NCBI GenBank assembly: GCA_020621985.1
Contig: JAHRYS010000001.1
Span: 310,001 to 374,000, forward strand
DNA length: 64,000 nucleotides
From: Candidatus Ferrigenium altingense
GTDB taxonomy: Bacteria > Pseudomonadota > Gammaproteobacteria > Burkholderiales > Gallionellaceae
Direction of reading: 5' to 3'
Part shown: positions 1 through 64,000 of the stretch, one piece after another
Numbering within the stretch: position 1 is the stretch's first letter
Layout of the letters: every line of letters starts with the position of its first letter
Notes under the pieces: model-generated
The model's database searches: none
What the model was told of the DNA's origin: nothing
Seen by the model: the letters and a program-made list of their open reading frames with translations, nothing else
Program-made: the position numbers and the translations under genes

Positions 1-351
1 CGCGCGCAACTGGCGCAACAGGGTGTCGCAGAGGCCGATATTACGCTGGCCACGGTGCCGGGCGCGCTGGAGATTCCGCTGGCGCTGCTGTGCATGGCGG
101 AAAGCGAAAAGTTTGACGCGCTGATCGCGCTGGGTGCGGTGATCCGCGGCGACACCTATCATTTCGAGGTGGTGTCGAACGAGTCGGCGCGCTGCGTGAA
201 CGAAGTCCAACTGGCGTGCGGCGTGCCGGTCGCCAATGCGATCCTCACCACCGATAACGACGAACAGGCGATCGCGCGCATGCACACCAAGGGCGGCGAA
301 GCCGCGCTGGTAGCCATCGAGATGGCCAACCTGCTGCGGGACTTGGCATGA
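1..351 (+). CDS. ribH: 6,7-dimethyl-8-ribityllumazine synthase, C-terminal part
   Basis: Lumazine synthase makes 6,7-dimethyl-8-ribityllumazine, the penultimate step of riboflavin synthesis, in the cytoplasm. The frame is open from base 1, so the true start lies upstream of the window. The visible part reads through [11 protein letters not shown], the family signature [14 protein letters not shown] and [11 protein letters not shown] near the C-terminus, which match the substrate-binding core of the family. Its TGA overlaps the ATG of nusB by four bases, so the two genes are translationally coupled, the usual ribH-nusB order in proteobacteria. The N-terminal third cannot be judged here. Confidence 0.95.
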
Positions 352-824
352 GCAATCCGGCCGCTGACCATGAAGTAAAAAAAGCGCCAAGCAAAAGCCC
401 GCGCCATCGCGCGCGCGAACTGGCGTTGCAGGGCGTTTATCAATGGCGCGTCACCGCGGGCGAGGAAGCGCAAATCGAAAAGCAAATCCGGGACGAGAAG
501 AACCTGGGCCGCTACGACAAGGAGCTGTTCTCCAAGCTGCTGCGCGGCGCGTTGAGCCAGCATGCCGACATTGAGGCGCTACTCGCGCCGCATCTCGACC
601 GGCCGCTTGCCGAACTCAGCCCGGTGGAATTTTCCGTGCTGCTGCTGGGGGCGTTTGAATTATCGCAACACCTCGAGGTGCCCTACAAGGTCGTCATCAA
701 CGAAGCGGTTGAGCTGGCCAAGACCTTTGGCGGTACCGACGGCCACAAATATGTCAACGGCGTGCTGGACAAGCTGGCGCCGCAGGTCCGTGCACCGGAA
801 TTTGCGGCGCGCAACAGGGCTTAG
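348..824 (+). CDS. nusB: Transcription antitermination protein NusB
   Basis: NusB binds boxA RNA together with NusE (S10) and supports antitermination of rRNA operons. The 158-residue product has a basic N-terminus with [15 protein letters not shown], then the helical NusB fold including [16 protein letters not shown] and the conserved [15 protein letters not shown] and [11 protein letters not shown]. Length is normal for the family. It starts in an ATGA overlap with ribH. Downstream comes a nested palindromic repeat (834-969) before thiL, which may end or attenuate the ribH-nusB transcript. Confidence 0.96.
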
Positions 825-833
825 TCGCTAGTC

Positions 834-969
834 GTAGGATGGGTTGAGCGCAGCGATAACCAATGACTTGGCTGTCGTATTTTGACAGCCTAGTCAGATG
901 GCTATGCAAAGCTACCCATCAATTTGTTAACGTAAAACGATGGGTATTGCTGCGCTCAACCCATCCTAC
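834..969. repeat. Nested intergenic palindromic element between nusB and thiL
   Basis: The ends form a long inverted repeat: the left arm starts GTAGGATGGGTTGAGCGCAG at 834 and the right arm is its reverse complement, ending at 969. The stem resumes inside with ACCCATC/GATGGGT around a short AT-rich loop. A second hairpin element (857-904) lies inside the left half. It fills the gap between nusB and thiL and could act as a bidirectional hairpin. No protein is encoded. Confidence 0.85.
857..904. repeat. 48 bp hairpin repeat, intergenic copy (copy 1 of 2)
   Basis: The element is an imperfect palindrome with arms GACTTGGCTGTC and GACAGCCTAGTC around a 7-base loop. By eye it matches 46 of 48 bases with a second copy at 46440-46487, inside the coding sequence of dacC. 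Here it interrupts the larger palindrome 834-969, which reads as continuous when this piece is removed, so it appears to have inserted into an older repeat. Confidence 0.85.
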
Positions 970-974
970 AAACC

Positions 975-1928
975 ATGTCCGAATTTGATCTGATCCGCCG
1001 CTATTTCACCCGCGCTACGCCTGGCGCGCTGCTCGGTGTGGGCGATGATGCCGCGCTGCTGCAAGTGAGCGCGGGCAATGTGCTGGCGGTGTCCAGCGAC
1101 ATGCTGGTATGCGGTACGCACTTTCTCCCCGATGCCGACCCGTTTTTGCTGGGCCACAAAACCCTCGCGGTGAACCTGTCCGACATGGCGGCGATGGGCG
1201 CCGCGCCGCGCTGGGCGGTGCTGGCCATCGCGTTGCCCGAGGCCGATGAAGCCTGGCTGGCGCAATTCAGCGCGGGCTTCTTCGCGCTGGCGCAGCAGCA
1301 TGGCGTGGAGCTGGTCGGCGGCGACACCACGCGCGGGCCGCTCAATCTGTGCGTGACGATCTTCGGCGAAGTGCCTGCGCAACAGGCGCTGCGCCGCAGC
1401 GGCGCGCAGGTTGGCGATGAAATCTGGGTGTCGGGGCGGCTGGGCGATGCGGCGCTGGCGCTGGCGCATCTGCAGGGTCGCATCGCATTGCCAGCTGCCG
1501 AACTCGCCGCCTGCCTGCCGGCCCTGCATCAGCCGCAGCCGCGCGTGGCGTTGGGGCTGGCGTTGCGCGGCATCGCCAGCAGCGCAATCGATATTTCCGA
1601 CGGCCTGCTCGCCGATCTCGGGCATATCCTGGATGCGTCCCAAGTGGGTGCGCAGCTTGATTTCGCGGCGCTGCCGGTTTCGCCAGTCTTGAATAACTAT
1701 GTATCGCGGCCGCTGGCTAGACAATGCATCTTGTCCGGCGGCGACGACTACGAGTTGTGCTTTACCGTTTCTGCCGCGCGCCATGCTGAATTATCGGCGA
1801 TTGCCGCGCGGCTCAACCTGCCGCTGACCCGTATCGGGAAAATTGTTGCGGGGCGCGGCTGTATCGTGCACGATGCGTCGGGTAATCCACTCAACGTCGA
1901 GGCTTGCGGTTATGACCACTTCCGGTGA
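975..1928 (+). CDS. thiL: Thiamine-monophosphate kinase
   Basis: ThiL phosphorylates thiamine monophosphate to the active cofactor thiamine diphosphate using ATP. The 317-residue product has the N-terminal GVGDDAALL metal/ATP motif, the [12 protein letters not shown] segment, [15 protein letters not shown] and GGDTTRG, and ends with [16 protein letters not shown] and [11 protein letters not shown], all typical of the AIR-synthase-like ThiL fold. Its 3' end overlaps pgpA by 17 bases, so it is co-transcribed with pgpA. The start ATG directly follows the nested palindrome. Confidence 0.96.
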
Positions 1929-2415
1929 CTTGCTCGTCAAACCCAGCTTGCAGCTTGTGCTGAGCCATCCGGCGCATCTGTTGTCGTTCGGCTTCGGCAG
2001 CGGGCTGGCGCGCAAGGCGCCCGGCACGTTCGGCACGCTGGTCGCCTTCCCGATGTACTGGTATCTCGCGCCGCGCCTGTCGGACGCGATGTTTATGCTC
2101 ATGCTGGCGGGCGCATTCGCCGTCGGCGTGTGGGCGTGCAACATCACCGGCAAAGCATTGGGCGTCGCCGATTACGGCGGCATCGTGTGGGACGAAATCG
2201 TCGCTTTCATGCTGGTGCTGTTTTTCACGCCGCCCGGCTGGGATTGGGCGCTGCTGGCCTTCGCGCTGTTCCGCCTTTTCGATATCGTCAAGCCGCAGCC
2301 GATCCGCTATTTCGATAGCAACTGGCACGGCGGGCTGGGCGTGATGTTCGATGATCTGCTCGCCGCCGGCTACACCCTGCTGTGCCTGGCCGTCATCAAG
2401 AGCGTGCTGCCATGA
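1912..2415 (+). CDS. pgpA: Phosphatidylglycerophosphatase A
   Basis: PgpA removes the phosphate from phosphatidylglycerophosphate to give phosphatidylglycerol at the inner membrane. The 167-residue product carries the family's N-terminal [18 protein letters not shown] stretch, a central [13 protein letters not shown] acidic segment and several hydrophobic helices. The chosen ATG overlaps the end of thiL; a longer reading from 1843 adds only residues read out of frame through thiL. thiL-pgpA is a common neighbourhood. The stop overlaps the start of the nuclease gene by an ATGA. Confidence 0.94.
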
Positions 2416-3104
2416 TGAACGGTTTGCGCTGCCTGGCATGCACCCTGCTGTTTTTTATCGGCGGCATCGCGGAAGCGGCAGACTTCTCCGGCAAGGTGCT
2501 TGCCGTGCTGGATGGCGATACCTTGCTGGTGCTGCGCAACAACCGCCCGGCTAAAGTGCGGCTTGCTGAAATCGATGCGCCGGAAAAAATGCAGACCTTC
2601 GGCGAAACATCCAGACGTTCGCTCTCCGACATGGTGCTGGGCAAGCAGGTGAAGGTGTCCAGCCAAGCGGTGGACAAATACGGGCGCATGGTCGCGCATC
2701 TCGGCTTGAACGGTCTGGATGTGAATGCTGAACAAATCCGCCGTGGCATGGCATGGGAGTATTCACATTTCCACGGCAACAAAGCGTTGGTCGCCTTGCA
2801 GGAAGAAGCCAAACAGGTTCCGCGCGGCTTGTGGGCTCTGAGTGATCCAATGCCACCGTGGGAGTGGCGCAAATTGCACCCAAACATCATCGGCGATCAG
2901 CCCCATGCGGCTGATTTGCCAAACGCTGCTCCGGCAACTCCGCCCGGCATAGCCTGTGGCAGCAAGAAGTATTGTTCGAAGATGGCTTCGTGCGAAGAAG
3001 CCAGGCATTATCTGACGCAGTGCGGCATCAAGACGCTGGACGGAAATAGTGACGGCGTGCCGTGCGAGAAGCTGTGCTCTCCCAAGGAATCAAAAGCCGA
3101 TTGA
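2412..3104 (+). CDS. Secreted thermonuclease-like protein with C-terminal Excalibur domain
   Basis: This is a predicted extracytoplasmic nuclease of the staphylococcal nuclease (TNase) family. Residues 1-23 form a signal peptide ending AEA. The TNase domain spans roughly 25-150 with LDGDTLLVL, VRLAEIDAPE and QVDKYGRMVA-like elements; the catalytic Arg of RLAEIDAPE is present. A proline-rich linker leads to a C-terminal four-cysteine Excalibur motif (CGSKKYCSKM to DGNSDGVPCE), usually linked to calcium binding. Two ATGs (2412, 2415) are possible; 2412 forms an ATGA overlap with pgpA. The 3' end overlaps convergent lpxH by 15 bases. Confidence 0.88.
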   Translation: MMNGLRCLACTLLFFIGGIAEAADFSGKVLAVLDGDTLLVLRNNRPAKVRLAEIDAPEKMQTFGETSRRSLSDMVLGKQVKVSSQAVDKYGRMVAHLGLNGLDVNAEQIRRGMAWEYSHFHGNKALVALQEEAKQVPRGLWALSDPMPPWEWRKLHPNIIGDQPHAADLPNAAPATPPGIACGSKKYCSKMASCEEARHYLTQCGIKTLDGNSDGVPCEKLCSPKESKAD

Positions 3105-3836
3105 GCGGCACCCCTGCGCATCGCAGCGCAACGCCGAGCCCTGTTGATGCCAATCGCCTAACACCCAGCGTTCGCAAATGTGCCCATCGACCCTATGCTC
3201 ATGGCGATCCGGACGATGGGTGTGGCCGTGGATCAGGCGCGGATAGCCATGTTCGCGCAGCAACGCGGCGACCGCATTGTCGTCCACATCCATGATCGCG
3301 CTGTCCTTGCTTTGCTTCTCCGCGATGCTGCGTTCGCGCAGTTGAGCGATATAGGCTTTGCGTTCCGCCAGCGGCTTGGCGAGGAACTGCCGCTGGAAGT
3401 CCGCATCATGCACCTGGGCGCGGTAGCGTTGATATTCGGCATCATGGGTGCACAGCATGTCGCCGTGGCTGAGTAGCGTCGGCGTGCCGTATAGATCGAC
3501 CAGCGCCGGATCGTTCAGCAGCGTGGCGTGACAGGCGTTTGCCAGCGTCTCGCCCATCAACAGGTCGCGGTTGCCGTGCAGCAGATAAACCTGGGTGCCG
3601 TGCTGCGCGAGGCCGCGCAATGCGGCAATCACCTGAGCATAAAATTCATCCTCCAGATCGTCGTCGCCTGCCCAGTAATCGAACAGGTCGCCGAGGATGT
3701 AAAGCGCTTCGGCCCTTCGGCTGGGCTCTGGACAGGCTTGCGGCGTGAGCCCGGCGATGAAGCGCCGGAACGCCGCCATGCTGTGCGGCTGGTCGGCGCT
3801 GAGATGCAGGTCGGAGATGAATAAAGAATGGGGCAT
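3090..3836 (-). CDS. lpxH: UDP-2,3-diacylglucosamine diphosphatase
   Basis: LpxH hydrolyses UDP-2,3-diacylglucosamine to lipid X in lipid A synthesis. The product begins FISDLHLSADQP (first metal motif), followed by LYILGDLFDYWAGDDD, LLHGNRDLL, LLSHGDMLCT and IHGHTHRP, the full calcineurin-like metallophosphoesterase set. Between residues of the first helix and LYILGD there is an extra stretch QACPEPSRRAEA that has no counterpart in E. coli LpxH. Its DNA (about 3706-3740) resembles dispersed repeats seen elsewhere in this window, so it is probably a tolerated in-frame insertion. Confidence 0.93.
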   Translation of the reverse strand: MPHSLFISDLHLSADQPHSMAAFRRFIAGLTPQACPEPSRRAEALYILGDLFDYWAGDDDLEDEFYAQVIAALRGLAQHGTQVYLLHGNRDLLMGETLANACHATLLNDPALVDLYGTPTLLSHGDMLCTHDAEYQRYRAQVHDADFQRQFLAKPLAERKAYIAQLRERSIAEKQSKDSAIMDVDDNAVAALLREHGYPRLIHGHTHRPDRHEHRVDGHICERWVLGDWHQQGSALRCDAQGCRSIGF

Positions 3837-3841
3837 TGCAG

Positions 3842-3919
3842 GATCGAGGATTGAGGATCGAGGATCGGGTTAAAAGCGGTGCAGTAGTTTCACCTCAATC
3901 CTCGATCTACGATCCTCGC
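3842..3919. repeat. Intergenic inverted repeat of GATCGAGGA units
   Basis: The left half repeats GGATCGAGGATTGAGGATCG-like units and the right half carries the reverse complement CCTCAATCCTCGATC and ATCCTCG around a short spacer. It fills the space between lpxH and the upstream cyclophilin gene on the minus strand. It may fold into a hairpin in the cyclophilin transcript. No coding potential was seen. Confidence 0.7.
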
Positions 3920-3926
3920 TCCTGAT

Positions 3927-4508
3927 TTATTTCACCACTTCCGCTTTGGTGATGATGATGTCTTCTTCAGGTACGTCCTGATGTCCGGCGCGGAAGCCGG
4001 TCTTGGCTTTGCGTATCGCATCCACGACTTCAGTGCCTTCCACCACTTTGCCGAATACGCAGTAGCCGTAGTCCTGTGCATTGGGCGCAACATGGTTGAG
4101 GAACCGGTTGTTTTTCGTGTTGATGAAAAATTGTGCGGTGGCGGAATGCGGGTCGGAAGTGCGCGCCATGGCGACGGTGTAGGTGTCGTTGCCCAAGCCG
4201 TTCGCCGCCTCGTTCTGGATCGGCGCATTGACTTTCTTTTGCTTCATGCCGGGCTCAAAGCCGCCGCCCTGGATCATGAAGTCTGCAATCACGCGGTGAA
4301 AAATGGTGCCGTCATAGAAGCCGCTGTTCACATATTCCAGAAAATTCTTCACGGTATTCGGGGCTTTTTCGGCATCCAGTTGCAACGTGATGGTGCCGTG
4401 ATTGGTGTGCAGTTTGACCATGGTTTTTTTGCCTTGAGTTAGAGAATGGGAGGGTTGCATTGCGCAGCACAGCAGTACTGCGAATAGGGCGGTGAACAGG
4501 CGCTTCAT
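3927..4508 (-). CDS. Peptidyl-prolyl cis-trans isomerase, cyclophilin type, probably periplasmic
   Basis: Cyclophilins catalyse proline isomerisation during folding. Residues 1-23 ([15 protein letters not shown] and on to SHS) look like a signal peptide, followed by the core from [11 protein letters not shown]. Core motifs include [31 protein letters not shown] and [16 protein letters not shown] cytoplasmic PpiB-like form could arise from the internal Met at about residue 30, but the open signal-like N-terminus and the start two bases after the upstream gene's stop favour the long form. It lies downstream of the L,D-transpeptidase-like gene on the same strand. Confidence 0.88.
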
Positions 4509-4509
4509 G

Positions 4510-5697
4510 TTACGCGGCCCCTTCGTAAACGATCTGCCAGCGGTCGTTGTGTTTGATCCAGTATTGGCGCTTTTTCATCCGGTTGGACAGGTTGCTGCTG
4601 GTGTAGTCCTGCTCGAAATTGACCACCACCATGTTGGGTTGTTCGGGATAGGTGAATACGCTGACATTCGAGAGATTGACCTTGATCCATGCTTTCGCGC
4701 TGTTCACCAGTTGCTTCTGTTTCGCCCATGCCGCGTAATTAACGCTGTCGCTGGAGAAATCGCGCGAGTAGTGCCTGAGGTAGGCGTCAGTATCGAGGCT
4801 GGCCCAATCCTTGCGCCATTGCTCGATCTCCTGCAGCAGTGCATCGCGCTCACCCTGGTCCTGTTCGTTGCTCCAGTCCATCTGGTTGGTGATGATGACC
4901 GGTGTGATGCCGACTTGCAGATAGGGGGCAATTTTGTTCAGGTCTTCATTCGCCAGCACCACGCAACCGTCGCTGGCGCGCGGCGGGCGGCTATAGGTGC
5001 CGCTGGGCGTGCCGTGCAGCCAGATGCCGCTGCCGGTGCGCTTGTTTTTGCGATCCCATTCGTTCGGGTAACTGAGCGGGTAGGCGCCGCTGCCATACAA
5101 ATCGGCAAGCTTGCTCTTCGGTAAATCGGCTTTGACGAAATACACGCCGATGGGGGTGCGCTTGTCGCCTTCGGAAACCTTTTCGGTGCCGAGTTTGCCG
5201 ATGGTGATGTAAAAATCGGTGACATAGCGCGGTTCGCCGTTCACGTTTTCATAGACGAACAGCGTGGCGCGGCTGGTATCCACCACCAGCGCATATTTCT
5301 GCTGCGCATCCAGTTTCCACAGGAAGCGCGGTATGAGCTTGATGTCCGATTGGGACAGGACGCGTTGCAGTCGCACCCGCGCTTCGTCGCGCAGATCCTC
5401 GATCTTGTCGCGCGGCGCATGTGCCGCGCTGCCGAAGTTGTCGATCGCGCCGGCGCGCGCCATCAGCACGTCGCCTTTGACCAGGTGCGCCAGCTTGAAA
5501 TTGGGGTTGATGCGCAACAGGCTGTCCACCTCGTTGAGCGCGATGTCGAGGCGGCTGTTCTTGATGGCTTGCAGGCTTTTCGCCAGATGCGCTTCGCTGT
5601 TGTGCGAGGTTTCGATATTGCGCGAGTCCGGCGCGGCATGCGCCACGCCTGTCAGCAAGCCGCACAACAACGAAGAAAGCAGTGTCCGGGGTAGCAT
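4510..5697 (-). CDS. L,D-transpeptidase/carboxypeptidase-like protein (TPR, YkuD, NTF2-like domains)
   Basis: YkuD-fold enzymes act on peptidoglycan peptide stems in the periplasm. The order is: signal peptide (about 1-21), a short TPR-like helical region (about 30-110), YkuD domain (about 130-270) with the active-site pattern IWLHGT then RASDGCVVL, and a C-terminal NTF2-like domain (about 290-395) ending [10 protein letters not shown]. The layout recalls Csd6-type proteins, some of which are L,D-carboxypeptidases, so transpeptidation is not certain. The adjacent upstream gene 5701-6804 has a matching NTF2-like C-terminus, suggesting the two function together. Confidence 0.86.
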
Positions 5698-5700
5698 GGC

Positions 5701-6804
5701 TTATTTGGTGCGCTCTTCCTGGATCAGCCAGTTGCCGCCGGATTTCACCATCAGCAGGGTCTTGCTGCCCGAGCTTTTCAGGTGGCTGGCGCGGTAGGAC
5801 TGGCGAAACTTCACGGCGGCATGAGTGCTGTCGCTGAAGCTCACGGTCGCGCCGCTGATGCCGACCTGGATGGATTTGGGTTTGCTGATGCGCTCATGGC
5901 GGGCCGCTTCCCAAGCCGCGCGGCTTTCGCCGTCCGGCACCTTGAAATCAGCGGCATAGAACGACAGGTATTTCTTCACGTCCTTGGCCGACCATGCGGC
6001 AGCCCAGGCATTGACGGTTTTTAATACTTCGCCGCTGTTGTTCGATGCGGGAGGGGTGGTCTTTTCGGCGGGGGCAGGCTTGGTTGCGGCAGGCGCAGCA
6101 GGCTCGGACTTGACGGGTTCGGGTTGGCTTGCCGCCACATTGGCAGGCGCTGGCACTTCGGCCTTGCTCAGGGCAGGCCCTTCGACTTTACTCAGGGCAG
6201 GGTTGTTGCGCGCCGGAGCCGCTTTGCCGCGTGTGCCGCCGGCAAACAAATCCTGAATCATAGCCAGCTTGGTTTGCGTTGCGGTGTTGCTGCGATCCAG
6301 TTGCAGCGCACGGTCATAAGCCTGGCTGGCCATCTTGGCATAGATGTCGCCGAGGTTTTCGTGCGCGGTGGCATAGCTGGGATGGGTGCGTATCGCCATT
6401 TCCAGCGCCAGCTTGGCCTTGTCGTACTGGCCTTGGCTTGCATACAGCACGGCGAGGTTGTTGTACGGTTCGGGCAGTTCCGGATAGTCTTCGGTCAAGG
6501 CCGAGAAGGTCTTGATCGCTTCGGCGGGCTTGCCCTGCTCGGTGAGGATCAGCCCCTTCAGGAAACGCGCTTGGGCATCTTTAGGCTTGCTGGCCAGAAC
6601 CCCATTCACCTTGTCCAGTGCCTGGCTGTGCTGCCCTTGTTTAAACAGCTTGTGGGCATCCTGGGTGTCATCGGCATAAGCAGCGAGACTGGCGCTTAAC
6701 AGCAATGCGCCGGCAAACAGCGCGGCATGATGGTGAAAACGAGTAAGGCGAGTTTCTCCAAAATGAGCAAAGCGAGTTTCGCTAAAACGGTTGAACATAT
6801 TCAT
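5701..6804 (-). CDS. Secreted TPR protein with C-terminal NTF2-like domain
   Basis: The product has a signal peptide ending near ASLAAYADD, then about three TPR units (AHKLFKQGQHSQALDKVNGV; PYNNLAVLYASQGQYDKAKL; AHENLGDIYAKMASQAYDRA). A long Ala/Pro-rich linker follows, then an NTF2-like domain ending GGNWLIQEERTK that resembles the C-terminus of the adjacent L,D-transpeptidase-like protein. The gene probably encodes its structural partner at the cell wall; no enzymatic motif is visible. The ATG at 6804 is preferred to an upstream TTG at 6816. The linker contains repeat-derived residues NPALSKVEGPALSKAEV encoded by 6155-6202. Confidence 0.8.
   Translation of the reverse strand: MNMFNRFSETRFAHFGETRLTRFHHHAALFAGALLLSASLAAYADDTQDAHKLFKQGQHSQALDKVNGVLASKPKDAQARFLKGLILTEQGKPAEAIKTFSALTEDYPELPEPYNNLAVLYASQGQYDKAKLALEMAIRTHPSYATAHENLGDIYAKMASQAYDRALQLDRSNTATQTKLAMIQDLFAGGTRGKAAPARNNPALSKVEGPALSKAEVPAPANVAASQPEPVKSEPAAPAATKPAPAEKTTPPASNNSGEVLKTVNAWAAAWSAKDVKKYLSFYAADFKVPDGESRAAWEAARHERISKPKSIQVGISGATVSFSDSTHAAVKFRQSYRASHLKSSGSKTLLMVKSGGNWLIQEERTK
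6155..6202. repeat. Tandem GCCCTGAG..AAAGTCGAAGG-type repeat inside a coding sequence
   Basis: On the minus strand the sequence reads two tandem copies of a CCCTGCCCTGAG-N-AAGGTCGAAGG-like unit, translated as PALSKVEG PALSKAEV in the linker of the TPR protein. Units of this kind resemble the extra stretch in lpxH (about 3706-3740). They sit in a flexible linker and keep the frame open. Confidence 0.65.
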
Positions 6805-7071
6805 CGTGTTATTCAATTCCTTGGGTGCGCGGGTTTAATTAGCTGCGGATTCTACCAAATTACGCGCACATTTTCACTTCCGGGCGCGAGGATGCTTTGT
6901 GTTGGCAACGGGAAAGGATGAGGACATGCCGTTTAAGTGCATCATAAATCAGGGGGCCGGAAGACGAGTGATCGGAGAGCATGCTGCACTAACTGTCGGC
7001 CGCCGGGTGGTATAAGCGAATCCGGCCGCGTTGAAGCCTTCAAGGCATGAGGTGATTTCATCCGCCGTTGC
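6805..7071. other. Non-coding gap upstream of the TPR gene
   Basis: No convincing gene, tRNA or repeat was found in either strand here. It should contain the promoter of the minus-strand TPR/L,D-transpeptidase/cyclophilin group; a weak TAGAAT on the minus strand near 6850 could be a -10 element, but no clear -35 accompanies it. Confidence 0.5.
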
Positions 7072-7116
7072 GGCCAAATAAAAAACCAGCCGAAGCTGGT
7101 TTTTTATTTGGCTGCT
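7072..7116 (-). terminator. Rho-independent terminator, probably bidirectional
   Basis: A strong hairpin with arms AAACCAGC and GCTGGTTT extends through matching GCCAAATA and TATTTGGC flanks, with A-run and T-run on either side. On the minus strand it follows the stop codon of the 31-residue peptide gene by a few bases and ends in a U-tract, so it should terminate that transcript. The symmetry means it may also act on plus-strand transcription. Confidence 0.88.
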
Positions 7117-7122
7117 TTTAGA

Positions 7123-7218
7123 TTACTTGCCGGTGAACAGTTGCTTCAGCATCCACAAGGAAAACGCAACTGCTGCCACTGCGGTGCCGATTGATGCTAT
7201 GTCAGCGATAATCGCCAT
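7123..7218 (-). CDS. 31-residue single-span membrane peptide
   Basis: Minus-strand translation from the ATG at 7218 gives 31 residues beginning MAIIADIASIG, then TAVAAVAFSLWMLKQL, and ending FTGK. There is a textbook ribosome binding site GGGAGGAG seven to eight bases before the ATG. A near-immediate terminator lies at 7072-7116. The hydrophobic core spans most of the peptide, with lysines only near the C-terminus, so a single inner-membrane helix is likely. I do not recognise a family. Type I toxin, small regulator or membrane-complex subunit are all possible. RBS plus terminator make an expressed gene likely. Confidence 0.72.
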   Translation of the reverse strand: MAIIADIASIGTAVAAVAFSLWMLKQLFTGK

Positions 7219-7432
7219 TTTTTTCTCCTCCCGAGAGAACTGAGTTGAACACGATAACAAGTCCAAGCGAGGTGAATCGTAGCACAATCCATTGGGCAAA
7301 CAAGCCCTTTTTTGATAAAATCCCCTAACGCTTCTGCGGCATGCGCGGAATTTGAGCGTAAATTCAGCCCGTTGTTTCCCCCATGCCGGATTCCCAGAGA
7401 TTCGGCGGCGATTATCCAGTCAATATTCCCGT

Positions 7433-8827
7433 ATGACCAAAAAACTCTATATCAAAACCTATGGCTGCCAGATGAACGAGTATGACTCGGGCAAGATGGC
7501 GGATGTGCTGCGCGCCTGCGCGGGCATGGAGCAGACCGATCGGCCGGAAGAGGCCGATGTCATCCTGTTCAATACCTGTTCGATCCGCGAGAAGGCCGAG
7601 GACAAGGTATTTTCCGACTTGGGGCGCGTGCGCCCGCTCAAGCTGGCCAAGCCGGATTTGCTGATCGGCGTGGGCGGATGTGTCGCCAGCCAGGAAGGTG
7701 AAGCCATCGTGAAGCGCGCGCCGTATGTGGATGTGGTGTTCGGCCCGCAGACTTTGCACCGTTTGCCGCAGTTGTTGCAGGCGTGCCGGGATACCGGTCG
7801 TCCGCAAGTGGATATCAGCTTTCCAGAAATCGAAAAATTCGATCATTTGCCCGCGCCTGTCCTGAACAGTGCCGAAGAGCCGCAAACGGCCTCCGGCATC
7901 GCTTTTGTTTCCATTATGGAAGGGTGCAGCAAATACTGTACCTATTGCGTGGTGCCCTATACGCGCGGCGAAGAAGTGTCGCGCCCGCTGGTCGATGTGC
8001 TGCGCGATGTGCAAGTGCTGGCCGAGCAAGGCGTAAAGGAGATCACCCTGCTCGGCCAGAACGTGAATGCCTACTGCGGCGCGACGGAGGGCGGCGAAAC
8101 GGTGGATTTAGCCTTTCTGCTGCAGGCTATCGCCGCACTGGAGGGCGTGGAGCGCCTGCGCTACACCACTTCACATCCCAAGGAAATGACGCAACGCCTG
8201 ATCGATGCGTACGCGACCACGCCCAAGCTGGTCAGCCATTTGCATCTGCCGGTGCAATCCGGTTCGGATCGCATCCTGGCGGCGATGAAGCGAGGCCATA
8301 CCGTTCTGGAATATAAATCCATCATTCGCCGGGTGCGCGCGGTGCGCCCCGATATTTGCATTACTTCGGATTTTATCGTCGGCTTCCCCGGCGAGACCGA
8401 GCAGGATTTCGAGGCGACCATGAAGCTGATCGATGAGGTGGGCTTCGACAACAGCTTCAGCTACCTGTACAGCCCGCGCCCCGGCACACCGGCTGCGGAG
8501 CTGCGCGACGATACGCCGCACGAGGTGAAGGCCGCGCGCCTGAAGCGTTTGCAGGATCGCATCATGGAACAGGAGGCGGCTGTGGCGCAGGCGATGCTCG
8601 GCACGACGCAGCGGGTGTTGGTGGAAGGGATGTCGAAAAAAGATGCGCAGGAATTAGCCGGGCGCACCGACAATAATCGCGTGGTAAATTTCCCAAATTC
8701 GCCGGATATTGCCGGATCACCAGATATGGCCGGATTGCAGGACATGATCGGCCGCTTTGCCTATGTGAAAATTACGCAAGTGGTGCGCCATACCTTGCGT
8801 GGTGAGTTGGTGTCGGGTTTGTCATGA
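7433..8827 (+). CDS. miaB: tRNA-2-methylthio-N6-dimethylallyladenosine synthase
   Basis: MiaB is a radical SAM methylthiotransferase that converts i6A37 of tRNA to ms2i6A. The 464-residue product starts [19 protein letters not shown], the N-terminal UPF0004 domain with cluster cysteines (YGCQMN, NTCSIR, VGGCV). It then has the radical SAM motif [15 protein letters not shown] and a C-terminal TRAM domain. The ATG at 7433 gives the normal family start; an upstream reading from 7352 adds unrelated residues. Its TGA overlaps the ATG of ybeY by four bases. The phoH/ybeZ gene commonly found between miaB and ybeY is absent. Confidence 0.96.
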
Positions 8828-9339
8828 ATAAAGCGATGAACACTCCTCATAAACTTTCGGCCCATAAACTTTCTTTGGCCGTGCAATACGCCTGTGACGC
8901 GCAAATTATGCCGACACGCGCGCAGTTGCGCCGCTGGGTCAAGTCCGCATTGCAACGCGATGCGCGCATGACGCTGCGCATCGTGGATGAGGCCGAGGGG
9001 CGCGAGCTGAACAAAAATTACCGTGGCAAGGATTACGCCACCAACGTGCTGACTTTTGTTTATGACGATGCCGATATGCTGCCCGGCGATGCCGGTTTTA
9101 TTTGCGGGGATGCGGTCATTTGCGCGCCGGTGGTGGAACGGGAGGCCGCCGCGCAGCACAAGGAATTGCTTGCCCATTACGCCCATCTCGCCATCCATGC
9201 CGCCTTGCATTTGCAGGGTCATGACCACATCAATGACATTGATGCCGCCGAGATGGAAGCATTGGAAACCGCGCTGATGCTAAAATTGCACTATCCCGAT
9301 CCTTATCAAACAACACAAATTGCAAATGGACGACCCTGA
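8824..9339 (+). CDS. ybeY: Endoribonuclease YbeY
   Basis: YbeY is a zinc metalloprotein needed for 16S rRNA 3' end maturation and ribosome quality control. The 171-residue product contains the family's three-histidine zinc motif in [15 protein letters not shown], preceded by [14 protein letters not shown] and [13 protein letters not shown]. It is translationally coupled to miaB and its end overlaps corC. The first residues ([16 protein letters not shown]) are not conserved and the true start could be slightly downstream. Confidence 0.94.
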
Positions 9340-10177
9340 AAGTAGCAAACCCAGCCTGTTGGAACGCCTTTCCACGTTTCTGCTGCGCGAACCGGAAGAC
9401 CGCGGGCAATTGATTCAACTGCTGCATTCCGCCTACGAGAATAACCTGCTGGACGCCGACGCGCTGTCCATGATGGAAGGCGTGCTGCAAGTCTCCGAGC
9501 GCCCGGTGCGCGAAATCATGATCCCGCGCGCGCAAATGGATGTCATCGACATCAGCGAGCCGCCGGAAAAATTCATCCCCTTTGTTATCGAGACCGCCCA
9601 CTCGCGTTTCCCCGTGACCGATGGCAGCAAGGACAACGTCATCGGCATCCTGCTGGCGAAAGACCTGCTGCGCTATTACGCCGGAGAAGAGTTTGACGTG
9701 CGCGACATGTTGCGCCCGGCGGTTTTCGTGCCGGAAGCAAAACGCCTCAACGTGCTGTTGCGCGACTTCCGCAGCAACCGCAACCACATCGCGCTGGTGG
9801 CGGACGAGTACGGCGGCGTGTCCGGCATGGTGACGATCGAGGATGTGCTGGAGCAGATCGTCGGCGATATCGAGGACGAATACGATTTCAACGAGGACGA
9901 GGACAACATCATTCCCGACAGTAAAGGGAAGTGGCGCGTGAAGGCCGACACCGAGATCGGCGATTTCAACGAGGCGCTCGGCACGGAATTCAGCGACGAG
10001 GAATGCGACACCGTGGGCGGCCTGGTGCTCAAGGCCGCCGGGCAACTTCCCAAGCGCGGCGATCATGTGCATATCGGCGAGCTGGACTTTACCGTGCTGC
10101 GGGTGGATAGCCGCAGGTTGTATTCGTTGCTGGTGGAGCGGAAAAACCCTGCGACAGAAACGTTGAGCCAAGGTTAA
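9326..10177 (+). CDS. corC: CorC/HlyC-family CBS-domain protein (magnesium/cobalt efflux)
   Basis: CorC-type proteins have two CBS domains and a C-terminal transporter-associated domain and are linked to Mg2+/Co2+ handling. The 283-residue product has VSERPVREIMIPRAQMDVID, CBS1 (PFVIETAHSRFPVTDG), CBS2 (FRSNRNHIALVADEYGGVSG), the VTIEDVLEQIVGDIEDE motif and a C-terminal CorC_HlyC domain. There are no membrane segments. The ATG at 9326 is chosen over a TTG at 9320. The gene overlaps the end of ybeY and so belongs to the miaB-ybeY transcript. Confidence 0.92.
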   Translation: MDDPESSKPSLLERLSTFLLREPEDRGQLIQLLHSAYENNLLDADALSMMEGVLQVSERPVREIMIPRAQMDVIDISEPPEKFIPFVIETAHSRFPVTDGSKDNVIGILLAKDLLRYYAGEEFDVRDMLRPAVFVPEAKRLNVLLRDFRSNRNHIALVADEYGGVSGMVTIEDVLEQIVGDIEDEYDFNEDEDNIIPDSKGKWRVKADTEIGDFNEALGTEFSDEECDTVGGLVLKAAGQLPKRGDHVHIGELDFTVLRVDSRRLYSLLVERKNPATETLSQG

Positions 10178-10237
10178 TTCACTTGGCGCATCCCCGCCAA
10201 ACTAGCCCGTTATGTAAAGGGCTAGCGTTGCCCGTAT

Positions 10238-10969
10238 TCAGAACTGCTCGTTCTCGCCCAGATACCGCCATTGCCCGACCGGCAAATTTCCCAGCTTCAC
10301 CTTGCCGATGCGGATGCGTTTCAGCCCGCTCACCTTCAGCCCGACCAGTTCGCACATGCGGCGGATCTGGCGCTTCTTGCCTTCGCGCAAGACGAAGCGC
10401 AACTGGTCTTCGTTCTGCCAGGTCACCTTGGCGGGCTTGAGATATTCGCCATCCAGCTTCAGCCCCTGGTTGAGCATGGCCAGCCCGCTGTCCTCGAGCG
10501 TGCCCTGCACGCGCACCAGATATTCCTTGTCCACTTTGGAATCTTCGCCGATCAGCTGCTTGGCGATGCGGCCGTCTTGGGTGAGCACCAGCAGACCCTG
10601 CGAATCGATATCCAGACGGCCTGCCGGGGCGAGGCCGAGCAACTGGCTGCGGTGAAAGCGCAACGGAGACGGGTCTTCCACCCAGTGCGTAGAACCATCC
10701 AGCAGGGTGATGGCGGGTTTGTAATTGTGCTCGGCCTGGCCGGACACATAGCCGACCGGCTTGTTGAGCAGGATCGTCACGCGCTGCTGCTGGGTGTTCT
10801 GCGCGGCGGTGCGCAGGACGATCTTCTGGGTCGGATAGACTTTGCTGCCCAATTCGCTGACGATTTCGCCATCGACTTCCACCCAGCCTTTTTCGATATA
10901 GCCATCCGCTTCGCGGCGCGAACACAGGCCGAGTTCGGACATGCGTTTGGAGAGGCGGATCTTTTCCAT
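10238..10969 (-). CDS. rluF: 23S rRNA pseudouridine synthase, RluF-like (RsuA family)
   Basis: The enzyme isomerises a uridine of rRNA to pseudouridine. The N-terminal S4 RNA-binding domain ([19 protein letters not shown]) is followed by LNKPVGYVS, the catalytic [21 protein letters not shown] and [14 protein letters not shown]. The DSQG and RRMCE wording is closer to E. coli RluF than to RluB. The C-terminus stops at [12 protein letters not shown] without the basic tail of E. coli RluF. The ATG at 10969 is used; a GTG at 11011 would add 14 residues. The gene lies opposite to and between corC and lnt. Confidence 0.85.
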
Positions 10970-11070
10970 GGTGTGCGGTATTCCTGAGTAACGAGGGCGC
11001 GATTTAATCACAAATGCCGTACCGGAAGGAATCGGTTATTCTTCGCGCGTTTCATGTCCCGGTTTGCCCG

Positions 11071-12609
11071 ATGAACAAAACTCAAAAATCCCTGGCCGGC
11101 GCATTTGCGGCAGGCCTGCTGTGCGTCTTCGGTTTCGCGCCGTTCGGGGTGTTCGTCGTACCGGTGCTGGCGCTCGCCGTGCTGTTCGCGTTGTGGAGCC
11201 GCGCCGATAGCCGGTCTGCGGCGGCATGGCTTGGGTTGAGCTTCGGCCTGGGGCTGTTTGTCGCGGGCATCGGCTGGATCTACGTCGCGCTGCACGATTA
11301 CGGCGGCATGCCGCTGCCGCTGGCGTTGCCCGCCACGCTGCTGTTCGCCGCATTCATCGCCCTGTTCCCGGCGCTGGCCGGCTATATGCAGGCGCGTTTC
11401 TCTGCAAACAATAAAATGCTGCGCATGGTGCTGGCGATGCCGGCCGCATGGGTGCTGATCGAGTGGCTGCGCGGCACGATCTTCACCGGCTTCCCTTGGC
11501 TGGCAATGGGCTATGCGCACAGCGACAGCCCGCTGGCGGGCTACGCGCCGCTGTTCGGCGTATACGGCGCGTCGCTGGTCGCGGCGGTGAGCGCAGGGCT
11601 GCTGGCCTGGATGTACGATGTAGGAGCGGGCCATGCCCGCGACAAAAAGTATCGCGGGCATGGCCCGCTCCTACAATTAATGCTCATTGGAATAATTTGG
11701 ACCGGCGGCGCGGCATTGCGCAGCGTCGCCTGGACGCAGCCGCATGGCGAACCGATCAGCGTCGCACTGGTGCAGGGCAACATCGCGCAAGACCTCAAGT
11801 TCAACGAAGACGCGCTGCCCGGCACGCTGGAAACCTACCTCCGCCTGACCCTGCAAAACCCGGCGCGCCTCACCATCCTGCCGGAAACCGCGCTGCCACT
11901 GCTGCGCCACGAAGTGCCGCAACAACTGGTCGAACAACTGCGCGGCCACGCCAGGCAAAACGGCGGCGACATCCTGATCGGCGCCTTCGAGCGCAACAAC
12001 GGCAGCTACTACAACGGCGTGTTCACGCTCGGCACGGCGGGCGAGCAGCATTATCGCAAGCAGCATCTGGTGCCGTTCGGCGAATTCATCCCGCTGCGCC
12101 CGCTGCTCGGCTGGCTCATCAACGGCGTGCTCGACATCCCGATGGGCGACCTGGCGCGCGGCGATGCGCGGCAGGCCCCGCTCGAGGTTGCCGGCCAGCG
12201 CGTCGCGGCGAACATCTGCTACGAGGACGTGTTCGGCGAGGAGATCATCCGCGCGCTGCCGCAGGCCACGCTGCTGGTCAATTTCACCAACGATGCCTGG
12301 TATGGACACTCCCATGCGGCGGCGCAGCACAACCAGATATCGCAACTGCGCGCGCTGGAAAGCGGCCGCATGATGCTGCGCGCCACCAACACCGGCGTGA
12401 CCTCCATCATCGGCGCGGACGGCAGGGTGCTGCAACAACTGCCGCAACATCGGGAAGCCGTGCTGAACGGCATGGCGCAAGGCTATCAAGGCATCACGCC
12501 CTATGTGCGCTGGGGCAACGCGGCGGTGCTGCTGCTGATCGCGCTGATGCTGGCCTATGCTTGGGCGCGCCGCAACCACATCCCCTCGCCCCTTCGGGGA
12601 GAGGGCTAG
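11071..12609 (+). CDS. lnt: Apolipoprotein N-acyltransferase
   Basis: Lnt transfers the third acyl chain to the N-terminal cysteine of lipoproteins in the inner membrane. Multiple membrane helices in the first 200 residues precede a carbon-nitrogen hydrolase domain with catalytic Glu (ILPETALPL), Lys (RKQHLVPFGEF) and Cys (ANICYEDVF), and a last membrane helix near the end. Two oddities are visible. A 55 bp perfect palindrome (11620-11674) is translated in frame as VGAGHARDKKYRGHGPLL between two helices. The last residues HIPSPLRGEG and the stop come from another dispersed repeat. The ATG at 11071 matches the family start better than 11014. Confidence 0.94.
   Translation: MNKTQKSLAGAFAAGLLCVFGFAPFGVFVVPVLALAVLFALWSRADSRSAAAWLGLSFGLGLFVAGIGWIYVALHDYGGMPLPLALPATLLFAAFIALFPALAGYMQARFSANNKMLRMVLAMPAAWVLIEWLRGTIFTGFPWLAMGYAHSDSPLAGYAPLFGVYGASLVAAVSAGLLAWMYDVGAGHARDKKYRGHGPLLQLMLIGIIWTGGAALRSVAWTQPHGEPISVALVQGNIAQDLKFNEDALPGTLETYLRLTLQNPARLTILPETALPLLRHEVPQQLVEQLRGHARQNGGDILIGAFERNNGSYYNGVFTLGTAGEQHYRKQHLVPFGEFIPLRPLLGWLINGVLDIPMGDLARGDARQAPLEVAGQRVAANICYEDVFGEEIIRALPQATLLVNFTNDAWYGHSHAAAQHNQISQLRALESGRMMLRATNTGVTSIIGADGRVLQQLPQHREAVLNGMAQGYQGITPYVRWGNAAVLLLIALMLAYAWARRNHIPSPLRGEG
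11620..11674. repeat. Perfect 23-bp-arm palindrome inside lnt
   Basis: The arms begin GTAGGAGCGGGCCATGCCCG and are perfect reverse complements over 23 bases, separated by a 9-base loop (11643-11651). The element lies wholly inside the lnt reading frame, at about residue 183, and keeps it open. It looks like a dispersed repeat that inserted into a loop between membrane helices. Confidence 0.9.
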
Positions 12610-12620
12610 GGAGAGGGGCA

Positions 12621-12884
12621 GTGAACTGGTTCTGCTACCTGCTGCGCTGCGCCGACGACACCCTGTACTGCGGCATCACCAACGATCTGGATAAACGCCT
12701 CGCGGCGCACAATGCCGGCACAGCGTCCAAGTACACGCGGGTGCGGGTGCCGGTGGAACTGGTGTATGCCGAGCCATGCGCCGGCCGGTCGGAAGCATCG
12801 AAGCGCGAGATGGAGATCAAGGCCCTGACGCGGATGAAAAAGTTGGAACTCATCAGGCTGACGGCAGCCGCCGAAAACCAGTAA
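12621..12884 (+). CDS. GIY-YIG nuclease superfamily protein (YhbQ-like)
   Basis: The 87-residue product starts with GTG and reads WFCYLLRCADDTLYCGITND, a GIY-YIG core (YLL..YCGIT), with SKYTRVRVPVELVY and REMEIKALTR, typical of the small standalone GIY-YIG proteins of the UPF0213 group. These are predicted nucleases of unclear role. It begins 11 bases after the lnt stop, just after a CCTCTCCC-type repeat, so it may be co-transcribed with lnt. The much longer open frame upstream in the same phase is a shadow of lnt. Confidence 0.88.
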   Translation: MNWFCYLLRCADDTLYCGITNDLDKRLAAHNAGTASKYTRVRVPVELVYAEPCAGRSEASKREMEIKALTRMKKLELIRLTAAAENQ

Positions 12885-12919
12885 AATGCGAGCCTTCGCA
12901 ATCGCCTGAATAACAACCG

Positions 12920-13903
12920 ATGCCTACTTTTGGTTCCGACATAACGCCCGTGAGCGGGCATGAGTCTTCACCGAAGCTCAGCCAAGGGCTGAGCTTTCAA
13001 CAGATCATCCTGACGCTGCAGAATTACTGGGACAAGCAGGGTTGCGCGCTGTTGCAACCTTACGACATGGAGGTCGGCGCGGGCACGTCGCACACCGCGA
13101 CCTTCCTGCGCTCGCTCGGCCCGGAGCCGTGGAAAGCCGCTTATGTGCAGCCGTCACGCCGCCCCAAGGACGGGCGCTACGGCGAGAATCCGAACCGCCT
13201 GCAGCATTACTACCAGTTTCAGGTGGTGCTGAAGCCTTCGCCGGCCAACATCCTCGACCTGTATCTCGGCTCGCTGGAGGCGCTCGGTTTCGATCTCAAA
13301 CAAAACGACATCCGCTTCGTCGAGGACGATTGGGAAAACCCGACGCTCGGCGCGTGGGGGCTGGGCTGGGAGGTGTGGCTGAACGGCATGGAAGTCACGC
13401 AGTTCACCTATTTCCAGCAGGTCGGCGGCATCGACTGCAAGCCGATCACCGGCGAGATCACTTACGGGCTGGAGCGGCTGGCGATGTATCTGCAAGGGGT
13501 GGAGAACGTGTATGACCTGACCTGGACGGAAGGCGTGACTTACCGCGACGTATACCACCAGAACGAGATCGAGCAATCGACTTACAACTTCGAGCACAGC
13601 GATGTGGAATTCCTGCTCGGCGCGTTCGGTAGCCATGAGAAGCAGGCCAAGCACCTGATAGAACAGCAGTTGGCATTGCCCGCCTACGAGCAGGTGCTGA
13701 AAGCCGCGCACAGCTTTAACCTGCTCGACGCACGCGGCGCGATTTCGGTGACCGAGCGCGCCGCCTATATCGGGCGCATCCGCAACCTCGCGCGTAGCGT
13801 CGCACAGAGCTATCTCGACAGCCGCGCGCGCCTCGGCTTCCCGATGGCGCCGAAGGCTTGGGCGGATGAAGTGCTGGCGCAGATCGAGAAGAGGGCAGCG
13901 TGA
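12920..13903 (+). CDS. glyQ: Glycyl-tRNA synthetase alpha subunit
   Basis: GlyQ carries the catalytic site of the alpha2beta2 glycyl-tRNA synthetase. Motifs include [59 protein letters not shown] and [14 protein letters not shown]. Compared with E. coli GlyQ there are about 17 extra N-terminal residues ([20 protein letters not shown]), and part of this extension is encoded by a perfect palindrome at 12974-12996. The gene overlaps glyS by one base in a TGATG arrangement. Confidence 0.96.
12974..12996. repeat. Perfect 10-bp-arm palindrome in the 5' coding region of glyQ
   Basis: AAGCTCAGCC, a three-base loop and GGCTGAGCTT form a perfect hairpin about 55 bases into glyQ. It encodes KLSQGLS in the non-conserved N-terminal extension. 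It could be a repeat-derived insertion or an mRNA hairpin that affects early translation. Confidence 0.75.
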
Positions 13904-16026
13904 TGACGACAAAGAATCTGCTGGTTGAATTGCTCGTCGAAGAACTGCCGCCCAAGGCGCTGAAGAAACTGGGCGACAGTTTCGCCGAGACGCTGACTGC
14001 AAGCCTCAAGGCACAAGGCTTGGCCTCCGCCGAAAGCGTGGTGGCTTCTTTTGCTTCGCCGCGCCGCCTTGCGGTGCGGGTGGGCGATGTGGCCGCCAAG
14101 GCCGACGATAAAGCGGTGTCGCAGAAGCTGATGCCGGCATCCGTCGGGCTGGACGCATCCGGCCAGGCGACGCCCGCGCTGTTGAAGAAACTCGCCGCGC
14201 TGGGGGTGGGGGCCGAAGTCGTGCCGCAGTTGCGCCGCGAAGGCGAGGGCAAGGCGGAGTCGCTGGTCTATGACAGCACGCAAGCCGGCGCGACGCTGGC
14301 GGAAGGCTTGCAGAAGGCTTTGGAAGACGCGCTCGCCAAACTGCCGATCCCCAAGATGATGACCTATCAGCTCGCCGACGGCTGGAGCAGCGTGCAGTTC
14401 GTGCGCCCCGCGCATGGGGTGGTCGCGCTGCACGGTGCGGAAATCGTGCCGGTTTCGGTGCTGGGTTTGCAAGCCGGGCGCAAGACTCAGGGCCACCGTT
14501 TCGAGGCGGCCAGCGCGACGCTGGAAATCCGCGATGCCGGCAGTTACGAGGCGCAGCTGGAAAACGAGGGCGCGGTGATCCCGTCCTTCGAGAAACGCCG
14601 CGACGAGATCGTGCACCAGTTGGCGAAGGCGGCAGTGCAGGCGGGCGGCGGGGTAAGGCCGATCGTGGATGAGGCGTTGCTGGACGAAGTGACCGCGCTG
14701 GTCGAGCGCCCCAACGTGCTGATCGGGCAGTTCGAAGCGGAATTCCTCGAGGTGCCGCAGGAATGCCTGATCCTGACGATGAAGGCGAACCAGAAATATT
14801 TCCCGTTGCTGGACAGCGACGGCAGGCTGACCAATAAATTTTTGATCGTGTCCAATATCCGCCCGGCGGATGCGAGCCTGGTGATCGGCGGCAACGAGCG
14901 CGTGGTGCGTCCGCGTTTGGCGGATGCGAAATTCTTCTTCGATCAGGATCGCAAGAAGACGCTGGAATCGCGCGTCGAGAAACTCGGCAACGTGGTGTAC
15001 CACAACAAGTTGGGCACGCAGTTGCAGCGCACCGAGCGCGTCGCCACGCTGGCGGGCACGATCGCGCGGCTGCTGGATGCGGACAAGGCGGACGCGGAGC
15101 TGGCGGCGCGGCTGGCCAAGGCCGACCTGCTCACCGACATGGTGGGCGAATTTCCCGAGTTGCAGGGCATCATGGGGCGTTACTACGCGCTGCACGACGG
15201 CGAGGACAAGGTGGTGGCGGATGCCATCGAGGCGCACTATCACCCGCGCTTCGCCGGGGACACCTTGCCGCAGGGCGCGATCGCGTGCGCCGTGGCGCTG
15301 GCCGACAAGCTGGAGACGGTGGTTGGTATCTACGGCATCGGCCAGGTGCCCACCGGCGAAAAAGACCCATTCGGCTTGCGCCGCCACGCGTTGGGCATCT
15401 TGCGCATCCTGGTCGAGACGCCGCTTGATCTGCCGCTGCACGCGCTGATCAAGACCGCCGCCGGGAATTTCCCGGATGGCATGCTGAGTGCGACGGTGGC
15501 AAGCGACGTGGAAGGCTTCATGCTGGATCGCCTGCGCGGCTACCTGCGCGAGCGCGGCTTCGAGGTGTCGCATATCGAGGCGGTGCTGTGCATCCTGAAC
15601 GGGCGCATGCACGAGGTGTTGCCGCGCCTGCAAGGGGTGCGCACCTTCGCCGCGCTGGAAGTGGCGAAAGATCTGGCGGCGGCCAACAAGCGCGTGCTGA
15701 ATATCATGCGCAAGAACTGCGAGGAACTCGGCGCAGATTTAACCGGTGCATCAGTGAAACCCGCGCTGCTGAAAGAAGCCACCGAACGCGACCTGTACCA
15801 GGCGATGCAGGACATCGCGCCGATGGCGGAGGGCTACCTGAAGCGCGGCGAGTATGGCAGCAACCTGAAGGTGCTGGTCACGCTCAAGCCCTTCATCGAC
15901 GATTTCTTCGAGAAGGTCATGGTGATGTGCGAGGACAGGGAGCTGCGTCTGAACCGGGCGGCGCTGTTGCAGCAGCTCGGCAAGCTGATGAATCAGGTTG
16001 CCGATATCTCCAGGCTGGCGGCATGA
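13903..16026 (+). CDS. glyS: Glycyl-tRNA synthetase beta subunit
   Basis: GlyS binds tRNA-Gly and completes the tetrameric synthetase. The product of about 707 residues starts TTKNLLVELLVEELPPKALK, continues with LMPASVGLDASGQATPAL, PKMMTYQLADGWSSVQFVRP, PNVLIGQFEAEFLEVPQECL and VADAIEAHYHPRFAGDTLP, and ends with a DALR-type anticodon-binding region and MNQVADISRLAA, typical of full-length GlyS. ATG 13903 overlaps the glyQ stop; a GTG three bases earlier is also possible. A long open frame on the opposite strand is a composition artefact. Confidence 0.96.
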   Translation: MTTKNLLVELLVEELPPKALKKLGDSFAETLTASLKAQGLASAESVVASFASPRRLAVRVGDVAAKADDKAVSQKLMPASVGLDASGQATPALLKKLAALGVGAEVVPQLRREGEGKAESLVYDSTQAGATLAEGLQKALEDALAKLPIPKMMTYQLADGWSSVQFVRPAHGVVALHGAEIVPVSVLGLQAGRKTQGHRFEAASATLEIRDAGSYEAQLENEGAVIPSFEKRRDEIVHQLAKAAVQAGGGVRPIVDEALLDEVTALVERPNVLIGQFEAEFLEVPQECLILTMKANQKYFPLLDSDGRLTNKFLIVSNIRPADASLVIGGNERVVRPRLADAKFFFDQDRKKTLESRVEKLGNVVYHNKLGTQLQRTERVATLAGTIARLLDADKADAELAARLAKADLLTDMVGEFPELQGIMGRYYALHDGEDKVVADAIEAHYHPRFAGDTLPQGAIACAVALADKLETVVGIYGIGQVPTGEKDPFGLRRHALGILRILVETPLDLPLHALIKTAAGNFPDGMLSATVASDVEGFMLDRLRGYLRERGFEVSHIEAVLCILNGRMHEVLPRLQGVRTFAALEVAKDLAAANKRVLNIMRKNCEELGADLTGASVKPALLKEATERDLYQAMQDIAPMAEGYLKRGEYGSNLKVLVTLKPFIDDFFEKVMVMCEDRELRLNRAALLQQLGKLMNQVADISRLAA

Positions 16027-16041
16027 GAAATGCAGTTAGCC

Positions 16042-16108
16042 GTAGGGTGGGCACGGTTTTTGTGCCCACCGTTTATCCGCGTGGGCACAAAAACTGTGCC
16101 CACCCTAC
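16042..16108. repeat. Intergenic palindrome between glyS and gmhB
   Basis: The arms start GTAGGGTGGGCACGGTTTTT and match the reverse complement GTGGGCACAAAAACTGTGCC CACCCTAC with one or two mismatches. It follows the glyS stop and precedes gmhB, so it could shape the mRNA between them. Confidence 0.85.
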
Positions 16109-16123
16109 CGACCGGAAGCTTCC

Positions 16124-16657
16124 ATGAACCTGATCATTCTCGACCGAGATGGCGTAATCAATTACGACTCCGACCAGTTCATCAAAAAACCGGAGGAATG
16201 GAAGCCGATCCCCGGCAGTCTGGAGGCGATCGCGCGCCTGAACCAGGCCGGCTACCGCGTGGCGGTGGCGACCAACCAGTCCGGTATCGGGCGCGGGCTG
16301 CTCGACATGGCGATGCTGAATGCGATCCACGGCAAGATGCACAAGGCCTGCGCGCTGGTCGGTGCGCGCATCGACGCGGTGTTTTTCTGTCCGCATACCA
16401 ACGACAACGACTGCGATTGCCGCAAGCCCAAGAGCGGGATGCTGGAGGAGATCGCGGCGCGCTACGGCCTCGGCGACCTCGACGATGTCCCGGTCGTGGG
16501 CGATTCGCTGCGCGACTTGCAGCCTGCCGCCGCGCTGGGCGCGCAGCCTTATCTGGTGCTGACCGGCAAGGGAATGAAAACTCAGGCAGCAGGCGGGTTG
16601 CCGGAAGGCACGCTGATCTATCCGGATCTGGCGGCAGTGGTTGCGGAACTGGTGTAG
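16124..16657 (+). CDS. gmhB: D-glycero-beta-D-manno-heptose-1,7-bisphosphate 7-phosphatase
   Basis: GmhB removes the 7-phosphate from heptose bisphosphate in ADP-heptose synthesis for the LPS inner core. The 177-residue HAD-family protein starts ILDRDGVINYDSDQFIK (catalytic DxD), followed by VATNQSGIGRG, the zinc-binding cysteine run FCPHTNDNDCDCRKPK and the Mg-binding VVGDSLRDLQ. Length and motif spacing are normal. It sits in the frequent glyQ-glyS-gmhB-plsC cluster. Confidence 0.95.
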   Translation: MNLIILDRDGVINYDSDQFIKKPEEWKPIPGSLEAIARLNQAGYRVAVATNQSGIGRGLLDMAMLNAIHGKMHKACALVGARIDAVFFCPHTNDNDCDCRKPKSGMLEEIAARYGLGDLDDVPVVGDSLRDLQPAAALGAQPYLVLTGKGMKTQAAGGLPEGTLIYPDLAAVVAELV

Positions 16658-16694
16658 GGGCGATTGATGAATTGCCCCTGCCATTTAAGCTGAC

Positions 16695-17402
16695 ATGCAA
16701 GCACTGCGCTCGCTGATTTTTCTGCTGCTGCAAATCATCATCACGCCGGTTTTTGCGATGCTGGCGTTGTTGTCTTTTCCGTTCAGCCCGCTCACGCGCT
16801 ACCGCATCATTTCGCAATGGGCGAAGCTGATGCTGCCGTTGTTGCAACTGGTGTGCGGCATCCGCCATGAAGTGCGCGGTATCGAGAATATCCCCAGGGA
16901 ACCCTGCATCGTCATGTGCAAGCACCAATCGGCATGGGAGACGCTGGCGCTGCAAAAAATCTTCCCGCCGCAGGTGTGGGTGCTGAAGCGCGAGCTGTTG
17001 CAAATCCCGTTTTTCGGCTGGGCGCTGGCGCTGACCAGCCCCATCGCCATCAAGCGCAGCGACGGCAAGGGCGCGATGAGGCAGTTGCTGAAGCAGGGCA
17101 AGGAGCGGCTCGCGCAAGGCTTCTGCGTGGTGATCTTTCCGGAAGGCACGCGCATCCCGTTCGGCCAGCGCGGCAAATACAAGATCGGCGGCGCGATGCT
17201 GGCGGCGAGCAGCGGCGTGCCGGTCGTGCCGGTGGCGCACAATGCCGGCCGGCTGTGGGGGCGCAATGCGTTCAGCAAACACCCCGGGCTGATCACCATG
17301 AGCATCGGCGCGCCAATCGAGACCAAAGGGCGCAAGGCGGAAGAGATCAACGCCGAGGTTGAGGCGTGGATCGAGAACGAAATCCAGCAGTTGCCGCATT
17401 GA
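16695..17402 (+). CDS. plsC: 1-acyl-sn-glycerol-3-phosphate acyltransferase
   Basis: PlsC acylates lysophosphatidic acid to phosphatidic acid at the inner membrane. The 235-residue product has one or two N-terminal membrane helices (SLIFLLLQIIITPVFAMLAL) and the acyltransferase blocks CKHQSAWETL (the HX4D box appears as HQSAWE, as in many betaproteobacterial members), VLKRELLQIPFFGWAL and VIFPEGTRIPFGQ. It lies 37 bases after gmhB. No alternative start is needed. Confidence 0.93.
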   Translation: MQALRSLIFLLLQIIITPVFAMLALLSFPFSPLTRYRIISQWAKLMLPLLQLVCGIRHEVRGIENIPREPCIVMCKHQSAWETLALQKIFPPQVWVLKRELLQIPFFGWALALTSPIAIKRSDGKGAMRQLLKQGKERLAQGFCVVIFPEGTRIPFGQRGKYKIGGAMLAASSGVPVVPVAHNAGRLWGRNAFSKHPGLITMSIGAPIETKGRKAEEINAEVEAWIENEIQQLPH

Positions 17403-17547
17403 TCTGAAAAACAATTCACCACGAAGCTCACGAAGGGCACGAAGAGGATGAAAATTTTTCATGATGAAGAACAGAGGGCGATTGTCAGGGAAGCTGTGCC
17501 TGTTTGTTTTTCTTCGTGCTCTTCGTGTCCTTCGTGGTGCATAGCCA
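17403..17547. repeat. Intergenic CACGAAG/CTTCGTG repeat region
   Basis: The left side has repeated ACCACGAAG, CACGAAGG and CACGAAGAGG units, and the right side their reverse complements TTCTTCGTGCTCTTCGTG and CCTTCGTGGTG, giving a large imperfect hairpin. A related arrangement occurs at 50150-50325. It lies between plsC and the YgjP-like gene. No gene is present. Confidence 0.8.
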
Positions 17548-18282
17548 ATGCTGAAACGCCTGCGTAATCTGGTTTCCCCTCCCGCCGTCGAGCAGCGTGC
17601 CGCGCTCCTCGCCGGAAAAAATATTGCCTACACCCTGAAGCGCAGCAGCAGGCGCAGGAGCATCGGCCTGCGCATCGATGACCGCGGCCTTACCGTGAGC
17701 GTGCCGTTGCGCGCCTCGGAAAAGTGGTTGTACAGCGTGTTGCAGGACAAGGCGCATTGGGTGGTGGAAAAGCTGGATGGCTGGCAGATGCGCAAGCCGG
17801 TTGAAATCCGCTGGGCGGATGGCGAGATGATCCATTATCTGGGCGAGGCGTTGACCCTGCGCGTCGTGCCGGGCTTGTTTGCTGCGGCCCCGGCACGGCG
17901 TTGCGGCGAGCTGTCGGTGTTCATTGCCAATGACGGCGCGGCGGCGCAAATCGAGCGCGCCGTGGCGCACTGGTATCAGTCCGAGGCAGAACGGCTATTC
18001 GCAGAGCGTGTGGCGCACTACGCAGCGTTGCTGGATGTCGCGCCGCGTGTGGTCAGGCTTTCCTCGGCTAAAACACAATGGGGTTGCTGTACGGCGCGCG
18101 GCACGGTGCGCCTGAACAAACAGCTCGTCAAATTGCCGCTGCGCCTGGTGGATTACGTGGTGGTGCATGAGCTCGCGCATCTGCGCGAAATGAACCATTC
18201 GGCGGCGTTCTGGGAAGTGGTGGGAAGCGTTTGCCCGGATTACGCGAGGCTGCGCCGCGAGCTCAAGGCGGTGGCATTGTAG
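17548..18282 (+). CDS. YgjP-like metal-dependent hydrolase (DUF45/M48-like)
   Basis: The 244-residue product has the family's N-terminal YTLKRSSRRRSIGLRI segment and the zinc metalloprotease-like motif VVHELAHLREMNHSAAFW (HExxH plus a downstream His) near residue 210, followed by CPDYARLRRELK. Family members include E. coli YgjP, for which nucleotide pyrophosphatase activity has been proposed; the substrate here is unknown. The stop codon TAG is supplied by the left end of the palindrome 18279-18349. Confidence 0.87.
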   Translation: MLKRLRNLVSPPAVEQRAALLAGKNIAYTLKRSSRRRSIGLRIDDRGLTVSVPLRASEKWLYSVLQDKAHWVVEKLDGWQMRKPVEIRWADGEMIHYLGEALTLRVVPGLFAAAPARRCGELSVFIANDGAAAQIERAVAHWYQSEAERLFAERVAHYAALLDVAPRVVRLSSAKTQWGCCTARGTVRLNKQLVKLPLRLVDYVVVHELAHLREMNHSAAFWEVVGSVCPDYARLRRELKAVAL

Positions 18283-18349
18283 GGGCGAGATTCATCGCGC
18301 CCTTCTTTTGGTGCAGGATAGATCAGGGCGCGATGAATTTCGCCCCTAC
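18279..18349. repeat. Palindrome shared by the stop codons of two convergent genes
   Basis: The arms GTAGGGGCGAGATTCATCGC and its near-perfect complement (one mismatch over 24 bases) form a hairpin between convergent genes. The outer GTAG at each end supplies the TAG stop of the YgjP-like gene (18280-18282) and, on the minus strand, of cyaY (18346-18348). It probably serves as a bidirectional transcription barrier. Confidence 0.88.
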
Positions 18350-18657
18350 GGCAGGCTGATTTTCTCGCCTTGTTCCGCAAACAATTCTGCGAGTTTGCCG
18401 TACAGTTCGCTGCCGTCGCGCTGGCTGCGCCACGCGCCGTCCTGCCAGGCGTAGTGGAAGCCGCCGGACTTGGCGGCAACCCAGATTTCCTGGTTGATGT
18501 CGTGGCGGTTGATGATGATCTTCTGGCCGTTGTCGAACTCGATTTCCAGCACGTTGCCGCTGCGGTTGCATTCGACATCGCCGCCGCAGTTATCTACGGC
18601 CGTTTCGATGCGTGCCAGTGCGGCATCGGCCAGTCGGTTGAATTCGCTTTCGTTCAT
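18346..18657 (-). CDS. cyaY: Iron-sulfur cluster assembly protein CyaY (frataxin homologue)
   Basis: CyaY binds iron and modulates IscS during Fe-S cluster assembly. The 103-residue product begins MNESEFNRLADAALARIETAVD and has an acidic first helix, the strand NVLEIEFDNGQKIIINRH, and the conserved QEIWVAAKSGGFHYAW. Length is normal. It is divergent from lptM-lysA, the usual betaproteobacterial arrangement. The stop codon lies inside the shared palindrome. Confidence 0.94.
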   Translation of the reverse strand: MNESEFNRLADAALARIETAVDNCGGDVECNRSGNVLEIEFDNGQKIIINRHDINQEIWVAAKSGGFHYAWQDGAWRSQRDGSELYGKLAELFAEQGEKISLP

Positions 18658-18725
18658 TTAGAGGCTCCTAGCCTTTATAATCCGGTGCATTAATTTTGGG
18701 TAGTTAATTTTCAGGGAATGTAATC

Positions 18726-18848
18726 ATGCGACATGGCATCACTTTAGGCATTATCGTGGTTTTGGCCGTACTGCTGCAAGGCTGCGGGCACAAAGGCCCG
18801 CTTGCGTTTCCCGCGCCCGCCGCTTCACCCTCACAACAAAGCAAATAA
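18726..18848 (+). CDS. lptM: LPS translocon-associated lipoprotein LptM-like (YifL family)
   Basis: This 40-residue gene starts at the ATG at 18726. The product is MRHGITLGIIVVLAVLLQGC followed by GHKGPLAFPAP and a short polar tail. LLQGC is a lipobox with the modified cysteine at residue 20, and CGxKGPL after it is the hallmark of the YifL/LptM lipoproteins, reported to help assemble LptD. It ends two bases before lysA and is divergent from cyaY, matching the conserved order. Confidence 0.9.
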   Translation: MRHGITLGIIVVLAVLLQGCGHKGPLAFPAPAASPSQQSK

Positions 18849-18850
18849 CC

Positions 18851-20098
18851 ATGAGCGATTACTTCCATTATCAAGACAACCAGCTCCATGCCGAGCAGGT
18901 GCCGCTGGCGGACATCGCCGCGCAGTTCGGCACGCCCTGCTACGTATATTCGCGCGCCGCGCTGACTGACGGTTATCGCCAATTCAGCAACGCATTGCAG
19001 GGGCGCGAACATCTGATCTGCTATGCGGTGAAAGCCAATTCCAATCTGGCGATCCTGAACGTGTTTGCACGCCTCGGCGCGGGCTTCGATATCGTGTCCG
19101 GCGGTGAATTGCAGCGCGTGCTGGCGGCAGGCGGCGATGCGCGCAAGGTGGTGTTCTCCGGCGTGGGCAAGACCGTGGCGGAAATGCGCCTGTCGCTGGA
19201 TGCGGGCATCCTGTGTTTCAACGTCGAGTCGGCTGCCGAACTGGAGCGCCTCAACGAGGTGGCCGGGAACATGGGCAAGGTCGCGCCGGTCAGCTTGCGC
19301 GTGAATCCCGATGTTGATGCGAAGACCCACCCGTATATCTCAACCGGGCTGAAACAGAGCAAATTCGGCGTGGCCTATGGCGAAGCTATCGCGCTGTACC
19401 GCAGGGCGCGCGATCTGCCGCATCTGCGCATCACTGGAGTGGATTGCCACATCGGTTCGCAACTCACCGAGACCAGCCCGTTCATTGCCGCAGCTGAAAA
19501 AATCCTGGCATTGGTGGATGCGCTGGCCGTTGAAGGCATTCGCCTGGAGCATATCGACCTCGGCGGCGGCTTGGGCATTCGCTACCACGATGAAACGCCC
19601 CCGGCGATTGCCGATTATGTGGCTGCGTTGCTGGGCGCGCTGCACGGGCGCTGCGAAAAACTGATCCTTGAACCGGGGCGTGTATTGGTCGGCAATGCCG
19701 GCATGTTGCTGACGCGTGTGGAATATCTCAAGCATGGCGAGGAGAAAAATTTTGCTATCGTCGATGCCGCAATGAACGATTTGATGCGCCCGGCCTTGTA
19801 TGAAGCGTTCCACGAAATTTTGCCGGTGCAGAGGGAAAATGTTGCGGCGCAAAGCTATGAAATAGTCGGCCCGGTTTGCGAGACGGGCGACTTTATCGGC
19901 CATGCGCGCAATCTGGCAATCGCGCCGCAATCCTTGCTGGCCGTGCTTTCCGCCGGTGCATACGGGATGAGCATGAGCTCCAATTACAACACCCGCCCGC
20001 GTGTTGCCGAGGTGGTGGTGGATGGCGTGGCAGCGCATCTGGTGCGTGAGCGCGAAACGGTAGCGCAGTTGTATGCCGGGGAAAAAATGATTTTGTGA
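18851..20098 (+). CDS. lysA: Diaminopimelate decarboxylase
   Basis: LysA decarboxylates meso-diaminopimelate to lysine using PLP. The 415-residue product carries the PLP lysine in ICYAVKANSNLAIL, the DIVSGGELQR segment, HIGSQ, the phosphate-binding LGGGLGIRY, LEPGRVLVG, and the C-terminal active-site region GPVCETGDF and AGAYGMSMSSNYN. All hallmarks are in order and length is normal. It is co-transcribed with lptM, two bases upstream. Confidence 0.97.
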   Translation: MSDYFHYQDNQLHAEQVPLADIAAQFGTPCYVYSRAALTDGYRQFSNALQGREHLICYAVKANSNLAILNVFARLGAGFDIVSGGELQRVLAAGGDARKVVFSGVGKTVAEMRLSLDAGILCFNVESAAELERLNEVAGNMGKVAPVSLRVNPDVDAKTHPYISTGLKQSKFGVAYGEAIALYRRARDLPHLRITGVDCHIGSQLTETSPFIAAAEKILALVDALAVEGIRLEHIDLGGGLGIRYHDETPPAIADYVAALLGALHGRCEKLILEPGRVLVGNAGMLLTRVEYLKHGEEKNFAIVDAAMNDLMRPALYEAFHEILPVQRENVAAQSYEIVGPVCETGDFIGHARNLAIAPQSLLAVLSAGAYGMSMSSNYNTRPRVAEVVVDGVAAHLVRERETVAQLYAGEKMIL

Positions 20099-20257
20099 AT
20101 GTTGTAATTTACCCAAAAAATTTTTACGAAATTTGTTGCACGTTTTTTTAAACGTGGATACAGTGCCAATGCCGCAAGCGTCTTTCGCTGAAACACAGGG
20201 CGTTTGGGTGTGCAGTGAGTCGTAGTGAATGTTCTAAAATTTTTATGGAGAATGAAA

Positions 20258-20749
20258 ATGGCAACATCCGATACAAAAGCAAAAACACCCGCAGCGAAAA
20301 AAGCGGTAGCGAAAAAAGTGGTAGCCGCCAAGCCGGCAGCCAAGAAAGTCGCCGCCAAACCAGCCGCAAAGAAAGCGGTAGCCAAGAAGCCGGCAGCGAA
20401 AAAAGCGGTAGCGAAAAAAGTGGTAGCCAAGAAGCCGGCAGCCAAGAAAGTCGCCGCCAAGCCAGCCGCAAAGAAAGTGGTAGCCAAGAAGCCGGCAGCG
20501 AAAAAAGCGGTAGCGAAAAAAGTGGTAGCCAAAAAACCGGTAGCCAAGAAAGTCGCCGCCAAGCCAGCTGCAAAGAAAGTGGTAGCCAAGAAGCCGGCAG
20601 CGAAAAAGGTCGCGGTTAAAAAACCGGTAGCCAAGAAAGTAGCAGCCAAGCCAGCCGCAAAGAAAGCTGTTGCCAAGAAGCCTGCTGCGAAAAAAGCAGT
20701 GGCTAAAAAGCCGGCAGCAAAATCAGCCGGCGGAATCCTGAAAGCATAA
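20258..20749 (+). CDS. Histone H1-like Lys/Ala/Pro-rich DNA-binding protein
   Basis: The 163-residue product is almost entirely built from variations of [19 protein letters not shown] and AVAKK, resembling the C-terminal tail of histone H1 and bacterial HctB/AlgP-type proteins. Such proteins bind DNA non-specifically and can compact the nucleoid or affect transcription. The ATG at 20258 is chosen because GGAG lies seven bases upstream; an ATG at 20252 would be too close. The gene consists of direct DNA repeats of about 15-30 bp, so copy number is likely to vary between strains. It ends before a strong terminator. Confidence 0.88.
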
Positions 20750-20761
20750 TTTCGCCTCGCA

Positions 20762-20794
20762 GGGGGCGGTTTGGCTTTTCCGCCCTTTTTTTAT
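20762..20794 (+). terminator. Rho-independent terminator after the H1-like gene
   Basis: GGGCGG (20764-20769) pairs with CCGCCC (20780-20785) around a 10-base loop and is followed by a run of seven T residues. It lies 15 bases after the stop codon. Confidence 0.9.
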
Positions 20795-20852
20795 TTCCCA
20801 GGCGAAGCTTCAGCAACAACCTGCGTTTCACGCGGGATGTGTTTGCTCCTCC

Positions 20853-22307
20853 TTAAATCAGGAAGATTGTCGCCAATCCCAGGAAGATGAAGAACCCGCC
20901 ACTGTCGGTAATGGCGGTGATCATCACGCTGGAGCCGATGGCCGGGTCGCGGCCCAGTTTCTGCATGGCGAGCGGGATGGCCATCCCAACGGTTGCACCC
21001 ACCAGCAAGTTGAGCAGCATTGCACTGGTCATCACGATGCCGAGCGCTACGCTGTGGTAGAGGGCGTAAGCGAACAGTCCGGCAATCCCACCCCACAACA
21101 GACCATTAAATCCGCCAATCGCCAATTCCTTGAGCATCAGCCTGCGCGCATTACCCTGGGTGATTTGCCCCAGAGCCAGCGAGCGGGTGATGATGGTGGT
21201 GGTTTGGTTTGCCGAGTTGCCGGCAATGCCGGCAACAATCGGCATGAGTGTGGCTAACGCGACGAATTTTTCTATCGTGCCTTCAAAGTTGCCGATTACC
21301 CGCGAGGCGAAGAATGCGGTGCAAAGATTCAGCGCCAGCCATGCCCAGCGGTTTTTTGCGCTCTTCCATACCGATGCAAAGATATCCTCCTCTTCGCGCA
21401 AACCGGCCAGATTTAATACGTCGCTCTCTGATTCGGTGCGGATGAAGTCCAGCACCACGTTCACCGTCACCCGCCCGATCAGTTTGCCGTCCTCATCGAT
21501 CACTGGTGCGGAAACCAGGTCGTAGCGTTCAAAAGCCTGGGCGGCCTGCTCCGCTTTCTCTTCCGGGTGCAGTTGTATGGTGTCGGTCAGCATCAAGTCG
21601 CCGACAATTATTTCCGGTTCGTTGACCACGATGAGATTGATCGGCAGAACGCCCCTGAAATGGTCGTCCCGGTCTACCACGAATACCTGATCGGTGTGGT
21701 CGGGCAATTCGTCGAAGCGGCGCAGATAGCGCGATACCACCTCCAGCGTGACGTCCTCGCGGACATGGATCATGCTGAAATCCATCAGTGCGCCGACTGA
21801 ATCTTCCGAGTACGACATCGCCGCGCGCAATTGCTCGCGCTCTTCGACGGACAGCGACTTGAACACGTCGCGCATCACGTTGTGCGGCAGGTCCGGGGCA
21901 AGGTCGGCGATTTCGTCGGTGTCGAGTTGTTCGGCGGCGGCGCGCAACTCTTCGCGGTTCATGGTCGCAATCAGCGACTCGCGCACCGCATCGGAAACCT
22001 CGATCAGGATGTCGCCGTCGCGCTCCGATTTGACCAGATCCCACACCAGCAAACGCTGTTCGATGGGCAGGGCTTCAAGGATATAGGCGATGTCCGCGGG
22101 GTGCAGGCTATCCAGCTTGCGGTGCAATTCGGCGAGATGCTGCTTGTGCAACAGGGTATCGACCAGCGCGTGACGATCTTCGCGCGGTATCTCTTGCCGG
22201 TGAACGACCTCTTCCAGCAAGGCGTGTTTGTGCAGCAGCGATTCCACCTCCTTGAGGTGATGCTGCACATTCTCGGTGTAGTGATTTTCCTGGTTGATAT
22301 TGATCAT
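20853..22307 (-). CDS. mgtE: Magnesium transporter MgtE
   Basis: MgtE is a dimeric Mg2+-selective channel gated by cytoplasmic Mg2+. The 484-residue product has the N-terminal MgtE_N helical domain (LHPADIAYILEALPIEQRL), tandem CBS domains (VVDRDDHFRGVLPINLIVV and SAPVIDEDGKLIGRVTV) and a C-terminal membrane domain with five helices including MPIVAGIAGNSANQTTTIITR, the conserved pore segment, and NLLVGATVGMAIP. Full length. It converges with the H1-like gene across the terminator. Confidence 0.94.
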   Translation of the reverse strand: MININQENHYTENVQHHLKEVESLLHKHALLEEVVHRQEIPREDRHALVDTLLHKQHLAELHRKLDSLHPADIAYILEALPIEQRLLVWDLVKSERDGDILIEVSDAVRESLIATMNREELRAAAEQLDTDEIADLAPDLPHNVMRDVFKSLSVEEREQLRAAMSYSEDSVGALMDFSMIHVREDVTLEVVSRYLRRFDELPDHTDQVFVVDRDDHFRGVLPINLIVVNEPEIIVGDLMLTDTIQLHPEEKAEQAAQAFERYDLVSAPVIDEDGKLIGRVTVNVVLDFIRTESESDVLNLAGLREEEDIFASVWKSAKNRWAWLALNLCTAFFASRVIGNFEGTIEKFVALATLMPIVAGIAGNSANQTTTIITRSLALGQITQGNARRLMLKELAIGGFNGLLWGGIAGLFAYALYHSVALGIVMTSAMLLNLLVGATVGMAIPLAMQKLGRDPAIGSSVMITAITDSGGFFIFLGLATIFLI

Positions 22308-22359
22308 GGCGATGCCCTATAAATCGCGGGCTATTGTAAAGAATTCGACGTATGACTGC

Positions 22360-22377
22360 GCGGCAAATTTGGCCGGA
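22360..22377. repeat. 18 bp direct repeat GCGGCAAATTTGGCCGGA, copy 1
   Basis: This 18-mer occurs here, 44 bases beyond the stop of the first GGDEF-EAL gene, and again at 26212-26229 at the inner edge of the truncated mtgA copy. The two copies frame the first GGDEF-EAL gene. It may be a scar of the rearrangements in this region. Confidence 0.7.
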
Positions 22378-22417
22378 CGAATCTGACTGGATTCAATGAC
22401 GGGCTGGCAGGCGCGCA

Positions 22418-23192
22418 GGTATCAGGCGTATTTTGCAATCAGTTGCTCGAATTCCTTTACCGGGACAGGTTTGCTGAACAGATAACCCTGAAAGGTATGG
22501 CAGTCATTCAATTCGAGGAACTTGCGTTGCGCTTCGGTTTCCACGCCCTCGGCGATAACTGCCAGATTCATGCTCTTGGCCAGCGATATGATAATTTTGG
22601 CGATGGCCGCATCGTTGGGGTCGGTGAGCACATCGCGCACGAAGGATTGGTCGATCTTCAACTGGTACAAGGGCAGGCGTTTCAGGTAGGAGAGCGAGGA
22701 ATAGCCGGTGCCGAAGTCGTCCATGGAGAAGCTGATGCCCCGTGTTTTCAGTACGGTCATTTTTGCGATGATGTCATCCACATTATCCAGCAGCAGGCTT
22801 TCGGTGATCTCCAGCTTGAGTCTTGCGGGGTTCACACCGAAATAATCGACCAATGCCAGCACCTCTTCAACGAAAGTCGGCAGGTTGAACTGCTTGGCGC
22901 TGACATTCACCGCCAAAGTGAGGTGGGCCATTTCCGGCTGCGCCGCCCAAGTCGCCAGTTGCTCGCAGGCGGTGGCCATCACCCAGTGGCCCAAAGGCAG
23001 GATCAACCCGGATTCCTCGGCAAGCGGGATGAAATCGGCAGGAGACACCATGCCGCGCTCCGGGTGCCGCCAGCGCACCAAGGCCTCGGCACCGATCATG
23101 CGGCCCGATGAATCGACTTGCGGTTGATAGTAAAGCAGGAATTGCTCCTGCTCGGAAACGGCGCGGCGCAGATCGGATTCCAGCGCGACGCG
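22418..23192. repeat. 775 bp direct repeat, copy 1 (EAL-coding)
   Basis: The segment appears identical, by protein, antisense-frame and spot base comparison, to 26356-27130. The match starts four bases beyond the stop codon and ends at a G/A difference at 23193. Beyond that, similarity continues with scattered changes to about 23720 through the GGDEF region. The offset between copies is 3938 bases. Confidence 0.9.
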
Positions 23193-26051
23193 GGCCGTGA
23201 CCGCAGTCTGCATGGCGGGGTCGAAGAAGCGCACGGTATTGCGCCCGTCTGCCTTGGCCTGGTACAGCGCGACATCCGCCCGCTTGAGCATTTCTTCCAT
23301 CGTTCTCACCGGCCCGCGGAACAGCGTGATGCCGATGCTGGCCGTGCTGTGGTGTTCGTGGCCGTTGATGAGGCAGGGCTGCCCGAGAATCTCGCGTATT
23401 TTTTCTCCTACGGTTTCGGCCTGGGTGGCGGCGACCTGTTCGTCTTCGTCCAGGTCTTCAAGCAGGACGACGAATTCGTCGCCGCCCAGCCGCGCGGTGG
23501 TGTCGCCTTCCCGAATGCAGGTTTGCAGCCGGTTTGCCATTTCGATCAGCAGCAGGTCGCCGACAGCGTGGCCTTGGGTGTCGTTGATACTCTTGAAGTT
23601 GTCGAGGTCGATAAACAGCAGCGCACCCTGCCGGTCAGTGCGGACGCTCAGCGCAAGCGCCTGTTGCAGCCGGTCGAGCAGGAGCCGCCGGTTGGGTAAC
23701 TGGGTGAGAGGGTCGTAGAAAGCCAGGGAGTAAATCTGCTCTTCCGATTGCTTGCGCAGGCTGATATCGGCGAAGGCGGAAACGTAATGGGTGACCTGCC
23801 CGTCCGCTCCCCTTACCGCCGAGATGGTTTGCCACTCCGGGTAGATTTCGCCATCCTTGCGCCGGTTCCATATCTCGCCTTGCCAGTAGCCGTCGCATTC
23901 GAGCGCTTTGCGGATGGCCTGGTAGAACGCTGCGTCGTGCCTCCCGGACTTAAGGATAGCGGATGTTTTTCCTACTACCTCCTCGGCGCTGTAGCCGGTT
24001 ATCTCGATGAAGGCTTTATTGACGCGCTCGATGATGCCGTTGGCACTGGTGATGAACATGCCTTCCTGCGATTCGAACGCCTTTGCGGCGATGCGTAACT
24101 CCTGTTCGGCTAGCCGGTGTTCCGTCACGTCGCGGACCACTTCCAGCTTGGAAATTGTCCCATCACGGTTCTGGATAGGCGTCGCGATGATGTCGAAGAC
24201 GCGGCCGTCGGGCATGACCGGCGTGTAGCGTGTCGTCCCTCCCTCGAGGAGCACCTGCTCAATCTGGCAATGCGTGCATTGCCCGGTTGATCCGCCGAGG
24301 GATGAATAGCAAGTTTGGCCGATCTGGTCGCCGAACCACTCCTTCATCACGGCATTCATGAAGCGGACGCGGTAGTCGGCATCGACGATGAACAGCCCGA
24401 TGCCAATCTCTCCCATGGCCTCGGTGACCGACTGGTGGAAGGCGCGGCTCTCGCGTAATTCCTCTTCAGCCTGCTTGCGTTCGGTGATGTCCGTGATAAA
24501 TCCGTGCCAGAGCGTCGATCCCTCCGCCTCGCGTTGCGGCTGCGAGTCGCCCTGCAGCCAGAGCACCGTGCCGTCGTCGAATTTCACCCGGAACTCATGA
24601 TGCCATGGTGTCAAATCGCGCGCGGATACCTCGATGGATGCGAGAGTATCGTCATGGTCGTCCGGATGGATGGCTGCAAATAGTTTGGAGGCGTCCTCGC
24701 GGATTTCCTCCGGGCTGACCCGGAATAATTCGCGGATGGCATTGCTGGCAAAAGGAAGGCAGTAGCTGCCGTCCGGGCGCTGCAGGAATTGGTAAACGGC
24801 ACCTGGCACCTGGCTGGTGATGAGCTGGAGGCGGTGCAATGCTTCCTGCTGCGCCTCTTCCACACGTTTGCGCTCGGTGATGTCGCGAATGTAGGCCGTG
24901 AAAATAACGCGGTCGCTCTCGCGGATCGGCGTGATGGTCAGTTCGATTGGAAATTCAGTGCCGTCGCGCCGCAGCGCGGTAATTTCAATGCGGCGGTTCA
25001 GGATATGGGTTTCGCCGGTCTTTATATAGCGGTCAATCCCGTTTTGGTGATTGCTGCGGTGGCGTTCCGGGATCAGCAGCTCGGTCATCGTTCGCCCGAT
25101 AACTTCTGCTCTGCGCCAGCCGAACATGGCCTCTGCTGCCGGATTGAAGCCGATCAGCCGGCTTTCCGCATCGATGCTGATTACCGCGTCCAGCGCCGAG
25201 TTGATCGTCGTCCACAGGCGCGCTTCGCTTTCTGTCAATTTGCGGTTGTTGCCGGCGACAGTTTTCTGCCATTCGGCAATGGCGCGATCGGCTCTGAAAG
25301 CGGATAAAAACAGGGTTGCATACAGTGCGGCGAAGGCACCGAAGATAATCAGGGCGATATGGATGGTTTTGGCGTAGATGCGGTCAAAAGACGGCGTGAT
25401 GTCCGCATAAATTTCCAGCACCCCGATGCGCTTTTCCGCATGGGTCAGCGGCACATAGGTTGCGAGGATATGGCGATCGCGGACATCGCCGGCCGGGGTG
25501 CGGAACGTATCGCGGAATTCCAGTTGGTGCTGCGTTCCGCTTGTCAGGGCTTTCTTCGGCATTCCCGGATTCCGGCTAGTTCCGCCGATATCGTCCGGGA
25601 TTGACGAGAAGATGGTTATCCCCGACGGGTTGTACAGCTTCAGCTTGAGAATATCGTGTTCGCGAACCGTGTCCAGGGTGGCGTTGAATGGGGCGATGCG
25701 AGGGTTTGCCCGCAGGGCCTGGGTATCGAGCTCGGCGGTGGCGGCAACGTAAGCAGTGATCTGCTCGTTCATCAGTTGAATGAGGTGAATCGCAGTCTTT
25801 TCATTCTCCTGCGCGGCGATTTTCTCATGCTCGTCAAGTTGATCCTGCCGGTACAGGAATATCAGCAGGGTGGCGGTAATAAGGGTGGCCAGCAGACTGG
25901 TGATCGAGATGCGGCGCAGCAGCGGGAATCGGGTTGCCGAGAGCGCTGCACCGGCATCGGCTTTTTGGTCGTGCCCGGCCATGCGGCCATGGCGCACTAC
26001 CACGGCGCTGCCATCGGCTGCCGGCTGGCTGGATTCCTTGTCTTGTTCCAT
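22422..26051 (-). CDS. Membrane sensor with four PAS domains, GGDEF and EAL domains
   Basis: The 1209-residue product has TM1 at about 49-67, a periplasmic region to about 228, TM2 at about 229-252, then PAS domains at about 272-395, 405-526, 535-645 and 652-768, GGDEF (about 772-940) and EAL (about 955-1200). The cyclase motif LGGDEFVVLLE is intact, as is the phosphodiesterase signature AEALVRW, so both c-di-GMP synthesis and degradation are possible. The third PAS has three closely spaced cysteines (C581, C592, C595 in CYSSLGGSTGQCTHC), possibly a metal or redox site. The last 257 codons are apparently identical to those of the neighbouring gene 26360-28813. Confidence 0.9.
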   Translation of the reverse strand: MEQDKESSQPAADGSAVVVRHGRMAGHDQKADAGAALSATRFPLLRRISITSLLATLITATLLIFLYRQDQLDEHEKIAAQENEKTAIHLIQLMNEQITAYVAATAELDTQALRANPRIAPFNATLDTVREHDILKLKLYNPSGITIFSSIPDDIGGTSRNPGMPKKALTSGTQHQLEFRDTFRTPAGDVRDRHILATYVPLTHAEKRIGVLEIYADITPSFDRIYAKTIHIALIIFGAFAALYATLFLSAFRADRAIAEWQKTVAGNNRKLTESEARLWTTINSALDAVISIDAESRLIGFNPAAEAMFGWRRAEVIGRTMTELLIPERHRSNHQNGIDRYIKTGETHILNRRIEITALRRDGTEFPIELTITPIRESDRVIFTAYIRDITERKRVEEAQQEALHRLQLITSQVPGAVYQFLQRPDGSYCLPFASNAIRELFRVSPEEIREDASKLFAAIHPDDHDDTLASIEVSARDLTPWHHEFRVKFDDGTVLWLQGDSQPQREAEGSTLWHGFITDITERKQAEEELRESRAFHQSVTEAMGEIGIGLFIVDADYRVRFMNAVMKEWFGDQIGQTCYSSLGGSTGQCTHCQIEQVLLEGGTTRYTPVMPDGRVFDIIATPIQNRDGTISKLEVVRDVTEHRLAEQELRIAAKAFESQEGMFITSANGIIERVNKAFIEITGYSAEEVVGKTSAILKSGRHDAAFYQAIRKALECDGYWQGEIWNRRKDGEIYPEWQTISAVRGADGQVTHYVSAFADISLRKQSEEQIYSLAFYDPLTQLPNRRLLLDRLQQALALSVRTDRQGALLFIDLDNFKSINDTQGHAVGDLLLIEMANRLQTCIREGDTTARLGGDEFVVLLEDLDEDEQVAATQAETVGEKIREILGQPCLINGHEHHSTASIGITLFRGPVRTMEEMLKRADVALYQAKADGRNTVRFFDPAMQTAVTARVALESDLRRAVSEQEQFLLYYQPQVDSSGRMIGAEALVRWRHPERGMVSPADFIPLAEESGLILPLGHWVMATACEQLATWAAQPEMAHLTLAVNVSAKQFNLPTFVEEVLALVDYFGVNPARLKLEITESLLLDNVDDIIAKMTVLKTRGISFSMDDFGTGYSSLSYLKRLPLYQLKIDQSFVRDVLTDPNDAAIAKIIISLAKSMNLAVIAEGVETEAQRKFLELNDCHTFQGYLFSKPVPVKEFEQLIAKYA

Positions 26052-26105
26052 TGCGATTGCAGGTTGATATAAGGGGCAAATCCTATCACATAGCCTGCCT
26101 GATTC

Positions 26106-26228
26106 TCAGGGGATTTCCGCATCGTTCATGCGGCCGAGAATAATGCCGGTTTTGCGCAGCAGGCCGCGCGCTTCGCGGTGGGTGTCGTAATAGCGCGGGT
26201 CGGGCACCATCGCGGCAAATTTGGCCGG
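26106..26228 (-). pseudogene. mtgA: Truncated duplicate of the 3' end of mtgA
   Basis: This stretch matches the 3' end of the intact mtgA (35820 onward) over about 119 bases with two mismatches. It encodes the last 39 or so residues, AAMVPDPRYYDTHREARG through RMNDAEIP and stop, in the same orientation. The match begins exactly at the stop codon and breaks off into unrelated DNA near 26225. No promoter or upstream domain is present, so it cannot be functional. Together with intact mtgA it brackets a 9.6 kb block of six genes. Confidence 0.9.
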
Positions 26229-26276
26229 ATTCGGGGGCTGGGTTGCGAAAATGGAGTCAGGCGTGCTGCAAAATTT

Positions 26277-26349
26277 ATCGTTCCCATGCTCCGTGAGGGA
26301 TCGACTGGCGGCATCCAGAGCGCGCTCCCACGCAGAGCATGGGAGCGAT
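26277..26349. repeat. Inverted repeat between mtgA remnant and second GGDEF-EAL gene
   Basis: ATCGTTCCCATGCT at 26277-26290 is matched by AGCATGGGAGCGAT at 26336-26349. The arms resemble the common CGTTCCCA-type dispersed bacterial palindromes. It lies just downstream of the second GGDEF-EAL gene. The whole 26052-26359 gap thus holds the mtgA remnant, this palindrome and no gene. Confidence 0.75.
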
Positions 26350-26355
26350 ATCGAT

Positions 26356-27130
26356 GGTATCAGGCGTATTTTGCAATCAGTTGCTCGAATTCCTTTACCG
26401 GGACAGGTTTGCTGAACAGATAACCCTGAAAGGTATGGCAGTCATTCAATTCGAGGAACTTGCGTTGCGCTTCGGTTTCCACGCCCTCGGCGATAACTGC
26501 CAGATTCATGCTCTTGGCCAGCGATATGATAATTTTGGCGATGGCCGCATCGTTGGGGTCGGTGAGCACATCGCGCACGAAGGATTGGTCGATCTTCAAC
26601 TGGTACAAGGGCAGGCGTTTCAGGTAGGAGAGCGAGGAATAGCCGGTGCCGAAGTCGTCCATGGAGAAGCTGATGCCCCGTGTTTTCAGTACGGTCATTT
26701 TTGCGATGATGTCATCCACATTATCCAGCAGCAGGCTTTCGGTGATCTCCAGCTTGAGTCTTGCGGGGTTCACACCGAAATAATCGACCAATGCCAGCAC
26801 CTCTTCAACGAAAGTCGGCAGGTTGAACTGCTTGGCGCTGACATTCACCGCCAAAGTGAGGTGGGCCATTTCCGGCTGCGCCGCCCAAGTCGCCAGTTGC
26901 TCGCAGGCGGTGGCCATCACCCAGTGGCCCAAAGGCAGGATCAACCCGGATTCCTCGGCAAGCGGGATGAAATCGGCAGGAGACACCATGCCGCGCTCCG
27001 GGTGCCGCCAGCGCACCAAGGCCTCGGCACCGATCATGCGGCCCGATGAATCGACTTGCGGTTGATAGTAAAGCAGGAATTGCTCCTGCTCGGAAACGGC
27101 GCGGCGCAGATCGGATTCCAGCGCGACGCG
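26356..27130. repeat. 775 bp direct repeat, copy 2 (EAL-coding)
   Basis: Second copy of the EAL-coding segment at 22418-23192. It includes the stop codon and the last 257 codons of the gene 26360-28813. The lack of visible changes here, against clear divergence in the adjoining GGDEF region, indicates recent duplication or gene conversion. Confidence 0.9.
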
Positions 27131-28813
27131 AGCCGTGACCGCAGTCTGCATGGCGGGGTCGAAGAAGCGCACGGTATTGCGCCCGCCAGCCTTGGCCTGG
27201 TACATCGCAACATCCGCCCGCTTGAGCATTTCTTCCATCGTTCTCACCGGCCTGCGGAACAGCGTGATGCCGATGCTGGCCGTGCTGTGGTGCTCGTGGC
27301 CGTTGATGAGGTAGGGCTGCCCGAGGGCCGCGAGTATCTTCTCCCCCACTGTTTCGGCCTGGGTGGCGGCAACCTGTTCATCGACGTCCATACCTTCAAG
27401 CAGGACGACGAATTCGTCGCCGCCCAGCCGCGCGGTGGTGTCGCCTTCCCGGATGCAGGCTTGCAGCCGGTTTGCCACTTCGACCAGCAGCAGGTCGCCA
27501 ATTGCGTGGCCTTGGGTGTCGTTGATACTCTTGAAGTTGTCGAGATCAATAAACAGCAGCGCACCCTGCTGGCCGGTGCGGACGCTCAGCGCAAGCGCCT
27601 GGTGTAACCGGTCGAGCAGGAGCCGCCGGTTGGGCAGCCTGGTCAATGGGTCATAGAAAGCCAAGTCACGAATTTTCTCTTCTGCCTCCTTGCGCTCGGT
27701 GATATCAGAAAATGCACAAACATAATTCGTGATTTCACCATTGGTGCCGACAACGGCGGTAATGGTCAGCCATTCCGGGTAGATTTCGCCATTCTTGCGC
27801 TGGTTCCATATCTCCCCTTGCCAGTAATGGTCGCGATGCAGGCTTTCCTGCATGCGCTGATAGAACCCCGCATCCTGGTGGTCGAACTTGAGCATGGGCA
27901 GGGTCTTGCCGATGGCCTCTTCGGCGCTATAGCCGGTCAGTTTTGTGAAGACACGGTTGACCCGGATGATCACCTCGTTCCGATCAGTCACGATCATGCC
28001 TTCTTCGATCTCGAAGGCAATGGCGGCAACACTCAAAGCCGCCTCGCGCTCTTCCAGCACAGCCATCATGCTATTGAAGGCTTGGGCCATGTCGGCGATG
28101 TCCTTCGGACCGGCCAGCACGGCGCGCACCTGCGATTCGCCTGCCTTGGCGCGCCCCATGCTGGCAGATAACCGGTTAAGTGGCTGCGTCATGCGGTTGG
28201 TCAGGAAGCGGATCAGGAACAGGAACAGCAGTGCGAAGGAAAACGACGTGGCCAGATTGACAACAAAAATGTCGGTAGTCGTCTGAGACAGCGCCGCCTT
28301 GCTCATCACCACCGAAACATGGCCGAGCAACTCGGGTGCGGCTGTCTGCACATTGAATGGCGATTCGGCAGAAGACTGCGTATATACCGGCGCAGTAAAA
28401 CGCCATGCATGCCGGCTTTCCGCATCGAGAACGGCTGCGTCCTGCACCCAGTTGGTTCGCTCGATTACAGTGGGAAATTCGGCAGGGTCGGCGTTGCCGC
28501 GTGTCAGCAATGTGCGCTGGCTGACGTCGCGTATTTCCACACTGACCACGCCTGGGAAAGCCATGGTCGCATTCGCTGCCTCGGCGGCGTTGTCAGCCGA
28601 GGCGTAAACCAGCGCCAGGGTACTCTGACGGGCCAGATTCTCAGTGATGCGCTGGCCTTGCTCAAGAAGGTTAAGGCGTATCCGCTCATTACTCTGCCAT
28701 GATCCCACCAGAGAGGAAGACAACGCCATGAACAGAACACCGAGCGTGACCATAAAGCCAAGCTGGTGGCTGAAAGTGAATCTTTGGAGAAATTCGTTGA
28801 GAATCTTCTTCAT
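26360..28813 (-). CDS. Membrane sensor with CHASE8-like, HAMP, PAS, GGDEF and EAL domains
   Basis: Order in the roughly 817-residue product: TM1 (about 18-36, LGFMVTLGVLFMALSSSLVG), a periplasmic CHASE8-like sensor (about 40-165), TM2 (about 175-200), HAMP (about 200-255), PAS (about 260-380, with GYSAEEAIGKTLPML), GGDEF (LGGDEFVVLLE intact) and EAL (AEALVRW intact). It should adjust c-di-GMP in response to a periplasmic signal. It lies 8 bases downstream of a periplasmic binding-protein gene and a TonB receptor, which suggests that the binding protein presents the ligand. ATG 28813 is chosen; a GTG at 28819 is possible. Confidence 0.9.
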   Translation of the reverse strand: MKKILNEFLQRFTFSHQLGFMVTLGVLFMALSSSLVGSWQSNERIRLNLLEQGQRITENLARQSTLALVYASADNAAEAANATMAFPGVVSVEIRDVSQRTLLTRGNADPAEFPTVIERTNWVQDAAVLDAESRHAWRFTAPVYTQSSAESPFNVQTAAPELLGHVSVVMSKAALSQTTTDIFVVNLATSFSFALLFLFLIRFLTNRMTQPLNRLSASMGRAKAGESQVRAVLAGPKDIADMAQAFNSMMAVLEEREAALSVAAIAFEIEEGMIVTDRNEVIIRVNRVFTKLTGYSAEEAIGKTLPMLKFDHQDAGFYQRMQESLHRDHYWQGEIWNQRKNGEIYPEWLTITAVVGTNGEITNYVCAFSDITERKEAEEKIRDLAFYDPLTRLPNRRLLLDRLHQALALSVRTGQQGALLFIDLDNFKSINDTQGHAIGDLLLVEVANRLQACIREGDTTARLGGDEFVVLLEGMDVDEQVAATQAETVGEKILAALGQPYLINGHEHHSTASIGITLFRRPVRTMEEMLKRADVAMYQAKAGGRNTVRFFDPAMQTAVTARVALESDLRRAVSEQEQFLLYYQPQVDSSGRMIGAEALVRWRHPERGMVSPADFIPLAEESGLILPLGHWVMATACEQLATWAAQPEMAHLTLAVNVSAKQFNLPTFVEEVLALVDYFGVNPARLKLEITESLLLDNVDDIIAKMTVLKTRGISFSMDDFGTGYSSLSYLKRLPLYQLKIDQSFVRDVLTDPNDAAIAKIIISLAKSMNLAVIAEGVETEAQRKFLELNDCHTFQGYLFSKPVPVKEFEQLIAKYA

Positions 28814-28821
28814 TGGCACTT

Positions 28822-29817
28822 TTACTGCTCAGGGAATGTCGTGTCGAAACCCTGCTGACGGCCTGGATTGAGCCCCAAGTGCTTGGCAGTGCGCAGGTTG
28901 ATAGTGCTTTGCACGTCGCGCAATGGCATCATGCCGCGCCATCCATAGTCGCCTGAGGTCAAAATACCTTGAGCCAAACCGGCAAGGCTTTTCCCCAATG
29001 CCATGTTGTCGGGGTAAAGCGAAAATAGCACGCCACGTCGGACGTGGCTGGAATTACTGGAAAAAACCGCAATGCCTTGGTTCCATGATGCCTGTAGCAC
29101 CAAAGGTAGTATTGATCTTTCATCCACCGTGATGGAATCCTGGGGTAACCATAACGCATCCCTGCGGTTGTCAGCCACGGAGAAAATTTCCTGGTAGAGC
29201 CGTACCGCACTGCGCAGGTCATGCGCCTCATGCGCCACCAACTCCAGCCCCTGAGCACGAGCGGCTTCTTTGGCCAACTTCATCAGCCAGCCGTTGGAGC
29301 CTGGGTCGTAGACGACAAACACACGCTTCGCCGTCGGCATCAGCACCTTCAGGCGGGCAAACAACAGTGCCGGATCCGGCGACAGGCTGATCACCGGCTG
29401 CATGCGCGCCTCGCTTTCAGGTACCGTCAGCACGCCGCCCACCACAAACCAGATGTTGCGATCCAGTGCAGCCGCCGTCTTCATACCCTGCCGGCCAAGG
29501 GCAATCACCACCTTGGTATTCTGGCGGTACAGACTGGATTTCAGCGCACCGATATCCGTGTCGTATTGCACCGGATACTTGGCTACCGGCGTGCCAGCCT
29601 GGTCTTCGATGCCATCGATTATTTTCTCGAATATCCCCCGATAAGGCTCACCAATGTCGGGATAGATCACTGCGATCCTGTCTTCCCCCGCTGCCCATGC
29701 CGGTAAGGTAACGACCAGCGCTGTGAAGAATAACAGCACAACGCCCAGCAACACGGCAGCCAACCGGCCTTTGGCTCTGGCGTGGCAAATGTAAACGGAT
29801 TCGGTCGGAGAAAACAT
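28822..29817 (-). CDS. Periplasmic substrate-binding protein (ABC_sub_bind-like) without transporter partners
   Basis: The 331-residue product has an N-terminal membrane/signal segment (LAAVLLGVVLLFFTALVVTL), then a two-lobed type 1 periplasmic-binding fold: DRIAVIYPDIGEPYRGIFEK, KVVIALGRQGMKTAAALD, RVFVVYDPGSNGWLMKLAKE and ALWLPQDSITVDERSILPLV. This pattern fits the ABC_sub_bind group, whose ligands are often unknown. No ABC permease or ATPase gene is nearby. It starts 14 bases after the TonB receptor and precedes the sensor GGDEF-EAL gene, so a role in signalling rather than import is likely (inference). Confidence 0.83.
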   Translation of the reverse strand: MFSPTESVYICHARAKGRLAAVLLGVVLLFFTALVVTLPAWAAGEDRIAVIYPDIGEPYRGIFEKIIDGIEDQAGTPVAKYPVQYDTDIGALKSSLYRQNTKVVIALGRQGMKTAAALDRNIWFVVGGVLTVPESEARMQPVISLSPDPALLFARLKVLMPTAKRVFVVYDPGSNGWLMKLAKEAARAQGLELVAHEAHDLRSAVRLYQEIFSVADNRRDALWLPQDSITVDERSILPLVLQASWNQGIAVFSSNSSHVRRGVLFSLYPDNMALGKSLAGLAQGILTSGDYGWRGMMPLRDVQSTINLRTAKHLGLNPGRQQGFDTTFPEQ

Positions 29818-29831
29818 TGGGCAGTTTCAGA

Positions 29832-31901
29832 TCATAGCTGGTGACTTAGTTCGAAGCGGTACTCGCGCGGGGCCAGCGGCAGGTCGTTGGGAATCAAGCC
29901 AGGCGCCGGAGACGGCTCGCGCGCGTCGGCATTGAACAGGTTGCGCACGGTGAAGGCAAAATCCCAGTCGCCGCTGCGCTTCTGGTTGCGTAGCGTGAGA
30001 TCCACGGTGCGGTAATCGGCGATAGCGGGGCGGGTATCCGTTGGCTCGCGCTTGCGGCCGGCAATATAGTTGAGTTGAGTGTTCAATGTCCAGCTCGGCA
30101 TAAAGCGCCAGTCCGCGCGGGCATAGATGTGGTGCTGGGGTGCGTTGCCCGCATCCTGGTTCGTTGTCTCATCGATCGAGCGTTGCTGCGCGTAATTGCC
30201 GGAAAGCCGCAGGTTGGTACGCGCTTCCCAGGCCAACTCGACTTCAATGCCCTGGCCGTGCTGGCGCCCGGCATTCTGCGCGGTAAAACTGTTATCCGGG
30301 TTCTGCACGAAACGCAGAATATCCTTCATCTGGTAGCGAAACAGGTTCAGGCTCGTCTGCACGGTGCTGGCAGGCTGCCAGGCGAAAGCCAGTTCCATGG
30401 ACTCGATCGATTCCGGCTTCAGGTTGGGATTGCCCAGTCCCACCGGATTGTTGATATTGTAAAGTTCTACGAATGACGGCGGGCGGAAGGCGCGCCCGTA
30501 GAGCAGCTTGCTGGTGAGGTTGTAAGCCGTTTCCCATACCAGTGCAAGGCGCGGGTTGGTGGTGCCGCCGAAATCGGAATACAGGTCGCGGCGCACGCCA
30601 GCGGTCAGGTACCAGTCCTGGGCAAAAGCCCATTCGTCCTGCACGTAGGCATGGCTCACGTTGCGGCTGTGCGGACGCAGGAAAGGCGCGCTGTCGGTTA
30701 CATCCACCAAAGCCCCCAGAGGAATAGGTGCACCCACTGGCTGGGTGTAATTCTTGGTTTCCTGGATACGGTACAGGTGGTTTTCCTGGACTCCGGTGCC
30801 GAAGTGCAGTTTGTGATTCTGCAGGCCGGAATATAATGCCGACAGGTTGAAGCGCAAGTGGTGTTCCCACTTGTAGGGGTTGCCGATCACACCGTCGGTA
30901 AATGCGCCCGTGCCAAAATTGGTGCCCGGAGGATAAAGCACTAGGTTGGAACGGTCGTTGAGATAGAAATAACTGGTTTGGGCGGTCACGTCCAAGTCGC
31001 GGCCGAAGTTCGCGTCCTGATAGGTGAGGTCGGTGGAAAAACGCTTACTGGAATTGCTGCCCTTGGGATCCAGCGCCTGCGCCGCCCCGGCTGCGGTACC
31101 CACATTATCGCGCTGCTGATAGCCGGCGCGCAGCCGCCATTGGTCGCGTGCCAAGTCGATGCGGCCATCAATGGCATCGCGGCCGAGATTGACCGGCCCC
31201 GGTGCAAGGGAAGTACCCAAGGCAGTCGCCGCGTCCCGGCTGATTGTCCTGCGCTGCCCATCGGTGGCACCCACTCGCAGATAAGCGGCAACGTCGAAGC
31301 CGCTCCATTCGCCGCCATGCAGCACCCAGGCGTCGCGGCTGTTGAACGAGCCGGCGCGCAAGCCGATTTTGGTGCCGTCGAGGTCGGCGGCGGTCTTGGT
31401 GATGATATTGATCACGCCGGAAAAGGCATCGGCGCCGTACAGCGCGGAGCCGGGGCCGCGGATCACTTCGATGCGCGCGATGTTCTCCACCGGCATGCCG
31501 CCCCAGACACGGGAGCGATCTCCGACGAATACGCTGGTGATCGGAATGCCGTTCACCAGCATCAGCATCTGGGGATTGTACTGGGTGTAGATGCCGCGCA
31601 TTACATAGATCGGGTTGTAGCCGGAGGCGGTCCGCGCCACGTGCATGCCCGGTACGGTTTCCAGCACCTCGTCCAGATCCGCCGCGCCGATGGCTGCGAT
31701 ATCTTCCGTAGTGACCACGGTGGCGACCGACGGCGCCCGCGCGATGGGTTGCCGGGTGCCGCTGGCGATGCTGATGAAGGACTTGTCGCCGTAGGCCAGC
31801 GCCAATTCTTCTTCCTCGGACTGCGGCGCAGCATGGGCGCCGGCGCTCCACGCTACTGCCAGTGCCGCAGCGGTGAGCCGTGCAATCGTCCTCCTATTCA
31901 T
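29832..31901 (-). CDS. TonB-dependent outer membrane receptor
   Basis: The 689-residue product has a signal peptide (MNRRTIARLTAAALAVAWSA to AHA), a plug domain with SVATVVTTEDIAAIGAADLD, GYNPIYVMRGI, VNGIPIT and IEVIRGPGSALYGADAFSGV, and a long beta-barrel ending in YRFELSHQL, an aromatic/hydrophobic C-terminal strand as expected. Catecholate, haem, cobalamin or other ligands cannot be separated by eye; the barrel resembles the FepA/Cir/BtuB-like group. The ATG at 31901 has GGGAGAG before it and is preferred to 31937. It heads the receptor, binding protein, GGDEF-EAL operon. Confidence 0.92.
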   Translation of the reverse strand: MNRRTIARLTAAALAVAWSAGAHAAPQSEEEELALAYGDKSFISIASGTRQPIARAPSVATVVTTEDIAAIGAADLDEVLETVPGMHVARTASGYNPIYVMRGIYTQYNPQMLMLVNGIPITSVFVGDRSRVWGGMPVENIARIEVIRGPGSALYGADAFSGVINIITKTAADLDGTKIGLRAGSFNSRDAWVLHGGEWSGFDVAAYLRVGATDGQRRTISRDAATALGTSLAPGPVNLGRDAIDGRIDLARDQWRLRAGYQQRDNVGTAAGAAQALDPKGSNSSKRFSTDLTYQDANFGRDLDVTAQTSYFYLNDRSNLVLYPPGTNFGTGAFTDGVIGNPYKWEHHLRFNLSALYSGLQNHKLHFGTGVQENHLYRIQETKNYTQPVGAPIPLGALVDVTDSAPFLRPHSRNVSHAYVQDEWAFAQDWYLTAGVRRDLYSDFGGTTNPRLALVWETAYNLTSKLLYGRAFRPPSFVELYNINNPVGLGNPNLKPESIESMELAFAWQPASTVQTSLNLFRYQMKDILRFVQNPDNSFTAQNAGRQHGQGIEVELAWEARTNLRLSGNYAQQRSIDETTNQDAGNAPQHHIYARADWRFMPSWTLNTQLNYIAGRKREPTDTRPAIADYRTVDLTLRNQKRSGDWDFAFTVRNLFNADAREPSPAPGLIPNDLPLAPREYRFELSHQL

Positions 31902-32002
31902 GATCTCTCCCTTGGCCGCAGGAATACGCGGCAACATCTTTTGATATGATGTTTTTTATGTAATGCCTGTCCCGGCAACAGGTTCGCTATTGGTTCAAAG
32001 TA

Positions 32003-32818
32003 TCAGGTTTTCGGGGTGGTGCCTTGCCATGGGCGGCGAACAGCACCTTCATATAGCATAACGCGGCAAGGCAGCGGAAACAACAGGCCAGCCGGTTTGT
32101 CCGCTGCTTCCAGGTAGCATGGCGGCATGCCGGCGAGGAAGGCGGGAATGCGGAATAGGTAATATTCCAGCGGGGAAAAGCCGAAATCTGCCGCCACTGC
32201 GGCCACCAGCGCCCCATAATTTATGCGCAGAGCGGGATTCCGGCCGACCAGGATTTTTTCCACCTCGAACGCCAGTTCCACATGGATGCCGCGATCCAGG
32301 TTATGCTCGCGCAGTAGCGCCATCATGGGTTCGATTCGCTCGTCCGCTGCGCTTAAGGGGCGGCCAAATCCATAAATATAGCCGCCGTGGAGCGCGGCGG
32401 CGACCAAGCCCGCCAGCGGCTTGCCCCGCTCCATGCCGAGGCGCGCCTCCAGCAGGAATTCGATGGCCCGCAGCGAAGAACCGCCGCCGTAAATGCGCGC
32501 ATCAGACACCGCCAGTGCCGCAGCGATGCCAAGGCTCGCAGTGCTGCGCGCACTGCCCGCCAGCGCTGCCACGCGGTTATTCCAGATGCGCGCGTCGGGG
32601 TAGCTGGTATAAACCCAGGTCGCCTGCAACACGGCCATCTGTTGCGGCGTAAAGCGGCGGCCGGTGATGCCGAACAAATAAAGTTCCAGCCAATCCATAT
32701 CTTTCAACGCTGCGTGCAGGTCGAGGCCGCGGAACACCGCACGCTCGCCCAGAAAACATGCCCCGGCGCGAGTAACGAGCCGCCCGGCATATTGTTCCAG
32801 CAGTTGCGGCCCGTTCAT
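32003..32818 (-). CDS. Citrate synthase/citryl-CoA lyase-like protein A, catalytic residues replaced
   Basis: The 271-residue product aligns with the small citrate-synthase-fold (citryl-CoA lyase-like) group: ARSTASLGIAAALAVSDARI, YGGGSSLRAIEFLLEARLG, GFGRPLSAADERI, LRINYGALVAAVAADFGFSP and LFRIPAFLAGM. In the alignment I make by hand, the GP-x-HGGA histidine is Tyr (RIYGGG), the GFGH histidine is Arg (GFGRPL), and the late Asp is replaced (INYGAL). It probably cannot do classical citrate chemistry alone. The start overlaps the stop of paralogue B by an ATGA, suggesting a co-translated pair. Confidence 0.75.
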   Translation of the reverse strand: MNGPQLLEQYAGRLVTRAGACFLGERAVFRGLDLHAALKDMDWLELYLFGITGRRFTPQQMAVLQATWVYTSYPDARIWNNRVAALAGSARSTASLGIAAALAVSDARIYGGGSSLRAIEFLLEARLGMERGKPLAGLVAAALHGGYIYGFGRPLSAADERIEPMMALLREHNLDRGIHVELAFEVEKILVGRNPALRINYGALVAAVAADFGFSPLEYYLFRIPAFLAGMPPCYLEAADKPAGLLFPLPCRVMLYEGAVRRPWQGTTPKT

Positions 32819-33657
32819 GCCCCTCCCTCCACACAATTTCCTATGCCTTGCGCGGGACCGGGGTCATTCTCCAGTTCCACCTGGAAAAACGGAAAATTTT
32901 TGTGGCCGTACTCCTTTTGCTCCAGCGCGTGTACCGCAGCGCCCGGCAGCCGCAACAACAGGTGTAGCATTTCTCCCTGCGCCGGCGTGCAGCCAAGGTC
33001 GCGCAACGCCGTCGCCGCCACTCCGGACATCGCCAGCGGCAAGCCGGCGGCGGATTCCAGCGACGATCGGTTGGCTTGCAGCCAGGCCAGAGATGATCCG
33101 CAACCCAAGTCGGCCCCGCAACCCACTTCGACAAGATGCGCCAATGTTTGCAACACCGGCCCGGTGCAGCGCACGCCGTGCGGGTCGAAACCGGCTGGGT
33201 GACCGGGCGCGGGCCAGACATCCGCCGGACCAGCTATAGGTTTTGCCGCCAGACTCGATTGCCACAGCGCCAGATCGGTGCCGCGTACCAGCCAGTCCTC
33301 CATCACGAGCCGCACTTCCCGTGCACCGCCGGATGCGCCCGCACCCACCGCCAGCGCCGCCATCAAACAGGATGCCGAGGTGGAACCGCCGACTCCGCCG
33401 CACATCGCGGCATGTACCGCCGCATCGCGCGGCCCCGGATTCGCCAGCGCGATCGCCAAGCCCTCCAGCAGTCTGGCCTGTTGCGCTGAAGGCGCCTCGC
33501 CGCGAAACAGCAGGAACAGGTACTCGATCCAGCTTGCATGGGCCAGCAGGTCACCGTAAACATCGTAACCGTGGCAATGACAGGATGCCGCCGCGAACGC
33601 ATTGTCAGGCTCGGCTTCCTCCTGCCAGATGCGGGTGCGGATGGTTTCCTCACTCAT
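32815..33657 (-). CDS. Citrate synthase/citryl-CoA lyase-like protein B, partly degenerate active site
   Basis: The 280-residue product has EYLFLLFRGEAPSAQQARLL, PGPRDAAVHAAMCGGVGGST, GAGASGGAREVRLVMEDWL, APGHPAGFDPHGVR, LPLAMSGVAATALRDLGCTP and LRLPGAAVHALEQ, which follow the citrate-synthase-fold order. By hand alignment the GP-x-HGGA histidine is Ser (GASGGA), while the GxGHP histidine is kept (PGHPAG) and the late Asp is lost (AMSGVA). Together with protein A it may form a heteromer in which sites are shared. It overlaps the TPP enzyme gene by four bases. Confidence 0.77.
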   Translation of the reverse strand: MSEETIRTRIWQEEAEPDNAFAAASCHCHGYDVYGDLLAHASWIEYLFLLFRGEAPSAQQARLLEGLAIALANPGPRDAAVHAAMCGGVGGSTSASCLMAALAVGAGASGGAREVRLVMEDWLVRGTDLALWQSSLAAKPIAGPADVWPAPGHPAGFDPHGVRCTGPVLQTLAHLVEVGCGADLGCGSSLAWLQANRSSLESAAGLPLAMSGVAATALRDLGCTPAQGEMLHLLLRLPGAAVHALEQKEYGHKNFPFFQVELENDPGPAQGIGNCVEGGA

Positions 33658-35405
33658 TTCACCGCCCCCAAAATTTTGATGCGCAGCCCCATAGGCGGGA
33701 CTTCCTCCTTGTCAATGCGCACATCCAGAACGGTAGGACCCGGATGGCGCAGGATTGCATCCAGATCGAGATTGTCAAAATCCTCGGCGGTGCGGATCAC
33801 ATGGCCGGGAATGCCCATGGATTCGGCCAGTAGCCGGAAATCAACTTTCGGTAATTCGACCCCGACCTGTTCAGCACCGGCCAGACGCTGGCCGTGCTTT
33901 ACCATGCCCAGTGCCGCATCGTTGAGGACCACGAATACCACGCAGAGCTTCTCGGTCAGCGCTACGGTCATTTCCTGGCCATTCATCAGCAGGCTGCCGT
34001 CGCCGGTGATGCAGACCACCGGCACAGCGCGGTTGCCGAGCGCGGTGCCGACCGCGCCGCCGATGGCCCAGCCCATCGGGGCGAAATTCATCGTGACACG
34101 CATCCAGCCGCCTGCACTGGCTTGGTGGTCGTGCATCCCCAGATGATGGATCGCCCATGCGATGCTATTGCCGGTGTCGACCAGGAAACGCGTGTCGGGC
34201 GGACTGCGCCAGCCAAGCTCGTGCATCAAATACTGCGGCTTGATCGGTGCGCCGGCGGATGCAGATTTGAACGGTTCGTCGACCGAGATATTTCTGAATC
34301 TTCGCTTCTCACCGACGGAAATCTCTTTCGTGCCATCCTTGCGCAGCGTTCGCAGCACCCGCTCTAACACCAGGCGGACACGACCGCGTACGTGCAGACG
34401 CGCCATCGGCGAGCGCGTCAGGTGCATCTCGCAGGAATCGATATGCACCAGCCGGTTATTCAGCAGCGATTCATCCCAGCCGTTGCTGGTAAACTCGCCC
34501 ATATCTGTGCCAACTGCAAGTATCAGGTCAACTCCCTTATCCCCCATCGCCGCATCGGCAGACGTGTGGCCGGCGAACCCGAATACACCACGGTATGAAG
34601 GGTGACGCGGGCTGATGAATCCCTTGGCGTCGGGTGTGACGACGAAAACTGCGCCTATTCTCTCCACCAATTCGATGACGAGGTCGATCGCCTCCCCGCA
34701 GCCGCTGCCGATCAGTACCACCACCCGCTGAGCCTGCGCCAGTTGCGCCTGCAATTTCCGAACCGCCGCGTCATCGACAGCAGACGGCTGCAGCAACAGA
34801 TGCGCCAGATCATAGGCTGGCCCACTTTTCATCAGCGAGCGCTGCACGTCCACCGGAATGCTGAGGTGAACCGGGCCGGGTGTCGGCTGATACGCGGCCA
34901 GCAGTGCATTGGTCAATTGTCTTTCCAGTTGATCAGGATGGGATACCAGTGCGCTGTAGCATGTGCAGGTGCGAAACATCGCGACCGTGTCGATGCCTCC
35001 CATGCCCGCAGATTCCTGCATCGCCCCCCGGCCCAGCAAATGCAGCGAGGGCTGGCCGGTGATGACCAGCATCGGGATCCCGTTTTCATAAGCGCAGGCC
35101 ACGCCGGTGATGAGATTGGTGGCACCCGGGCCGGAAGTGGCACAGCACACTCCGATCCTGCCCGTTTCACGAGCGTAGCCATCGGCCATGAAAGCGGCCC
35201 CCGTTTCATGACGCGCTACTACCGGGCGCGGTCCGCCGCGTCGGGCGCTGCGCGCGAGCGCGTTGTACAGCGGTTCGATGGCACCGCCGGGCACGCCGAA
35301 TACAAACTCGACATTGATTTGTTCCAGATAGGCGACCAGCAGGTCTACCGCTTCCATGGGTTGTGGTTCTGTTTTGAGGTTTTGTTTTTGCTGTATTTCT
35401 GTCAT
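33654..35405 (-). CDS. Acetolactate synthase-like thiamine diphosphate enzyme
   Basis: The 583-residue product has three ThDP-enzyme domains. The N-terminal pyrimidine-binding domain carries FGVPGGAIEPLYNAL, the catalytic Glu in ARHETGAAFMADGYAR, TSGPGATNLITGVACAYENG and GRGAMQESAGMGGID. A central domain follows (about 200-340). The C-terminal ThDP domain has MNFAPMGWAIGGAVGTALG, ITGDGSLLMNGQEM and VVLNDAALGM, with GDG plus ND metal ligands. Substrate is unknown: family members include acetolactate synthase, sulfoacetaldehyde acetyltransferase and acyloin-forming enzymes. No small regulatory subunit is adjacent; instead it is coupled to two citrate-synthase-like genes. Confidence 0.83.
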   Translation of the reverse strand: MTEIQQKQNLKTEPQPMEAVDLLVAYLEQINVEFVFGVPGGAIEPLYNALARSARRGGPRPVVARHETGAAFMADGYARETGRIGVCCATSGPGATNLITGVACAYENGIPMLVITGQPSLHLLGRGAMQESAGMGGIDTVAMFRTCTCYSALVSHPDQLERQLTNALLAAYQPTPGPVHLSIPVDVQRSLMKSGPAYDLAHLLLQPSAVDDAAVRKLQAQLAQAQRVVVLIGSGCGEAIDLVIELVERIGAVFVVTPDAKGFISPRHPSYRGVFGFAGHTSADAAMGDKGVDLILAVGTDMGEFTSNGWDESLLNNRLVHIDSCEMHLTRSPMARLHVRGRVRLVLERVLRTLRKDGTKEISVGEKRRFRNISVDEPFKSASAGAPIKPQYLMHELGWRSPPDTRFLVDTGNSIAWAIHHLGMHDHQASAGGWMRVTMNFAPMGWAIGGAVGTALGNRAVPVVCITGDGSLLMNGQEMTVALTEKLCVVFVVLNDAALGMVKHGQRLAGAEQVGVELPKVDFRLLAESMGIPGHVIRTAEDFDNLDLDAILRHPGPTVLDVRIDKEEVPPMGLRIKILGAVK

Positions 35406-35819
35406 TGACTGACCATTGTTCCAGTTTCAAAACGCATCACCCCAACTGCTCCAACCTTGGAGACTTTGCATCTCCGCCGCGAACGAAGGATGTGTTGTTC
35501 CGCGATGCGAACGAAACTGTAGCACAGTGAGCATACTATGCCGAACAGATCGTGATATTTCAGCCATATCAGCCTCGCCAGGTTGCAGCGATTTTCATCG
35601 CACGTTCAGTTTTGCGGATTCAACTATGAAATGTAACTTTTGTGAGTGAATTTAGGCGGAGCGCAACGACATCCACACTTGCGCGCTCCGTTATTTCCGC
35701 GCAGGGATGGTTCATTAGTCTTGAAAAACCGTTGAGAGGGTAGTAAGCGTAGTTTAACGCATTGAAATAACACACGATTTTTAGCCAATCGCTTATTTTT
35801 AAATGAATTGCCCGTTTGT
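35406..35819. other. Promoter-bearing gap, relatively AT-rich, no gene
   Basis: This 414 bp gap separates the TPP enzyme from mtgA. It has an imperfect hairpin at 35657-35690 (CGGAGCGC paired with GCGCTCCG) and an AT-rich stretch at 35740-35820. It should hold the promoter of the minus-strand TPP/citrate-synthase-like operon. Short open frames here show no family resemblance. The right boundary coincides with the mtgA direct repeat. Confidence 0.6.
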
Positions 35820-36515
35820 TCAGGGGATTTCCGCATCGTTCATGCGGCCGAGAATAATGCCGGTTTTGCGCAGCAGGCCGCGCGCTTCGCGGTGGGTGTC
35901 GTAATAGCGCGGGTTGGGCACCATCGCGGCAAGTTTGGCGGCCTGCTCCGCATTAAGACTGGCCGCATTGGTGCGGTAGTAGTGGCGCGCGGCCGCTTCC
36001 GCGCCGAACACGCCGTTGCCCCATTCGATCACGTTGAGATAAATCTCGAAAATGCGCCGCTTGTCCATCACCGCTTCCAGCATCACGGTGATGAGCACTT
36101 CCTCGCCCTTGCGCCACGGCGTGCGTTTGGTGGAGAGAAACAAATTCTTGGCGAGCTGCTGGCTGATGGTGGAGCCGCCCGCGACGATCTTGCCCTTCTT
36201 CATGTTTTTCTCGTAGGCCTTCTGGATGCCCTCCCAGTCGAAGCCTTCGTGATCGACGAACTTCGCGTCCTCCGAGGCGATCAGCGCGCGCTTGAGGTTG
36301 TTGGAAATCTTCGCGTAGGGCACCCACTGGTGCCGCAGTTCGGCATCCGGGTTCTTGTCCTGCATGATTTCCAGGCGGCTTTCCATGAACGCGCTGGTGG
36401 ACGGGTTGAATTTTATCCACCAGCAGATATGCGCGAAAATCCACAGTTGATAAAGCAGCAACAGGGCGAAACAGATCGCCAGCGCGCGCCATGTCCAGCC
36501 CCAGAGTTTTTTCAT
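35820..36515 (-). CDS. mtgA: Monofunctional biosynthetic peptidoglycan transglycosylase
   Basis: MtgA polymerises lipid II glycan strands at the inner membrane. The 231-residue GT51 protein has an N-terminal anchor (LAICFALLLLYQLWIFA), the catalytic Glu region ALIASEDAKFVDHEGFDW, GGSTISQQLAKNLFLS, the second acidic site KRRIFEIYLNVIEWGNGVFG and AKLAAMVPNPRYYD. It is complete. Its last 119 bases are duplicated at 26106-26224. It lies four bases downstream of aroE. Confidence 0.95.
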   Translation of the reverse strand: MKKLWGWTWRALAICFALLLLYQLWIFAHICWWIKFNPSTSAFMESRLEIMQDKNPDAELRHQWVPYAKISNNLKRALIASEDAKFVDHEGFDWEGIQKAYEKNMKKGKIVAGGSTISQQLAKNLFLSTKRTPWRKGEEVLITVMLEAVMDKRRIFEIYLNVIEWGNGVFGAEAAARHYYRTNAASLNAEQAAKLAAMVPNPRYYDTHREARGLLRKTGIILGRMNDAEIP

Positions 36516-36518
36516 TGC

Positions 36519-37358
36519 TTAGGTGCGCAGCGCGGCGATGATCGGCGCGGTGTCCGGGCGCACGCCGCGCCAGATGTAAAACGCTTCGGCGGCCTGTTCG
36601 ACCAGCATGCCGAGGCCATCTGCTACCTGCGCGCCATGCTCGCGCGCGAATCTCATGAACGGCGTCTCGCGCCCGTACATCATGTCGTAGGCCAGCGCGC
36701 CGGGGGCGAAGATATCAGCCGGCAACGGAGGTAATTCATTGGAAAGGCCGGCGGAGGTGGCATTGATAATTAGATCGAATTGTTTCCTGTCAGCTTCATT
36801 TGGAAAGTTGTAAACATTGACCACATGCCCAAGTTTTCCAAGATGGAGCGCAAATTGGTCGGCCTTTTCTGGCGTACGATTTGCGATGAAAAGATGTGCT
36901 TCCGCTAGAAGCAAAGGCAATGCTACGCCGTACGCGGCACCACCAGCGCCTATGAGCAAAATGCGCTTACCATGCAATGAAACGCCAAGAATGCGCTCGA
37001 TGTTGCGCACAAGCCCTGTGCCATCTGTGTTGTCACCATCGATGAAATTTTCATGAAACTTTAAGGTATTCGCAGCACGTGCGTTCGTAGCCCTTTGAGT
37101 AGGTGCGCCAGCGGGAGGGGTTCTTTCCGCAAGTTCTCTAACCAATTCGTATGCCTCGAACTTGAACGGCACGGTCACGTTGCAGCCCTTGTAGCCTTCC
37201 TTGCGCAACCGTTCGACGGTCGCGGCAAAGCCGTCCAGCGGCGCGAGGATGGCCTCGTAGCTGATGTCCTGCCCGGTCTGCGCGGCGAACATGCTGTGGA
37301 TCAGCGGCGATTTGCTGTGGGCGATGGGGTTGCCGATGACGGCGTAGCGATCGATCAT
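36519..37358 (-). CDS. aroE: Shikimate dehydrogenase, mosaic gene
   Basis: AroE reduces 3-dehydroshikimate to shikimate with NADPH. Motifs: GNPIAHSKSPLIHSMFA, GCNVTVPFKFEAYEL (catalytic Lys), GDNTDGTGLVRNIE (catalytic Asp), LIGAGGAAYGVALPL, IANRTPEKA, INATSAGL and DGLGMLVEQAAEAF. An insertion of about ten residues (RTPPAGAPTQ) sits before ARAANTL. The central DNA (about 36750-37150) is clearly poorer in GC than the two ends: one 60-base row at 36781 has 24 G/C, against 42 at 36541. This suggests that the middle was replaced by recombination with a divergent aroE. Activity is probably kept. Confidence 0.93.
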   Translation of the reverse strand: MIDRYAVIGNPIAHSKSPLIHSMFAAQTGQDISYEAILAPLDGFAATVERLRKEGYKGCNVTVPFKFEAYELVRELAERTPPAGAPTQRATNARAANTLKFHENFIDGDNTDGTGLVRNIERILGVSLHGKRILLIGAGGAAYGVALPLLLAEAHLFIANRTPEKADQFALHLGKLGHVVNVYNFPNEADRKQFDLIINATSAGLSNELPPLPADIFAPGALAYDMMYGRETPFMRFAREHGAQVADGLGMLVEQAAEAFYIWRGVRPDTAPIIAALRT

Positions 37359-37502
37359 GAATATTGAACCGAAAAAATGGCGCTATTTGGACTATCTGAT
37401 TATAAAGGCTGCGGGTCTAATCGCGCCCTAAAGTTTTTCCGGAAATGCCGGGATTAAGGCTTTCGGGGAAATACCGAATCGTGGAGTTATATGGGAGAAG
37501 TC

Positions 37503-39125
37503 ATGGGGAATGTAGGAAAGCGGTTGCATAACCTGAAGGTCAGCACCAAGCTGCGCCTGTCGTTCGGCCTGATCGTGGGGCTGATGGTGGGGATGGCTGC
37601 GGTCACGCAGTTTTACCTGGGCGAGATGAACGACAAGTGGCGCAAGATCGAGCAACAGGTATTCGTCTGGCAGGACGCCAACATGGAGATATATCGCTAC
37701 CTTGGCGATGGCGTGCACCATTTCAAAAACTATGTGCTGCGCGATGGGGACTATGAAACAAAGTTCCGCGACGACATGGGCAAACTGCTGGGCGCGGTCG
37801 ACAAGTACCAGAAGGCCGGAGGAGTTGAGCCCGAAGCGCGAAAACAGCTGGACGAAATCAGGACTGCGGTGGGCGCGTATCTGGTCGCTCTCGATCAACT
37901 CAAGAAACTCAAGGCCGAAGGCGCATCCATTACCGATCAGGATAAGGGCATCAAGGGCGCCGACAAACCCATTGCCATGGCAGCGGCCAAATTAAAGGAA
38001 ATCACCGAACGCGAATTCAAAATGGCATCCAGCCAGTTCGGGGTTCTTCAGCAATCCACACTGCGCATCGCGCTGATCATGGGGATCATCGCCATCATCT
38101 GTGCCGTGGCATTTGCCTTGTTGCTGACGCGGAGCCTGATGCGCCAGTTGGGCGGCGACCCGGCAGAGGTCGCACGGGCCATCGGCGTGATGGCGGCGGG
38201 TGATTTTTCGGCACAGTCGGCCCGTGCGGCAGATGGCAGCCTGCTGGCCAATGCCCAGAATATGCAGTCACGCCTGCGCGACATGATCGCCACCGTAAAA
38301 ATGCAGGCCACCCAGGTTGGCAGCATGGCGGAACAGTTGGCGGCGGCGGCGCGGCAGATCACGGAGAACGTGAACCATGAATCGGATGCGGTGAGCGGGA
38401 TGGCTGCGGCGATTGAGGAAATGAGCGTTTCCGCCACACATATCAGCGATCAGGGGAGTAACGCCAAACAAATTACCGATCATTCGCGCGCAAACTCCGA
38501 GCAAGGGGCGCAGGTGATCCACAAGACGGTGACCGGGCTGATGGAGGTCGCACAACAGATCGAAACGGCATCCGCCGAAGTTTCACGGCTGGGGGGCGAT
38601 GCTTCGCGCATCAGCGACGTGGTGAAAACCATCAAGGAAATTGCCGACCAAACCAATTTGCTGGCGCTCAATGCGGCAATCGAAGCGGCGCGTGCCGGCG
38701 AGCAGGGCCGCGGTTTTGCGGTAGTGGCCGACGAAGTGCGCAAGCTCGCCGAGCGCACGGCCAACGCCACGGCGGAGATCAATCAAATGTCTGCCCAGAT
38801 AGGCGATGTCGCCAGCCATGCGCTGGCCGGCATGGATAAGGTGGTGAACACCACGCGCCAGGGGGTGCGTGATGCCGAGGTCGCGCAAAGTTCCATTTCC
38901 GGTATCCGGCAGAGCTTTGGCGAAGTAGCGGGCGCAATCGACGACATTTCCTGCGCGCTCACCGAGCAAAATGCTGCGGCAACCGATCTGGCAAAACGCA
39001 CCGAGCAGGTTGCGCAGATGTCCGAAGAGAACTCCAGCGCGGCGCGCAGCCTGCTGGATCTTGCAACTGAGCTGGAGAAAAAGGCGGCGCTGGTGCGCGG
39101 GGCGGTGGAGGTGTTCCGCGTGTAG
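37503..39125 (+). CDS. Methyl-accepting chemotaxis protein
   Basis: The roughly 540-residue chemoreceptor has TM1 (about 20-40, [19 protein letters not shown]), a four-helix-bundle-type periplasmic domain, TM2 (about 185-207, [20 protein letters not shown]), HAMP and a signalling domain. The hairpin tip reads [20 protein letters not shown]-like with [20 protein letters not shown], the CheA/CheW contact region. The C-terminus has no pentapeptide tether. ATG 37503 follows GGGAG by five bases; ATG 37491 is the alternative. Ligand unknown. No che genes are in the window. Confidence 0.92.
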
Positions 39126-39191
39126 CGAACGCGATGCACTCTGCCCTGTTGCCGGCCTGCGCATAAGCGCTGAGGTAATGCGAGGCTCGGG

Positions 39192-40043
39192 TTATTCGCT
39201 TTCCAGCCGTTCCGACGAGGTGAACGTCCAGGTGCGCGTGATGACCAGGATGTCGGTATCTTTGCGAATGTCCGGCGGTAGCGGTGAGTAGGGGGCGGCG
39301 AGCTTGACGATGCGCATCGCCGCCGCATCCAGAACCCGATTACCCGATGACTTGCTCACTTCAATAGGCCCGAGGCTGCCGTCCGCATTGATCGCCACGC
39401 TAAGTAGCAGGCTGCCGAAAATTTTTTGCTGGCGCGCCTGTTCCGGGTAATTCAGGTTGCCGATGCGTTCAATCTTGATGCGCCAGTCCTCGATGTATTG
39501 CGCGAAACGGTATTCCTGCGTGCGCGCGCCGATGTATTTGCGCCGCGGCATTTTCTGGTAGGCATCGAAATTCTTGTTGGTCTGCGCTTCGAGGCGCGCG
39601 ATCTCCAGGCTTTTTTGCACCAGGTCTTCGCCGCTGCGGGCATCGTTGCTTTGCTGTTTCTTGAGCTCCGGTTGCGTCACCTTGTGCTCGCTCTTCAGCC
39701 GGGCCAGCATCCGCTTTGATTCTTCTTCGAGCTGTTCGCGGCGTTTGGCGAGTTGTTCCGGGGTGAACTGCTGGTCGTCGCTTATCGCGGGAAGCGGGGT
39801 CTTGGCTTGCCGGTCATCGGCGGTATTGCCGCCGCCATCCAGATTGGCCTGTGCCAGCGCATCGGCTTTTGCCGGTCTGGATGTCGACTTGGCGTTGACC
39901 AGCACCACTTGCAGCGGCTGGATGAAGTCGATCGCGCTGCGCGGATCGGGCAGCACCAGCGCGACGCCAAACAACGCGAAGGCGTGAAACGCGACAGAGA
40001 AGATCATCGCGCCGGCCAATGGTTTTTTCAGCCATGTCAGCAC
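39192..40043 (-). CDS. TonB-family energy-transducing protein
   Basis: TonB proteins couple the proton-motive force to outer membrane receptors. This 283-residue product has an N-terminal membrane anchor (AGAMIFSVAFHAFALFGVAL), a long charged periplasmic linker rich in Lys, Glu and Gln (about 60-190) instead of the Pro-rich one of E. coli, and a C-terminal TonB domain with YPEQARQQKIFGSLLLSVAI, PIEVSKSSGNRVLDAAAMRI and AAPYSPLP. No exbB/exbD genes are adjacent. The GTG start overlaps the end of the RNase gene. It could serve the TonB receptor at 29832-31901. Confidence 0.87.
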   Translation of the reverse strand: MLTWLKKPLAGAMIFSVAFHAFALFGVALVLPDPRSAIDFIQPLQVVLVNAKSTSRPAKADALAQANLDGGGNTADDRQAKTPLPAISDDQQFTPEQLAKRREQLEEESKRMLARLKSEHKVTQPELKKQQSNDARSGEDLVQKSLEIARLEAQTNKNFDAYQKMPRRKYIGARTQEYRFAQYIEDWRIKIERIGNLNYPEQARQQKIFGSLLLSVAINADGSLGPIEVSKSSGNRVLDAAAMRIVKLAAPYSPLPPDIRKDTDILVITRTWTFTSSERLESE

Positions 40044-41899
40044 TCGGCTGGCTCCTCCTCTGTTATCGCCGCGACAAAACGCGTCTGCACATCCAGATCG
40101 AGCAAATCAATCGAAACGACGGCCAGCTGCACAAGGGTATTGGCGGGCAATTCCGGCAACGACGGTGCGCGGAAAATCAGCGGGATGCCGGTCAGCTTGA
40201 CCAGGTTTTCACGCAGCACGATGGCCTCCACCTGTTCGATGTTCTCCTGCTGCAGCCAGCGCAAACACCAGTAGCGTTCCATGTTGCGCTGGAACTCGTT
40301 GTAGATGGTGTACATGGTGTCAAAATCGCGTATCGCGGCGTACAGCGCGGTGTCGTTTTTTGGATAGGGCGGCTCTTCATCGCGCAACATCGCGATGATC
40401 TGGCGCTGGTTCAGCAGATCCACATAACGGCGCAGCGGCGAGCTCGACCACATGTACTGCGCCACGCCCAGACCCTGATGCGGCGCGGCCACGGTGCTCA
40501 TCCTGACCTTGCCGTTCTGTTGGGTGCGATAGATGCCGACGAAGCCGTGCTCGGCGAGGTGCCTGCCCCATTCGCTGTTCACCAGGATCATCAGCTCGGA
40601 AACCACCTTGTCGATCGGCGAGCCGCGCCGCCGCTGCGTGATGCTGACGTGATCATTTTCGATATGGAAGTTGTAATCGACTTGCTGCGTGCTGTTGTCG
40701 GACGGCTTGCCGCGCGCCGCTTCCAGTTTTTGCGCCAGATTCCACAGCAGCGCCAGCTCATTTGCATAGGGATAATCGAGTTTGCCCGCCGCCAGCGTCT
40801 CCTCGTTGAACAGCGGCTCCAGCGTGTCATGGCGCAGGTTCGCGGCGATATGGATGCGCTCGACGCGGCTTTCGTGGCCGAGTATTTCCAGCGTTTCACC
40901 ATCCACCTCGTTATACATCGACAGCGCGGGACTGATGCGGTCGGCGCACAACGTGAAGGCCTGCACCACGCTGTCCGGCAGCATGGTGATTTTCTGTCCC
41001 GGCATATACACGGTGGAAAGCCGCTGCGCGGCGATTTTGTCGCCTGCCGAGTCGCGCGGCATGCCCAGCGCGGGCGCGGCGATATGCACGCCGATGCGCC
41101 AGTTGCCGTTAGGCAGTTTTTCCACCGAGATCGCATCGTCGATTTCCGTGGTGGTCGCGTCGTCGATGCTGAAGGCGTTGACGCCTGCCAGCGGCAATTC
41201 GTCCCATGTGCTCAACTCGACTGGCGGAAAGCCCGTGCTGCCGGGGAAGTGTTCAACCAGGAATTTCTGCAAATGAAAATCGTGCGTGGAAGGCAATGCA
41301 CCGCATCGTTGCAGCAGGTGCGCGGCGGATAAATGCGTTGCCGCGCAGGCCGCTTCCAGCGCCTTGACTTCGAGGGTGTTGCGGTCCGGTTTGTAGAGCA
41401 ATTGCGTGAGGTGTTCGGCGAACTCGGCCGGCAACTCGAAGCGGCAAAGCTGCTCCGTGTAGCGCGCCTGCAACGCTAAAGCCAGGCGCTTTTTCTCGGC
41501 GCCGGCCAGCGCGGCCTTGAGCACATCCGGCGGCGCGGCGCGGTAGCGGCCCTTGCCCTTCTTGTGGAAATAAATCGGCGCGCTGTGCAGACGGATCAGC
41601 GCGGCAGCTGCCTCCAGCGAACTCGGTGCATGGCCGAAATATTCGGCGGCGATTTGCTCGAAGCCGAACTCGTCCGGCGGGCAGCATTCCCACAGGAAAT
41701 CCACTTCGATGCCTGCGGCAGCCGCTTCGGCCTGGGCTAAAAATTCGGCCAGGGCGGGCTGGGTGAAACGCAGCATCACATTGGCCGCCTTGACCTTGCT
41801 GCGCTTGCCGGAAACGTTTTCAACCTGGAGCGAGGTGGTGTTGTCGGCCATGATGCTACCGACCTTGAAACTGCCGTCTTCTTCGTAAAGGATATTCAT
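40037..41899 (-). CDS. RNase II/R-family 3'-5' exoribonuclease
   Basis: The 620-residue product contains the RNB catalytic domain, with the four-aspartate site in FSIDDATTTEIDDAISVE, GVHIAAPALGMP, STVYMPGQKITMLP, and the signature YMWSSSPLRRYVDLLNQRQI. N-terminal sequence lacks an obvious cold-shock pair, and a short OB-like C-terminus follows, so it is closer to the diverged betaproteobacterial VacB-like group than to E. coli RNase R. The segment PGSTGFPPVE before the catalytic domain may be repeat-derived. Start at ATG 41899. Confidence 0.88.
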   Translation of the reverse strand: MNILYEEDGSFKVGSIMADNTTSLQVENVSGKRSKVKAANVMLRFTQPALAEFLAQAEAAAAGIEVDFLWECCPPDEFGFEQIAAEYFGHAPSSLEAAAALIRLHSAPIYFHKKGKGRYRAAPPDVLKAALAGAEKKRLALALQARYTEQLCRFELPAEFAEHLTQLLYKPDRNTLEVKALEAACAATHLSAAHLLQRCGALPSTHDFHLQKFLVEHFPGSTGFPPVELSTWDELPLAGVNAFSIDDATTTEIDDAISVEKLPNGNWRIGVHIAAPALGMPRDSAGDKIAAQRLSTVYMPGQKITMLPDSVVQAFTLCADRISPALSMYNEVDGETLEILGHESRVERIHIAANLRHDTLEPLFNEETLAAGKLDYPYANELALLWNLAQKLEAARGKPSDNSTQQVDYNFHIENDHVSITQRRRGSPIDKVVSELMILVNSEWGRHLAEHGFVGIYRTQQNGKVRMSTVAAPHQGLGVAQYMWSSSPLRRYVDLLNQRQIIAMLRDEEPPYPKNDTALYAAIRDFDTMYTIYNEFQRNMERYWCLRWLQQENIEQVEAIVLRENLVKLTGIPLIFRAPSLPELPANTLVQLAVVSIDLLDLDVQTRFVAAITEEEPAEC

Positions 41900-41969
41900 G
41901 AGGGGGTGCGTGGAAATTTGCCGCAGATTATAGCAGCACGCGGCGGCGATCCCCGGCGCCGCAGGCAAC

Positions 41970-41993
41970 AAAAAGCCGGCTCACACCGGCTTC
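41970..41993 (-). terminator. Rho-independent terminator of the cytochrome c gene
   Basis: On the minus strand, AAGCCGG and CCGGCTT pair around a six-base loop and are followed by a short T run. It lies about 20 bases past the stop of the cytochrome gene and upstream of the RNase gene. Confidence 0.82.
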
Positions 41994-42012
41994 TTTGGCG
42001 GATAGCGCAGCT

Positions 42013-42330
42013 CTACTTCTGGCCCAGAATCCACGCCACCATGGCCTTGATGTCGCCATCGCTGACGGATCTTGCGGTGGGAGGCATGGGCATGGTGCCG
42101 AAAGCGCCTGCGCCGCCATTGCGTACCTTGGCTTCCAGTCTGGCTTGGGCGCCTTTGTCCCCCTTGTATTTGGCGGCGATATCCGCCAGCGCTGGGCCTA
42201 GCGATTTGCCGGCGGCGGCATGGCATGCGCCGCAATTACCCTGCTTGAACAGGGCTGCACCATCGCCTGCGGCGAAAGCGGTAGCGGAAACGGACAAGGC
42301 GGCAGTCAACGCGAGATAACGAATTTTCAT
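42013..42330 (-). CDS. Periplasmic class I c-type cytochrome (c5/c551-like)
   Basis: The 105-residue precursor has a signal peptide (MKIRYLALTAALSVSATAFA), the haem attachment motif CGACH near residue 33 and a distal Met in GTMPMPPT, followed by the C-terminal helix DGDIKAMVAWILGQK. It is a small electron carrier; the partner oxidase or reductase is not in the window. It has its own terminator and a 126-base upstream gap with no recognised gene, so it is probably monocistronic. Confidence 0.93.
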   Translation of the reverse strand: MKIRYLALTAALSVSATAFAAGDGAALFKQGNCGACHAAAGKSLGPALADIAAKYKGDKGAQARLEAKVRNGGAGAFGTMPMPPTARSVSDGDIKAMVAWILGQK

Positions 42331-42456
42331 AATGGCTTCCTTCGGTTAAATATTTGACGGGTGAAATACATATCTGTGGATATTCGATATCGCTGTTAAA
42401 TCCAGCGGGTTGAATATATCTGCGGTAACAGACCGGCTGTGCGCTGGTTGGTTCCG

Positions 42457-43419
42457 TTAAATCACCCCCGCCCGTTGTGCCTGTTCATCGGCAAAATAGC
42501 TCGACCTGACCATCGGGCCGCAGGCGGCATGGCTGAACCCCATCTCTTTTGCGGCGCGCTCGAGCAGCGCAAAGGCTCCCGGCGGCGCATAGCGCAACAC
42601 CGGCAGGTGCCCGTCGGAAGGTTGCAGATACTGGCCGATGGTGAGCATGTTCACGTCATGCGCGCGCAGGTCGCGCATCACTTGCAGCACCTCCTCATCG
42701 GTTTCGCCCAGGCCCAGCATCAGGCCGGATTTGGTGAGCACCTGCGGGAAGCGCGCCTTGAAATCCTTGAGCAGCTTCAGCGAGTGGGCGTATTCCGCGC
42801 CGGGGCGCGCCAGCGGGTAAAGGCGCGGCACGGTTTCCAGGTTGTGATTGAACACATCGGGCAGGCTGCGGGAAAGCGCATCCAGCGCGGTTTCCAGCCG
42901 GCCGCGAAAATCCGGCACCAGAATTTCCAGGCGCGTGGCGGGTGCGCTGGCGCGGATCGCGGTCAGGCAATCGGCAAAATGCTGCGCGCCGCCGTCGCGC
43001 AGATCGTCCCGATCCACGCTGGTGATGACCGCGTATTTGAGCTTGAGCAGGCCGATGGAGCGCGCGAGGTTCTCCGGTTCGCCCGCATCGGGCGGCTGCG
43101 GCTTGCCGTGCGCCACGTCGCAGAACGGGCAGCGGCGCGTGCACACATCGCCGAGAATCATGAAGGTCGCCGTGCCCTTGCTGAAACATTCGCCGATGTT
43201 CGGGCAGGACGCCTCCTCGCATACCGTATGCAGCTGGTTCTCGCGCAGGATACGCTTCACGTCGTTGTACCCCGCGCCGCTGCCGGTCTTCACGCGTATC
43301 CATTCCGGCTTGCGCAGCCGCTGCTGCAACGGCACGATCTTGATCGGGTTACGCGCGGTCTTTTCTTTTCCGGTTTGCCTTGGGGTAGCGCCGGTCTGTT
43401 TGTGTTCAGGATTGCTCAT
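42457..43419 (-). CDS. lipA: Lipoyl synthase
   Basis: LipA is a radical SAM enzyme that inserts two sulfurs into octanoyl-protein. The 320-residue product has the auxiliary cluster cysteines in [12 protein letters not shown] and the radical SAM motif [15 protein letters not shown], then [20 protein letters not shown] and [15 protein letters not shown]. The C-terminal RSSYFADEQ contains the conserved serine. Its start overlaps the end of lipB by 14 bases. Confidence 0.97.
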
Positions 43420-44194
43420 GTTGCTTTCTTTCCAGATGTTGCTGTAGCCCGTGGATCAGGTTCTGCGCCAGTTGCGCTTGCAGTTCGCCGATGCCGGCGG
43501 TGATGCCGAGTTCGCAGCATTGCGTGACGCGCAGTCCGGCATGGCCGCAGGGGTTGATGTTGGCAAACGGGGTCAGGTCCATGTCCACATTCAGCGCGAG
43601 ACCGTGATAGCAGCAGCCGTGCTTGATTTTCAATCCCAGCGAGGCGATCTTCGCGCCACCCACATATACGCCGGGCGCATCCTCGCGCCCCTGCGCGGCC
43701 ACGCCGAATTCGCCGAGCAAATCGATTGCCGCCTGTTCCATCAGGCGCACCAGCTCGCGCACGGTGATTTTCCAGCGGCGCAGGTCGAGCAGCAGGTAGG
43801 CAACGATCTGGCCGGGGCCGTGATAGGTGATCTGTCCGCCGCGATCGATTTTGATGACCGGGATGCCGGTGGGGTGCAGCAGATGTTCCGGTTTTCCGGC
43901 CAGCCCTTGCGTGTAGGTCGGCGGATGTTGCACCAGCCAGATTTCGTCGCGTGTCCCCGGTGTCTGACCATCGGGGGTGCGCTCGGCGGTGAATTGCTTC
44001 ATCGCATCCCAGGTTGGTTGATATTCAACCAGGCCGAACGTATGGATAACCGGCGGAGAAGTGTGAAGGGGGGAGGCCGTTGCACGGCCAGGGAAGGGGG
44101 AAGGGTGCGCACCTTCGGTGCTCAAGGGGGAAGGGTGGGGAAGCGCCGCATGGTTTTCCCCTTTTCCCTTTTCCCTTCTCCCTTCCCTATTCAT
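43406..44194 (-). CDS. lipB: Octanoyl-[ACP]:protein octanoyltransferase with repeat-encoded N-terminal extension
   Basis: LipB moves octanoate from acyl carrier protein to lipoyl domains. The core reads [50 protein letters not shown], the catalytic Lys in [12 protein letters not shown] and Cys in [10 protein letters not shown]. Ahead of it are about 46 extra residues rich in Pro, Gly, Arg and Ser, encoded by GGGAAGGG-type repeats at 44050-44190. No ATG, GTG or TTG is available near the conserved start, so the ATG at 44194, overlapping ybeD by ATGA, is used. Confidence 0.92.
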
Positions 44195-44475
44195 AGCACC
44201 ATCACCACCATCGGGTGGTCGCACAACTCTTGGTAAACCGCATCGAGCTGCTCGCGCGAGGTGGCGTGGATGGTGCAGGTCAGGCTGATATAGCGGGCGT
44301 TTTTGCTGGCGCGCATTTCCATGCTGGCGGCGGCAAATTCCGGGTCGTGTTTGCCGACCACTTCCAGCACAGCCTGTGCAAAACCCCCTTGTTGCAAGCC
44401 GAATATCTTCAGCGGAAATTCGCAGGGATATTCGATCAGGCTATCGGTTAATTCTTTTTTTGGTAATTCGCTCAT
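44191..44475 (-). CDS. ybeD: YbeD/DUF493 family protein
   Basis: This 94-residue protein matches YbeD: LIEYPCEFPLKIFGLQQGGF, VLEVVGKHDPEF, ASKNARYISLTCTIHATSRE and [16 protein letters not shown]-like ending. The fold is ferredoxin-like, resembling ACT-type regulatory domains; it is proposed to regulate lipoate metabolism because of its constant linkage to lipB. It overlaps lipB by four bases. Confidence 0.93.
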   Translation of the reverse strand: MSELPKKELTDSLIEYPCEFPLKIFGLQQGGFAQAVLEVVGKHDPEFAAASMEMRASKNARYISLTCTIHATSREQLDAVYQELCDHPMVVMVL

Positions 44476-44489
44476 GGTGGGTTGTTTAT

Positions 44490-45359
44490 TTATGCGCGCA
44501 TCACGTCGCGTTTGAAATCCTGATACAGCGCGTGCAACCGGGCGAACATCGCGCCGGGTTTGCCGCTGCCGATTGGTTTGCCGTCGAGTTGCGTGATCGC
44601 CAGCACTTCCTTGGTGGAGGAGGTGAGCAGCAGTTCGTCGGCGGCGAACACTTCAGCAACGGCGATCCTGCGCACTTCATGCGGGATGCCGTTGGCGGCG
44701 GCGAGTTCCAGCACCACGTCGTAGGTGATGCCGGGCAGCATCAGGTTGTCTTTGGGCGGTGCGAGCAGCGTGCCGTTTTTCACCACGAAGATGTTGCTGG
44801 CCGCCCCCTCGGTCATGAATCCGCCCTCGGTTGTAGATTCGGGGCGGATCAGGATGGTCTCGGCACAGCCCGCATCGACCGCCATCTGGCGCAGCAGCAC
44901 GTTGGGCAGCAGCGCGATGGCCTTGATGTCGCAGCGCAGCCAGCGGTTGTCCGGCGCGGTGATGCAGGCGATGCCGCTGCGCAGCAACTCGGCGGGCGGG
45001 GTGAGCAGCGGATTGCTCATCATGAACACCGTCGGGTCGACCGGAGGGTTGGGGAAGGCATGATCGCGCTTGGCTACACCGCGCGTGATATGCAGGTACA
45101 GGTATTGATCTTCGCCTGCATTGCGCGCGACGAGTTCGTCGATGATGCGCGCCCATTCCGCGTTGCTGTGCGGATTGGCGAGCTTGATGCCGTCCAGGCT
45201 GTGCTGCAGGCGGCGCAGGTGTTCTTCCAGGCGGAACGCCTTGCGCGAATATACCGGAATCACTTCGTACACGCCGTCGCCGAAAATGAAACCGCGATCC
45301 AGCACGGAAACTTTCGCTTCTTCGATGGGCAGGTACTGCCCGTTCAGGTAAATCGCCAT
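44490..45359 (-). CDS. dat: D-amino-acid transaminase (class IV PLP enzyme)
   Basis: The enzyme interconverts D-alanine and D-glutamate, feeding peptidoglycan synthesis. The 289-residue product has MAIYLNGQYLPIEEAKVSVLDRGF, DGVYEVIPVY, HITRGVAKRDHAFP, the PLP lysine in CDIKAIALLPNVLLRQ, and FMTEGAASNIFVV with LPGITYDVVLELA. The branch that makes D-amino acids is supported by TRGxxxRDHxFP and by the dacC neighbour. An unusual PESTTE stretch, whose DNA carries a small inverted repeat near 44820-44850, precedes the TEGAASN motif. Confidence 0.93.
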   Translation of the reverse strand: MAIYLNGQYLPIEEAKVSVLDRGFIFGDGVYEVIPVYSRKAFRLEEHLRRLQHSLDGIKLANPHSNAEWARIIDELVARNAGEDQYLYLHITRGVAKRDHAFPNPPVDPTVFMMSNPLLTPPAELLRSGIACITAPDNRWLRCDIKAIALLPNVLLRQMAVDAGCAETILIRPESTTEGGFMTEGAASNIFVVKNGTLLAPPKDNLMLPGITYDVVLELAAANGIPHEVRRIAVAEVFAADELLLTSSTKEVLAITQLDGKPIGSGKPGAMFARLHALYQDFKRDVMRA

Positions 45360-45370
45360 ATCGTGATCCT

Positions 45371-46570
45371 TTATTCGAACAGCAAGCGGATGCTATCCCA
45401 GCCGCGCGAGAATACATTCGCCAGCGGCGCGTCTTCCAGAGCGACCAATGAAAATTCCGCATAGGGTTTTCCGTCCAGAGCCAGTTTGAGCACCCCCAGT
45501 GTTTGACCGCCGCTGACCGGCGCGAGGATGGGCTGGCGTGTTTCCATCGTCGCCTTGAGTTGGGCAAGTTTCCCTTTGGGGATGGTCAGGAACAAATCCT
45601 GGCGAAAGCCGACTTTAAGGTGGCTTTTCGTGCCTTTCCAGATGCGCACCCTGGTGACGGGTTGATCCTTCTGGTACAGGCGTACCGCATCGAAATACTG
45701 AAAGCCGAAATTCAGCAGCTTCTGGCTTTCGGTAGCGCGCAGGTTGTCGGAAGCTACGCCGAGCAGCACCGAGATCAGGCGGCGGTTGTCGCGTTTGGCC
45801 GAACCGACCAGGCAATATCCGGCAGTTTCGGTGTGCCCGGTTTTCAGGCCGTCCGCGTAGGGGTCGATCCATAACAGGCGGTTGCGGTTGGCTTGGGCGA
45901 CGTTATTGAAAGTGTAGTCGCGCAGTCCGAACAGCGCATAGTGCTGCGGGTAATCGCGCACGATAGCCGCGGCCAGCAAGGCCAAATCGAGCGCACTGCT
46001 GTAGTGCTGCGCGTCCGGCAGGCCGACCGGGTTGGCGAAATGGGTGTTGTTCATGCCCAGCCGTTTTGCTTCCCTGTTCATCAGGTCAACGAAGCCCGCT
46101 TCGCTGCCGGCGATATTGAGTGCCAGCGTGATGGCCGCATCGTTGCCGGATTGCACGATCAGCCCACGCAGCAGTTCGCCCACGGTCACGCTTTGTCCAG
46201 CCTTGAGCAGCATACGCGACTCGCCGCTGCCGGTATTGCGCACTGCGGCAGCGGGAACGGTCAGGTTTTGTTCCGGCGACAGCGTGCCGTGTTTGAGCGC
46301 GTCAAAAGCCAGGTAAGCGGTCATCAGCTTGGTCAGCGAAGCGGGCTCCATGCGCGCATCGGCATTCTGGTTCACCAGAACCTGGCCGCTGGTGTAGTCG
46401 TACAACAGGTAAGACTTGGCTGACAGGGCGGGTGCGGCGTAACCAATGACTTGGCTGTCGTTTTTGGACAGCCTAGTCAGATGGCTAGTTGTTTCACCAG
46501 ACATTTGCGGCGGCAGGGCGAAAGCCGTGGCAGACAACAGCAAGCCGGCGAGCAATAGAGTGATATTCAT
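45371..46570 (-). CDS. dacC: D-alanyl-D-alanine carboxypeptidase (PBP5/6 type) with in-frame palindromic insertion
   Basis: This DD-carboxypeptidase trims peptidoglycan pentapeptides. Order: signal peptide (MNITLLLAGLLLSATAFA), catalytic domain with SxxK in EPASLTKLMTAY, SGN in VQSGNDAAITLA and KTG in DGLKTGHTETAG, then a C-terminal beta domain and an amphipathic tail ending WDSIRLLFE. Between the signal peptide and the mature domain the residues SHLTRLSKNDSQVIG are encoded by a 48 bp hairpin repeat (46440-46487) also found between nusB and thiL. The insertion keeps the frame and lies outside the catalytic fold. It heads the dacC-dat-ybeD-lipB-lipA group. Confidence 0.95.
   Translation of the reverse strand: MNITLLLAGLLLSATAFALPPQMSGETTSHLTRLSKNDSQVIGYAAPALSAKSYLLYDYTSGQVLVNQNADARMEPASLTKLMTAYLAFDALKHGTLSPEQNLTVPAAAVRNTGSGESRMLLKAGQSVTVGELLRGLIVQSGNDAAITLALNIAGSEAGFVDLMNREAKRLGMNNTHFANPVGLPDAQHYSSALDLALLAAAIVRDYPQHYALFGLRDYTFNNVAQANRNRLLWIDPYADGLKTGHTETAGYCLVGSAKRDNRRLISVLLGVASDNLRATESQKLLNFGFQYFDAVRLYQKDQPVTRVRIWKGTKSHLKVGFRQDLFLTIPKGKLAQLKATMETRQPILAPVSGGQTLGVLKLALDGKPYAEFSLVALEDAPLANVFSRGWDSIRLLFE
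46440..46487. repeat. 48 bp hairpin repeat inside dacC (copy 2 of 2)
   Basis: By eye it matches the intergenic copy at 857-904 at 46 of 48 bases. Arms GACTTGGCTGTC and GACAGCCTAGTC are kept and the two differences lie in the loop. Read in the dacC frame it gives TSHLTRLSKNDSQVIG. Its length, a multiple of three, leaves the frame intact. Confidence 0.9.
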
Positions 46571-46732
46571 GGCTGGATGGCGTTTTCGGGGGGCAATTAT
46601 AGCCCTAGCCCATGGTTAGGCGATAGCTGCACAAATATGGCTAGGCCGAAATATATAGGCATTTCGGCATATTGTTCTTTCATCTCCGGATCGATATAAA
46701 GTGTACTTCATGGTGATTGCGGGAGCGTTGTA
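46571..46732. other. Divergent promoter region with a small hairpin
   Basis: This gap separates dacC (minus) from the CZB gene (plus). A perfect inverted repeat GCCGAAAT / ATTTCGGC with an eight-base loop occupies 46645-46668 and could be an operator or a hairpin in either leader. I do not see a full promoter match. Confidence 0.45.
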
Positions 46733-47161
46733 ATGGCACTGTTAACTGGCGTAAAAGATTTTTTGGGAGTTAATTATGCCCGGAAGCGCGAGTTGCGCGG
46801 CGGGCTCAATCTTGTCGCGGCGGCCGAGGCGCATATATTGTGGAAGACGCGCCTGGGGCATCATGTGCAGGGAAATATTCGCGAATCTTTGGAATCCGCC
46901 CCGCTCGGGCAAGATGGCATTTGCCAGTTGGGGAGCTGGATCAACGGTTCGGTATTGGAACCGTTTTGCGAACCGGAGGTGCACCAGCAATTAAGCGAGG
47001 CGCACCAGCAATTTCACCAGTTTGGCGCGCTCATCATCGAAAGGCTGAAGGCAGGCGACCGCAGTGGCGCGGCAGAAATATTCAGGAACGAGTACAACCA
47101 GTCGTTGCGCCAAATCATCCAGGCTCTGACCGAAATCAACAAATGCCTTCAGGAAGAATAA
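46733..47161 (+). CDS. Standalone CZB (chemoreceptor zinc-binding) domain protein
   Basis: The 142-residue product is largely one helical CZB domain: AAEAHILWKTRLGHHVQG (first His), QDGICQLGSWINGS (the C..G.W signature), and SEAHQQFHQFGALIIERLKAGD (paired His). In the family three His and one Cys bind zinc and tune chemoreceptors or diguanylate cyclases. Here no receptor or cyclase domain is attached, so it may act as a soluble zinc or oxidant sensor on a partner protein. A GGGAG-like element lies upstream of the ATG. Confidence 0.82.
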   Translation: MALLTGVKDFLGVNYARKRELRGGLNLVAAAEAHILWKTRLGHHVQGNIRESLESAPLGQDGICQLGSWINGSVLEPFCEPEVHQQLSEAHQQFHQFGALIIERLKAGDRSGAAEIFRNEYNQSLRQIIQALTEINKCLQEE

Positions 47162-47271
47162 GCGTTCATTTCAAATCGGATGAGCCGGAAACAAACGAGT
47201 AGGGATGGAGCAGATGCTCCCCGGATTCCGCTATCGCTGCATCCGGGCTACGAATCTCATGTCCAGTCAGG

Positions 47272-48147
47272 TCAGAGCGCGCCGCTGAGCTGCGCGGTTT
47301 GTACCGCAAGTTCATTGGCCTGAGCGCAAATATCTTCAACATCCGCCGGGTCGATGCCCAGCTCCAGCCATTCATATTCCTGAATTTCATCACCGGTGTG
47401 TTCGGCAATGCCGAAATTTGGCGCGACTTTTTCGGACAGGCTAACCAGGCGCACCAAGGGATTCCCGTCCGCGACTTCTTCGACGTAGGGGGGGTGGTGG
47501 TAGCCCAGCACGGCAATGATCTCCTCCGGCAGATGCCAATGCCGTGCCAGTTGTGAGCCGATATAGCAGTGCGTGATCCCCAGGGTTTCCAGTTCGATTT
47601 CCAGTATGGGGCGTTCGGGTTGCAGAAGCAGCTGGTGATGCAGTGCGTCGCTCGCCTCCGTGTCGATATGGTGCAAAGCCATGAAGCCGATGTCGTGCAG
47701 CAGTCCCGCCAGGAAAATCTGATCCTCATTGGGGCGGATATTTCGCGGCATGGCTTGCGCAATGGTGCGCATCACGATGGCGACGGTCATGCTATGCAGC
47801 CACAGGTCTTGCGGTTTGAAATATTTTCCTGCGGGAGACTGGGCGAGATGGGACATCGAAGCGATGCCGACGGCAACCGATTTGACCCGGGTCAGGCCAA
47901 GCAACATCGCGGCATCGGAGACTTTGCTGAGCTTGCGCGGAATACCCATGACCGGGGAGTTGGCCAGGCTGATTATCTTTGCGGCAATTTGCGGATCCTG
48001 TTCGATCAGCTTGAGCATCTGGGCTTCGCCCTCATCGGTATCCAGCGGCAGCGCCAGTAATTTCTGCGCGGTGGCTGGCATGGCGGGCAGGGAATCAAGA
48101 TTGGCAAGCGATTGTTTGAGCCTGAGGCGGGTACTTTCGTCAATCAT
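47272..48147 (-). CDS. HDOD domain protein
   Basis: HDOD proteins are signalling proteins with a catalytically inactive HD-like fold, often tied to chemotaxis or c-di-GMP. The 291-residue product reads LANLDSLPAMPATAQKLLAL, KIISLANSPVMGIPRKLSKV, DAAMLLGLTRVKSVAVGIA, FLAGLLHDIGFMALHHIDTE and VLGYHHPPYVEEVADGNPLV. An HD pair (LLHDIG) is present, but the rest of the phosphodiesterase HD set is not clear. Its partner is unknown; the neighbouring CZB gene converges with it. Confidence 0.88.
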   Translation of the reverse strand: MIDESTRLRLKQSLANLDSLPAMPATAQKLLALPLDTDEGEAQMLKLIEQDPQIAAKIISLANSPVMGIPRKLSKVSDAAMLLGLTRVKSVAVGIASMSHLAQSPAGKYFKPQDLWLHSMTVAIVMRTIAQAMPRNIRPNEDQIFLAGLLHDIGFMALHHIDTEASDALHHQLLLQPERPILEIELETLGITHCYIGSQLARHWHLPEEIIAVLGYHHPPYVEEVADGNPLVRLVSLSEKVAPNFGIAEHTGDEIQEYEWLELGIDPADVEDICAQANELAVQTAQLSGAL

Positions 48148-48232
48148 GGTTGCATTTGCGGGTTATTGGGTGGCGGTAACTTTTCCGTAGGGGGCAGACT
48201 ATACGAGAGATTGGCAAAATTCGCGAGAGGGA

Positions 48233-48781
48233 TTATTCCGAGCGTGAAGGCGGTTTGGCGAGTTTGCGTTGCAACGTGCGGCGATGCATGTTGAGAGCGC
48301 GCGCGGTAGCCGAGATATTGTCATCATGCTCGTGCAGCACGCGCTGGATATGTTCCCATTCCAGATCTTCGATTTGTGTCGGTTGCGCTTTGATCGGCAC
48401 GTCGCTGTTGGCGGTGTGCCCGAACGCCGCCACAATTTCATCCGCGTTGGCGGGCTTGGCGAGATATTGCGTCGCGCCCAGCTTGATCGCCTCGACGGCG
48501 GTGGTGATGCTGGCATAGCCGGTCAGCATCACGATGCGCGTGTTCGGGTCGAGCCGGTGCAGAACCTTGACCAGGGCCAGACCCGGCGCACCGCCCATTT
48601 TTAGATCCACTACTGCGAATTCCGGCGGGTTGCCTTCCGCCATCGGAATCGCTTCCTCGACGCTGTGCGCCACAGAAACGCTGAAGCCGCGTTTTTCCAG
48701 CGCGCGCTTCAGTACCTTGCAGAAGGTGATGTCGTCATCGACCAGCAACAGCGAGGCAGATTCTTCATGTGGTTCGGTCAT
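48233..48781 (-). CDS. regA: Redox response regulator RegA/PrrA family
   Basis: RegA is the DNA-binding partner of the RegB kinase and controls respiration, carbon and nitrogen metabolism according to redox state. The 182-residue product has a receiver domain (LLLVDDDITFCKVLKRALEK, phospho-Asp in FAVVDLKMGG, MLTGYASITTA, Lys in YLAKPA) and a C-terminal Fis-type helix-turn-helix, ISATARALNMHRRTLQRKL. Start ATG 48781 overlaps the regB stop by ATGA; the longer open frame upstream is a shadow of regB. Confidence 0.94.
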   Translation of the reverse strand: MTEPHEESASLLLVDDDITFCKVLKRALEKRGFSVSVAHSVEEAIPMAEGNPPEFAVVDLKMGGAPGLALVKVLHRLDPNTRIVMLTGYASITTAVEAIKLGATQYLAKPANADEIVAAFGHTANSDVPIKAQPTQIEDLEWEHIQRVLHEHDDNISATARALNMHRRTLQRKLAKPPSRSE

Positions 48782-50055
48782 ATGGAAGCCCTGGTGATTG
48801 GCAAAATTATTTCTGTAGTTGCGCCGCCCTGTTCGCGGTTGAACAAACGCACCGAGCCGCCCATGCGCTCGAGGGTGGCATTGGCCAGGAACAGGCCAAT
48901 GCCATGCCCTTCCGCCTTGGTGGTGAAGAATGCCGACCCGGCTTTGAGTTCCGCTTCTTCGCTCAATCCCTTGCCGTGATCGTGGATTTCCAGCGTGAAG
49001 CTGGCGGCATCCCAATGCGTGCGGATTTCAATCGCTTGCGGAGCATCGCTTGCGGGTGCCGCGTCCGCCGCATTGTTGAGCAGGTTCATCAGCGCGGCGC
49101 GCAGCGTGGCGTCCACATTGACGAGCGGCGCGGGTTGTACGCCGTCGCTGTGGTATTGGTATTGCGCGGTCGGGCGCAACAACTGCCATTCGTCCAGCAC
49201 TTCCGCCATCAGGCGATCGGCCGGTTGCAGCGAGGCTGCCCCGCTGATTTGCGCGTTGGCCAGTATCTTGTCGAGGATGCGCTTGCAGCCGCGCACCTGT
49301 TCGTTGAGGATGCCCAGCGCATCGCGCCAGCCGGGTTGCGCTGCGGCTTCATGCTGCAACTCGCCGATCACCACCGCCATCGTGGACAGCGGTGTGCCCA
49401 GTTCATGCGCGGCCCCCGCGGCCTGAGTGCCGAGCGCCACGATCCGCTCGTTGCGCAGGATTTCCTCGCGCACGCGCGCCAGCGTCTCATCGCGGTTGCG
49501 CACCGCCTGCGCCATCTGCACCACGAAATAGGCCACCACCACCGTGCTGAAGACAAAGCCGAGCCACATGCCCACGACATGCGCATTGAACGCGCTGTCG
49601 CCGTCATGCTGATGGTTGTGCGGCAGCGGGATGTAATAGAACATCAGCACGCTGTAACAAACGGAGGTAAGCGCCGCCATGCCCCAGGTGTAGCGGCCCG
49701 GCAGCGTTGCGGCGGCAATCACCAGCGGCAGCAGGTAAAGCGAGACGAAAGGGTTGGTCGATCCGCCGCTGTAATACAGCAACACGCTGAGCGCCAGCAC
49801 ATCCACGCACAATTGGGCGAACAACTCCGTGTTGGGAACCGGCTTGCCGCTGCGCAGGCGCAGCCAGGAATAAAAGTTGATCGCGGCGAGCGCGGCGATG
49901 GTCAGCAACATCGGCTGCCAATCCAGTTCCAGTTCCAGAATTTTCCAGACAGCCGCAAGCGTCAGGAGCTGCGCCGTGACAGCCATGCTGCGCAACGCGA
50001 CCAGGCGGCGCAACTGGCTGTGGCCCGGCAGGGAAGAAAGTATCGTATTGTTCAT
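48778..50055 (-). CDS. regB: Redox sensor histidine kinase RegB/PrrB family
   Basis: RegB senses the quinone pool and cysteine redox state. The 425-residue product has about six N-terminal membrane helices, the ubiquinone-binding motif GGSTNPF, the H-box AAGAAHELGTPLSTM, and a HATPase domain with NLLNNAADA, DHGKGL and GHGIGLFLA. A cysteine in RGCKRIL lies exactly 40 residues after the phosphorylated His, the spacing of redox-active Cys265 relative to His225 in Rhodobacter RegB. The ATG at 50055 is used; the upstream extension is not conserved. Confidence 0.94.
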   Translation of the reverse strand: MNNTILSSLPGHSQLRRLVALRSMAVTAQLLTLAAVWKILELELDWQPMLLTIAALAAINFYSWLRLRSGKPVPNTELFAQLCVDVLALSVLLYYSGGSTNPFVSLYLLPLVIAAATLPGRYTWGMAALTSVCYSVLMFYYIPLPHNHQHDGDSAFNAHVVGMWLGFVFSTVVVAYFVVQMAQAVRNRDETLARVREEILRNERIVALGTQAAGAAHELGTPLSTMAVVIGELQHEAAAQPGWRDALGILNEQVRGCKRILDKILANAQISGAASLQPADRLMAEVLDEWQLLRPTAQYQYHSDGVQPAPLVNVDATLRAALMNLLNNAADAAPASDAPQAIEIRTHWDAASFTLEIHDHGKGLSEEAELKAGSAFFTTKAEGHGIGLFLANATLERMGGSVRLFNREQGGATTEIILPITRASI

Positions 50056-50429
50056 GCGGCTATTGTAAGCGCAGAGAAGGCGGGCGGGGGATGCGGCATA
50101 TTGTCGCAGCAGCAAGGCCCTCGCAATAATCCTTAAAACGGCAGTTGAACCACGAAGGGCACGAAGAAGAACAGAAGGTTGTTTCGAGAATACCAACCGC
50201 TCGTGGGGTGAGCGTCAAACGGTGTGCAATCCCATGAATCGGGGTCGGCAGGGATGGGCGGCTTTATGCCCAACTCGCAAAAATCTTCGTGATCTCTGTG
50301 TTCTTCGTGGTGAAGTGCTTTTTAGGATAATGAACCGGGAAAGCAGAGCTGGTTTTTGGCATTTTGCGGTGCTGAATGTGCGGCATGTATAATCCGCTTA
50401 TCCAATCTATTTCATAACAGGAGAACATC
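50056..50429. repeat. Intergenic region with CACGAAG/CTTCGTG inverted repeats
   Basis: The gap carries ACCACGAAGGGCACGAAGAA near 50150 and the complementary TTCTTCGTGGTGAAG near 50305, the same repeat family as 17403-17547. No gene was found on either strand. It must also hold the regB promoter (minus) and the copper chaperone promoter (plus). Confidence 0.7.
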
Positions 50430-50882
50430 ATGGTTAATTTTTACCGGTTTTGCGGGCTGCTGGCAGCCCTGTTGCTGAGCGCCAGCGTTTACGCGGGCGA
50501 CATTCAGGTGGAAGGCGCATGGACGCGCGCTACGCTCCCCGGTCAGGATATGGCAATGGTGTATATGTCCATTACCAGCAAGCAGGCCGCAACAATAGTC
50601 GGAGTCTCCAGCAAGGCATCCAAGACTGCGGAGATGCACACCATGGAGCATAAAGGCGGCATGATGAAAATGTATGAGGTCAAATCCATCAGCTTGCCGG
50701 CCAATGCGCGTCTGGAAATGACTATGCATGGTTATCATCTGGTGTTGGGAGGATTGAAGGCTCCGCTCAAGGCTGGCGCAACCGTGCCGCTGACGCTGAA
50801 CATCGAAATGGCCGACAAGAGCATCGTCAAGGTTGACGTGCAGGCGGAAGTCAGGCCGCTGAAAAACGCAGCACAGAAATAG
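50430..50882 (+). CDS. Periplasmic copper chaperone PCu(A)C
   Basis: PCu(A)C proteins deliver Cu(I) to the CuA centre of cytochrome oxidase. The 150-residue precursor has a signal peptide (GLLAALLLSASVYA), EGAWTRATLPGQDMAMVYMS, and the copper site MHTMEHKGGMMKM followed by MHGYHLVLGGL, matching the family's H/M ligand pattern. An AGGAGAACATC ribosome binding site precedes the ATG. It is followed by a terminator and then by an MHYT-domain sensor gene; MHYT domains are thought to bind copper. Confidence 0.93.
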   Translation: MVNFYRFCGLLAALLLSASVYAGDIQVEGAWTRATLPGQDMAMVYMSITSKQAATIVGVSSKASKTAEMHTMEHKGGMMKMYEVKSISLPANARLEMTMHGYHLVLGGLKAPLKAGATVPLTLNIEMADKSIVKVDVQAEVRPLKNAAQK

Positions 50883-50924
50883 GCGCATCACTCTCCATCG
50901 CCGGGAAAATCCTGGCTTGATTAA

Positions 50925-50953
50925 AACGGGCGGCTTATGCCGCCTGTTTTTTC
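50925..50953 (+). terminator. Rho-independent terminator after the copper chaperone
   Basis: GGGCGGC and GCCGCCT pair around TTAT and are followed by six T residues, about 45 bases after the stop codon. Confidence 0.9.
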
Positions 50954-51015
50954 AAAAGCCGCATAAAGCTCTTCGGGTTAGCATTGCGAACATATAGATT
51001 GACCGAGTATTAACC

Positions 51016-52977
51016 TTGCCAATTTCCTGGAATATCCCGTTAGTCATTTTGTCCGTGCTGATTGCGATCATCGGCTCGTTCGCCACGCTCGACCATGCGC
51101 AGCGGATGCGCGAAGCCAACGGCCGCGCGGCGAAGCTATGGATGGTCGCGGGCAGTATCGTCCTGGGCATGACCATCTGGGGCACGCACTTCGTCGGCAT
51201 GCTGGCGTTCAGCCTTCCCATCCCGCTTGCCTATGACCTGACGCTGACCCTGCTTTCCATCCTGCCTGCCATTGCCGCGGCGCTATTGGGGTTCTGGGCG
51301 CAGTGCTGTAAAACTCGTCCCGGTGCCAAACGCATATTGGCCAGCGGACTGCTGATGGGGCTGGGGATCGGCGCAATGCACTACACCGGCATGGCGGCGC
51401 TCAGGATGTCGCCGCCGATCGGCTATGACCCGCCGATTGTGGCCTTGTCCTTGGCCATTGCCGTCGCCGCCTCGTGGGGCGCGCTGCTGATGATGTACCA
51501 GGGCGGGCGCATCAAACTGCCGCCCCTGCTCCGTTTGATGCTGGGTGCGGTGATCATGGGGCTGGCGATTTCCGGCATGCACTATACCGCGATGCTCGGT
51601 ACGCACTTCCAACTAGGCAGCCTGTGCCTTGCCGATACCTTGCGCATCGAGCCGGGCGCGCTTGCCGTGCTGGTATCCCTGGGCTCGCTGTGTTTGTTCG
51701 GCGGCAGTTTTTTCCTGATTGTGCTCGACAAACGTGTAGCGCGCCAGGATGCGCAGGTATTGGCCGGACTGGTGCTGGCCTTTTCCCTGCTGCTGACCTG
51801 GCAGTTGTGGAATAACGCGCGGCAAAATGCCGTGCAACTCCAGCAAGTCGAATTTGATGGCCACGTGCGAGGCGTCGCCGACAGCATCAATAAACGCATG
51901 AGTACCTACAAACAAGCGCTACGCGGGGTAGATGGGTTGTTTGCCCATGCCGGGGTTATTAGGCGCGGTGAATTCCGTGACTACATCGCCAGGTTGCGGC
52001 TGAAGGAAGACTATCCAGGCATCCAGGGCATTCGTTTCGTGCCGGTCGTGCCGAAGGCAGCGAAAGAACGGCACATTGCCGCGATGCGCAAGGAAAATTC
52101 ATCTTCCTATAACATCTGGCCGGAAGGCCGGCGCGAGGTTTACGCGCCTGTTGTCTATGCCGAGCCGTATGACTTGCGCAACCAGCAGGTTTTCGGTTAC
52201 GACATGCTTTCCGACCTGGAGTATCCGCGGCCCGGAGACTCCGCGCCGGGGCTGCGCCGCGCCGCGCTAGAGCAGGCGCGCGATGCCGGCGATTTCGCCA
52301 TCTCCGGCAAAATCAGGCTGGTGTTTGAAGCAGGCCAGGATCTGCAGCATGGCTTTGTGATGTTTCTGCCGGTCTATAAATACGGCGCTCCGCGCAATAC
52401 GCTTGCCGAACGCCGCGCCAATATCATCGGCTGGATCGTTTCGGTATTCCGCATGGGCGATCTGATGTCCGGCATTCTCGATGTGCGCGATACGGGCTTC
52501 GACATCGCCATCTTCGACGGCGAGGAAGTATCGGAAAAAACGCTGATGTACGCCTCGGATCACAGCGGCTTTGTCCGCGACCGGGGTGCGCGCTTTCAGC
52601 ACAACGAACCCATTGGAATTGCCGGCCACAACTGGACGGTGCAGGTGCGTTCCCAGCCTGCCTTCGAGGCGCAACTCAACCGGAATCAGCCCAGGATCAT
52701 CGCCGGCAGCGGTATCGCTTTCAGCCTGCTGCTTGCGCTGCTGACCTGGTTCCTGGTATCCGCCCGGGCAAGCGCGCTGCAGGCGGCGGCGGCGGTGGAG
52801 CGCGCCAGCCGCAAGAACGAGATGCTGCTGCACGGCCAGCGACGGCATTTATATTTTCGACCTCGAGGGCAATATCGTGCAGGTGAACGATGCGTTCTGC
52901 CGCATGCTCGGCTATTCACCCCTGGAACTCCTGGCCATGAACGTAACGCAGTGGAACGCACAGTGGCCGAGAGATGA
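51016..52977 (+). CDS. MHYT-CHASE sensor part of a frameshifted giant hybrid kinase
   Basis: The frame starts at a TTG (an in-frame TAG lies just upstream). Residues about 1-245 form an MHYT domain with three histidine motifs, [16 protein letters not shown] and SGMHYTAM, across seven membrane helices. A CHASE domain follows (about 285-540, with [20 protein letters not shown] and [11 protein letters not shown]), then a last helix ([19 protein letters not shown]). After RKNEMLLH, near base 52834, the frame leaves the PAS domain that continues in the next phase, and the remaining roughly 45 residues are nonsense. One extra G in CACGGCCAGC explains the break. Confidence 0.87.
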
Positions 52978-55900
52978 GCTGCTGGCAAGGATCGCCGCAT
53001 TGGGTGCGAGCAACCCCATATTCGAAACCCGGCACCGCCGCCGCGACGGCAGCATCATCGATGTCGAAGTCAGCGCCACAAGGGTGGAGATCGAGGGTTT
53101 TCCCCTGATCTACAACTCGGCGCGCGACATCACCGAGCGCAAGCGGGCCGAGGAATACCTGCGGGACAGTGAACACCGGTTGAGGGAAGCGCAGCGCGTC
53201 GCCCATATCGGCGACTGGAATCTCGATCTGGTCAACAATGTGCTGACCTGGTCCGACGAGATTTTCCAGATTTTCGAACTCGACCCGAAAAAATTCGGCG
53301 CCTCCTACGAGGCTTTCATGGAGGCAGTTCACCCCGACGACCGCGAGCGGGTGGGCAATGCCTATTTCGAATCGGTTCAGAACCGGACGCCGTATGACAT
53401 CGAGCATCGCCTGCTGATGAAGGACGGGCGGGTGAAATACGCACATGAGCGGGGCGAGACCTATTACGGCGAGGACGGCAAGCCGTTGCGCTCCTTCGGC
53501 ACGGTGCATGACATCACCGAGCGCAAGAGGACAGAAACCGCGTTCCATACGCTTGCCGGAACAGCGGCAGCGAATATCGGAATATCGTTTTATCAGGAAG
53601 CGACAAATATCTTATGCAGCCTGCTTGGGGCAGATTGCGCCATTATCGGCAAGCGGTTGAATGAAAGCAGAATACAGGCCTTGGCCATGCAGCTCGACGG
53701 AAAACCGATAGAGTATTTCGAATACTCGTTGCACGGCGCTCCATGCGATATCGTCACCCGCGAAGGCTACCAGGAATATTCCGAAAACGTCGCCCAGCTA
53801 TTCCCCTTGGACAAGGATCTGACAGATCTGGGCGCGGAAGCCTATATCGGCGTACCTACACGAAATAGCGACGGCAAGGTCAATGGCATACTTTGCGCCA
53901 TTTTCCGTCACAAGCTTGCCCCGCAGCCGATGCGCAAAGAGGTGCTGGAAATCATCGCCGCGAGGGCGGGTACGGAGATCGAGCGTCAGCAGGCAGAACA
54001 GGCGTTGCGCGACAGCGAGGAGCGCTGGAGCTTCGCACTGGAAGGCGCCGGCGAGGGGGTGTGGGACTGGGACATGCAGACCGGCAAGGTGGTGTATTCC
54101 AAACGCTACAAGGAGATGCTGGGTTTTCCGGCAGATGCGGAGTGGAACAGCCTCGGTGAATGGACCGAGCGCGTCAACCCGGATGACTTGCGGCACGCGA
54201 TGATCGATCTGGAAAGGTATCTGGACGGTAATTCGCCGTTTTATACCGTGGATTACCGCATGCTGTGCAAGGACGGCAGCTGGAAATGGGTGTCTGCGCG
54301 CGGCATGGTAGTGAGCCGCGCCGAGGACGGCAGGCCGCGACGCATGATCGGCACGCATACCGACATCACCGAGCGCAAGCAGGCAGCGGAGGCGGTGCGC
54401 ATCAGCGAAGCACGGCTCCGGCTGCTGCTGGATTCCGCCGCCGAAGCGATCTACGGGATCGACATGAACGGGAATTGCACGTTCTGCAATCCATCGTGCG
54501 TCCGGATGCTGGGCTATCGGCAGGCCGACGAACTGATCGGCAAGAACATGCATCAACTGATTCACTACAAGTACCCGGATGAAACACCTTTTCCGGCGGC
54601 AGAATGCCGGATTTACCAGGCATTCCTGGATGGGGTGAACACGCATATAGAGGATGAAGTGTTCTGGCGCGCCGACGGCACCTTTTTCCCAGTCGAATGC
54701 TGGTCACATCCGCAATTCCATCATGGCGCGGTCGTGGGCGCCGTGGTTACCTTCATGGATATTACCGAGCGCATAGAGGTCAGTAAAAAACTGCTCACGC
54801 TCTCCAAGGCCGTGGAAAACAGCCCGGCCAGCGTGGTCATCACCGATCTAAGCGGCACGATCCAATACGTCAATCCGAAATTCACCGAAGTGACCGGATA
54901 CACTGTGCAGGAGGCCATCGGCCAGAACCCGCGAATACTCCAGTCCGGCGCGCTTTCGCTTAAATTCTACGAGAAACTGTGGGGAACTATATTGGCCGGC
55001 AGGGTGTGGCAGGGAGAATTCCACAATAAGAAAAAGAACGGCGAGAGTTATTTCGAGGCTGCCACCATCTCTCCGATCCGCGACGAGAAGGGAAACATCA
55101 CCCATTTTGTGGCGGTCAAGGAAGATATTACCGAACGGAAACAAACCGAACAGGAACTGAAAAAATCCATGGCTGCCGCCGAAGCTGCCAACCATGCCAA
55201 GAGCGAGTTCCTTGCCAACATGAGCCACGAAATTCGCACGCCGATGAATTCGATCATCGGCTTCTCGCATTTGTGCCTGCAATCCGAGTTGATGCCCGCG
55301 CAGCGGGGTTATCTGGAAAAAGTTTACCGTTCGGCGAACTCCCTGCTGGGCATCGTCAATGACATTCTGGATTTTTCAAAGGTCGAGGCGGGCAAGCTGG
55401 AAGTAGAGAAAGTGCCCTTCCAGCTTGATGCGGTGTTGCGCAGCGTGGCCGATGTCGCCGGCATCCGCGCAACAGAGAAAGGCTTGGTGCTTCGGTTCGA
55501 TAACGAGCCTGAAATTCCGCAGACATTGGTGGGCGACTCGTTGCGCCTGTGGCAGGTATTGAACAATCTGGTCGGCAACGCGATCAAGTTCACTGAAGCG
55601 GGTGAGGTTACGGTTCAAGTCATAATAGAAAGCCAGACTGCCAGTCAGGGCGAGACTCCCGGCCATATTGTGCTGGGTTTCACGGTGCGCGATAGCGGTA
55701 TCGGCCTGACGCCGGAACAAATCGGCAAGCTATTCCAATCATTCAGCCAGGCCGATGCCTCCACCACGCGCAAATACGGCGGAACGGGACTGGGTCTGGC
55801 GATATCGAAAAATCTCGTGGAGTTGATGGGCGGGGCGATGTGGGTGGAAAGCGCGCCGGGGAAGGGCAGCGTTTTCGGCTTCAACCTGCCCTTCAACTGC

Positions 55901-56998
55901 CCACCCGAGGGGAACCGCACCACGCCGGATTCGAACAATCCAAATATGCCGCATGACAACGGCAGTCTTGCCCATCTTTCTGGCTTGCGTGTTTTGCTGG
56001 TGGAGGACAACGAATTCAACCGGCAATTGGCGACCGCGCTGTTGACGCAAGCCGGGATAGAGGTCAGTTCCGCCCACGACGGCATCGAGGCCGTGCGGGC
56101 AGCGCAGCAACAGGAATTCGATGCGGTGCTGATGGATATACAAATGCCGAACATGGACGGCTTGGAGGCGACGCGCAATATCAGGAAAAATCCCGCGCTG
56201 GCCGGATTGCCGATCATCGCGATGACCGCCAATGTCATGGTTGGCGACCGCGAACATTGCCTGGCTGCGGGCATGAACGATTATATTACCAAGCCCATCC
56301 AGCACAACGCGCTGTACGCCGCCCTTGCCCGCTGGACAAAGCGTGGGCCGGCTTCAATTCAAGGCACTGCAATCCAAGGAATTGAGATCAGGACACGGCG
56401 TGTATCCGGAACATCTCCTGCCCTTGACCCGGACAAGGCGATCGCTCGCATGGGGGGAGAAAGCACCTATCTGACCGTGCTCGAGAAGTTTATTCCCAAT
56501 CAGGGGCGGGCCATGCAATTCATCCAGGACGCACTCGCTACCGGCGACCGGAATACTGCGGAGCGTCTTGCGCATACGCTGAAGGGCATCGCCGCAACCA
56601 TCGGGGCGGCAACTTTGGCGGAAACCGCACGCCACCTGGAGAACGCCATCCGTGAAGAGGATGCCGAAAACTATCCGCAGTTAATTGCGGCTGCGGCAAC
56701 AGAGCTGGCTCAGGTGACCGCTTCGGTCGAGGCCTATTTGCAAGCCTGTGCGGCCGAGGCTGAGGCGGCTACGATTGACCGGGCGTCTCCGGATCTTGCG
56801 CAGCTTGGCACACTTCTGGAGAAATTGACTGCGCAACTGAAAGTCTTTGATGCGGATGCAGTGGACACCATGTGTCTGATCAACCGCCAGATCAAAGGCA
56901 CGGCATCCGCTGCGCAGTTTGTACGACTGGACCGGTATATAAACGATTACGATTACGAAAACGCGCTGGCGGAAGTACAGCGTCTTGTCATGGAATAG
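52834..56998 (+). CDS. PAS-GAF hybrid histidine kinase part (HisKA, HATPase, REC, Hpt) of the frameshifted gene
   Basis: Removing one G at about 52834 restores [19 protein letters not shown] and joins this frame to the MHYT-CHASE part, giving a protein of about 1990 residues. Approximate order by base: PAS 52840-53150, PAS 53185-53530, GAF 53545-53990, PAS 54020-54390, PAS 54415-54770, PAS 54800-55140, HisKA with [10 protein letters not shown] at 55220, HATPase 55520-55890 (GTGLGLAIS), REC 55980-56330 ([23 protein letters not shown]), Hpt 56450-56740 ([13 protein letters not shown]). A GTG at 52877 could start an independent product but would cut the first PAS. A full phosphorelay is encoded. 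Confidence 0.88.
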
Positions 56999-57002
56999 AG
57001 AT

Positions 57003-58081
57003 ATGAGCAAAACTGGAAAAAATACCCTGCTGGTCGTGGACGATACTCCCGAAAACATCGATGTGCTGCGCGGGATATTGGGCGCGGACTACGCGATAAA
57101 GATTGCCAATAACGGCCCGTTGGCGCTGAAAATAGCGGCGGAGCAACCGCCCGATCTGATCCTGCTCGATGTCATGATGCCCGGCATGGACGGCTATGAG
57201 GTCTGTCGCCAACTCAAGGGAAACGAGGCTACCCGGCATATCCCGATTATTTTTGTCACCGCGCGCGGAGAGGTGGCGGATGAAACGCTGGGCTTCGAAC
57301 TGGGTGCGGCAGACTACATCATCAAGCCGGTCAGTCCTCCCATTGTATGCGCCCGGGTCCGGGCGCATCTGGCCCTGTCCGATCAGCGTCACTATCTGGA
57401 ACAACTGGTGGCGGAACGCACCGGCGAATTGGAGCGCAATAACCGGCAACTGGAGGAGACGCATCTCGTCATGCTTCAGCAACTGGGGCGCGCGGCCGAC
57501 TATCGCGACAATGAGACAGGCAAGCATATCGTGCGGGTGGGCAATTTCAGCAAACTGCTGGGCTTGGCATCGGGGTTTCTGGAGTCGCAGGCGGAACGGC
57601 TGATGTACGCTTCCATGATGCACGACATCGGCAAGATCGGCATCCCGGATCATATCCTGCTCAAGCCGGGCAAGCTGACGGATGAGGAATTTGACGTCAT
57701 CAAGAAACACCCCGGGATCGGTGCGGAAATCATCGGTGAGCACGACGCCGAAGTGCTGAAGATGGCAAAACTGATCGCGCTGGGGCATCACGAAAAATGG
57801 AACGGCCAGGGTTATCCGTACGGCTTGAGTGGAACGGATATTCCAATTGTCGCGCGCATCGTGGCGATCGCCGATGTATTCGATGCGCTGACCTGCGTGC
57901 GCCCCTATAAAACCGCGTGGCCGCTGGAAAAGGCGCTGGAATTGATCGCAAAGAGCGCGGGAGAACATTTCGACCCCAATCTGGTCCAGCTGTTTCTGGA
58001 AGCGGAAGCGGAAGTGCGGCGGATCGCGACTGAATACAGCGACGTTGCCAGCGAATCGGAAGAAAATAACGGGATACCTGC

Positions 58082-58085
<4 letters not shown>
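57003..58085 (+). CDS. Response regulator with HD-GYP phosphodiesterase domain
   Basis: The 360-residue product has a receiver domain (LLVVDDTPENIDVLRGILGA, phospho-Asp in LILLDVMMPGMDG, Lys in YIIKPVSP), a coiled linker (about 130-160) and an HD-GYP domain with MHDIGKIGIPDHILLKPG, VIKKHPGIGAEI, LGHHEKWNGQGYPYG and ADVFDALTCVRPYK. The HD and GYP residues are intact, so c-di-GMP hydrolysis is expected. It begins four bases after the hybrid kinase, its likely phosphodonor through the Hpt domain. Confidence 0.93.
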
Positions 58086-60252
<2,167 letters not shown>

Positions 60253-60255
60253 GGC

Positions 60256-60897
60256 GTGACCGCCCCGTTATGGATATTCGACCTCGATAACACGCTGCAT
60301 AACGCGACGCCGCATATCTTTCCGCACATCAACCGCAGCATGACGGCCTATTTGCAGCAGCATCTGCAACTGGACGAGGTGGAGGCGAACGCACTGCGCA
60401 TGCATTACTGGCAGCGCTATGGCGCGACGTTGAGCGGCTTGATGCGCCACCACGGCACCGACCCGGCGCACTTTTTGTGGCACACCCACCAGTTCCCGGA
60501 GCTTGAGCGGATGGTGTTGCGCGAACCGCGCTTGCGCCACGTGTTGAAGAATTTGCCGGGCAGGAAGGTGGTGTTTTCCAATGCGCCGCAGCACTATGCG
60601 CAAGCGGTGTTGAAGCTGTTGCGCGTGGCGGATTTGTTCGATGATGTGATGGCGGTGGAACAGGCGCGCTACCGCCCGAAACCGGACAGTTTCGGCTTCC
60701 TGCGCCTGTTGCGGCGGCATCGTATCAGGGCAGCGCAATGTGTCATGGTCGAAGACAGCCTGGAAAATCTGGTTGCGGCAAAGCGGCTGGGGATGCGCAC
60801 GGTGTGGGTGAATGCCGGCAACAAAAAAGCGCCGTGCGTGGATGTGAAGATTCGTGATGTGATGCAGTTGCCGGGAATTTTGAGTCGTATAGTCTGA
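60256..60897 (+). CDS. HAD-superfamily pyrimidine 5'-nucleotidase-like protein
   Basis: The 213-residue product begins with GTG and reads LWIFDLDNTLHNATPHIFPH (catalytic DxD), has RKVVFSNAPQHYAQAVL (motif II), KPDSFGFLRLL (Lys) and CVMVEDSLENLVAAKRLG (motif III). It fits the Pyr-5-nucleotidase/SDT1-like group. The substrate is not established. argB-HAD-slmA is a frequent betaproteobacterial order. Confidence 0.9.
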   Translation: MTAPLWIFDLDNTLHNATPHIFPHINRSMTAYLQQHLQLDEVEANALRMHYWQRYGATLSGLMRHHGTDPAHFLWHTHQFPELERMVLREPRLRHVLKNLPGRKVVFSNAPQHYAQAVLKLLRVADLFDDVMAVEQARYRPKPDSFGFLRLLRRHRIRAAQCVMVEDSLENLVAAKRLGMRTVWVNAGNKKAPCVDVKIRDVMQLPGILSRIV

Positions 60898-60902
60898 TCA
60901 CA

Positions 60903-60967
60903 AACTCTCTCCCCCAACCCCTCTCCCGCAGGCGGGAGAGGGTGGCCGAAGGCCGGGAGAGGGTCTT
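60903..60967. repeat. CTCTCCC/GGGAGAG intergenic repeat
   Basis: CCCCTCTCCCGC pairs with GCGGGAGAGGG and is followed by further GGGAGAGGG units. Similar CCTCTCCC units end the lnt coding sequence near 12590. It lies between the HAD gene and slmA, upstream of the slmA ribosome binding site AAAGGAAA. Confidence 0.75.
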
Positions 60968-60982
60968 TCAAAGGAAATAAAC

Positions 60983-61561
60983 ATGGCAAGCAAACCGGGC
61001 GAGAGAAAATTACAGATACTGCAAACCGTGGCGCAGATGCTGGAGCAGCCCAAGGGCGAGAAGATCACCACGGCCGCGCTGGCGGCCAGGCTGGAGCTTT
61101 CCGAAGCGGCGTTGTACCGCCACTTTGCCAGCAAGGCGCAGATGTTTGAGGGGCTGATCGATTTCATCGAGCAGACGGTGTTCGGCCTGATCAACAAGAT
61201 CACCCAGGAAGAAAAAAGCGGCATGCAGCAGGTCGAGGCGATCGTGTCGATGCTGCTCGGCTTTGCGCAGAAGAATCGCGGCATGACGCGGGTGCTGATC
61301 GGCGACGCGCTGGTGAATGAGGACGAGCGTTTGCAGCAGCGCATCAACCAGATGCTGGACCGCATCGAGGCGACGCTCAAGCAATCGCTGCGCATGGCCG
61401 CGACGCAGGGCGAGATGGGTGCGGCGACGGATGTGGGCGCCCATGCGAATCTGCTGATATGTTATGTGATCGGACGCTGGCAGCAGTTCGCCAAGAGCGG
61501 CTTCACGCGCGACCCGGCGGCGCAGTGGCCGGCGCAGTCGGCGATTCTATTGGGCAAATAA
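60983..61561 (+). CDS. slmA: Nucleoid occlusion factor SlmA
   Basis: SlmA binds chromosomal sites and blocks FtsZ assembly over the nucleoid. The 192-residue TetR-family protein reads ERKLQILQTVAQMLEQPKGE, the helix-turn-helix ITTAALAARLELSEAALYRH and FASKAQMFEGLIDFIEQTVF, closely following SlmA. It is followed by the leftover 5' fragment of a DAHP-synthase-family gene. Confidence 0.94.
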   Translation: MASKPGERKLQILQTVAQMLEQPKGEKITTAALAARLELSEAALYRHFASKAQMFEGLIDFIEQTVFGLINKITQEEKSGMQQVEAIVSMLLGFAQKNRGMTRVLIGDALVNEDERLQQRINQMLDRIEATLKQSLRMAATQGEMGAATDVGAHANLLICYVIGRWQQFAKSGFTRDPAAQWPAQSAILLGK

Positions 61562-61577
61562 TTTCAGGGAATAAACG

Positions 61578-61700
61578 ATGATTCTGATTCTCAGCTCCAA
61601 CACCAGCGAACAGGCACCGGAATACCGGCAGTTGCTGACGTACCTCGCGACGTTGCAGCATCCAGACGCGCTGCAAAATTGTAAATCAGTGATGCGATGA
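61578..61700 (+). pseudogene. Orphan 5' fragment of the DAHP-synthase-family gene
   Basis: Starting at ATG 61578, with AGGGA upstream, the frame reads MILILSSNTSEQAPEYRQLL and then TYLATLQHPDALQ before a TGA at 61698. The first 20 residues equal the start of the complete gene at 62533, with 42 bases in a row identical but several synonymous changes before them. A two- or three-base gap follows, and the similarity ends after about 100 bases. It keeps the original ribosome binding site but not the gene body. Its stop overlaps the ATG of the Bro-N/DinD-like gene. Confidence 0.88.
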
Positions 61701-62536
61701 AAACCCAGCCCGCAATCTTTGAAGAACATCAAATCCGCCGCGTGTATGACGAAGCGACAGAAATCTGGTGGTTTTCGGTGGTGGACATCGTCCAGGTGCT
61801 GACGCAGCAGCCGGATTACCAGACCGCGCGCAAGTACTGGAACAAGCTGAAAGAGCGGCTGGGCAAGGAGGGCAGTCAACTGGTGACAAATTGTCACCAG
61901 TTGAAAATGGAGGCTGCCGACGGCAAGCAACGGCCAACCGATGTGGCGACCGCCGAAACCCTGCTGCGGCTGGTGCAGTCCGTGCCCAGCCCGAAGGCGG
62001 AGCCGATCAAGCTGTGGCTGGCGAAGGTGGGATACGAGCGGATGCAGGAAATGGCCGACCCGGCGCTGTCGCTGGAGCGCGCCCGCGAGACCTGGCAGAA
62101 GCATGGGCGTAGCGAGAAGTGGATACAGCAGCGCATGACCGGGCAGGAAACGCGCAACAAACTGACCGACTATTGGGCGAAGCACGACATCAAGCTAGGC
62201 GAGGAATACGCCATCCTCACCAACATCATCCATCAGGAGTGGGCCGAAGTGGATGTCAAGACGCACAAGGCGATGAAAGGGCTGCAAACCCACAACCTGC
62301 GCGACCACATGAGCGAGGCGGAGTTGATCTTTACCGCACTGGCGGAATTGTCCACGCGCCAGATCGCCGAGAGCATTGAGGCCACGGGCATGACGGAGAA
62401 CGAAGAAGTGGCCAGGAAAGGCGGCGGTATCGCAAAAAGGGCGCGGCAGGAGCTGGAAGCAAAGACAGGCAAGAAGGTAGTGGGCGGAGAGAATTTCCTG
62501 CCGCCGGATAAACGTAAAGGTATAGCGAAAAAATGA
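61697..62536 (+). CDS. Bro-N/DinD-like protein of phage or mobile origin
   Basis: The 279-residue product begins like a Bro-N (antirepressor-type) domain: IRRVYDEATEIWWFSVVDIV, DYQTARKYWNKLKERL and SQLVTNCHQLKM. Then come EPIKLWLAKVGYERMQEMAD, RARETWQKHGRSEKWIQQRM and a C-terminal KGGGIAKRARQELEAKTGKK VVGGENFL region, as in DNA-damage-inducible protein D/antirepressor-like proteins. Function is unknown; relatives are linked to phages and the SOS response. It is wedged between two copies of the 5' end of the next gene and overlaps both by ATGA. Confidence 0.82.
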   Translation: MKTQPAIFEEHQIRRVYDEATEIWWFSVVDIVQVLTQQPDYQTARKYWNKLKERLGKEGSQLVTNCHQLKMEAADGKQRPTDVATAETLLRLVQSVPSPKAEPIKLWLAKVGYERMQEMADPALSLERARETWQKHGRSEKWIQQRMTGQETRNKLTDYWAKHDIKLGEEYAILTNIIHQEWAEVDVKTHKAMKGLQTHNLRDHMSEAELIFTALAELSTRQIAESIEATGMTENEEVARKGGGIAKRARQELEAKTGKKVVGGENFLPPDKRKGIAKK

Positions 62537-63651
62537 TCCTGATCCTCAGTTCCAACACCAGCGAACAGGCACCGGAATACCGGCAGTTGCTGGCGCATCT
62601 GGCGACGCTGCAAGGCATCCAGACCCGCGTGCATGTCGAGCGCGGCAGCGAACAGGCGCTCACGGAAATCTATCTGATCGGCAACACCAAGCCGCTGGAT
62701 ATTGGGGACATGCAGAACCTGCCGTGCGTCGAGCGCGTGGTGCGGGTTTCCGAGGAGTACCGCATCCTCGGGCGGCACAAGGACAACCAGCGCCCCACGC
62801 ATTTCGACTACAACGGCGTGCGCTTCGGGCAGGACACGCTGCACGTGTTCGCCGGGTTATGCGCGGTGGACAATCGCGAGCATGTCGAGATCATGCTCAA
62901 GGCGTTGCGCGACAACGGCCAGGTATGCACGCGCATGGGCGCATACAAGCCGCGCACCAGCCCGTATGCGTTTCAGGGGCACGGCAAGAACTGCCTGCCT
63001 TACGTGTTCGAGCTCGCGGGCAAGTACGGCATCAAGGTATTGGCGATGGAAATCACCCACGAATCGCATCTCGACGAGATTCGCGAGGCGCTGCATCAGA
63101 CCGGAAACCCGACCGGCGTGATGCTGCAAATCGGCACGCGCAACACGCAGAATTTCGAGCTGCTGAAAATCGTCGGGCGGCAAACCGAGATGCCGGTGCT
63201 GCTCAAACGCGGCTTCGGCATCACCCTGGACGAATCGCTGAATGCGGCGGAATATCTGGCTTCGGAAGGCAACCGCAATGTGGTGTTCTGCCTGCGCGGC
63301 ATGAAGACCAACATGGGCGACCCGCACCGCAACTTTGTCGATTTCGCGCATGTGCCGGTGGTGAAACGGCTGACGCGCATGCCGGTGTGCGTTGACCCGT
63401 CGCACTCGGTGGGATCGCGGCAAGCCTCGCCGGATGGCATCCTCGACATGATGCACGTCACCGCGCAAGGCGTGCTGTCCGGCGCCAACATGGTGCTGGT
63501 GGACTTTCATCCCGCGCCGCCCAAGGCCTTGGTGGATGGCCCGCAGGCCATGCTGCTGAAGGAGCTGCCGTATTTCCTGGAAGACGTGCAGATCGCCCGC
63601 GAGGCGTATCTCAAGCGCGTGGCGTTGCGGCAGCGTTATCCGGATATGTGA
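62533..63651 (+). CDS. DAHP synthase-family (class I-beta) protein, divergent
   Basis: The 372-residue product resembles class I-beta 3-deoxy-7-phosphoheptulonate synthases: an N-terminal ferredoxin-like domain (about 1-85), then a TIM barrel with YKPRTSPYAFQGHGK, LQIGTRNTQNFELLK, PVLLKRGFG, CVDPSHSVGSRQASPDG and VDFHPAPPKALVDGPQAM. Differences from the typical pattern: AGPCS reads AGLCA (the metal Cys is kept), ERG reads LRG, and VEVHP reads VDFHP. It may be a DAHP synthase with altered activity or a related aldolase. ATG overlaps the Bro-N gene's stop, so translation now depends on that gene. Confidence 0.8.
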   Translation: MILILSSNTSEQAPEYRQLLAHLATLQGIQTRVHVERGSEQALTEIYLIGNTKPLDIGDMQNLPCVERVVRVSEEYRILGRHKDNQRPTHFDYNGVRFGQDTLHVFAGLCAVDNREHVEIMLKALRDNGQVCTRMGAYKPRTSPYAFQGHGKNCLPYVFELAGKYGIKVLAMEITHESHLDEIREALHQTGNPTGVMLQIGTRNTQNFELLKIVGRQTEMPVLLKRGFGITLDESLNAAEYLASEGNRNVVFCLRGMKTNMGDPHRNFVDFAHVPVVKRLTRMPVCVDPSHSVGSRQASPDGILDMMHVTAQGVLSGANMVLVDFHPAPPKALVDGPQAMLLKELPYFLEDVQIAREAYLKRVALRQRYPDM

Positions 63652-63654
63652 TTT

Positions 63655-63682
63655 TCAGGGCGGAGCAGCCGCCCTGTTTTCT
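63655..63682 (+). terminator. Rho-independent terminator after the DAHP-synthase-family gene
   Basis: CAGGGCGG and CCGCCCTG pair around a short AGCAG loop and are followed by TTTTCTTT. It begins a few bases after the stop codon. Confidence 0.87.
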
Positions 63683-63745
63683 TTCACGTTAAAAAATGCA
63701 GTTAGCAAGAAATGTCATTTTCTTTCGAGGTGTTGTGCTGCTTTT

Positions 63746-63803
63746 GTAGGTGCGAATTTATTCGCACATAACCTCTTGTTCGGGCGAATGAATTCACCCC
63801 TAC
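63746..63803. repeat. Intergenic palindrome GTAGGTGCGAA type
   Basis: GTAGGTGCGAATTTATTCGC is matched imperfectly by GCGAATGAATTCACCCCTAC. The outer GTAGG/CCTAC ends and inner GCGAAT match the style of the element at 18279-18349. It lies just downstream of the stop codon of the minus-strand transporter. Confidence 0.75.
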
Positions 63804-63816
63804 GCGGTTTTTATGA

Positions 63817-64000
63817 TTACGGTGATTCTTTTGCATCCTGCTGCCGTACCAAACGACGAAACAGGCCAATCATCACCAGACACCACACAAAAAAGGCCAC
63901 CCATACCATGACATGGGAAACCCAATGCAATGGTTCAAATTCAGCAGCAAGCGCGAGTCTGTAACTGGTTACAGCATACATGCCAAGAGGAAATACAATG
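63817..64000 (-). CDS. Probable SLAC1/TehA-family (TDT) transporter, C-terminal end
   Basis: Minus-strand translation from the window edge to the TAA at 63817-63819 gives 61 residues: IVFPLGMYAVTSYRLALAAE, then FEPLHWVSHVMVWVAFFVWC, then LVMIGLFRRLVRQQ and a short tail. FPLG-Y plus the last hydrophobic helix and basic end resemble the C-terminus of tellurite-resistance/C4-dicarboxylate (SLAC1/TehA) channel proteins. The start lies outside the window. Substrate is unknown. Confidence 0.62.
   Translation of the reverse strand, partial: IVFPLGMYAVTSYRLALAAEFEPLHWVSHVMVWVAFFVWCLVMIGLFRRLVRQQDAKESP

What the first reader, a model, noticed from the sequence alone, without database searches (positions are those of the whole stretch)
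32003..35405. Operon of a TPP enzyme with two citrate-synthase paralogues that lack key active-site residues
The three genes overlap by ATGA, so the products are probably made in fixed ratio. By hand alignment, protein A lacks both catalytic histidines (Tyr and Arg) and protein B lacks one (Ser), and both lack the late Asp. Two different degenerate copies in tandem next to an acetolactate-synthase-like enzyme suggest a heteromer with new chemistry on an acyl or keto substrate. I know of no characterised pathway with this set.
Basis: partly seen in the sequence, partly recalled or inferred. Interest (0 to 1): 0.85.

Follow-up and report, generated by a model that had tools for sequence, protein, structure and literature searches.

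The report
Conserved TPP/citrate-synthase-like operon with receptor
A probable iron-oxidiser relative carries a six-gene unit, shared with many other bacteria, that probably makes a small molecule with an unusual enzyme trio and senses it with its own outer-membrane receptor, periplasmic binding protein and membrane sensor; if so it would be a new kind of bacterial chemical signal system, but no product has been shown.

Summary
In B the replacements are fixed: Tyr in 107 of 110 sequences, an Arg where the second His is lost in 110 of 110, never Asp. A never has the Asp (0 of 112), mostly lacks the first His and keeps the second in 99 of 112. A, B and citryl-CoA lyases form separate clades; dN/dS is low.

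T is not acetolactate synthase; its nearest solved relatives are BbmA and CsmA, homologues of the furanolide enzyme CybE.

Best reading: a synthase-receptor-sensor circuit, analogous to ScrABC, for an acyloin-derived molecule, with A and B as re-tooled partners of T. Product, heteromer and signalling are inferred.

The parts
33654..35405 (-). T: ThDP-dependent enzyme, nearest BbmA/CsmA (CybE homologues), not acetolactate synthase
   Evidence: Pfam TPP N, M, C domains; best solved relatives BbmA 385 and CsmA 343 bits against 279 for E. coli AHAS I; AHAS RFDDR motif replaced; Glu67 (catalytic by family knowledge) and TGDG invariant in 21 rows
32815..33657 (-). A: citrate-synthase-fold (citryl-CoA-lyase-like) protein; of the triad only the second His is left
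32003..32818 (-). B: citrate-synthase-fold protein with none of the three catalytic residues; Tyr and Arg in their places
29832..31937 (-). TonB-dependent outer-membrane receptor
   Evidence: PF00593 and PF07715; best PDB hit colicin I receptor; found with the trio elsewhere
28822..29817 (-). ABC_sub_bind (PF04392) protein, periplasmic by its N-terminal signal-like stretch (by eye); none of the six genes is a permease or ATPase
   Evidence: found with the trio elsewhere
26360..28819 (-). membrane sensor: weak sCache_4, HAMP, PAS, GGDEF, EAL; GGDEF and EAL motifs present
   Evidence: hybrid histidine kinase in its place in L063 and L194

Best explanation
The six genes form one circuit that makes and senses a small molecule. 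[quoted passage not shown] A and B work as a pair, most likely an A.B heteromer of citrate-synthase fold, that converts this product further in the place where furanolide and carbazole pathways use a KAS III-like enzyme; it would probably act with an acyl-CoA and by a mechanism other than the His/His/Asp chemistry. Some loci add an SDR or a sulfotransferase, which would tailor the product. The product leaves the cell, is brought into the periplasm by the TonB receptor, binds the PF04392 protein, and this switches the membrane sensor (GGDEF-EAL here, hybrid histidine kinase in some relatives). The logic is that of ScrABC. Shown: gene content, conservation, residue patterns, co-occurrence. Inferred: one transcript, substrate and product, the heteromer, secretion, and the ligand of receptor and binding protein.
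For: All six parts present in 43 of the 49 named loci (of 79) with at least 7 kb and 6 kb of flank: T 47, A 49, B 47, TonB 47, binding protein 45, sensor 47. In three misses (L070, L073, L104) the missing parts are there and were lost when I picked non-overlapping ORFs. Presence means a similar gene (over 60 bits to the window gene, or the same cluster) anywhere in the roughly 20 kb. Binding protein at E 1e-20 in 23 of 23 relatives with B and 7 of 78 without (same handles; Fisher p 6e-17). A clade outside the class keeps all six in one compact run in another order, TonB-A-B-T-binding protein-sensor, in 4 of 4 loci read (L194-L197). Of four loci whose sensor and PF04392 neighbour were both tested by Pfam, two have GGDEF-EAL (window, L186) and two a hybrid kinase (L063, L194). 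Receptor modules without synthase beside them (L178, L183, L184) and T-only modules (L176, L182) exist. SDR-type gene in 12 of 100 loci and Sulfotransfer_3-type gene in 4, two of these one genome (Pfam on three and two of them). T scores BbmA and CsmA best; CybE joins two alpha-keto acids. ScrABC logic: passages of PMC11315295.
Against: No product, ligand or binding is known. The tree does not join T with BbmA/CsmA with support (73/78, long branches), and the Geobacter T scores nearer acetolactate synthase (467 of 866 bits). TonB receptors usually import metallophores or nutrients. I did not look for an exporter. Trios without the full set exist: L096 (no receptor or binding protein), L107 (no binding protein or sensor), L110 (none of the three), L198 (kinases but no receptor or binding protein in 15 kb), L187 (no T or binding protein found). 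Conservation does not show that A and B touch or use CoA. Two Collimonas A proteins have both His, so some members may be less altered.
Confidence: 0.45

Rival explanations
1. Metallophore system: T, A and B make a small chelator, the TonB receptor takes it back with iron or another metal, and binding protein plus sensor report the loaded chelator.
For: The receptor's best models after TOL_0244 are haem and siderophore receptors, and its best PDB hit is the colicin I receptor.
Against: No match to a recalled 19-base Fur-box consensus with up to 3 mismatches in the window, a weak test. None of the six genes is an inner-membrane importer. The sensor's output type varies.
Confidence: 0.22
2. A and B are pseudoenzymes that regulate or stabilise T, as small subunits do for acetohydroxyacid synthase, and do no chemistry.
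For: Triad lost in B and mostly in A; A varies freely at the first His position. T persists without A and B in L176 and L182.
Against: B is nearly or fully invariant at active-site-like positions (Tyr 107, Arg 110, Glu-Arg of DER 110 of 110), as expected for a working pocket. In L063, L077 and L085 A and B stay 58-63% identical to the window's while T falls to 34-37%.
Confidence: 0.2
3. Uptake, sensing and breakdown of an outside compound: the receptor imports it, the sensor reports it, and T with A and B cleave it as lyases.
For: Citryl-CoA lyases and several ThDP enzymes work as lyases. Some receptor modules lack T, A and B beside them.
Against: No permease among the six genes; beyond the six families the largest recurring neighbour family is the SDR in 12 of 100 loci, the next are in 9 or fewer (most of these were not identified); B has no lyase-triad residue.
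Confidence: 0.13

Closest known systems
Citryl-CoA lyase (Hydrogenobacter thermophilus, 6hxp; NCBIfam PRK06224 group)
   Same: Size, fold and order of motifs of A and B; best profile and fold hits
   Different: Catalytic set incomplete or missing; A and B are separate supported clades; tandem pair instead of one gene
CybE / CsmA / BbmA ThDP enzymes of furanolide-type pathways
   Same: T scores CsmA and BbmA best among solved enzymes and has a BbmA-like stretch (GTDMGEFTSNGW, BbmA GSSLGDWQTNSW) where AHAS has GxRFDDR
   Different: Partner is A and B, not CybF (annotated as 3-oxoacyl-ACP synthase; passage of PMC8777810); receptor and sensor genes attached; grouping in a tree weak
Carbazole pathway CqsB3/CqsB1 (NzsH/NzsJ)
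   Different: Second enzyme is KAS III-like; sequence kinship to T not tested; no receptor module mentioned in the passages seen
ScrABC of Vibrio parahaemolyticus
   Same: Synthase + periplasmic binding protein + cyclase/phosphodiesterase membrane sensor in one operon (passages of PMC11315295)
   Different: ScrA is an aminotransferase; a TonB receptor is added here; homology of ScrB or ScrC to these genes not tested
LuxPQ (recalled, no call)
   Same: Periplasmic binding protein feeding a hybrid histidine kinase, as the pairs in L063 and L194 may do
   Different: Different ligand, no TonB receptor, synthase not linked

Membership tests
Citrate synthase / citryl-CoA lyase (as enzymes) | His/His/Asp catalytic residues | tested here: not met
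   A (112 sequences): Asp in 0, first His in 8, second His in 99 (plus one, L163, by motif); B (110 sequences): no first His, second His or Asp in any
Citrate synthase / citryl-CoA lyase (as enzymes) | Curated family score | tested here: not met
   Best 48 of 261 bits (A) and 29 of 193 bits (B); Pfam PF00285 only 12.7 of 27 bits for A and none for B
Citrate-synthase fold superfamily | Fold | tested here: met
   B model: Foldseek top hit 6hxp, E 2.7e-7, TM 0.63; A by profile only, 62 bits, its model being poor
Acetolactate (acetohydroxyacid) synthase | TIGR00118 cut-off and the acceptor-binding Arg motif GxRFDDR (role recalled) | tested here: not met
   311.8 of 538.35 bits; RFDDR absent in 23 of 23 T rows aligned, one further row (L190) dropped as short
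[quoted passage not shown]
   Best PDB scores and a BbmA-like stretch; grouping only weakly supported in the tree
[quoted passage not shown]
   Needs purified enzyme
ScrABC | Periplasmic binding protein and GGDEF/EAL membrane sensor next to a synthase | tested here: met
   Gene content and spacing; that T-A-B is the synthase is inferred
ScrABC | Aminotransferase synthase ScrA | tested here: not met
   The enzymes here are a ThDP enzyme and citrate-synthase-fold proteins
ScrABC | Homology of binding protein and sensor to ScrB and ScrC | not tested
   No ScrB or ScrC sequence was fetched
ScrABC | Ligand made by the operon switches cyclase to phosphodiesterase | not testable with these tools
   Needs experiment

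The most novel reading that the evidence does not exclude
A widespread, undescribed class of bacterial chemical signal: an acyloin-derived molecule finished by a heteromer of two re-tooled citrate-synthase-fold proteins, recaptured by a dedicated TonB receptor, and read by a periplasmic binding protein that drives c-di-GMP or a phosphorelay. Receptor-only genomes would be listeners.
Probability: 0.3. Interest if true: 0.92.

Novelty: new variant of a known kind. Interest (0 to 1): 0.76.

Why it matters
It ties a new enzyme pair (two citrate-synthase-fold proteins, one of which has other fixed residues where the catalytic ones were) to a built-in receptor and sensor. If right, it gives a directly testable signal class in Gallionellaceae, other beta- and gamma-proteobacteria and Geobacter relatives, shows citrate-synthase-fold proteins doing non-citrate chemistry in natural-product assembly, and gives a ligand source for one set of c-di-GMP sensors and TonB receptors of unknown input.

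Tried and rejected
Acetolactate synthase: rejected for T on score and motif. Decaying pseudogenes: rejected; dN/dS against the window 0.11-0.31 for A, 0.12-0.28 for B, 0.14-0.24 for T where defined (2 of 19 pairs undefined for each of A and B, 0 of 20 for T; many dS values exceed 1, so the ratios are rough). One genome, G048, does show decay: A not found, B a fragment, T full length. Citric-cycle role: a normal citrate synthase is elsewhere. RNA element: no Rfam match at gathering level in 26000-37500. Promoters: 3 found against 3.6 expected; terminators 15 against 9.9, uninformative. Fur box: none. Plasmid carriage of A: only two distant citryl-CoA lyase hits in Roseibium (29% identity). Literature: searches found no paper and one listing only; and the listing of 44 were tried for BbmA/CsmA, which were identified from passages of PMC12395478; that paper prints the second name as BpmA, and I take it to be BbmA. 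Maculalactone paper PMC13288894: passages only; 'citrate' and 'TonB' occur 0 times in it. Fold of A: model too poor to search. Placing T with BbmA/CsmA by a tree: weak.
Full report
What is there. On the - strand of the window lie T (33654-35405), A (32815-33657) and B (32003-32818), each overlapping the next by ATGA. Downstream follow, after 65, 14 and 2 bases, a TonB-dependent receptor (29832-31937), a PF04392 binding protein (28822-29817) and a membrane protein with weak sCache_4, HAMP, PAS, GGDEF and EAL parts (26360-28819), GGDEF and EAL motifs present. The genome held (2.18 Mb, estimated 81% complete) has a normal citrate synthase and a normal acetolactate synthase elsewhere. Contigs of same-genus genomes match in length named contigs of Gallionella sp. 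and Candidatus Ferrigenium bremense (for example 63,834 and 9,921 bases), so the host is probably one of the Gallionellaceae.

The residues. Profiles of 20 A and 20 B sequences both find citryl-CoA lyase 6hxp first, and the B model (pLDDT 70) matches 6hxp best by fold. The A model is too poor to use. In 112 distinct A sequences (1 of 113 dropped for low score) the first catalytic His position holds L50 S20 Y11 H8 N7 A7 F4 V3 Q2; the second holds His in 99; the late Asp position never holds Asp. The 13 without the second His are mostly the divergent members, whose GFG motif is out of register by a few columns; one of them, L163, reads GFGH there. Two Collimonas A proteins have both His. In 110 distinct B sequences (2 of 112 dropped) the first His is Tyr in 107, F in 2 and V in 1; an Arg stands at the second His in 110; the Glu and Arg of a DER motif, where 6hxp has DPR, are kept in 110; the Asn before the lost Asp in 107; Asp is never present. 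These sets hold near-copies from related genomes, so the counts are not independent events. In a tree of 82 rows (32 A, 32 B, 18 citryl-CoA-lyase-like) each group is one side of a supported branch. dN/dS against the window is 0.11-0.31 for A and 0.12-0.28 for B where defined.

T. TIGR00118 gives 311.8 bits against a cut-off of 538.35. Among solved structures the T profile scores BbmA 385 and CsmA 343, then E. coli AHAS I 279; the single sequence gives 300, 275 and 212. The AHAS stretch GxRFDDR, whose Arg holds the second 2-oxo acid (recalled), is replaced in 23 of 23 T rows, mostly by GT..GE[WF]..[ST]..W, with L or I at the sixth place in three rows; BbmA has GSSLGDWQTNSW there. A tree of 28 rows does not settle the grouping, because CsmA and BbmA have long branches and the fork is weak (73/78). 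The Geobacter-type T of L063 scores nearer acetolactate synthase (467 bits to PRK06276, cut-off 866) but has the same stretch. Passages of PMC12395478 say that CsmA and a second enzyme (printed BpmA) are CybE homologues, that CybE makes a carboxylic acid by acyloin condensation of two 2-oxo acids, and that CybF then joins it to an acyl-CoA. Carbazole pathways use the same order (passages of PMC7466098).

Spread and neighbours. B was found in 23 of 101 relatives, one of them a fragment (G048) and two distant, and A in 32 of 274 genomes of the class. A scan of named genomes gave 203 relatives of A among 219 candidate stretches; the best 80 were kept as 79 loci, including Gallionella, Sulfuricella, Collimonas, Aquabacterium, Roseateles, Dechloromonas, Porticoccaceae, Geobacter, Pelotalea and a Fibrobacteres MAG. 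Of the 49 of these 79 with enough flank, 43 had all six parts somewhere in the stretch. The misses were L070 and L073 (T and B) and L104 (binding protein), where the missing parts are seen and were lost in my ORF picking, and three real ones: L096 (no receptor or binding protein), L107 (no binding protein or sensor) and L110 (none of the three). 'Sensor' and 'TonB' here mean similarity to the window's genes, which chance neighbours of these large families could also meet, so the phyletic test is the stronger one: the binding protein (E 1e-20) is present in 23 of 23 relatives with B and in 7 of 78 without. Of those seven, G006, G029 and G045 lie at contig ends; G009 and G058 keep T with receptor, binding protein and sensor but have no B hit and no A or B in the stretch read; G011 and G096 have receptor, binding protein and sensor without T, A or B; G008, which has the trio elsewhere, has a second such copy.

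Further loci read. Of six from the class survey, L186, L189, L190 and L191 hold all six parts (T in pieces in L191), L187 lacks T and binding protein, and L188 has only an A-like gene of 27% identity. L198 has T-A-B among sensor genes but no receptor or binding protein in 15 kb. In a clade outside the class the run is TonB-A-B-T-binding protein-sensor in 4 of 4 loci read (L194-L197); in the one tested by Pfam the sensor is a HAMP-PAS hybrid histidine kinase (L194). In Pelotalea (L063) a hybrid kinase also sits next to a PF04392 protein.

Interpretation. A synthase, an outer-membrane receptor, a binding protein without a transporter among the six genes, and a membrane sensor whose output can be swapped look like a circuit that makes and reads its own molecule. 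The closest working model is ScrABC, where ScrA makes an unknown S-signal, ScrB binds it in the periplasm and ScrC switches between cyclase and phosphodiesterase (passages of PMC11315295). Receptor modules without a synthase fit listeners. A and B stand where furanolide and carbazole pathways have a KAS III-like enzyme, so I propose that they act on the T product, probably with an acyl-CoA, as a heteromer; B's fixed replacements argue for a working pocket. None of the chemistry, the A.B contact or the signalling has been shown. A metallophore is the main rival, since the receptor resembles siderophore and haem receptors. Pure regulation of T by A and B, or breakdown of an outside compound, are weaker.

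Verdict. The parts are of known kinds. Four searches of the open library on the trio or its receptor context found no description of this combination; that library holds only openly licensed papers, so a description elsewhere is not excluded.

Noticed in passing
22422-26051 and 26360-28819: Two neighbouring GGDEF-EAL genes share 92.9% DNA identity over 1,511 aligned bases at their 3' ends, as if the output half had been copied or converted between them; their front halves differ.
   Followed up: partly
L041 (G048) 9597-9848: A relative keeps only a B fragment and no A was found, while T, TonB receptor, binding protein and sensor remain.
   Followed up: no
L084 1000-18300: Pseudoduganella namucuonensis shows two T, A and B sets, sulfotransferase-type genes, an SDR and two TonB receptors in one stretch.
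   Followed up: no
L110 8032-18578: A Fibrobacteres MAG has T-A-B beside a very large protein with protein kinase, AAA, GAF, histidine kinase and receiver domains, and no TonB or PF04392 gene found in the stretch.
   Followed up: partly
L154-L159, near 1500-2400: Other short citrate-synthase-like proteins in the phylum seem, by eye on the printed stretches, to lack the first His (SVVLGSA or FVGTMEP) but keep the second His and DPR.
   Followed up: no
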